DNA of 22,747 nt. Origin: a virus. The DNA is taken from IMG/VR virus record IMGVR_UViG_3300037507_002285, positions 1 to 22,747 of that record. The stretch is one strand, 5' to 3'. Positions 1 through 22,747 of this stretch are shown here, one piece after another; positions within the stretch are counted from its first letter, which is position 1, and each line of letters starts with the position of its first letter. Under the pieces are notes generated by a model. The model searched no databases. It was not told the origin of the DNA and was given only the letters and a program-made list of their open reading frames with translations. Made by a program: the position numbers and the translations under genes.

Positions 1-322
1 TGTGTGTTCGTGAAGCTTCAAGAACATTACACGTACCGAGAACGTTTACTTCCACGGCCAGTCTTGGGTTGTTTATAATTGGTTGTATTCTAGCTTCTGC
101 CGCAAGATGATATACAATGTGGACACCTTCAAAAAGTGGAAGTATAGATTGAAAATCTCGGATGTCAATGTGATGATAGGTTGCTTTATCGTTGAAGTAA
201 AACTGTTCATTGGATTCGGCTGACAAATTATCTATCACTATAACTTCATGTCCTTCGTCAATAAGACGGTCAACTAAATTAGAACCAATAAAACCACAAC
301 CACCTGTAACTAAATGTTTCAT
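1..322 (-). CDS. NAD-dependent epimerase/dehydratase, partial (3' part outside window)
   Basis: About 107 residues are visible from the ATG at 322; the gene continues beyond base 1. The N-terminus reads [20 protein letters not shown], the Rossmann TGGxGFIGSxL dinucleotide-binding motif of extended short-chain dehydrogenases. An acidic residue follows the second strand (VIVIDNLS), as in NAD-using UDP-glucose 4-epimerases and dTDP-glucose 4,6-dehydratases. HLAAEA near residues 79-84 fits the family's xHxAA motif. The catalytic YxxxK lies in the missing part, so the exact sugar substrate cannot be told. AGGAG sits 5 bases before the start. It probably makes or remodels a nucleotide sugar for phage or host glycans. 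Confidence 0.88.
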
Positions 323-343
323 AACTTCTCCTATATTATTTTG

Positions 344-415
344 TACAGCATACGGGAATTGAACCCGTGTTACCGCCGTGAAAGGGCGGTGTCCTGACCC
401 CTAGACGAATGCTGC
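344..415 (-). tRNA. tRNA-Glu (TTC)
   Basis: The full cloverleaf is readable. The 7-bp acceptor starts GCAGCAT and has a G1-U72 wobble. The anticodon stem is ACCGC-type with loop CTTTCAC, and the T arm is ACGGG/CCCGT. The core closely resembles enterobacterial tRNA-Glu. CCA is not encoded. Confidence 0.93.
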
Positions 416-422
416 GTCTGTG

Positions 423-494
423 AGCGGAAGACGAGACTCGAACTCGCAACCAACAGCTTGGAAGGCTGTGACTCTACCATTGAGTTACTTCCGC
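423..494 (-). tRNA. tRNA-Gly (TCC)
   Basis: Acceptor GCGGAAG/CTTCCGC, anticodon arm ACAGC-CTTCCAA-GCTGT and T arm GCGAG/CTCGT. The discriminator base is U, as usual for bacterial tRNA-Gly. CCA is not encoded. Confidence 0.94.
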
Positions 495-500
495 ATTGTG

Positions 501-582
501 TACCCGAAGAGGGACTTGAACCCCCACGCATCTCTGCATCAGATCCTAAATCTGACGTGTATTCCAATTTCACCATTCGGGC
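501..582 (-). tRNA. tRNA-Leu (TAG)
   Basis: Class II tRNA with a long variable arm. The acceptor starts GCCCGAA, with a G1-U72 wobble. The anticodon arm is TCAGA-TTTAGGA-TCTGA and the discriminator is A. CCA is not encoded. Confidence 0.92.
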
Positions 583-585
583 ATT

Positions 586-670
586 TGGCGGAGGAAGAGA
601 GACTCGAACTCCCACAACCTTTCGGTCGGCTGTTTTCAAGACAGCTGCAATACCATTATGCGATTCCTCC
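586..670 (-). tRNA. tRNA-Ser (TGA), CCA encoded
   Basis: Class II tRNA. Acceptor GGAGGAA/TTCCTCC, anticodon arm GCTGT-CTTGAAA-ACAGC and an extended variable arm. The discriminator G and a templated CCA (586-588) follow the acceptor. Only this gene and the Ala gene in the array clearly encode CCA. Confidence 0.92.
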
Positions 671-677
671 ATTTGTG

Positions 678-750
678 AGCCACTTATCGGAATTGAACCA
701 ATGACCTACTGATTACAAATCAGTTGCTCTACCAGCTGAGCTAAAGTGGC
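678..750 (-). tRNA. tRNA-Thr (TGT)
   Basis: Acceptor GCCACTT/AAGTGGC, D arm GCTC/GAGC, anticodon arm ACTGA-TTTGTAA-TCAGT and T-loop TTCAATT. The discriminator is U. Confidence 0.94.
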
Positions 751-754
751 AAAC

Positions 755-828
755 ACAATTCAGCGTAAAGAGTACCCGTTGACTTTACATTCGTAGGAAC
801 GTTCAGATTTGCTTCCTAACTGAATTGT
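755..828 (-). ncRNA. Candidate three-way-junction RNA between tRNA-Thr and tRNA-Pro
   Basis: The 80-base gap between two tRNAs is not random. A perfect 9-bp outer stem (755-763 with 820-828) encloses two perfect 6-bp hairpins: 765-770 with 783-788, and 794-799 with 813-818. The size (74 nt) and acceptor-like closing stem resemble a tRNA, but no T-loop consensus or anticodon arm is visible. It may be a decayed tRNA, a processing spacer or a separate small RNA cut out by the tRNA nucleases. Confidence 0.4.
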
Positions 829-831
829 TTG

Positions 832-905
832 TAGGGGATGCGGGATTTGAACCCACGACCTCTCGCTCCCAAAGCGAGCGCTATACCGGACTAAGCCAAT
901 CCCCT
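832..905 (-). tRNA. tRNA-Pro (TGG), copy 1
   Basis: Acceptor AGGGGAT/ATCCCCT, anticodon arm CTCGC-TTTGGGA-GCGAG with the usual G37, and T arm GTGGG/CCCGC. It starts with A1-U72 instead of the C1-G72 typical of bacterial tRNA-Pro. A second TGG gene lies at 4802. Confidence 0.92.
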
Positions 906-924
906 ATAAATACCAAACATTGAA

Positions 925-1054
925 TTACCCGTAACGGAGTCGAACCGTTCCCTGTCTCAATCATCACTGAGACCGTGCGTCATATATCTTCTTTCCGGAG
1001 TGAAGATTCTGTTCAAGCCCACCGAGGTATGTCTACCATAAACACTCACGGGCA
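925..1054 (-). tRNA. tRNA-like RNA with a large insertion in the anticodon/variable region
   Basis: The ends look like a tRNA. The acceptor is TGCCCGT/ACGGGTA, there is a plausible D arm (GTGT/ACAT with GGTA in the loop), and the T arm AACGG-TTCGACT-CCGTT is convincing. About 78 bases separate the D and T arms, where a class I tRNA has about 22. This insert holds two perfect 6-bp hairpins: ATCTTC/GAAGAT with a 10-base loop, and GTCTCA/TGAGAC with an 8-base loop. I could not place a normal anticodon. A strong promoter-like sequence lies just upstream (1082-1110). It could be an intron-bearing, degenerate or specialised tRNA. Confidence 0.5.
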
Positions 1055-1081
1055 ATTCAATGTTTGATTTTCAATACATAC

Positions 1082-1110
1082 AATATACGAAATGTTTTTG
1101 ACATTTCCAA
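1082..1110 (-). promoter_or_regulatory. Class A promoter (TTGGAA-N17-TATATT)
   Basis: The -35 TTGGAA (1105-1110) and -10 TATATT (1082-1087) are 17 bases apart. They lie within the recurring block ATTTGGAAAT...TTTCGTATATTG. Transcription would begin about 20 bases before the tRNA-like gene at 1054. Confidence 0.75.
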
Positions 1111-1120
1111 ATTGTTTTTG

Positions 1121-1191
1121 AGCTAGATGGTGGATTTGCACCACCGTATGAACTTTTGCAGAGTTCCGCCTGACTACTCGACCAATCTAGC
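1121..1191 (-). tRNA. tRNA-Cys (GCA)
   Basis: Acceptor GCTAGAT/ATCTAGC, anticodon arm GAACT-CTGCAAA-AGTTC and T arm GGTGG/CCACC. The discriminator is U, which is the Cys identity base. Confidence 0.92.
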
Positions 1192-1196
1192 GTTTG

Positions 1197-1269
1197 TCCG
1201 CCTTCCCCGACTTGAACGGGAATCACTGCGTTATCAGCACAGCATTCTAACCAATTGAACTAAAGGCGA
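1197..1269 (-). tRNA. tRNA-Ile (GAT)
   Basis: The anticodon arm is CTGTG-CTGATAA-CGCAG, the T arm TCCCG/CGGGG, and the acceptor starts TCGCCTT with a U1-G72 pair. The discriminator is A. Confidence 0.9.
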
Positions 1270-1275
1270 TTGTTG

Positions 1276-1349
1276 CATAGGTGGTAGGACTTGAACCCAC
1301 AACTGACCCAGTTTTGGAGACTGGCGCTCTACCATTGAGCTACACCCAT
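1276..1349 (-). tRNA. tRNA-Trp (CCA)
   Basis: The anticodon arm is CCAGT-CTCCAAA-ACTGG, the D arm GCTC/GAGC, and the discriminator G as expected for Trp. The 5' end overlaps the last ten bases of the endonuclease gene that ends at 1340. Confidence 0.92.
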
Positions 1350-2011
1350 GTAAGATATTGTATCAATTCTTCTACTTTTTTGGATATAAACTTTTTGTGG
1401 CTTGTAAAATCTTCAACCACAATAAGTTCGATACCTAACGTCTCGCACTCTTTTCGTTTGAGTGAATCCGAATCTTGTATCTTATTCAATTTTCCATTCA
1501 CATCTTTGTAGTGATATATCCCATTCCATTCTATGGCAACTTTCTGATTTGGAAAAAAGAAGTCAAGTTCTTTACCCGATGGTAAAATCGTCCTATCATT
1601 TATTGTAAAAGTAAAACCAGCTTCTAAAAAGCGACTTTCTGCATAAATTTCTGCCTTACTTCTACTACCTCTTTGATTTGGATTTAGATGTATATTCCTA
1701 CACGTAGTTGAACAGTATTTTCTTTTTTTATATTCACTAGGTATAAGTAATAACTCCTTACCACAAATACAACACACCCATAATTTTCTACGATTTAGTG
1801 AGTTTTGTTTCAACGACTGTATGGATTTTTCAGAGGCACCGTTGATTGTTGGAACAAGACGACCTTCTGTAATAGCAGACTTTACAGATATTCTTATTTT
1901 TTCACGGGTTTCTGTTGAAATAGTTCTTCGGATATTATTATATGAAGCACTACAAGAACTCGAACAGAATTTTGGATTGATTGTATCAGTATCACAGTTT
2001 AGACATTTCAT
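1340..2011 (-). CDS. Vsr/EDxHD-like homing endonuclease with Cys-rich N-terminus
   Basis: This 223-aa protein has two zinc-binding-like Cys clusters (C3, C6, C16, C20; and C80-C83 with C100, C104). Residues 120-201 form a very-short-patch-repair-type nuclease domain: E121, then ELDFFFPNQKVAIEWNG with D150 and E161, H167, and KRKECETLGIELIVVED. This is the layout of EDxHD/Vsr-like free-standing phage endonucleases of the PD-(D/E)xK fold. It sits between the Trp and Met tRNAs and its stop codon runs into the tRNA-Trp, as expected for an invader of a tRNA array. GAGGAG is 8 bases before the ATG and an ATATTTAT box lies at 2035-2042. Confidence 0.82.
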   Translation of the reverse strand: MKCLNCDTDTINPKFCSSSCSASYNNIRRTISTETREKIRISVKSAITEGRLVPTINGASEKSIQSLKQNSLNRRKLWVCCICGKELLLIPSEYKKRKYCSTTCRNIHLNPNQRGSRSKAEIYAESRFLEAGFTFTINDRTILPSGKELDFFFPNQKVAIEWNGIYHYKDVNGKLNKIQDSDSLKRKECETLGIELIVVEDFTSHKKFISKKVEELIQYLTWV

Positions 2012-2034
2012 AATTCAAACTCCTCTATGTCTAA

Positions 2035-2042
2035 ATAAATAT
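2035..2042 (-). promoter_or_regulatory. Class B box ATATTTAT upstream of the Vsr-like endonuclease
   Basis: The minus strand reads CATATTTATTTAG, starting 24 bases before the start codon. It matches the motif found before the head-protein-like genes. Confidence 0.5.
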
Positions 2043-2083
2043 GTACTTGAACCTCCAAAAAACAAGTTTGACAATAAAAACTG

Positions 2084-2154
2084 TACCGATACGTGGAATC
2101 GAACCACGTTGTGTTCCTTATGAGAGAACTGTTCTACCATTGAACTATATCGGT
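2084..2154 (-). tRNA. tRNA-Met (CAT), elongator type (or Ile2)
   Basis: Acceptor ACCGATA/TATCGGT, anticodon arm GTTCT-CTCATAA-GGAAC and T arm CGTGG/CCACG. It lacks the initiator features (the 1-72 mismatch and GGG/CCC anticodon stem). CAT could also be an Ile2 anticodon with lysidine; the sequence alone does not decide this. Confidence 0.9.
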
Positions 2155-2158
2155 ATTG

Positions 2159-2233
2159 TATTCTTGGAAGGACTCGAACCCTCAACCTTCTCGTTCGTAG
2201 CGAGACACTCTAATCCAGTTGAGCTACAAGAAC
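2159..2233 (-). tRNA. tRNA-Arg (ACG)
   Basis: The acceptor starts GTTCTTG, the anticodon arm is TCTCG-CTACGAA-CGAGA and the T arm GAGGG/CCTTC. A34 would need host TadA to become inosine. The anticodon stem equals that of the Gln gene at 2319. Confidence 0.92.
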
Positions 2234-2238
2234 ATTTG

Positions 2239-2311
2239 GGTGGCTAACGGGAATCGAACCCGTATCTACTCGGTCACAACGAGTGGTGTTTACCGTTACA
2301 CCATAGTCACC
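2239..2311 (-). tRNA. tRNA-His (GTG)
   Basis: The anticodon arm is ACTCG-TTGTGAC-CGAGT. The extra G-1 facing C73, specific to His, is encoded. The acceptor GTGACTA/TAGCCAC has an A-C mismatch at its fourth pair. Confidence 0.92.
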
Positions 2312-2318
2312 ATATAAG

Positions 2319-2391
2319 TTGTGGAGACAGGGCTCGAACCTGTACTTTTCTCGTTCAAAGCGAGATGCCTTACCAATTTGGCCACTCCACA
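2319..2391 (-). tRNA. tRNA-Gln (TTG)
   Basis: Acceptor TGTGGAG/CTCCACA, anticodon arm TCTCG-CTTTGAA-CGAGA and T arm ACAGG/CCTGT. The discriminator is A. Confidence 0.93.
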
Positions 2392-2396
2392 GTATT

Positions 2397-2414
2397 GCCC
2401 GACTTTCATCGGGC
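2397..2414 (-). terminator. Hairpin between pseT and tRNA-Gln
   Basis: A perfect 6-bp stem GCCCGA/TCGGGC with a 6-base loop lies 5 bases after the pseT stop codon. No U tract follows, so it is more likely an mRNA end-protecting or processing hairpin than a strong intrinsic terminator. Confidence 0.4.
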
Positions 2415-2419
2415 GTATT

Positions 2420-3271
2420 TCAGAAATCTCCCCAATCTACCTGCAAACACGTCAGTCCTAAATCGTTTCGCCACATATCTACAACTTGGTCTCGGTCATC
2501 CAACACGAAGTCGATGTAAAACTTGTTACGAACATGAGTATCGAACAATTCACGTTTGACGATAGAATCTTTACGCATATCGCCTTCTGGTCTCATGAAC
2601 AAATGAAAGTGTGTCAAACGAACATTATCCTTCAACCATACCAACGTTTCTTCTCGGCAAACAGAATCACGTCCTGACATAAAGATGATGTTATGTGTAG
2701 TGGCAAACCTACGAACGATGTCAATAATTGGTGGATTTGGTTTGTCTTCACCAACTCTATCCCAATCAAAGGCACCACGCCCATCCATCTTTGCAACAGT
2801 ACCGTCGATGTCAACAATGATTGCTTGTACCAAAGACGTCTCTTGAATCATTGGAGTTACCTTTGGACGAATCCAATCGTTGAACATCTTACGAATAACA
2901 CGTTCACCTACCGACCGAGTTCGTTTCAGGTCTCGTTCGATTGCAACATCAACGTCAATGTGAAACCACTTGACTTCAACACTTGCTCCAAATTCCTTCC
3001 CAATCTCTCGAATACGGTCTTCGTGTTTTGGGTTCAAGTTTGTATCATCAACGATAATACTGAATCCTTCACCCAACCATTGACGAATGAGAGTATCACG
3101 GGTTTTCAGAATTTGACGTTCCATCTTACCAGACCAATCGCCACCTTGAACCATAGAACGCAAATCATCTTTGTTTACCCTCTTCCAATTCCGATTCAGT
3201 GCAACGAAGTCAGAGGCCCACGTTGACTTACCAGAAGCTGGAAGTCCTTTACACATTATGATTTTAGGCAT
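2420..3271 (-). CDS. pseT: T4-type polynucleotide 5'-kinase / 3'-phosphatase
   Basis: 283 aa, near the length of T4 Pnkp (301). The kinase P-loop GLPASGKST is at residues 9-17, with K15 and S16 at the T4 positions, and D35 and R38 (NKDDLR) match the T4 acceptor-site residues. The C-terminal phosphatase has the DxDGT motif (D154, D156), SGR (199-201) and DDRD (258-261), a HAD-family active site. The enzyme repairs broken RNA ends to 5'-phosphate/3'-OH so that RNA ligase can seal them. The start has AGGA 8 bases upstream and overlaps the end of the ligase gene by 8 bases, so the two are probably translationally coupled. Confidence 0.96.
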   Translation of the reverse strand: MPKIIMCKGLPASGKSTWASDFVALNRNWKRVNKDDLRSMVQGGDWSGKMERQILKTRDTLIRQWLGEGFSIIVDDTNLNPKHEDRIREIGKEFGASVEVKWFHIDVDVAIERDLKRTRSVGERVIRKMFNDWIRPKVTPMIQETSLVQAIIVDIDGTVAKMDGRGAFDWDRVGEDKPNPPIIDIVRRFATTHNIIFMSGRDSVCREETLVWLKDNVRLTHFHLFMRPEGDMRKDSIVKRELFDTHVRNKFYIDFVLDDRDQVVDMWRNDLGLTCLQVDWGDF

Positions 3272-4370
3272 CGTCTCTATCCTTTTGATAAAATGGTTTT
3301 TGATATTGTGGACGAACCATGTCCCATATCATCTTTGAATAATCTTTACCATCCAACACTGAAAACAATATAGACGATAGGTTCTTGTGGTTTTCCAGCA
3401 AGTACAACGCGATTTCTTTTCGTGTTGAATCTTTCATGTTGTACACGATGTGATTGTGAACACCACCAACAACACTCAAGATTTCGTCATACTTTTCTTG
3501 GAGACCCGAAATAATCTTGCTCACCCAATCGTAGAATTCGTCTGGAACGTTCTGTAAGATTTCTTCGAGTTCATCTCCATTTTTCAGGGCTTCCCAAATA
3601 GAAACATTCGAGACGTTCGTCAGAATACGATGTAAACGCACATACTCATCAAGCTTTACCTTCATCGTGAATCCAGATGGATAGAATCGAACAACGTATC
3701 CTTCAAAGTTATTCTTATCATGTGACAAAAGTTCTTTAATATCAGATACATCGAAATACTCCACTGCTCTCATTGAAGTTTCCTTTGATATTATTGAATC
3801 TTGTGATTGAATAATACCACCAGTTATATTTTCAACACCACCCAAGAAAATTAAACCTTCAAAATCACCATAGTCCACGACGATTCGATTATTTTTGTAA
3901 ATAATCTCAAACAAGTATGTACATTGCCAGTTTTGAAATCGAATTAATACGTCCAATGGAGTTTGACCAAACTTATTTGTATTTTCACGTAACCAATTCG
4001 TTGCCCAAATTGCCTGATCGGAAGTGAATGAACCACGAGTAGCAATATAGACTTCATCATCTTCGCCAAGATATGCAATACCCAACGAACCGTCTACCTT
4101 TTCCGATACTGTAAACTCTTCGTGCCACGGAATTTCCTTGTTGCTGTGTTCTTGAATGTTAAAGAACTTCTTGAAAGGACGAGAAATAATCTCACCATTA
4201 CTATTCAAAATAAGTCCACGAGCTTGAATTGTTGCTTCATTCCACATCTTTTCAAACTGAGTGGTTTGGGTGTAGTTGTAGATATAGTAGTCAAAGGTGG
4301 GGTGTTTCTGTACGGAAACATAACCTTTTTCAACCATTTCTATCAGCAAATCATAGTGTTCGTATTTCAT
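3264..4370 (-). CDS. rnlA: T4 Rnl1-type RNA ligase
   Basis: 368 aa (T4 Rnl1 has 374). Nucleotidyltransferase motifs are in order: motif I SEKVDGSLG with the adenylated lysine K91, R51 and K68 before it as in Rnl1, motif III-type FEIIYKNNRIVVDY with E155, motif IV FEGYVV with E223, and motif V MKVKL (K237, K239). The all-helical C-terminus expected of the Rnl1 family follows. It joins RNA 3'-OH and 5'-phosphate ends, classically tRNA anticodon loops cut by host nucleases such as PrrC. AAGG is 8 bases before the ATG, and pseT follows with an 8-base overlap. Its place inside the tRNA array suits tRNA repair. Confidence 0.96.
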   Translation of the reverse strand: MKYEHYDLLIEMVEKGYVSVQKHPTFDYYIYNYTQTTQFEKMWNEATIQARGLILNSNGEIISRPFKKFFNIQEHSNKEIPWHEEFTVSEKVDGSLGIAYLGEDDEVYIATRGSFTSDQAIWATNWLRENTNKFGQTPLDVLIRFQNWQCTYLFEIIYKNNRIVVDYGDFEGLIFLGGVENITGGIIQSQDSIISKETSMRAVEYFDVSDIKELLSHDKNNFEGYVVRFYPSGFTMKVKLDEYVRLHRILTNVSNVSIWEALKNGDELEEILQNVPDEFYDWVSKIISGLQEKYDEILSVVGGVHNHIVYNMKDSTRKEIALYLLENHKNLSSILFSVLDGKDYSKMIWDMVRPQYQKPFYQKDRDDA

Positions 4371-4380
4371 TTTGAAAACC

Positions 4381-4767
4381 TTAGAAAAGAAGTGATGAAG
4401 TTGCTAACAGAGTCAAGGCATGGATGAATTGGTCAAGACCCATGACCGCGAATGTGGCGTATTCTTGTTTGTTAGACCACAATCGTTTGACCTCACGTGA
4501 TGTCAAAAAGTCGGTAATGAAGTGAAGAACAAAATTCACACCACCATAGATGAGAATACTTTGAATTTCAAATCGGTTGGCAAAGTTTGTGAAGTTACCA
4601 ATCATCAACATACCAATCAAAACGAGTGTGTATGTTCCAACGTGGTAAAACAACTGAATTGAATCTTCGTGTTTGTTGTTTCCTTGTTTACGCGTCTGAC
4701 AAAGGTAATCTCCAATGTAGTGTGTAAACAAAATGAATACAACGAATGTTAGTGTAACCATATCCAT
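4381..4767 (-). CDS. DUF3307-like membrane protein
   Basis: About 128 aa. I prefer the ATG at 4767 (GGAAAG seven bases upstream) to the ATG at 4782 or longer forms that read through the antisense of tRNA-Pro. Three or four membrane segments are visible: near the N-terminus (LTFVVFILFTHYIG), YTLVLIGMLMIG, ILIYGGVNFVLHFI and a C-terminal stretch. The pattern HYIGDYLCQ...YHVGTY...NFVLHFITDFL...LDQFIHAL, with repeated His/Asp at membrane ends, matches DUF3307, a family found in bacteria and phages with no firm function. It ends 10 bases before the RNA ligase start. Confidence 0.72.
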   Translation of the reverse strand: MDMVTLTFVVFILFTHYIGDYLCQTRKQGNNKHEDSIQLFYHVGTYTLVLIGMLMIGNFTNFANRFEIQSILIYGGVNFVLHFITDFLTSREVKRLWSNKQEYATFAVMGLDQFIHALTLLATSSLLF

Positions 4768-4801
4768 AATCCATCTTTCCATTTGTAAAACTGTTGTAAA
4801 G

Positions 4802-4875
4802 TCAGGGTGACAGGACTCGAACCTGCATATTCTTCGTTCCAAACGAAGCCCGTAACCAATTCCGGACACACCCTG
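4802..4875 (-). tRNA. tRNA-Pro (TGG), copy 2
   Basis: Acceptor CAGGGTG/CACCCTG with the Pro-typical C1-G72 and A73, anticodon arm CTTCG-TTTGGAA-CGAAG and T arm GCAGG/CCTGT. The loop has A37, while bacterial tRNA-Pro normally carries G37 (m1G, which protects the reading frame). It has the same anticodon as the gene at 832 but a quite different body. Confidence 0.88.
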
Positions 4876-4886
4876 ATAATTCAAAT

Positions 4887-5213
4887 TTATGAGGCAATTC
4901 CTTCATCCCACGAGTATGTATTCGGACCATCTTCGCCATTACAAAAGTCTGAAACAAATTGTAGATACTCGTCTGATGGGTTTCCAGTTACCACTCTGTA
5001 TTCCAAACAGCCGTTATCCCATTTAGCAAGTTTAACTATAACAGGGGTGTTTTTCAACACTCTACATACTTGGTCTATTGCCCAAGCTTTGTGGTGTTCT
5101 CCATCTTCTTGTCCATAAGCCGCAAAATAAAGTGCCCAATCGGTTGTACCATAATTCGCAAATTTAGTATTGGAAAGGTCTTCGACCAAAGTTTCGCCCA
5201 AATACCCAGTCAT
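4887..5213 (-). CDS. Hypothetical protein, 108 aa
   Basis: I do not recognise this small soluble acidic protein. It has a YFAAYGQEDGEHHKAWAIDQVCR stretch in its middle whose His/Asp-rich YGQxDGxHHKxW core looks conserved, and a C-terminal CNGEDGPNTYSWDEG segment. AGGGTG precedes the ATG at a suitable distance. It lies alone between the tRNA-Thr at 5248 and tRNA-Pro at 4802, so it is probably co-transcribed with the tRNAs. Confidence 0.7.
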   Translation of the reverse strand: MTGYLGETLVEDLSNTKFANYGTTDWALYFAAYGQEDGEHHKAWAIDQVCRVLKNTPVIVKLAKWDNGCLEYRVVTGNPSDEYLQFVSDFCNGEDGPNTYSWDEGIAS

Positions 5214-5247
5214 ATATCACCCTGTGTTTAGTGTTTATTTACATTTG

Positions 5248-5318
5248 CTTGGTATGTGGGAATCGAACCCACTACTTCCGAGTTACCACTCGGACGCTTA
5301 TCCAACTGCTCATACCAA
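5248..5318 (-). tRNA. Atypical tRNA, probably Thr (GGT), with 8-base anticodon loop
   Basis: The acceptor is TTGGTAT/ATACCAA, the T arm GTGGG-TTCGATT-CCCAC, and there is a short D stem with TTGG in its loop. The anticodon stem TCCGA/TCGGA encloses eight bases, GTGGTAAC, not seven. If T33 is the usual U-turn base, the anticodon is GGT (Thr). The outer loop bases G and C could pair, leaving a 6-base loop. The variable region is four bases. The amino acid is less certain than the tRNA call. Confidence 0.78.
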
Positions 5319-5335
5319 AACACCGATAACAATTT

Positions 5336-5404
5336 GCCAGAACTGATAACGATGTGAACACAACAGAGATAAGAAGTTACTGGCATAACAGATTATACTC
5401 TGGC
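5336..5404 (-). ncRNA. Candidate structured RNA or decayed tRNA
   Basis: The 95-base gap between tRNA-Thr and tRNA-Asn contains GCCAGAG...TTCTGGC, which pairs over 7 bp (one G-U) like an acceptor stem 69 nt apart. Inside is a GTTA/TAAC hairpin and a GTGTTCACA segment that might be a remnant T arm. No clear anticodon arm is seen. Confidence 0.3.
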
Positions 5405-5413
5405 CGTGTTTTG

Positions 5414-5485
5414 CTCACACGGTAGGACTCGAACCTACAACCAATCGGTTAACAGCCGAACGCTCCACCATTGAGCTACGTGTGA
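5414..5485 (-). tRNA. tRNA-Asn (GTT)
   Basis: Acceptor TCACACG/CGTGTGA, D arm GCTC/GAGC, loop CTGTTAA and T arm GTAGG/CCTAC. The discriminator is G, as usual for Asn. The outer anticodon-stem pair is U-U. Confidence 0.92.
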
Positions 5486-5492
5486 ATGATTG

Positions 5493-5565
5493 TTGCGGAG
5501 GTGAGATTCGAACTCACGATCTTCGGGTTATGAGCCCGACGGGTTAGCCACTTCCCTACCCCGCG
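5493..5565 (-). tRNA. Initiator tRNA-fMet (CAT)
   Basis: All initiator hallmarks are present: a C1-A72 mismatch at the acceptor end (CGCGGGG/CTCCGCA), three G-C pairs in the anticodon stem (TCGGG-CTCATAA-CCCGA) and A73. The stretch from the anticodon arm to the T stem is nearly the same as in Escherichia coli tRNA-fMet. Confidence 0.94.
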
Positions 5566-5572
5566 ATGTTTG

Positions 5573-5644
5573 TGCCGAAACGTGGAATCGAACCACGGCT
5601 ACCAGTGCTTCAAACTGGCGCTCTACCAACTGAGCTATCTCGGC
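5573..5644 (-). tRNA. tRNA-Phe (GAA)
   Basis: The acceptor is GCCGAGA/TTTCGGC with one G-U pair, the anticodon arm CCAGT-TTGAAGC-ACTGG and the T arm CGTGG/CCACG. The discriminator is A. Confidence 0.94.
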
Positions 5645-5648
5645 ATTA

Positions 5649-5723
5649 TGGTGGACCAGGAGGGAATCGAACCCTCAATTCAGGTTTGCAAAACCCGTGT
5701 GTTCCCGTTAGCACTACCAGCCC
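5649..5723 (-). tRNA. tRNA-Ala (TGC), CCA encoded
   Basis: The anticodon arm is CGGGT-TTTGCAA-ACCTG and the T arm GAGGG/CCCTC. The acceptor GGGCTGG/CTGGTCC contains the G3-U70 pair that defines alanine identity, plus two other wobble pairs. A73 and a templated CCA (5649-5651) follow. Confidence 0.94.
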
Positions 5724-5732
5724 ATAATTTTG

Positions 5733-5816
5733 TGCCGCGTGTAGGATTCGCACCTACTCATCTGAATAGAATCGGTTTTACAGACCGATGTGCCTCTCTA
5801 ACTGCACCGACGCGGC
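5733..5816 (-). tRNA. tRNA-Tyr (GTA)
   Basis: Class II tRNA with a long variable arm. Acceptor GCCGCGT/ACGCGGC, anticodon arm TCGGT-CTGTAAA-ACCGA and T arm GTAGG/CCTAC. It is the first gene of the tRNA array in the direction of transcription. Confidence 0.94.
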
Positions 5817-5842
5817 TTGGCGTAATAAGTTTTCAATGAACG

Positions 5843-5858
5843 TCCTTCCGAAGAAGGA
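5843..5858 (-). promoter_or_regulatory. UUCG-loop hairpin ahead of the tRNA array
   Basis: TCCTTC-TTCG-GAAGGA forms a perfect 6-bp stem with a stable UUCG loop. It has no U tract and is about 27 bases before tRNA-Tyr. It may be a processing or stability element of the tRNA precursor. Confidence 0.45.
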
Positions 5859-5864
5859 GACACA

Positions 5865-5893
5865 AACCTATGGAATTTTTCCGATATATCCAA
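5865..5893 (-). promoter_or_regulatory. Possible weak class A promoter for the tRNA array
   Basis: TTGGAT (5888-5893) and TAGGTT (5865-5870) are 17 bases apart, the spacing of the class A promoters in this window. The -35 overlaps one arm of the inverted repeat 5888-5918. The -10 is poor. Confidence 0.4.
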
Positions 5894-5918
5894 ATTAATT
5901 TTTTGTCATAATTTGGAT
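5888..5918. repeat. Perfect 10-bp inverted repeat
   Basis: ATCCAAATTA (minus-strand view) is repeated inverted as TAATTTGGAT, with an 11-base A/T-rich spacer. It may be an operator over the -35 element at 5888-5893 or an RNA hairpin. Confidence 0.5.
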
Positions 5919-5928
5919 TTTCACCGTA

Positions 5929-6005
5929 AGTCTTTGAAATCAAAGGACTTACAAAGTTATCCACATAAACAAAAAGGACTTACAAGTTTTATCCTGTAAG
6001 TCCTT
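5929..6005 (-). terminator. Intrinsic terminator with overlapping alternative hairpins
   Basis: A 10-bp stem, AAGGACTTAC (6005-5996) with GTAAGTCCTT (5983-5974), is followed by a U run to 5971 and ends the unit of the 46-aa ORF. Just downstream a second hairpin uses GTAAGTCC-type (5953-5944) and ACTTAC-type (5935-5930) arms. The arms share one sequence, so arms 1 and 3, or 2 and 4, can also pair. Such exclusive pairing is the layout of an attenuator before the tRNA genes. Confidence 0.7.
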
Positions 6006-6027
6006 CTGAACTGGTGTGTCTTTTTGA

Positions 6028-6168
6028 TTAGGTCATAGACAACTTACAGGATTTTGATGTTGGGAGATACTCACTATTAAATGTGATACCACAAAAAATG
6101 GCTCCTTTGCGAGTGACTTGTTGTGTCATCGCCGGATATGATTGCCATGTATGTAGTGAGTTGTTCAT
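6028..6168 (-). CDS. Small protein of 46 aa, unknown function
   Basis: The ORF begins MNNSLHTWQSYPAMTQQVTR and ends STOP at 6028. AGGA lies six bases before the ATG, a class A promoter lies about 60 bases upstream (6226-6254), and a strong terminator follows 23 bases after the stop. This is a complete small transcription unit. Its two cysteines are separated by a GITFNSEYLPTSKS segment. I know of no family, and it could also be a leader peptide for the attenuator-like structure downstream. Confidence 0.6.
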   Translation of the reverse strand: MNNSLHTWQSYPAMTQQVTRKGAIFCGITFNSEYLPTSKSCKLSMT

Positions 6169-6225
6169 CGAATTTCCTGTCCTAAAAGTTATGTCTAAAT
6201 CCATTCTATATCAATAAGTATGTAC

Positions 6226-6254
6226 AATATACTAAAAAGATTCCACAATTCCAA
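6226..6254 (-). promoter_or_regulatory. Class A promoter (TTGGAA-N17-TATATT)
   Basis: TTGGAA (6249-6254) and TATATT (6226-6231) are exactly 17 bases apart, upstream of the 46-aa ORF and the tRNA leader. A CATACTTAT sequence similar to the class B box follows it directly. Confidence 0.75.
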
Positions 6255-6265
6255 ATTTATTTTTC

Positions 6266-6565
6266 TTACCGAATAAAATTATCTACTTTATCATACATCT
6301 TCTTTGTTTTCCAACCGTAGTTAAATACAAACCAACCTGCAACTTCCTTTGCAATATACTTTGGTTCACGGAATGTCTTTACATATTCGTCAATGAACCA
6401 CTTTGTAAAATCAACATCTTCTTCAAGAGTCCATTCACGTTTAGTAAACCAATAAGGTTGTTGAGCGAACTCTTCGTCATATCCTTCAAATCCAACACGA
6501 CGGAACATTTCGTCAAGTGCTTTCATTTGAAATTCGTCAATTTTCTTTTGTTTTCTCGGTGTCAT
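6266..6565 (-). CDS. Hypothetical protein, 99 aa
   Basis: I chose the ATG at 6565 (MTPRKQKKIDEF) because a promoter at 6594-6622 would start RNA only about 20-25 bases upstream; longer forms would begin inside the promoter or terminator. The protein is charged and aromatic-rich, with WFTKREWTLEEDVDFTKWFID and a C-terminal WFVFNYGWKTKKMYDKVDNF stretch, so probably small, globular and helical. I do not recognise a family. The ribosome site is weak (AAG only). It seems to be an early/middle gene with its own promoter. Confidence 0.68.
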   Translation of the reverse strand: MTPRKQKKIDEFQMKALDEMFRRVGFEGYDEEFAQQPYWFTKREWTLEEDVDFTKWFIDEYVKTFREPKYIAKEVAGWFVFNYGWKTKKMYDKVDNFIR

Positions 6566-6593
6566 TTTATTAACTTGTAATTGATTGAATACA

Positions 6594-6622
6594 AGTATAC
6601 GAAAAAAATCTGACATTTCCAA
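6594..6622 (-). promoter_or_regulatory. Class A promoter (TTGGAA-N17-TATACT)
   Basis: TTGGAA (6617-6622) and TATACT (6594-6599) are 17 bases apart within the ATTTGGAAATGTC...TTTCGTATA block. It lies immediately after the terminator of the previous unit. Confidence 0.75.
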
Positions 6623-6625
6623 ATA

Positions 6626-6660
6626 AAAAAGTCTCACACCAAGAAAATGTGAGACTTTTT
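6626..6660 (-). terminator. Intrinsic terminator
   Basis: A 13-bp stem (AAAAAGTCTCACA paired with TGTGAGACTTTTT) with a U run lies 20 bases after the stop of the gene at 6680. The A/T flanks could let it work on both strands. The bases just before it, ACACACCAGTTCA, also occur just before the terminator at 5971-6005. Confidence 0.85.
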
Positions 6661-6679
6661 GAACTGGTGTGTAATTTTC

Positions 6680-7027
6680 TTAAAGTGCCGAATAAATAGC
6701 GGCGTATTCTTTCACATTGAATCTTTGTTTTGCCTTGGCTAACATCTCTGTCATCAATTCATTTTCATACTGTTGAATACCATAAGGCATAGTTCCAGCA
6801 ATCTTTCTGATTTCAGCAGTGTGGTCAAGTATCTTTGAATACTTTTGTTCTGCTAGAAGTTTAGCGAGTTCAAATAAAGCCTCTGAACGATTTGCCTTCT
6901 TTGTGGCTTCTCTCATTCTCTTTACAGAGTTTTCAACTTTTTGGCTAATCTTTTCTTCAGCTTCACGAAGTGATTGAAGTGTTTGAGATGCCTCGCTAAG
7001 TAATTGTTTTCTTGACGATAATTTCAT
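6680..7027 (-). CDS. Candidate internal head protein (MKLSSRKQLL family), 115 aa
   Basis: The start at 7027 has GGAG six bases upstream. The N-terminus MKLSSRKQLLSEASQTLQSL matches those of the genes at 16702, 17482 and 16228. A possible prohead-protease site LRE|A is at residues 20-23, the same place as (I/L)NE|A in the relatives. The rest is helical and Lys/Glu/Ala-rich with no known domain. By analogy with T4 IPI-IPIII, the N-terminus would target the prohead core, be cut off during maturation, and the rest would be injected. This is inference. It ends before a strong terminator. Confidence 0.7.
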   Translation of the reverse strand: MKLSSRKQLLSEASQTLQSLREAEEKISQKVENSVKRMREATKKANRSEALFELAKLLAEQKYSKILDHTAEIRKIAGTMPYGIQQYENELMTEMLAKAKQRFNVKEYAAIYSAL

Positions 7028-7044
7028 TTCATGCTCCGATTGTA

Positions 7045-7428
7045 TTAGTCCCACCAAATTCGGTATAGACCTGGTTCTACTTCATCAAGTTCATCCGCCT
7101 TCAAAGAAGCTTTACTTGGTTTTGTATTCGTCTTTACATAAAGACAAACACTATATTCACGACCAAGTTGAATCTTTGCATCTGCTGGTAATTTGTCAAT
7201 CAATTCAGCAGTGAATTCATTATAACCATCAGGAAGAGCTTGTTTCATAATGTTCATTGCATCTTTCTTACTGAACATTGTTGTGTCTTTCCACATCATG
7301 TTATTTCCATCATATTCCTTGGCAAACTTCTTTGGATCTTTACCAAAATTTACTTCCTTTACTGCCTCATTGATAGATTCAGTCAAAAGACCAGCAAGTT
7401 TCATCATTCGTTGTTTATTCAGTTCCAT
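7045..7428 (-). CDS. Candidate internal head protein, 127 aa
   Basis: I chose the second of two adjacent ATGs (7428): GGAA is six bases upstream, whereas it would be only three from the first. The N-terminus MELNKQRMMKLAGLLTESIN is followed by EA, giving INE|A at residues 19-22. This matches the (I/L)XE|A protease consensus seen in neighbouring genes. The mature part has a FGKDPKKFAKEYDGNNMMWKD segment and a C-terminus ending in GLYRIWWD, with no family I recognise. An ATATTTAT box lies 34 bases upstream. The next gene starts 18 bases after the stop. Confidence 0.7.
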   Translation of the reverse strand: MELNKQRMMKLAGLLTESINEAVKEVNFGKDPKKFAKEYDGNNMMWKDTTMFSKKDAMNIMKQALPDGYNEFTAELIDKLPADAKIQLGREYSVCLYVKTNTKPSKASLKADELDEVEPGLYRIWWD

Positions 7429-7459
7429 CATATATTCCAAAAAATACTATGGTTATATT

Positions 7460-7687
7460 CTATAAATATGATTCAGGTTTTGTTTTCTTACGGGAAAGTA
7501 AGAAATAAAATCCAAAAAATAACAGCGCAACCCCATAGAAGATAACGTCTGTAATGAAGTAACTTCCTGTAAGTTTTGTAGTGAAAGCAAAGGCCGCATC
7601 GAATCCAAGAGGATTGAAGAATGTTCCTAAAACCAAACAAGTTTTTGCGAGGTTGTCTCGTAGTTTTTGTCTTTTTACTATTGCCAT
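7460..7687 (-). CDS. Small membrane protein, 75 aa
   Basis: Two hydrophobic stretches are seen, LVLGTFFNPLGFDAAFAF (about residues 18-35) and ITDVIFYGVALLFFGFYFLL (about 45-64), with a basic N-terminus and a basic C-terminal tail RKKTKPESYL. GGAAG is five bases before the ATG. The overlapping frame starting at 7700 lacks such a pattern. Function unknown; possibly an inner-membrane protein made late, since an ATATTTAT box lies upstream at 7739. Confidence 0.65.
   Translation of the reverse strand: MAIVKRQKLRDNLAKTCLVLGTFFNPLGFDAAFAFTTKLTGSYFITDVIFYGVALLFFGFYFLLSRKKTKPESYL
7462..7469 (-). promoter_or_regulatory. Class B box ATATTTAT
   Basis: CATATTTATAGAATATAACC on the minus strand, 34 bases before the start at 7428, followed by AGTATTTTTTGGA as in the other head-protein leaders. 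Confidence 0.55.
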
Positions 7688-7736
7688 CCGAACTTCCCAT
7701 GTATTTACCTTGTTGTGGGCAATCTGTTATTTACAA

Positions 7737-7946
7737 CTATAAATATGAGACAACTGGTAACTTCGTCCAACCATCCATTTGAGTAATGTCCATCGTTATC
7801 CCCCAATAACGAACGAAACAATGTTCAGCTATAACAATGACTTCTGAAATGAGTACCTCATCTCCACGTCTAAAAATAATCTTCTTACCCTTCAGATGTT
7901 TCGGTTGAACTATCTTCGGGTCTACCTCGTTCTCTAATCGCAACAT
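7737..7946 (-). CDS. Hypothetical protein, 69 aa
   Basis: I chose the ATG at 7946 because AGGGG lies eight bases upstream; a longer form would only read antiparallel-free overlap through the DUF5522 gene. The protein, starting MLRLENEVDPKIVQPKHLKG, looks like a small beta barrel: KKIIFRRGDEVLISEVIVIAEH resembles KOW/SH3-type strands. No firm family. It overlaps the end of the DUF5522 gene by about 60 bases in another frame. Confidence 0.55.
   Translation of the reverse strand: MLRLENEVDPKIVQPKHLKGKKIIFRRGDEVLISEVIVIAEHCFVRYWGITMDITQMDGWTKLPVVSYL
7739..7746 (-). promoter_or_regulatory. Class B box ATATTTAT
   Basis: CATATTTATAG on the minus strand, 52 bases before the start at 7687. It overlaps the last codons of the 69-aa gene. 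Confidence 0.4.
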
Positions 7947-8085
7947 TCTTATTTCCCCTCTCGTGTTTAGGTTCAAAAACACAGTGTTTGCAACCACTGC
8001 CACAACAAAAACCACGGCGAAGGTGATACGATTCTGTAAACACCTTCTTACCGTGGTCATTTATGTAATAATCTTCCTCTTTCAT
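7885..8085 (-). CDS. DUF5522-family Cys-rich small protein, 66 aa
   Basis: The core DYYINDHGKKVFTESYHLRR, then GFCCGSGCKHC, is the hallmark of DUF5522: YY...G..VFT..YHL.RG.CCGSGC.HCP. Cysteines C27, C28, C32 and C35 are probably metal- or disulfide-linked; the family function is unknown. Members are usually short bacterial proteins. After the Cys motif the tail is basic, then acidic. The gene starts five bases after the histone-like gene ends, so both are in one operon, and its own ribosome site is weak, which suggests coupling. Confidence 0.82.
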   Translation of the reverse strand: MKEEDYYINDHGKKVFTESYHLRRGFCCGSGCKHCVFEPKHERGNKNVAIRERGRPEDSSTETSEG

Positions 8086-8090
8086 TTGCT

Positions 8091-8267
8091 TTACTTGGAT
8101 TCTTTGCCTTCAGACACAGATGCCTTGTTGTAAGGTGTAATCAACTTCTTAATTGCACCCAACGCCTTACGAGCGTCTCCTGCACCTTTCTTGAACTTTG
8201 AATTGTGTCCGACGGTAAACTCATTGAACAGATTTGTAATTTGTTCGTATAGTTCTTGCTTTGTCAT
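8091..8267 (-). CDS. Histone H1-like small protein, 58 aa
   Basis: The start MTKQELYEQITNLFNEFTVG has AGGAG six bases upstream of the ATG. Residues 22-54, NSKFKKGAGDARKALGAIKK followed by LITPYNKASVSEGK, fit the bacterial histone H1-like pattern NK.AG.RARKA.LEIEKL.K.FRK.S..E.K known from Bacteroidota. Such proteins are thought to bind DNA. The C-terminal Lys/Ala/Pro-rich tail of eukaryotic H1 is absent. It is the first gene of a small operon with DUF5522. An ATATTTAT box is 46 bases upstream. Confidence 0.7.
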   Translation of the reverse strand: MTKQELYEQITNLFNEFTVGHNSKFKKGAGDARKALGAIKKLITPYNKASVSEGKESK

Positions 8268-8312
8268 AACGTTCTCCTGTTTGTATAATAGTCGGGATTA
8301 GTTCCCTGTTAA

Positions 8313-8320
8313 ATAAATAT
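8313..8320 (-). promoter_or_regulatory. Class B box ATATTTAT
   Basis: CTATATTTATTTAAC on the minus strand between the reductase and histone-like genes. A small GGGA/TCCC hairpin and TATTAT follow before the ribosome site. Confidence 0.45.
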
Positions 8321-8331
8321 AGATACCACCG

Positions 8332-10185
8332 TTATATTAGACACGCGCCGCCTGCACACGCAGCTTCTTGTGCCAATTCTGTGTTGTCATCATACTCCAC
8401 AACGTTCTTTAAATCAATTTCATGGAGTGTTGACATCAATCTTTCGTATTCTTCTTTTGTAATATCCTCGAAGGGACTTTGTTTATAACTGCCCCCATCG
8501 TAATTGAGGACTGAAAGACCGTTGTAAAAATCCTTATTTTCCCACATCCAATTACCTACTGCATCCCATTCATGTTCACGGATAGATACCGTTGCCGAAA
8601 TGTTGTGAGTATTCATACCCGAACGATGACCTGGCTTTATCCATTGTTGGCTAAACCACTTCACACGTTCAAGAAGTTGAATTGGAGATTCAGTTCTCAT
8701 AATAGCATGGTCTGGTGCCTTTTGTGGGACACCAACGACGGCGGTATCATGTGGACGGAAGTATTCATCTTCAACCAATTGTGGGTGATTTTGGATAAGA
8801 TAGTTGTATAGTGCCTCATTCTTACCAATACGGATTCTACGGATATAGTAGTCATTGTGCCATGCATGAATACCTGAACTCGTACCGAGAACACATGATG
8901 TTGTTCCTGATGGTTTGATACAAGTTACTCTTGCGGCTTTATTGATACCGAGAAGATTTGCAACTCTTTCGTTTTCTTCCTTTGCAATTTTTGCACTTGT
9001 TTTGACATCCAACTTCTGAACAACGCCCGAACCAATACCAGTCATACCGATTCCAAGAAGCGCATCCTTCTCACAAGTTCTTTGCCAAATTGGACGAAGG
9101 TAGTGGAACTCGGTGTATGATGCTTGGAGTGTTCCGATAAATGCGGCAGCACGAACTCGGTCTTCTAAATCTTGTTGGTCCACCACATCTGATGCGTTTA
9201 CTTCACACAGATTACACATTTGGAATGGACGAAGTGCAATTTCACAACATGGATTTGTTCCCCAATCCTTATCGTTTGAGAAGTAAATTCCTGGTTCACC
9301 TGCGTTTGAAAGTTCAATCTTCTTCCACAACTCCTTGAAGAACTCTTCGGTAATCTTACTGCGAAGTAATACTGCTGAGTTATTTGCACGTCCACGTTGA
9401 GGATTCAATTCCCACCATGCACCAAACTTACACGAAATCATTTCGTTATCATCAGCAGAGAAAAGAGAGATAAGAGCAGCACGACGAATACCACCGGCAA
9501 GAACCGCATCTGCAATATGACAGATAATATCGTGGACTTCTAATGGAGTTAGATTTTCACCATCGTGCTTTAGTTCAAGGATAGATCGAATCTTTTCAAT
9601 ACAAATACGAAGCGGTTCTGGTCCTGGTGCCTTACCACCTGATGTGATGAGACGAGTTCCCTTTGGACGAATGTCTGAATAGTCAAAACGAAGTGATGAA
9701 CCGCTGAAAAAGTATGACTTTACAACTGCTTTGATTGCATCAGCCCAACCTTCAATAGAATCACCGACGAGGAATCTACGTTCGCGGTCTTTCTTTGGTT
9801 TGTGAATTGGTGGTAGCTTTTCAACGTGATGTTTTTGAACGGAGAAACCTACACCAGTTCCACCGAGAAGAAGAAACATTACTTCACCAAAGGCGCGCCA
9901 GTCGTCAATCGGTAAATAAGAACAGTTATAGATTCTTGATGGATTGATTTCAATTGGCTTACCACCAAATTGAAGTGATCGCATGGACGGAAGAACCTTC
10001 TTATCGTAGACAAACTTATACGCAGATTCAATTTCATCATGAAGTTGTGGGTATTTATTTTGGTGCATTTCTTTATTTCTTGTCACCAACTCTTCCCACG
10101 TCTCTCTCCGATTCAGTTCGGGTAAGTATTTCGCGTATTTTTGGAATACAGTAATATCCGAAAGAATTCGGTTGCTAATATCCAT
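8332..10185 (-). CDS. nrdJ: Adenosylcobalamin-dependent (class II) ribonucleotide reductase
   Basis: 617 aa. Reduces ribonucleotides to deoxyribonucleotides with a B12-generated thiyl radical. Catalytic residues align with the Lactobacillus leichmannii enzyme by spacing: C88 (like C119), the NPCCEI motif with radical C313 and E315 (C408, E410), C324 (C419, the same 11-residue gap) and the C-terminal CAGGACLI pair C610/C615 (C731/C736). GGIRRAALIS and KPSGTTS are family signatures. At 617 aa it is shorter than the 739-aa monomeric type, probably by losses in the N-terminal and insert regions. The family fits a triphosphate reductase, but substrate level cannot be proven here. GGAG precedes the start. 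Confidence 0.94.
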   Translation of the reverse strand: MDISNRILSDITVFQKYAKYLPELNRRETWEELVTRNKEMHQNKYPQLHDEIESAYKFVYDKKVLPSMRSLQFGGKPIEINPSRIYNCSYLPIDDWRAFGEVMFLLLGGTGVGFSVQKHHVEKLPPIHKPKKDRERRFLVGDSIEGWADAIKAVVKSYFFSGSSLRFDYSDIRPKGTRLITSGGKAPGPEPLRICIEKIRSILELKHDGENLTPLEVHDIICHIADAVLAGGIRRAALISLFSADDNEMISCKFGAWWELNPQRGRANNSAVLLRSKITEEFFKELWKKIELSNAGEPGIYFSNDKDWGTNPCCEIALRPFQMCNLCEVNASDVVDQQDLEDRVRAAAFIGTLQASYTEFHYLRPIWQRTCEKDALLGIGMTGIGSGVVQKLDVKTSAKIAKEENERVANLLGINKAARVTCIKPSGTTSCVLGTSSGIHAWHNDYYIRRIRIGKNEALYNYLIQNHPQLVEDEYFRPHDTAVVGVPQKAPDHAIMRTESPIQLLERVKWFSQQWIKPGHRSGMNTHNISATVSIREHEWDAVGNWMWENKDFYNGLSVLNYDGGSYKQSPFEDITKEEYERLMSTLHEIDLKNVVEYDDNTELAQEAACAGGACLI

Positions 10186-10205
10186 AGTTGTCTCCGATTA
10201 TTTTT

Positions 10206-10234
10206 TTTCTAAAAACGTTTATTTTTGATTCCAA
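10206..10234 (-). promoter_or_regulatory. Possible weak class A promoter for the reductase
   Basis: TTGGAA (10229-10234) and TAGAAA (10206-10211) are 17 bases apart. The -35 is conserved but the -10 is weak. A CATACTTAT sequence about 20 bases upstream resembles the class B box. Confidence 0.45.
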
Positions 10235-10293
10235 AGTTGAATCGTATAGAGATAAGTATGAAGTTTGAAAGAAAAAATCGGTGATTTTCTGAA

Positions 10294-10869
10294 TTATTTT
10301 TTTACCCATTTTTCCCCATCCCACCATTCAAAGTTAGGATAGTTTGCCTTGAAATTGAACTGTTCATACCATTCACTAATATACAAATAAGGGTACGAAT
10401 GTCCAAGTAGTTTATGGATGAAGTAATAACAAGTTAGGGGAGTTATTCCATTTTTCTTCATTCTACCACCGACTACGGTTGAGAAGAATGGAATATCATC
10501 AAACCAATTTAGAACCGCAAACACAGAGTCATCAAAGTAATAAATCTCGTGGTTGAATGAAAGGCAAGTTCTGATATAATCTTCTTGGTAATCGGGGTAA
10601 AGAAACTTACTTTCTTCAAATATCTTTTCCCAATCACCTTCATTTGATACCTTCAACTTTCTAACTTCATACCGACGAGTTCCTGATAACTCATCTATCT
10701 TTACACGAGAAGAACGGGATTGATACCATTCTCCGTTTTTTGTTGGTAGCCATCCTTTTTCAAAAAGTTCTTTGTAGGTTTCATCTTCGGGTGTTCCAAA
10801 CACTTCACAAAGGTCTGCACCTGTTTCATTATCATACTTTCCGTTTAGATGGCTTATCCGTATTTTCAT
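10294..10869 (-). CDS. GNAT-like protein resembling arginyl-tRNA-protein transferases
   Basis: 191 aa. A mixed alpha/beta protein whose centre and C-terminus (VFAVLNWFDDIPFFSTVVGG, then YPYLYISEWYEQFNFKANYP and FEWWDGEKWVKK) recall the C-terminal acyltransferase half of Ate1/Bpt aminoacyl-transferases, where YLGY..PG...MNYKA.F.P.E is typical. The N-terminal Cys residues of true Ate1 are absent. If right, it would move an amino acid from a tRNA to a protein or other acceptor, but this is weak inference. It overlaps the upstream gene by 38 bases in another frame. Confidence 0.6.
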   Translation of the reverse strand: MKIRISHLNGKYDNETGADLCEVFGTPEDETYKELFEKGWLPTKNGEWYQSRSSRVKIDELSGTRRYEVRKLKVSNEGDWEKIFEESKFLYPDYQEDYIRTCLSFNHEIYYFDDSVFAVLNWFDDIPFFSTVVGGRMKKNGITPLTCYYFIHKLLGHSYPYLYISEWYEQFNFKANYPNFEWWDGEKWVKK

Positions 10870-11554
10870 TTAGTTTCTCATCATACTCTTTTGACCTTTT
10901 TTCATTTGACTCACCAGCTTCTAAATCGGTGTGGTCATACTGCATATTATCCGTTTCAGGAGTTACCCATCTTGGATTTCTTTCAGCAGTCCAAAGAGTG
11001 TTATTATACATTCTGTTTATTACCACGTCTTCTTTTGTTGTGAATGAAGGGTCGTGGAGTAAAAGACGATTGTTTGGTTGTATCGCAAAGTTTCCATTGT
11101 CCATCGCAAGAACGTGGCCACACTTATGTTGAGACGGGTATTCAGAGAATAAAAAGTCTGTATCACCTGAATCTGTTGATGCACCCCAATCTAATGTGAA
11201 CAAGTATCTTCCCTTGTATTTTTCTCTCCGACGGGAAATGAATGTCATATTCCTGTTTTTGAGATAAGGGAATTGAGTTGCTGCAACGTGATACGAGAAT
11301 GAGTCCCATAAGACTAACTCATCAAGTGGTTGTTCTATTGCATCTTCTTTCCAAGAGAAAGCGTGTATTGGCATCCTCCACCAAAGTCCACCGTCTTGCA
11401 TAACAAAGTGAAAGAGTGGGGCTTGTGCTGGAATTGATGCCATTCCAAAAATGATACAGGGGAACTTCTTATCGTGTGAGTCCCGTTGGTCTCGTAAGAA
11501 ATTCCCACGTACCATTGCGTCTATTGGTGGGATTGGTATATTTAGGTAGGACAT
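10832..11554 (-). CDS. Conserved hypothetical protein, 240 aa
   Basis: The protein starts MSYLNIPIPPIDAMVRGNFL and contains FGMASIPAQAPLFHFVMQDG and WWRMPIHAFSW. I have an impression of a conserved orphan family of marine T4-like phages with the same NIPIxPI...RGxFL...APLFHF pattern, but no function is known to me. The last 45 residues are charged and low-complexity (EKRSKEYDEKLNENTDKPSK), so probably disordered. AAAGG is eight bases before the ATG. The UUCG terminator of the upstream unit lies 17 bases before the start, so transcription may come from read-through. Confidence 0.68.
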   Translation of the reverse strand: MSYLNIPIPPIDAMVRGNFLRDQRDSHDKKFPCIIFGMASIPAQAPLFHFVMQDGGLWWRMPIHAFSWKEDAIEQPLDELVLWDSFSYHVAATQFPYLKNRNMTFISRRREKYKGRYLFTLDWGASTDSGDTDFLFSEYPSQHKCGHVLAMDNGNFAIQPNNRLLLHDPSFTTKEDVVINRMYNNTLWTAERNPRWVTPETDNMQYDHTDLEAGESNEKRSKEYDEKLNENTDKPSKRKV

Positions 11555-11570
11555 AACTTTTCCTTTTATG

Positions 11571-11594
11571 AAAAAGGGAACCGAAGTTCCCTTT
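11571..11594 (-). terminator. UUCG-loop intrinsic terminator
   Basis: AAAGGGAAC-TTCG-GTTCCCTTT with a U run, 21 bases after the stop at 11616. The same hairpin occurs at 16173, 16672 and 17968. Confidence 0.92.
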
Positions 11595-11615
11595 ATTATT
11601 TTCTATGTTGACACA

Positions 11616-11969
11616 TTAGATTATGCTACCATACTTCTTATATGCTCGAAGTACCATATCTTCCACTGACTTTTGATTTGCAAAAACCTTAGTGAAATAA
11701 TTTTTATTCATGGAGAGTTTCTGTACTTCAGCATCCATAGCGTCAACAAAATCGCCAGTTAACTTGTTGGAAATTGATCTAGGTAAATTACCATAAGTAT
11801 TGTGAAAATCACTTGGCATTTTTGTTTTCCATTTATTCCAAGCTATGTCAGCAATCTGCTTTATAATCTTCATGTCTTCACCAGTTGGTGTGGCTTCATT
11901 GATGTTCTCACCAACATTCTTCTTGAATGCTTCTTGTATCTTTCTGCCTTCTTGTATTAGGTCTTTCAT
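11616..11969 (-). CDS. Candidate internal head protein (MKDLIQEGR family), 117 aa
   Basis: The ATG at 11969 has GGAG six bases upstream; the in-frame TTG before it overlaps the ribosome site and is rejected. The N-terminus MKDLIQEGRKIQEAFKKNVG is nearly the same as that of the gene at 18037, and ENINEATP gives an INE|A cut site at residues 23-26. The mature part has no known domain and ends VEDMVLRAYKKYGSII. The leader (ATATTTAT, GTTTATATCATAT, poly-T, GGAGTC) matches those of the 16228, 17482 and 18037 genes. Prohead targeting and injection are inferred. Confidence 0.72.
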   Translation of the reverse strand: MKDLIQEGRKIQEAFKKNVGENINEATPTGEDMKIIKQIADIAWNKWKTKMPSDFHNTYGNLPRSISNKLTGDFVDAMDAEVQKLSMNKNYFTKVFANQKSVEDMVLRAYKKYGSII

Positions 11970-12008
11970 CTTCGACTCCAAAAAAAAAAATAATTTGGTT
12001 TATATGAT

Positions 12009-12016
12009 ATAAATAT
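12009..12016 (-). promoter_or_regulatory. Class B box ATATTTAT
   Basis: TATATTTATATCATATAAAC on the minus strand, 40 bases before the start at 11969, followed by poly-T and GGAG. Confidence 0.55.
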
Positions 12017-12025
12017 AGACCAACA

Positions 12026-13378
12026 TTAGAAACCTTCAAGTTCTTTGAACTTTTGTGAAAGAGCTTTCTTTACCATACCTTCACCGGTCATAGATTGTGA
12101 AACAGATTTACCGATGTCAGAGTTAGGTTCAAAGATTTCAATATGTCCCGTCATTGTATTTATCTTACTTGGGAATGTCATACCATCAGGGCCGAATCGG
12201 TTCTTGATAATGTGCCATCGTCCTGTTCCACCAATCTTATCATTCAACTTACGAGAGAGGGACATAACAAAATCCGCAATCATAATTTTATTGTAAGATT
12301 CAGATACCTTGTTTCCTTCAATTACTTCGTCGTCGGTGGATGAGCGTGAAGATTGAGATGCAGTCCAAATTGGAATATCATACTCACCAGCAACACCACG
12401 TAGGTCTTCATAGATGTCATTTAGTTCCAATCTTTTATCACTAGCTTTTGCAGGACGGATAAGATCGGCATAATCAAGAACAATCATATCTGGTTTTTGT
12501 CCCTGATCTATACATTTTTGAATATGAGAGGTCAGAGTCGTTATTGATGCGGTTCGTGTTGGGTAATACTTGATAATGAGATTACCTTCAAGTCCTTCCA
12601 TCACTTCTTGGATTCTCTCGCGAGAATGTTCTTCTCCGAGATTCTGAAATGGTATCTTTGTGAGATACGCATCAATACGTCTACCAACATAATAAGCATT
12701 CAATTCAAGAGTATAGTAAATAACGGTTTTTCCCTGTTTTACGGCATTTGCAGCAAGATTGATTAGACCCCAACTCTTACCACCACCGGCAGGAGCGACC
12801 AAAACGCCTAATTCTCCACCCGCCAAACCTCCCGTCATTATATCGTTTATTACGCCCCAGTTTGTGGCAACACAAGTTCTTGCACCTTCACTATATCTCT
12901 CTTCAACGTGAAGTTTGAAGACGTGTCCTATGTCCTTATCACTACCAGCCTTCAATGCCGAATCAATTTTTTTCTTTATCTGTTCAAACTTACCATTCTT
13001 CAGCAAATCAACCGATTCCAAAATCGCACACTTCATACGCTGATTTTTCGAGAACTCTATCACTTCACTCTTGACATATTCCAAGTCAGGTGAATTTTGA
13101 AGTTTATACGCCTCTTTGAGATTGTCTACAATTCCAGTACGGAGTAGTTTATCTTCAATCGGAACGAGAAGAGATTTGAAAACTTCTTGGGTTGGTTGAG
13201 ATTTGAACTTACGATGGTAATCTAAAATACGTTCTACTATCCAGTTATTGGATTGGGATTCAAAGTATCCAGGTTCTAATAAATCACTGACTTGTCCCAA
13301 GAACGCCTTATCACTGATAAGACAGGAAATAACTTTTGTTTGAAACGTATGTCCGTATTCCGAAAGTGTATCTTGCAT
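12026..13378 (-). CDS. Replicative DnaB-like helicase (T4 gp41 type)
   Basis: 450 aa (T4 gp41 has 475). The N-terminal helical DnaB domain is followed by a RecA-fold ATPase with Walker A APAGGGKS (195-202), a catalytic glutamate after YYTLE (E225) and Walker B DMIVLDYADLI (D302). ARTCVATNWGVINDIMTGGL before the P-loop is typical of DnaB/gp41. It would unwind DNA at the fork with the phage primase. The C-terminus (MVKKALSQKFKELEGF) may bind partners. A class A promoter is about 40 bases upstream (13417-13445), between this gene and the invading endonuclease gene. Confidence 0.94.
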   Translation of the reverse strand: MQDTLSEYGHTFQTKVISCLISDKAFLGQVSDLLEPGYFESQSNNWIVERILDYHRKFKSQPTQEVFKSLLVPIEDKLLRTGIVDNLKEAYKLQNSPDLEYVKSEVIEFSKNQRMKCAILESVDLLKNGKFEQIKKKIDSALKAGSDKDIGHVFKLHVEERYSEGARTCVATNWGVINDIMTGGLAGGELGVLVAPAGGGKSWGLINLAANAVKQGKTVIYYTLELNAYYVGRRIDAYLTKIPFQNLGEEHSRERIQEVMEGLEGNLIIKYYPTRTASITTLTSHIQKCIDQGQKPDMIVLDYADLIRPAKASDKRLELNDIYEDLRGVAGEYDIPIWTASQSSRSSTDDEVIEGNKVSESYNKIMIADFVMSLSRKLNDKIGGTGRWHIIKNRFGPDGMTFPSKINTMTGHIEIFEPNSDIGKSVSQSMTGEGMVKKALSQKFKELEGF

Positions 13379-13416
13379 TTGTTATCGTTCGTATATGTTG
13401 GTTTAGTTATGACTAC

Positions 13417-13445
13417 AATATACGAAAGTGAATTGAATTTACCAA
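13417..13445 (-). promoter_or_regulatory. Class A promoter (TTGGTA-N17-TATATT)
   Basis: TTGGTA (13440-13445) and TATATT (13417-13422), 17 bases apart, ahead of the helicase gene. It gives the helicase its own promoter despite the endonuclease gene inserted upstream. Confidence 0.75.
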
Positions 13446-13446
13446 A

Positions 13447-14208
13447 TCAAAGTTCGTGTTCCCATTTGAAAAAATTTCCACGAATACCTTTTTTGTATTC
13501 CCGACCTGAAAGATGTGCCGATATACATGATGGGAAAGTGTCTAACGTCTCTGTCCATTCACGAATTGATTTACGTTGGCCAACATACTGTCCCGAAACA
13601 CAAATAACATATCCTTTGAATCTTGAATTTTTTTCTCCCGTATGTAATTCACGCAATTTTTGTCTTCCCTCATCAGAGAATTGAATTTGACGTTTCACAC
13701 CAATTCTTTTTGACGCGCGTTCTTCTGAATGTTTCACACCACGAAGGGACTCTGCTATTTTTTTACGAGTTTCCGGATTGTGTTTCTTCCCATAGAAGTG
13801 ATGTTTTTCACCAAGTTGAGCAACCTTCATCTTTTGTATGCTTTCTTCGGAGTGTTTCTTTCCTTTACGGGATTGAGTCAATTTTTCTTTGTGTTCTGGA
13901 CTAAGCTTCTTTCCAAAATTATAGTGGTTTACACCCCTTGCTGAAAACCCTACACTTCTATTGTGCATATTGTAGAAATTGGGATTATTACCTGCATCAT
14001 AATAATTCAACCAATACTCTTCCCTCTCCATAAGTTGTTCAAAAGAAGAACACTCTTCAAGTATTTCTTTCTTGAAGTTTTCTTTCCCATACTTATTGAT
14101 TGCATTTTTTATACAAATACCCGAACCAAGATAATTTGGGTTGTTGCGACCATCTCTACCAATGTATTGTTTACCATTCACCAAATTGGTGGTCTTATAG
14201 ATGACCAT
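13447..14208 (-). CDS. GIY-YIG homing endonuclease with NUMOD3 repeats
   Basis: 253 aa. The N-terminal GIY-YIG nuclease domain reads VIYKTTN (2-8) and KQYIGRDGR (13-21), with a catalytic-type glutamate in EREEYWLNYY (61-70). Repeated NUMOD3-type DNA-binding motifs follow (FGKKLSPEHKEKL, KGKKHSEESIQKM, YGKKHNPETRKKI, GVKHSEERASK). A C-terminal HTH-like SIREWTETLDTFPSCISAHL segment resembles NUMOD1. This is the Seg/I-Bmo type layout. It sits between replication genes, a usual home for free-standing homing endonucleases. AGGAG lies six bases before the ATG and abuts a long inverted repeat (14220-14333). Confidence 0.9.
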   Translation of the reverse strand: MVIYKTTNLVNGKQYIGRDGRNNPNYLGSGICIKNAINKYGKENFKKEILEECSSFEQLMEREEYWLNYYDAGNNPNFYNMHNRSVGFSARGVNHYNFGKKLSPEHKEKLTQSRKGKKHSEESIQKMKVAQLGEKHHFYGKKHNPETRKKIAESLRGVKHSEERASKRIGVKRQIQFSDEGRQKLRELHTGEKNSRFKGYVICVSGQYVGQRKSIREWTETLDTFPSCISAHLSGREYKKGIRGNFFKWEHEL

Positions 14209-14219
14209 AACGTTCTCCT

Positions 14220-14333
14220 ATTCATTTGATATGTAGTTGTTTCTCTACTAATAAATATCAAATTGAAAAACAAAAGCCGTGGATTCGGAGCGATTGTGTA
14301 GGAGTCGAGAAACAAACTACGAATCAAATGAAT
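14220..14333 (-). promoter_or_regulatory. Long imperfect inverted repeat adjoining the endonuclease ribosome site
   Basis: Bases 14220-14245 and 14307-14333 are inverted copies, 24 matches with two mismatches and one extra base. The RNA hairpin would end directly against the AGGAG (14215-14219). The loop holds the terminator stem's downstream arm and the ATATTTAT box at 14251. RNA read from upstream would fold the hairpin; RNA started at the inner box would not. Confidence 0.6.
14251..14258 (-). promoter_or_regulatory. Class B box ATATTTAT before the GIY-YIG gene
   Basis: GATATTTATTAG on the minus strand, 43 bases before the start codon, inside the loop of the inverted repeat 14220-14333. 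Confidence 0.5.
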
Positions 14334-14342
14334 TCCACGGCT
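14262..14342 (-). terminator. Probable intrinsic terminator with long loop
   Basis: AGCCGTGG plus ATTC pairs with GAAT plus CCACGGCT (arms 14330-14342 and 14275-14286; one bulged A) across a 43-base loop, followed by TTTTGTTTTT. It starts two bases after the stop codon of the ADP-ribosyltransferase gene. Confidence 0.65.
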
Positions 14343-14343
14343 A

Positions 14344-15048
14344 TTATTTAGATACAAGACCGTTATATGATGTTTCCGGTATTGCGATGAAAACTTCTTC
14401 TGAATATTTATTTCCAAAATGTAGTATTTCATCTTCTTTTGATTCACCGAAAAGTAAATTCATTACCTTTTGGTTAAAAAGGTATTCGTCATTTTGTTTA
14501 GATATTAGAATACCCCCATTGTACCCCCAAACACCATCCTTACTTGATAATTTACTACCAAATTCGTGAGCAACTGTTTTAGATGTAGTCCAGCTCTGAA
14601 TTTCCAAATGAGGTGTGTATTGTATTGGTTTCATACATTTTACATATTGGATTGAGCCAAATTTTATTTTTTTCCAATCTTTTGGTGAAGTTTTTTTCAA
14701 TTTCAAAATTGTTTTTTCGTTTACAACTCGAATTCCGCGGTATATTGTTGTGCCATCTGGTGTTGTTGGTTTGAAAATGGAAGGAAATACTTTAGCAGCG
14801 TTTTTGAATAAATCCTCATAAGAATATAGATTATTTACAACCTTTTTATTATTAGAACCAACCCATTTCAAAAGAATTTTGAGTATTATCTCCTCATCTT
14901 TTGTATTTTGTTCAGAACCAGTTTTACCCTGCAAATTAACAATTTTGTTATAAAACTTATTATGTTTTTTATCACCAAATACAATATCACCAAACACTTT
15001 TTTGGGGTCTGTATCTAATTCCAATAATATGTCTTTCAGTTTTATCAT
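14344..15048 (-). CDS. ADP-ribosyltransferase-like protein (Alt/VIP2-type fold)
   Basis: 234 aa from the ATG at 15048; an upstream GTG at 15063 overlapping the previous stop is an alternative. The R-S-E pattern is readable: TIYRGIR (R104), QSWTTSKTVAHEF (S-T-S, 152-156) and SEEVFIAI with E218 as the likely catalytic glutamate. The residue two before E218 is Ser instead of the Glu/Gln common in arginine-modifying enzymes. Phage enzymes of this class (T4 Alt, ModA) modify host RNA polymerase and other proteins. The N-terminus MIKLKDILLE resembles the targeting-like segments nearby, so Alt-like packaging is possible but unproven. Confidence 0.8.
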   Translation of the reverse strand: MIKLKDILLELDTDPKKVFGDIVFGDKKHNKFYNKIVNLQGKTGSEQNTKDEEIILKILLKWVGSNNKKVVNNLYSYEDLFKNAAKVFPSIFKPTTPDGTTIYRGIRVVNEKTILKLKKTSPKDWKKIKFGSIQYVKCMKPIQYTPHLEIQSWTTSKTVAHEFGSKLSSKDGVWGYNGGILISKQNDEYLFNQKVMNLLFGESKEDEILHFGNKYSEEVFIAIPETSYNGLVSK

Positions 15049-15059
15049 ACATATAAATA

Positions 15060-16109
15060 TCACTCCCGAATCTTTTGTCTAAATCCATCCAGTGAATTGA
15101 AGTTATTGACGAGCCACTCATCCCAATTCGTTATTACACCACGAAGTTTATCTTGAAGACACATTGTTTCAAGTTGAATCTTATTTAGACCACCAATCTC
15201 TCCATCAACCATATGGCGTATGTTTGACTTTGTTGAAGATGGAATATCAACGTCTAACAATTGCATCAACTTATAATTTCTTTCTAGGTTAGGAATGTTT
15301 TGTTTTAGTTCTGTCATAACTTTGGCTTTACCATCATACAATTTACAACTTTCTATGAACTCTTCCAAAGGAATTCTTCTTGGTTCTGCTAATTGTGGAA
15401 AGTGTTTTTGAATTGTCTTGTCTCCCATACCACGGATTCCTGGAATGGAATCGGAGTTATCACCAAGTAGAGCTTTGTAGATGGTGAAGTTTTCACACGA
15501 TACTCCGTAATCCTCAAGTAAGTTATCTGGCTTATACATTTTTTTCTTTGTGGGAACATAAACATTTACATTCTCTGAAACCAATTGGAGAAAATCTCGG
15601 TCATTGGATAGGATGTAAACCTTTTCCTTGAAGTAGGATGCCAAATAAGCGATAACATCATCAGCTTCAATATGGTCAACCACGATTGTTGTGAGTGGAA
15701 GATTTTGGAGGTATTCGTAAAGACGAACCATCTGCCATTTCATGGATGCCTGTTCGTCAGCTAAATCTTCAAATCCAACTGCACGATTGAGACGGGACTT
15801 GATTGCCCGACGTTCCTTGTAGTTATCAAAGATTTTACGTCTACGATGTGAACCACCCTTACCATCAAAGACAACTACAACTCTCGTAGGTTTTACCATA
15901 CGAATTGTGGCACCAAGTGATTTCATAAACCCTGAAAGTCCGCCAACGTGTTGACCATCTTCGTTGAGTGTTGGAATTGCGGAGAATACACGGATGAAAA
16001 GATTGGTTCCATCTACTACGAGAACCCTACTATCTCGGTGGAGATTATCTGCGTTTTTATGTTCTTCTTCTACTTCTTTGAGTAGGTCTTTGTATTTCCG
16101 AATCATCAT
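15060..16109 (-). CDS. FEN/PIN-type 5'-3' exonuclease (T4 RNase H / Pol I exonuclease type)
   Basis: 349 aa. Metal-binding motifs are in order: VVDGTN (D33), FDGKGG (D82), EADDV (E148, D150, D151), SNDRDF (D170, D172), GDNSDSIPG (D217, D220) and the H3TH motif GIRGMGDKT. It would remove RNA primers and process flaps on the lagging strand, as T4 Rnh does. The core is preceded by about 27 extra residues, MMIRKYKDLLKEVEEEHKNA onward, similar in style to the head-protein N-termini. GGAA is six bases before the first ATG. A class A promoter lies about 35 bases upstream. Confidence 0.93.
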   Translation of the reverse strand: MMIRKYKDLLKEVEEEHKNADNLHRDSRVLVVDGTNLFIRVFSAIPTLNEDGQHVGGLSGFMKSLGATIRMVKPTRVVVVFDGKGGSHRRRKIFDNYKERRAIKSRLNRAVGFEDLADEQASMKWQMVRLYEYLQNLPLTTIVVDHIEADDVIAYLASYFKEKVYILSNDRDFLQLVSENVNVYVPTKKKMYKPDNLLEDYGVSCENFTIYKALLGDNSDSIPGIRGMGDKTIQKHFPQLAEPRRIPLEEFIESCKLYDGKAKVMTELKQNIPNLERNYKLMQLLDVDIPSSTKSNIRHMVDGEIGGLNKIQLETMCLQDKLRGVITNWDEWLVNNFNSLDGFRQKIRE

Positions 16110-16140
16110 AATGTATTCCGTGTGAATTTGAATGGACTAC

Positions 16141-16169
16141 AATATATGAAATTTTCGGGAGATTTCCAA
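16141..16169 (-). promoter_or_regulatory. Class A promoter (TTGGAA-N17-TATATT)
   Basis: TTGGAA (16164-16169) and TATATT (16141-16146), 17 bases apart, directly after the UUCG terminator and before the exonuclease gene. The block TTGGAAATCTCCCGAAAATT recurs at 16649-16668 and 17945-17964. Confidence 0.8.
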
Positions 16170-16172
16170 ATG

Positions 16173-16196
16173 AAAAAGGGAACCGAAGTTCCCTTT
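16173..16196 (-). terminator. UUCG-loop intrinsic terminator
   Basis: AAAGGGAAC-TTCG-GTTCCCTTTTT, 32 bases after the stop at 16228. It is the same element as at 11571, 16672 and 17968. Confidence 0.92.
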
Positions 16197-16227
16197 TGTT
16201 ATTTCATCTTTTTCAAGTCGTTCAATT

Positions 16228-16578
16228 TTATCTACCAATCATTTTTAAAAGTCTTTCGGTTTCTTTCATTAGTTTACCTATGGATTTTCCTTGTCTGTTT
16301 ATTCCAAATACACCTTTAACAAATTCTGACATTTGTGAATTTGTCAATGAATTTCCACCTTCACTATCTTCCAAAGATGCTCTCATTTTCTTTATAGTTG
16401 ATGAAGAAGTGTTCAGTTCTTCAATTGAATCTTCTGTTAAATTGAGTATAACACCGATCAATTGCTTTATTCTATTTACTTCTTCTGTGGTATAGACATA
16501 GTTAGAACCCTGTTTCTTGAATTCTTTTAATACCTTTGATGCTTCGGCGAGCAATTCTTTTCTAGTTGATAATTTCAT
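16228..16578 (-). CDS. Candidate internal head protein (MKLSTRKELL family), 116 aa
   Basis: The ATG at 16578 has GGAG six bases upstream; the longer frame only runs through the leader. The N-terminus MKLSTRKELLAEASKVLKEF matches the family, with a possible LAE|A cut at residues 10-13. No later (I/L)NE site is seen, unlike in the relatives. The rest is helical and Ser/Glu/Lys-rich (ELNTSSSTIKKMRASLEDSE) with no recognised domain. It is the last of three family members in a row, each followed by its own terminator or start signals. Confidence 0.7.
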   Translation of the reverse strand: MKLSTRKELLAEASKVLKEFKKQGSNYVYTTEEVNRIKQLIGVILNLTEDSIEELNTSSSTIKKMRASLEDSEGGNSLTNSQMSEFVKGVFGINRQGKSIGKLMKETERLLKMIGR

Positions 16579-16618
16579 TTTGGACTCCAAAAAAAAAAAA
16601 TACTTTGGTTTATATGAT

Positions 16619-16626
16619 ATAAATAT
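16619..16626 (-). promoter_or_regulatory. Class B box ATATTTAT
   Basis: CATATTTATATCATATAAAC on the minus strand, 41 bases before the start at 16578, within the repeated leader cassette. Confidence 0.55.
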
Positions 16627-16639
16627 GGTACACAAAAAA

Positions 16640-16668
16640 AAAATAACAAATTTTCGGGAGATTTCCAA
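16640..16668 (-). promoter_or_regulatory. Class A promoter copy with degenerate -10 (TATTTT)
   Basis: TTGGAA (16663-16668) with TATTTT at 17-base spacing. The upstream half equals the promoter at 16141-16169, but the -10 has lost TATATT, so it may be weak or inactive. Confidence 0.45.
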
Positions 16669-16671
16669 ATG

Positions 16672-16695
16672 AAAAAGGGAACCGAAGTTCCCTTT
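16672..16695 (-). terminator. UUCG-loop intrinsic terminator
   Basis: AAAGGGAAC-TTCG-GTTCCCTTTTT, six bases after the stop at 16702. Confidence 0.92.
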
Positions 16696-16701
16696 GAAGT
16701 T

Positions 16702-17469
16702 TTACAGAAGATTGTGTCTCTTCCTTATGGACTCTTCCATTTTTTTAGCATCTTTGTTGATAGAATCTATTTCAGCATCGGATACATAGATTGCCCCAGC
16801 TATTCTATCTTTCACTATACGCTTGTAATAATCTGGACTCAATTCGCCTGCATATGAATATGGATCAATATTGAACATGGCCTTTACAAATTTTTCGTTC
16901 CCACCGTATTTGTTCATTACAGTATTTATTCTAGCTTTTATTTTTTTGTTTATCTCATATACCTGCAATTCTAGCTCCGCCTTCTTTTTATTCAATTCTT
17001 TACGAATATCTGGGGCACCTCTGCTTCCTTTTTTTACAGATGCGTGATCGGCTTCTATTTTTCGTATCTCATCATTTATCTTTTTTATGTTGATCGCATG
17101 ATTATAGAGTGGCTTGTCTTGTGAAACAGCTCGCATCATTTCATCAATTATTGGTTGTAGTTCTTTATCGAAAAATCTGTTTTGAAAATATTTCCTCAAA
17201 AAAACATCAATACCCATTCCAGCACCGGCGGCGGCAATTGCAGCGAATAAAAACAATGAAAGGCCAGGATATTCCGATGCATTCCCTGACCTACCAAGAC
17301 CAGCCATCAATACACCAATCGTTCCTGCTGCAAATGGTAATTTGTCTGCAATCTTTGACCAAATACTGTATAACAAACCTTCGTTCAGATTTTGTTTATT
17401 TTCATTACGAATCTGACGTAATACGTCGTCGGCTTCTTTCAGTAGTTGTTTTCTACTTGATAATTTCAT
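16702..17469 (-). CDS. Candidate internal head protein with glycine/alanine membrane hairpin, 255 aa
   Basis: Starts MKLSSRKQLLKEADDVLRQI, with cut-site candidate LNE|G at residues 28-31. The predicted mature N-terminus GLLYSIWSKIADKLPF is followed by two Gly/Ala-rich hydrophobic segments (about 46-59 and 68-91), then a long charged helical region (ELNKKKAELELQVYEINKKI) and a C-terminus with DAKKMEESIRKRHNLL. The layout matches the protein at 18037 (INE|GFLYNMLNKIETKL, two hydrophobic segments, DAKEMTESIR), so the two are diverged paralogs. A membrane-inserting, injected protein is an inference. GGAG precedes the ATG; the gene at 17482 ends 12 bases upstream. Confidence 0.75.
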   Translation of the reverse strand: MKLSSRKQLLKEADDVLRQIRNENKQNLNEGLLYSIWSKIADKLPFAAGTIGVLMAGLGRSGNASEYPGLSLFLFAAIAAAGAGMGIDVFLRKYFQNRFFDKELQPIIDEMMRAVSQDKPLYNHAINIKKINDEIRKIEADHASVKKGSRGAPDIRKELNKKKAELELQVYEINKKIKARINTVMNKYGGNEKFVKAMFNIDPYSYAGELSPDYYKRIVKDRIAGAIYVSDAEIDSINKDAKKMEESIRKRHNLL

Positions 17470-17481
17470 TTTGGACTCCGA

Positions 17482-17880
17482 TTACTTCATCTTTTTGATG
17501 TCAGATTCAACTGCCCTGATAATTCTTTCAATTTCAGGAAGTACCGATTCCAATTGTTTGAGTTCACGAATAGTCGCCTTTACGTTTGAAATTACAAGAC
17601 GTAATGGATAGATTGACTCATCAGCAGCTTTTGCAAACTTCTTTGCATCCTTTGGCGGCGCGCCGTGTTGTATTTCAAGATAGCGGAAGAAATTTTCAAC
17701 GTCATCATCATACTTTTCGAGCAAATCTTCATGAATTACAATTGCAATGGCATCTTCCATCCAATGTTTTACTTTTTCAACATCACGTTGTGGAACAGCA
17801 GCTTCATTTAGTGATTTTCTGATTTCTGTAAGTTTCATTTCTGATTCTTTCAGAAGTTCTTTTCTACTTGATAATTTCAT
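17482..17880 (-). CDS. Candidate internal head protein (MKLSSRKELL family), 132 aa
   Basis: The ATG at 17880 has GGAG six bases upstream. The N-terminus MKLSSRKELLKESEMKLTEI is followed by RKSLNEAAVP, giving LNE|A at residues 24-27. The mature part is helical (DVEKVKHWMEDAIAIVIHED, KQLESVLPEIERIIRAVESD) without a known domain. The gene starts with leader cassette copy 2 and the next family member (16702) follows after 12 bases, so these two share a transcript. Confidence 0.74.
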   Translation of the reverse strand: MKLSSRKELLKESEMKLTEIRKSLNEAAVPQRDVEKVKHWMEDAIAIVIHEDLLEKYDDDVENFFRYLEIQHGAPPKDAKKFAKAADESIYPLRLVISNVKATIRELKQLESVLPEIERIIRAVESDIKKMK

Positions 17881-17915
17881 TTTGGACTCCAAAAAAAATA
17901 CTTTGGTTATATGAT

Positions 17916-17923
17916 ATAAATAT
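17916..17923 (-). promoter_or_regulatory. Class B box ATATTTAT
   Basis: CATATTTATATCATATAACC on the minus strand, 36 bases before the start at 17880. Confidence 0.55.
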
Positions 17924-17935
17924 GGTACACAAAAA

Positions 17936-17964
17936 AAAATAACAAATTTTCGGGAGATTTCCAA
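17936..17964 (-). promoter_or_regulatory. Class A promoter copy with degenerate -10 (TATTTT)
   Basis: TTGGAA (17959-17964) and TATTTT (17936-17941), 17 bases apart, within leader cassette copy 2. Confidence 0.45.
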
Positions 17965-17967
17965 ATG

Positions 17968-17992
17968 AAAAAGGGAACCGAAGTTCCCCTTT
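17968..17992 (-). terminator. UUCG-loop intrinsic terminator
   Basis: AAAGGGGAAC-TTCG-GTTCCCTTTTT, the family hairpin with one extra G in the 5' arm, 45 bases after the stop at 18037. Confidence 0.9.
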
Positions 17993-18036
17993 GTTATTTA
18001 ATCACATTTGTTTTTGAATGTGTGTACTGACACCAA

Positions 18037-18759
18037 TTAGTTGCCTAGACGGATAGATTCTGTCATTTCTTTTGCGTCATTTTGTAGTGTAGTATATTCT
18101 TCTGGGTATGCTGTCATGTAAAATGTTATACGTCTTTTTACCCAATCTTTTAGTTCTTGATCGGAATAATCTTTGCTTGGAGAAGAACGTCCACTCCCCC
18201 GTATGTTGCCTTTGAATGAATCGCGGTTCGCAGCCATCTTTCTCAACAATGGTATCATAGATGGGTCGTCCAATGTTTTAGATACCGATGTTTGAATGAT
18301 GCCATCTAATTTTTTTCCAATAGTTTCTATTTCGGATTGAATTTTTGCGTATTCACTCGTATTTCGATTGGCACTACGTTGCTGAGTCAATGTCATTAAC
18401 ATTTTCAAAAGACGTTGCACCTCCGTGTTTTTCACAATCTGTGAGATACATTTGTCAAAAACTGGCTTTATATCTTTATCATAGTGTTTATTTGACAGGT
18501 ATTTTTCAAAGAACGCCATAATATCACCGAATCGCATACCCGCCGTCAAGATTCCTACCGCCACTGGAATAGACAAAGGAGTCGAAGCTCCTATTAGGGT
18601 CGAGGCTGCCAGTATTCCTAGATGTCCACCAGTTGTATCCAACTTTGTTTCGATCTTATTGAGCATATTATAAAGAAAACCTTCGTTAATTTTATCTTTT
18701 GCAACAGTTTTCTTGAATGTTTCTTGTATTCGCCTACCTTCTTGTATCAGGTCTTTCAT
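18037..18759 (-). CDS. Candidate internal head protein with membrane hairpin (paralog of 16702), 240 aa
   Basis: Starts MKDLIQEGRRIQETFKKTVA, almost the N-terminus of the protein at 11616, with INE|G at residues 24-27. The predicted mature part begins GFLYNMLNKIETKL. A hydrophobic hairpin spans about residues 46-78 (LGILAASTLIGAS, IPVAVGILTAGM), then a charged helical body with SGRSSPSKDYSDQELKDWVK and a C-terminus DAKEMTESIRLGN. So it joins an MKDL-type signal to a body shared with an MKLS-type protein. GGAG is six bases before the ATG, and an ATATTTAT box is 37 bases upstream. Confidence 0.75.
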   Translation of the reverse strand: MKDLIQEGRRIQETFKKTVAKDKINEGFLYNMLNKIETKLDTTGGHLGILAASTLIGASTPLSIPVAVGILTAGMRFGDIMAFFEKYLSNKHYDKDIKPVFDKCISQIVKNTEVQRLLKMLMTLTQQRSANRNTSEYAKIQSEIETIGKKLDGIIQTSVSKTLDDPSMIPLLRKMAANRDSFKGNIRGSGRSSPSKDYSDQELKDWVKRRITFYMTAYPEEYTTLQNDAKEMTESIRLGN

Positions 18760-18795
18760 TTTTTACTCCAAAAAAAATACTTTGGTTTATATGAT

Positions 18796-18803
18796 ATAAA
18801 TAT
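18796..18803 (-). promoter_or_regulatory. Class B box ATATTTAT
   Basis: CATATTTATATCATATAAAC on the minus strand, 37 bases before the start at 18759, touching the hairpin at 18803-18830. Confidence 0.55.
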
Positions 18804-18830
18804 GGGGTGAAGATTTTTTTCTTCACCCCA
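18803..18830 (-). terminator. Strong hairpin after recA/uvsX, possible terminator
   Basis: A perfect 10-bp stem TGGGGTGAAG/CTTCACCCCA with an A-rich 8-base loop, seven bases after the stop. The following ATATTTATAT is U-rich but not a run, so termination may be partial. Confidence 0.6.
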
Positions 18831-18837
18831 TACTAAA

Positions 18838-19983
18838 TCAAACCTCGTCTAACAGCGGTTCGTCCGTAATTGATACATCATCAATTCTGACTTCATCTGT
18901 TTTCTGGTATTGCATCACCACCTTTTCGGCGATGGAATCGTAGACCACTTCTTTGTATTCAGGGTTACTGATTATCTTTGATACAAAGTCCTTACTTTGG
19001 AACTTGATAATCTCTCCTGTTGTTTGGTCTGTCCATTCATACCAAGCACCGCTTTGTCTCACCAGATTATAATCCTTCATTGTTTCCAACCAAGAACCAT
19101 AATCATCTATACCGCTATCAAAATAGACGGCATATTCAGCCTCTCTTAAAGGGGGCCCGCAACGATTTTTTACGAGCTTTGCCTTTACTCGTGAACCCAC
19201 GATTGTATCTTGTCCGTTCACCTTTGCCTTGATGGCACCGATGGATGATAGACGGATTCGTACCGAGGCGTGGAATGGAATTCCCTTACCACCAGGAGTA
19301 GTCCACGGGTCAGAGAAAGCCGGTGCATTCAACTTTTGACGAAGTTGGTTTGTAAAGATAAGGCAGATACGTTCACGACCAATCAAGTTCGTAATCTTTC
19401 TCATCGCCTTTGAGATGATGAGTGCCTTTGCAGTTGCATAACCATCCTTATCAAAGTCAGCCGCCATCTCTGTCTTTGTTGAAGCTCCTGCAATAGAGTC
19501 AACAACGATAGTCACAAGTCGGTTCTTATCTGATGAACGAACCTTCTCAATGATTGTCTCTACCGTTTCAAAGATGTCTTCCACCGTTTCAAGTGGGATG
19601 TATAACATCTCTTTTAGATTGAGACCGATGGCTGAAAGAAACTCTGTTGAAAGGGCATTTTCTGTGTCAATGTAGACAGCAAGACCACCCTTCTTTTGAG
19701 TGTTGAGTAGGGTGTGAGCGGCAAGTAGTGACTTACCGCTCTGTTCCAACCCTGTTATTTCACAAACACGACCAACGGGAAATCCACCATTCTTTCTGTT
19801 TGAGATGGCAAGGTCAAGGATAGTTGACCCAGTAGATACCCATTCCTTCACTATGGTTGGTGCATCATCGTCACCTTCCAAGAAGTAAGCCGTTTTGAGA
19901 TTTTGAGATTTGAATTGCTTGTTGATAGTTTCAGCAATCACCCCACCGAGTTCATCGGTGAGTTCCATTTTGTTTTTTGCCAT
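18838..19983 (-). CDS. uvsX: RecA/UvsX-type recombinase
   Basis: 381 aa. Walker A GLEQSGKS (78-85), Walker B LVTIVVDSIA (D161), an ATPase NQLRQK segment (211-216) and the L2 DNA-binding region with TTPGGKGIPFHASVRIRL (227-244). Bacterial RecA has the close form TTGGNALKFYASVRL, so this is the phage branch. The acidic C-terminus (DDVSITDEPLLDEV) resembles RecA/UvsX regulatory tails. It forms filaments on ssDNA for recombination-dependent replication and repair. AGGAG is eight bases before the start, 12 bases after the ssDNA-binding gene, so both belong to one operon. The symbol is by function and family. Confidence 0.94.
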   Translation of the reverse strand: MAKNKMELTDELGGVIAETINKQFKSQNLKTAYFLEGDDDAPTIVKEWVSTGSTILDLAISNRKNGGFPVGRVCEITGLEQSGKSLLAAHTLLNTQKKGGLAVYIDTENALSTEFLSAIGLNLKEMLYIPLETVEDIFETVETIIEKVRSSDKNRLVTIVVDSIAGASTKTEMAADFDKDGYATAKALIISKAMRKITNLIGRERICLIFTNQLRQKLNAPAFSDPWTTPGGKGIPFHASVRIRLSSIGAIKAKVNGQDTIVGSRVKAKLVKNRCGPPLREAEYAVYFDSGIDDYGSWLETMKDYNLVRQSGAWYEWTDQTTGEIIKFQSKDFVSKIISNPEYKEVVYDSIAEKVVMQYQKTDEVRIDDVSITDEPLLDEV

Positions 19984-19995
19984 GATTGACTCCTA

Positions 19996-20751
19996 TTAGT
20001 TGAATAGGTCGTCAAATGCGTCTTCAACTTCTGTCTTTGTTACTGTTTGCTTTGGGGCTTCAGCTGGCTTCTTGTATTCAACTTCTTCACTTTGTGATTC
20101 AGCTTCACCCAACCAAGACTGAAGATATGACTTTAGCTCTTGATATGTTGGTTCTGGATAAAGTTCTGTGATTGAAGGTTGTTCCTTAATCTTCTCGATA
20201 ACGTCAGGATTGTCTGTTGCCGGTGTTTGCTTTGGCTTGATACGGATTGTTGTTTCTGCAAAGTTCTTACCAGCTTCTTCTGCCGACTTTACAGTTACTA
20301 CAACATCACGACCTTCCTTCAGATCTGTAATATCACCGTAGTCAGGATCTGCGATAAAGGAAAGGATTTCTTGGTAAAGTTGCTTACCGAATCCCCAAAA
20401 CTTTACACCTTCATTTTCTTGACCACGAACGATAACAGGAACATATGTTCGCATCTTTGGTTCCAACTTACGGCCCATCAACCAATCTTCCTTTGAACCT
20501 GTTTGCTTCAACTTCTCTGCAAACTCAACGATTGGGTCAGGACGACCAAATGACTGTGGTGAAACTACGGACTTCTTAATAAGATTGTAGTGGAAGAACA
20601 ACTCGATGAAAGGATTTTCTCGGTTGTGTGCATAAGGAACAATTCGGATTTGGTGTTCGCCTGGTTCTGGCTTCCAAATATTTGAAGTGCGGTTGTTCGC
20701 ATTCTTCAGATTGTTCAAACGGTTGCGGATAGCATCAAGATTGATTGCCAT
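19996..20751 (-). CDS. Single-stranded DNA-binding protein (T4 gp32 type)
   Basis: 251 aa (T4 gp32 has 301). The N-terminal basic segment (IRNRLNNLKNANNR) would be the cooperative self-binding domain. The OB-fold core follows with IVPYAHNRENPFIELFFHYN, and a flexible Glu/Pro/Lys linker leads to the acidic C-terminus VEDAFDDLFN, used by gp32 to bind replication partners. The Zn-binding Cys/His set of T4 gp32 is not obvious. It is encoded right upstream of the recombinase, the usual partner. AGGAG precedes the ATG; a class A promoter is at 20827-20855. Confidence 0.87.
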   Translation of the reverse strand: MAINLDAIRNRLNNLKNANNRTSNIWKPEPGEHQIRIVPYAHNRENPFIELFFHYNLIKKSVVSPQSFGRPDPIVEFAEKLKQTGSKEDWLMGRKLEPKMRTYVPVIVRGQENEGVKFWGFGKQLYQEILSFIADPDYGDITDLKEGRDVVVTVKSAEEAGKNFAETTIRIKPKQTPATDNPDVIEKIKEQPSITELYPEPTYQELKSYLQSWLGEAESQSEEVEYKKPAEAPKQTVTKTEVEDAFDDLFN

Positions 20752-20826
20752 ATAGGTACTCCTAAAAGTTAAATGATAATTGTGAACTGATAACTGTTAT
20801 CAGGTCAATTGTTAGTTTGTAATACT

Positions 20827-20855
20827 AATATACGAAATTAAATGTCAATAGTCAA
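20827..20855 (-). promoter_or_regulatory. Class A promoter (TTGACT-N17-TATATT)
   Basis: TTGACT (20850-20855) and TATATT (20827-20832), 17 bases apart, in the block ending TTTCGTATATTAG. It has the best -35 of the set and drives gene 32 and recA/uvsX. Confidence 0.8.
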
Positions 20856-20865
20856 TAGGTGTTGA

Positions 20866-20905
20866 TAAAAACCCAAAAGGGTCAGGGAATTAACCCCGAC
20901 CCTTT
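20866..20905 (-). terminator. Intrinsic terminator
   Basis: AAAGGGTC...GACCCTTT stem (20898-20905 with 20876-20883) plus an inner GGG/CCC, followed by TTGGGTTTTT. It overlaps the last codons of the lipoprotein gene. Confidence 0.82.
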
Positions 20906-21507
20906 GGATTCTTATCGTCTGTGGTTCCTCTCTTTTGACGAGAGGCAATCCACTTTTCAAGTATAATCTTCTGTTCAGGTGTAAGAATTTCTTTGAGTGA
21001 GTTTAGGAATTGTGTATCACACCCTTGTAGACATTCACGAACCTTTTCTCTTGGAAGTGCTTTTAGTCTTTCTTGTGTTGATTTCTTGAGTTGAGCCAAT
21101 TCACGTCTTGCGACTTCTTTTGTGATTGTACCGGCCTTTACTGCATCCTTGATTTTCTTCTCTTCTATTCTTGCGTTCATAAGAATTTCACGTTCAGCTG
21201 TCTTGAGTGTTTCGATACAAGATTGTGTACATTGTTTGTGTTGTACAAGTAATCTTTCTACGAGTGGTTTTTGTTCTGGTGTGAGATTTAAAAGACGAAG
21301 TAGGTCAGCAAATGGACTTGGTGTAACCTTCTTACCGTTATCTGGCTTTGGTCTTTCCGCCACTTGTTCTGATACGGTTCCATCTGGATTAGCAACCATC
21401 GTTGTATAAATCGCATCTGGCTCTGTTGGACCTGTTTCTGTATTTGAGCAACCGACGATTGACATAAGTCCAAGAACTGTGATGAGTGAAAGTAGTGTTG
21501 TCTTCAT
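20890..21507 (-). CDS. Predicted lipoprotein with two LTPEQ motifs and paired CxxxC
   Basis: 205 aa. Signal peptide MKTTLLSLITVLGLMSIVGC with lipobox ending at C20, so a membrane-anchored, periplasm-facing protein in a Gram-negative-type host. After a short linker, an all-helical region holds LTPEQ at 75-79 and again at 175-179, and two CxxxC pairs (C93/C97 and C159/C163). The LTxxQ motif and helical hairpin are typical of Spy/CpxP-like periplasmic chaperones and heavy-metal-binding (CnrR/ZraP) proteins. In a phage it may alter the host envelope, for example in lysis or superinfection exclusion; this is a guess. AAAGGAG precedes the ATG. Confidence 0.82.
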   Translation of the reverse strand: MKTTLLSLITVLGLMSIVGCSNTETGPTEPDAIYTTMVANPDGTVSEQVAERPKPDNGKKVTPSPFADLLRLLNLTPEQKPLVERLLVQHKQCTQSCIETLKTAEREILMNARIEEKKIKDAVKAGTITKEVARRELAQLKKSTQERLKALPREKVRECLQGCDTQFLNSLKEILTPEQKIILEKWIASRQKRGTTDDKNPKGRG

Positions 21508-21545
21508 ATTATCTCCTTTGATAGAATTGTTTTTACAGGAATCCT

Positions 21546-21574
21546 AATCTACGAAAAAAGTTACAGATTTCCAA
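21546..21574 (-). promoter_or_regulatory. Class A promoter (TTGGAA-N17-TAGATT)
   Basis: TTGGAA (21569-21574) and TAGATT (21546-21551), 17 bases apart, about 40 bases before the lipoprotein start. Confidence 0.7.
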
Positions 21575-21576
21575 AA

Positions 21577-22347
21577 TTATTTTTGAAATTCTTTTAAAGA
21601 TTCCCGAACAAGTCTTTTTATTAGACTTCTGAATTGTTCTTCCGTCTTTTCTTTTGGTTTTTCTTCTGGCTTTGGTTCTTCCTTTGGTTTTTCTTCTGGC
21701 TTTGGTTCTTCCTTTGGTTTTTCTTCCGGCTTTGGAGTTTCTTTAGGTTTCTCATCTGGTTTCGGTTCTTCCTTTGGTTTTTCTTCCGGCTTTGGAGTTT
21801 CTTTAGGTTTCTCATCTGGTTTCGGTTCTTCCTTTGGTTTTTCTTCTGGCTTCTCTTCTGGAGATGGTTCTTCTTGACCAACTGAAGATTCCAATGAAGA
21901 ATTTAGATTTGAGTTCAGACCGTCACTAAAATTATCAAGACTATCTTCCATTTGGGAAAACATTTCACGTTCTTCGTCTGTTAGTTTACCGTTTATCATT
22001 CTTTCAATTTTAGAGAGAACACGGTTTACATCTCCAATTCTTTTATCAGATTCTTCTGGTTTTGTTGGTTGTGATGAGAGGAATGCGAGTGTTTTATACA
22101 ATGCCTTGATAGGACCGTTGTTGTAAAATCTTTCTGAAATACCGAGGAGTTGTTCTTTTTTATCCGAATAAGTTTCATTGGAGGCAAACCCTCTCAACAT
22201 CTTATTGATTCCCTTATTTCCTAATTTTGGAAAGGCTATTGGCAACATACCACGTTGTTTTTCAACAACCATAGCCAAATCAATAAATACCATTAGTGAT
22301 GTTGCGTTTCCAGTTGAAAGTAATGTTGCTTCGTTTATACGTTTCAT
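21577..22347 (-). CDS. Protein with Pro/Glu/Lys tandem repeats, 256 aa
   Basis: Residues 1-145 form a helical globular part (MKRINEATLLSTGNATSLMV onward, with FASNETYSDKKEQLLGISER). About residues 160-235 are a disordered repeat built from EEKPKEEPKPDEKPKETPKP-like units. A short helical C-terminus FRSLIKRLVRESLKEFQK ends the protein. The repeat probably acts as a spacer or rod, as in proline-rich stalks. An INE|A sequence occurs at residues 4-7, but so close to the start that its meaning is unclear. GAGG is six bases before the ATG. Function unknown; possibly a virion or core protein. Confidence 0.72.
   Translation of the reverse strand: MKRINEATLLSTGNATSLMVFIDLAMVVEKQRGMLPIAFPKLGNKGINKMLRGFASNETYSDKKEQLLGISERFYNNGPIKALYKTLAFLSSQPTKPEESDKRIGDVNRVLSKIERMINGKLTDEEREMFSQMEDSLDNFSDGLNSNLNSSLESSVGQEEPSPEEKPEEKPKEEPKPDEKPKETPKPEEKPKEEPKPDEKPKETPKPEEKPKEEPKPEEKPKEEPKPEEKPKEKTEEQFRSLIKRLVRESLKEFQK
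21643..21853. repeat. Tandem repeat, 30-base units in a 60-base higher-order period
   Basis: About seven 30-base units encoding KPKEEPKPEE-like decapeptides. Two 60-base blocks (about 21721-21780 and 21781-21840) are virtually identical, which points to recent expansion and likely length variation. Confidence 0.88.
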
Positions 22348-22356
22348 AATTTCCTC

Positions 22357-22674
22357 TTATGGTATCGGTGTTATCATACCCTTCGATTTATCAAGGTAGA
22401 CACTTATACTTGTTTTTTTGTTGAAGAAGTGAAGTTTATTACCATATGGTTTCTTGTATTCATACCCAAGTTTTTTTAGAGTCTGAACAATTTCCTGTTC
22501 TTTGTATTTGGAGACATCAATTGTGCTATTAGGCAACATTGAAATATCTTTTAGTTGTTTACTAATATCAGAGAACACACCCTCAAATCCTTCGGCTTCA
22601 CGAATGGAAGCGAATTCTTTTCGGATTGACTCGATAATTTCGTTTGTCTCTTTTATAAGTTGAATTTCATTCAT
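22357..22674 (-). CDS. Candidate internal head protein, 105 aa
   Basis: The N-terminus MNEIQLIKETNEIIESIRKE is followed by FASIREAEGF, giving IRE|A at residues 24-27, the same place as (I/L)NE|A in the MKLS and MKDL proteins. The C-terminal part (YEYKKPYGNKLHFFNKKTSI, then SVYLDKSKGM) looks like a small alpha/beta domain reminiscent of HicA-like double-stranded RNA-binding folds, but this is weak. An ATATTTAT box lies 33 bases before the ATG; the ribosome site is poor (AGAG). The next gene starts 9 bases after the stop. Confidence 0.62.
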   Translation of the reverse strand: MNEIQLIKETNEIIESIRKEFASIREAEGFEGVFSDISKQLKDISMLPNSTIDVSKYKEQEIVQTLKKLGYEYKKPYGNKLHFFNKKTSISVYLDKSKGMITPIP

Positions 22675-22706
22675 AATAATACTCTAAACAGAAAACACCA
22701 TATAAC

Positions 22707-22714
22707 ATAAATAT
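22707..22714 (-). promoter_or_regulatory. Class B box ATATTTAT
   Basis: CTTATATTTATGTTATATGG on the minus strand, 33 bases before the start at 22674. Nothing else is recognised between 22675 and the window end. Confidence 0.5.
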
Positions 22715-22747
22715 AAGGTGGTTGGATTTTTATATTGAATAGACTCG

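Follow-up and report, generated by a model that had tools for sequence, protein, structure and literature searches.

The 22,747-nt fragment analyzed here (the window) is from a T4-like virus of water bacteria. It carries a set of minus-strand genes whose products share a few short N-terminal leaders, which are swapped among different bodies and end in protease-like sites. This observation is confirmed, and the single fragment carries at least four leader types. An interpretation of these genes as encoding internal head proteins is well supported. From sequence and by analogy with T4, this T4-like phage would make the products late, package and cleave them as internal head proteins and inject them, and we put the probability of this reading at roughly 0.82. 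The features are listed below; genes are named by their lower coordinate, and an arrow marks a predicted cut.

22707..22714, minus strand: late promoter box ATATTTAT of 22357, 40 nt upstream of that gene
22357..22674, minus strand: leader protein of 105 aa, MNEIQLIKE...IRE↓A, small, late and conserved in the clade
21577..22347, minus strand: protein of 256 aa starting MKRINE↓A, with a proline/glutamate/lysine repeat array, 9 nt behind 22357
18796..18803, minus strand: late promoter box of 18037
18037..18759, minus strand: leader MKDLIQEGRRIQETFKKTVAKDKINE↓G, helical body with a hydrophobic segment, body common to 16702
17973..17988, minus strand: terminator-like hairpin GGGAAC-UUCG-GUUCCC after 18037
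17916..17923, minus strand: late promoter box of 17482 (and 16702)
17482..17880, minus strand: leader MKLSSRKELLKESEMKLTEIRKSLNE↓A, 132-aa protein
16702..17469, minus strand: leader MKLSSRKQLLKEADDVLRQIRNENKQNLNE↓G, body homologous to 18037, with a hydrophobic stretch at about residues 69–91, 12 nt behind 17482
16677..16692, minus strand: terminator-like hairpin after 16702
16619..16626, minus strand: late promoter box of 16228
16228..16578, minus strand: leader MKLSTRKELLAE↓A, 116-aa protein, without a second site
16178..16193, minus strand: terminator-like hairpin after 16228
15053..15060, minus strand: late promoter box of 14344, 12 nt before the start
14344..15048, minus strand: leader MIKLKDILLE↓L, possible ADP-ribosyltransferase by the motifs YRG, QSW and ExE only
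12009..12016, minus strand: late promoter box of 11616
11616..11969, minus strand: leader MKDLIQEGRKIQEAFKKNVGENINE↓A, 117-aa protein
11576..11591, minus strand: terminator-like hairpin after 11616
7462..7469, minus strand: late promoter box of 7045 (and 6680)
7045..7431, minus strand: third leader type, (M)MELNKQRMMKLAGLLTE↓SINE↓A, 127–128 aa
6680..7027, minus strand: leader MKLSSRKQLLSEASQTLQSLRE↓A, 115 aa, 17 nt behind 7045

An earlier note on this DNA had named eight genes sharing a few leader types. All eight open reading frames are present on the minus strand, and the claim is borne out. The MKLS(S/T)RK-type leader (KLSSRK) is found on 6680, 16228, 16702 and 17482, and the MKDLIQEGR leader on two window genes, 11616 and 18037; 7045 has a third type, KLAGLLTE, and 22357 a further one, MNEIQLIKE. 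The leader patterns are nearly confined to gene starts: those for five types open 13, 3, 18, 2 and 10 of 1097 genes, and the same five are found 0, 0, 0, 0 and 1 times at 4485 internal methionines. The description of the leaders as amphipathic stands for MKDLIQEGR, the helical moment of which exceeds the 99th percentile of its shuffles in both 11616 and 18037. It fails for the four KLSSRK leaders, which lie at percentiles 3–71 of their own shuffles, and for those of 7045 and 22357, which are unremarkable against shuffles.

The presence of an (I/L)xE↓A/G sequence near residues 20–30 in most of the named genes, also noted earlier, is upheld. [IL]xE[AG] is found at residues 18–34 in seven of the eight, all at residues 22–30, compared to 0.0 of eight expected from body windows of the same length. 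These second sites are LRE↓A at 22 in 6680, INE↓A at 22 in 7045 (21 counted from the second methionine), INE↓A at 25 in 11616, LNE↓G at 30 in 16702, LNE↓A at 26 in 17482, INE↓G at 26 in 18037 and IRE↓A at 26 in 22357. A second site is absent from 16228 at residues 18–34, and LAE↓A is present at 12. In the 22357 family, [ILV]xE[AG] occurs at residues 27–32 in 12 of the 12 relatives examined, and E26 of 22357 is invariant across all 13 aligned members.

A looser motif, [IL]xE with the glutamate at residues 5–16, is found in 13 of 26 window genes (4.3 expected). Alone, it has little or no excess in several relatives (observed versus expected: 8 vs 9.9 in G006, 3 vs 4.3 in G007, 5 vs 4.6 in G009, 34 vs 29.2 in G013 and 15 vs 13.9 in G020). 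The excess is weak in phages Mel-JY01 (15 vs 9.5, with a serine control of 22, over ∼179 of 190 kb) and immuto (19 vs 11.0, serine control 14, ∼145 of 160 kb). Mel-JY01 and immuto, the nearest named isolates among those found, have leader sets unlike that of the window and contain some leader-like starts (MIKLKSLLQE, MIKLIDLLTE). The (I/L)xE motif is also found in proteins with no need for packaging, such as the 5' exonuclease 15060 (MMIRKYKDLLKE).

To survey the bodies, relatives were scanned with two leaders, KLSSRK and MKDL. The scans gave 88 distinct proteins; exclusion of 6 short and 9 truncated ones, and then of L305 and L323 as likely chance matches, left 71 proteins in 26 body families. 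Unrelated or partly related bodies behind shared leaders, as the earlier note had described them, are found on a larger scale, and the homology stops at the second site or close to it. In the KLSSRK set, between-family identity is 49–100% at LNE and drops to 4–14% directly after; behind MKDL, homology fades by about residue 23 with no sharp end. [ILV]xE[AGSND] occurs at residues 18–34 in 11 of 16 KLSSRK families (0.67 expected) and in 8 of 11 MKDL families (0.0 expected). The lysine control in this test was also high for KLSSRK (7 of 16 families), and the remaining controls gave 0–1.

Leaders and bodies are also recombined. The suggestion that one body occurs with two signal types holds for 16702 and 18037, which are homologous under different leaders (25% identity over residues 21–237 of 18037, E = 2e-11). 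The same arrangement recurs in relatives, where seven mixed families were found and five are relied on; the link L009/L116 is weak, as is one family with long low-complexity stretches. The 6680 body bears other leaders in relatives, and the KLAGLLTE-type leader of 7045 sits on other bodies. Near-identical DNA spans the promoter, ribosome site and start in several window genes, which would suit an origin of the shared 5' ends as repeated promoter-start DNA, spread by duplication or conversion and encoding a functionless peptide. We regard such an origin as very improbable, since KLSSRK conservation stops at the protease-like site, different leader types have a common layout, bodies are retained with different leaders, and the 22357 family keeps its site though its first residues diverge.

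The bodies themselves resemble little in the databases. None of the 26 body representatives reached the cut-off for a Pfam family. Pfam matches below the cut-off concerned nine families, in single members, all from five proteins (best E = 1.2e-4). A BrxC winged-helix match in a leader-bearing relative of 6680 (L242, E = 5e-4, below the Pfam cut-off) was not accepted, nor were a BrxC match from PADLOC among the bodies (E = 3.5e-4) and two weaker PADLOC matches. As no body family reached the Pfam cut-off, the role of "anti-host effector" proposed earlier is one that we infer from T4. Neither 14344 nor 16702 has a match at E ≤ 0.01 in the named-phage collection. The predicted structure of 18037, from a three-sequence alignment, is all helical (mean pLDDT 70.5). 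An N-terminal helix (residues 2–18) is followed by another from residue 26, suggesting a break near the second site, in a region where the pLDDT is only ∼50–57 (first 50 residues). The best Foldseek match of this model in the PDB has E = 0.2.

The leader genes are likely to be expressed late. The octamer ATATTTAT, the late promoter box of this clade, occurs 12 times in the window (1.67 expected), and precedes 7 of 9 leader genes versus 4 of 19 other window genes (p = 0.010); the nine are the eight named genes and 14344, a list drawn up in this analysis. The two leader genes without their own box, 16702 and 6680, follow a boxed leader gene by 12–17 nt. Relative G006 has 26 copies on the coding strand and 0 on the opposite strand, preceding portal, sheath and tube genes among others. 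In the 22357 family, the late promoter is found in 11 of 12 relatives examined. The box is not exclusive to leader genes: besides the four non-leader genes in the window, it lies 94 nt before the exonuclease in relative G003 and 134 nt before SSB in G006. The T4 ip genes have no TATAAATA within 80 nt, and late promoters are therefore not a defining trait. Four exact copies of the hairpin GGGAAC-UUCG-GUUCCC are present in the window (0.02 expected). We propose that leader and late promoter, joined in four units by the UUCG hairpin, form a cassette for exchanging bodies.

The late promoters also bear on whether the leaders direct proteins elsewhere in the cell, such as the membrane or a replication complex, with the (I/L)xE sites incidental. 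The amphipathic helix of MKDLIQEGR indicated by its helical moment and the hydrophobic stretches in two bodies would fit such a destination, which is nonetheless highly unlikely given late expression, the resemblance of the leaders to the scaffold and capsid N-termini, and sites far in excess of chance.

For the preferred reading of packaged and cleaved proteins, the phage should encode a prohead protease. The window encodes T4-type UvsX, SSB and helicase, and no match to a gp21-type protease was found in its 22,747 nt; relatives do encode one. Of 28 records of UvsX relatives among the matches listed (the best 80 of at least 600), 5 encode the Gp21 protease (PF03420), including one with a UvsX 85% identical. 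Protease and leader gene lie on the same contig in 4 of 27 records; G044, with a protease match, was left out, its apparent leader gene being a 32-aa ORF that matches by chance. In G006, PHROGs names the MCP, portal and protease, and the sheath and tube match those annotated in Mel-JY01. All 26 usable MCP sequences retain the cut site (27 collected; L166 is blank).

At 48 of 55 loci compared, taken from the 80 listed (the best 80 of at least 600), the gene at the scaffold position opens with DLLKE↓AIADAK or a variant of it; the scaffold of G006 has no PHROG match and is assigned by position only. The pattern M.DL[LIV].[ED][AG] opens 22 of 1097 genes, all of them scaffold-position or leader genes, and is found at 1 of 5127 internal methionines. 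The MKDLIQEGR leader shares its first eight residues with the presumed scaffold and with no other gene examined.

This similarity can be read in another way, in which the leader proteins are core or structural parts of the prohead that are cut up and stay or leave, rather than delivered effectors. Some leader proteins are encoded among the head genes, in the interval from protease to scaffold, the scaffold bears the same kind of N-terminus, and the 22357/21577 pair is present across the relatives examined, as expected of a structural part. Yet the bodies that follow the two scanned leaders vary, frequently lie in tandem and are exchanged between phages, and in one relative a leader protein encoded in the head block carries an ADP-ribosyltransferase domain above the Pfam cut-off. 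We therefore consider a purely structural role rather unlikely.

Delivery of the leader proteins as cargo would proceed as follows. The proteins would be made late in infection, and the short N-terminal leader would attach each to the prohead core. A gp21-type protease would then cleave after (I/L/V)xE. The two long leaders (22–30 residues) would probably be cut effectively at their second site, and the short leaders of MIKLKDIL type (10 residues) at their first. The freed body would remain in the head alongside the DNA and be delivered into the next cell, most likely acting against the host or its defences.

The different leaders raise the question of whether each signal sends its cargo to a separate region of the prohead core. 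Tentatively, interchangeable leaders might act as an address code, docking cargo to different core partners and so setting copy number or delivery order. If so, at least two leaders would imitate the starts of two distinct prohead core proteins, namely the scaffold and the product encoded between protease and scaffold, and dozens of cargo families would make up an injected arsenal, exchanged among phages downstream of the leader-promoter cassette.

Two likely members that the earlier note had missed, 14344 and 21577, are added here. The former is a possible candidate for a packaged Alt-like protein. Its homologues bear other leaders (MKLSKILE↓G, MKSNKQILKE↓V), with ATATTTAT just upstream of each. 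ADP-ribosyltransferases of this kind have an R-S-E catalytic signature, and YRG, QSW and ExE (E205, E207) are invariant in four aligned homologues of 14344. Nothing convincing was found for it in Pfam, PHROGs or the PDB, and its structure model is unusable (pLDDT 39), so the ADP-ribosyltransferase idea rests on the motifs. Relatives encode Pfam-level ADP-ribosyltransferases behind an MIKL(K/R)DIL.E leader. 21577 is probably the second gene of the 22357 late operon; its membership of the leader set is less certain. Its homologues start MKRKIVNE↓S, MKKVKKKINE↓S and MRESKTPLTE↓G. 22357 itself, which we took to resemble HicA, did not show HicA in Pfam and PDB profile searches, and this assignment was dropped. 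The 5' exonuclease 15060 was not counted despite KDLLKE near its start, because its upstream element is shared with the helicase and it has no late promoter box in the window.

Hydrophobic segments such as those of 16702 and 18037 are not known from the T4 internal proteins. In layout, the two sets are close. In IPI, IPII and IPIII, as in the window set, a common N-terminal leader that ends in (I/L)xE↓A precedes bodies without mutual resemblance. IPII and IPIII start MKTYQEFIAE↓A, and IPI has ITE↓A at 19; among other T4 proteins, gp22 starts MLKEQLIAE↓A, gp24 MAKINELLRE↓S and Alt MELITE↓L. In T4, a single leader serves IPII and IPIII and a similar one IPI (10–19 residues), whereas the window has at least four types, two of them 22–30 residues long with two sites, and its bodies trade leaders. 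The window leaders are not of the MKTYQEF type, and only the layout is common; the comparison supports a likeness in how the proteins would work rather than common descent. By its annotation, T4 Alt occurs in the capsid and enters the host, and 14344, starting MIKLKDILLE↓L, has motif-level likeness to it only.

The sections of two accounts dealing with T4 internal proteins describe a leader that targets the prohead core, cleavage by gp21 and injection of the body (PMC9026906; PMC12373910). In phage P1, of another type, an N-terminal signal directs the anti-restriction protein DarB to the head; the part of the source that covers it describes one cargo with such a signal and makes no mention of leaders being interchanged (PMC9024508). 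Among the papers listed by our open-access literature searches, none deals with interchangeable leader types or with this clade, and immuto is not named in the main text of the paper on Baltic flavobacterial phages. Many T-even ip genes were found by their signal sequence, at least ten according to the portion of a paper that reports Repoila et al. 1994 (PMC12373910); in the present set, 26 body families occur behind just two leaders, in phages known from metagenomes only. The sequences point to the principle of the T4 internal proteins at work in another clade. The bodies of injected phage proteins have no sequence in common, which makes such proteins difficult to recognize, and the leaders offer a simple handle, two of them alone retrieving those families from T4-like metagenome phages. 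Since each of the three T4 internal proteins blocks a different restriction enzyme subtype, as stated in that paper (PMC12373910), lists derived from leaders are a direct route to new anti-defence proteins.

The window (22.7 kb, record G000) belongs to a T4-like phage and encodes UvsX, SSB, a DnaB-like helicase, ribonucleotide reductase and a 5'-3' exonuclease, together with 20 tRNA genes predicted by ARAGORN in the region 343-5816. Within this region, ARAGORN assigns a four-base anticodon (ggta) to a tRNA-like gene at 5247-5318. Among the best 80 matches listed for the window UvsX, 22 metagenomic contigs are 80-99% identical, after which identity falls to 65%; the closest named phage by this protein is Microcystis phage Mel-JY01 (67.5%). 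All window genes discussed here lie on the minus strand.

The eight ORFs singled out in the earlier note as likely internal head proteins with exchangeable N-terminal signals (labelled by window coordinate: 6680, 7045, 11616, 16228, 16702, 17482, 18037 and 22357) are real. Each starts with a short leader, which reads MKLS(S/T)RK(E/Q)LL in four (KLSSRK type), MKDLIQEGR in two (KDL type), (M)MELNKQRMMKLAGLLTE in one and MNEIQLIKE in one. Only the MKDLIQEGR type proved amphipathic, a property that had been ascribed to the leaders in general. The proposed prohead protease site between leader and body, [IL]xE[AG] at residues 18-34 (the second site), is present in seven of the eight, compared with 0.0 expected from windows of the same bodies; 16228 is the sole protein lacking it in that interval. 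In 22357, which is present in the relatives examined, the site is kept in 13/13. The bodies of 16702 and 18037 are indeed homologous under different leaders (E=2e-11), and their alignment preserves NEG.LY around the second site.

Degenerate DNA patterns covering the first 12 residues of the KLSSRK leader or the first 9 of the KDL leader were used to scan viral contigs and matched 53 and 50 stretches, respectively. The 88 distinct proteins were reduced to 73 that are complete and at least 50 residues long, and to 71 after removal of two likely chance matches. They fall into 26 body families, and one family occurs under both leaders. The pattern [ILV]xE[AGSND] occurs at residues 18-34 in 11/16 KLSSRK families (0.67 expected) and 8/11 KDL families (0.0 expected). 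Replacing the glutamate with other residues gave 0-1 families, except for lysine in the KLSSRK set (7/16). In this set, conservation past the patterned residues continues up to the site, whose three residues reach 49, 49 and 100%, and drops right behind it to 14, 8 and 4%; in the KDL set it tapers off, with a few per cent left by around residue 23. In a wider sample, [LIVMF][LI]xE lies near the start in 81 of 585 protein clusters versus 29.1 expected, compared with 20, 35, 19, 14 and 36 clusters (24.6, 28.6, 25.1, 11.6 and 27.6 expected) when D, K, N, Q or S takes the place of E. This loose motif is unevenly distributed, with little or no excess in Mel-JY01 and five related viral records (G006, G007, G009, G013 and G020).

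Exchange of leaders between bodies is seen directly. Of 73 families formed by 205 proteins with six leader types, seven mix types. In the clear cases, one body family pairs MEKQRLQKLAGLISESVKKSLNE|AKIMVKGKMVDEPEKYVIRCYKEPN with MKLSSRKELLSEAENEMKKIRGESLNE|AKIKVKGKMVDEPEKYVIRCYKEPN, another MIKLKDILKE|DDMGATTGPSKADVHYK with MKDLVNEGRHLQDKFKDKLKE|ELTGPSKADIHYK, and a head-cluster protein starts with either MIKLKSILLE or LIREELRKVIEN. In the window and at one related locus (L006), the leader of the 6680 body is of the KLSSRK type; another locus (L007) has MRDLVNEGR in its place, and two more (L013 and L022) have MKSLKLKSLL. Because the alignable region of bodies under different leaders starts at about the proposed cut, the second site is probably the working one in long leaders. 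A 6680 relative with a KLSSRK leader (L242:2612-2974) matches a BrxC winged-helix model (BREX defence) below the cut-off (E=5e-4), which we regard as a lead only.

The element ATATTTAT occurs in 11 coding-strand copies in the window, 12-59 nt upstream of gene starts, and once on the opposite strand (1.67 expected overall). In G006, a 77.6-kb related record, all 26 copies lie on the strand bearing 69 of 71 called genes and none on the other; 21 are within 150 nt of a start, including those of portal, sheath and tube. This strand bias and placement mark it out as the late promoter. One of the G006 copies is 134 nt upstream of SSB, and another relative (G003) carries a copy 94 nt upstream of its exonuclease. 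In the window, it precedes 7/9 leader genes versus 4/19 others (p=0.010), the two remaining leader genes lying 12 and 17 nt downstream of one that has it, and is absent before UvsX, SSB, helicase and exonuclease. It directly precedes 38 of the 71 leader proteins from the scans, at least 24 of the 71 sit behind another leader gene, and the [LIVMF][LI]xE start is associated with late promoters in the wider sample (p=0.0017). The same UUCG hairpin closes four leader units, and the window has no further copy even when two mismatches are allowed. The exonuclease (15060-16109) retains a Y..LL.E start in relatives; in the window no late promoter precedes it. A second common element, possibly an early or middle promoter, precedes the helicase (13411-13451), exonuclease (16135-16175) and 6266 (6588-6628).

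The earlier reading called for a gp21-like protease. The window fragment gave no match, but the protease was found in the relative G006 (UvsX 85%; E=1.3e-33) and in four other records of 28 searched. PHROGs names the protease, major capsid protein (MCP) and portal of G006. Protease and leader gene occur together on four of 27 contigs, drawn from those matched by the two leader patterns; a fifth protease-bearing contig was discounted, its leader match being a chance 32-residue ORF. Capsid proteins of the clade carry a LENQA-type stretch ending in (I/L/V)xE-(A/S/T/N) near residue 60 (26/26 usable sequences), and 11 of these have an (I/L/M)LxE-(G/S/A) N-terminus. The gene directly upstream of MCP, assigned as scaffold by position, has no PHROG match. 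It starts with a DLLKE|AIADAK variant in 48/55 loci (exactly M(N/T)DLL(K/R)EAIADAK in 19), and in 48 another (L)xE|A follows at residues 20-38. The pattern M.DL[LIV].[ED][AG] occurs at 22/1097 gene starts, each a presumed scaffold or leader gene, versus 1/5127 after internal methionines. Between its protease and scaffold genes, G006 encodes a homologue of ribosomal protein S21 (L105:10637-10870); in the Mel-JY01 annotation, RpsU sits between protease and capsid genes.

Two window genes probably join those first listed. 14344 starts with MIKLKDILLE|L, and its homologues with MKLSKILE|G and MKSNKQILKE|V, each directly preceded by ATATTTAT. YRG, QSW and ExE are invariant across four aligned sequences of the family, which we take to resemble the R-S-E ADP-ribosyltransferase signature; neither library search nor structure model confirmed this identity for 14344. 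Pfam-level ADP-ribosyltransferases behind MIKL(K/R)DIL.E leaders do exist in relatives:

L160:3644-4642, head gene block, between protease and scaffold genes: ADP-ribosyltransferase-domain leader protein (Pfam E=8.5e-8)

A second (E=2e-5) lies in the G013 cluster; MIKL-type leader genes occur in runs in this record, at 100-103 kb and again at 165-169 kb. Three G013 leader genes (L119 13621-16701) show weak DUF6934 likeness under the cut-off (E=0.003-0.007) and may represent a duplicated cargo family. The other, less certain addition, 21577, lies 9 nt behind 22357 and starts with MKRINE|A. It contains an array of proline, glutamate and lysine repeats (21640-21860) spaced at 12 and 18 nt, and its length differs from that of a relative, L001 (256 vs about 226 residues).

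By analogy, these proteins most likely follow the route of T4 internal proteins: the leader would bind the prohead core, the protease would release the body, and the freed body would be packed with the DNA and injected. Packaging and cutting appear strongly supported by the sequences; we infer that the bodies may be injected and act as effectors. For T4, published work describes the leader, cleavage, packing and injection route as experimentally established (PMC9026906; PMC3012670), and IPI, IPII and IPIII as each blocking a different restriction enzyme subtype (PMC12373910). The T4 N-termini, read in this analysis, have the same leader layout as the window clade. No TATAAATA occurs in the 80 nt upstream of the T4 ip genes. 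The open-access search results listed contained no paper about this clade or about exchangeable leaders. The general principle is already known, and so is the sharing of leaders among T-even ip genes. This clade differs in that a single phage carries several leader types, in its long leaders with two sites, in the trading of leaders between bodies, in cargo N-termini that resemble the scaffold's, and in how many cargo families there are.
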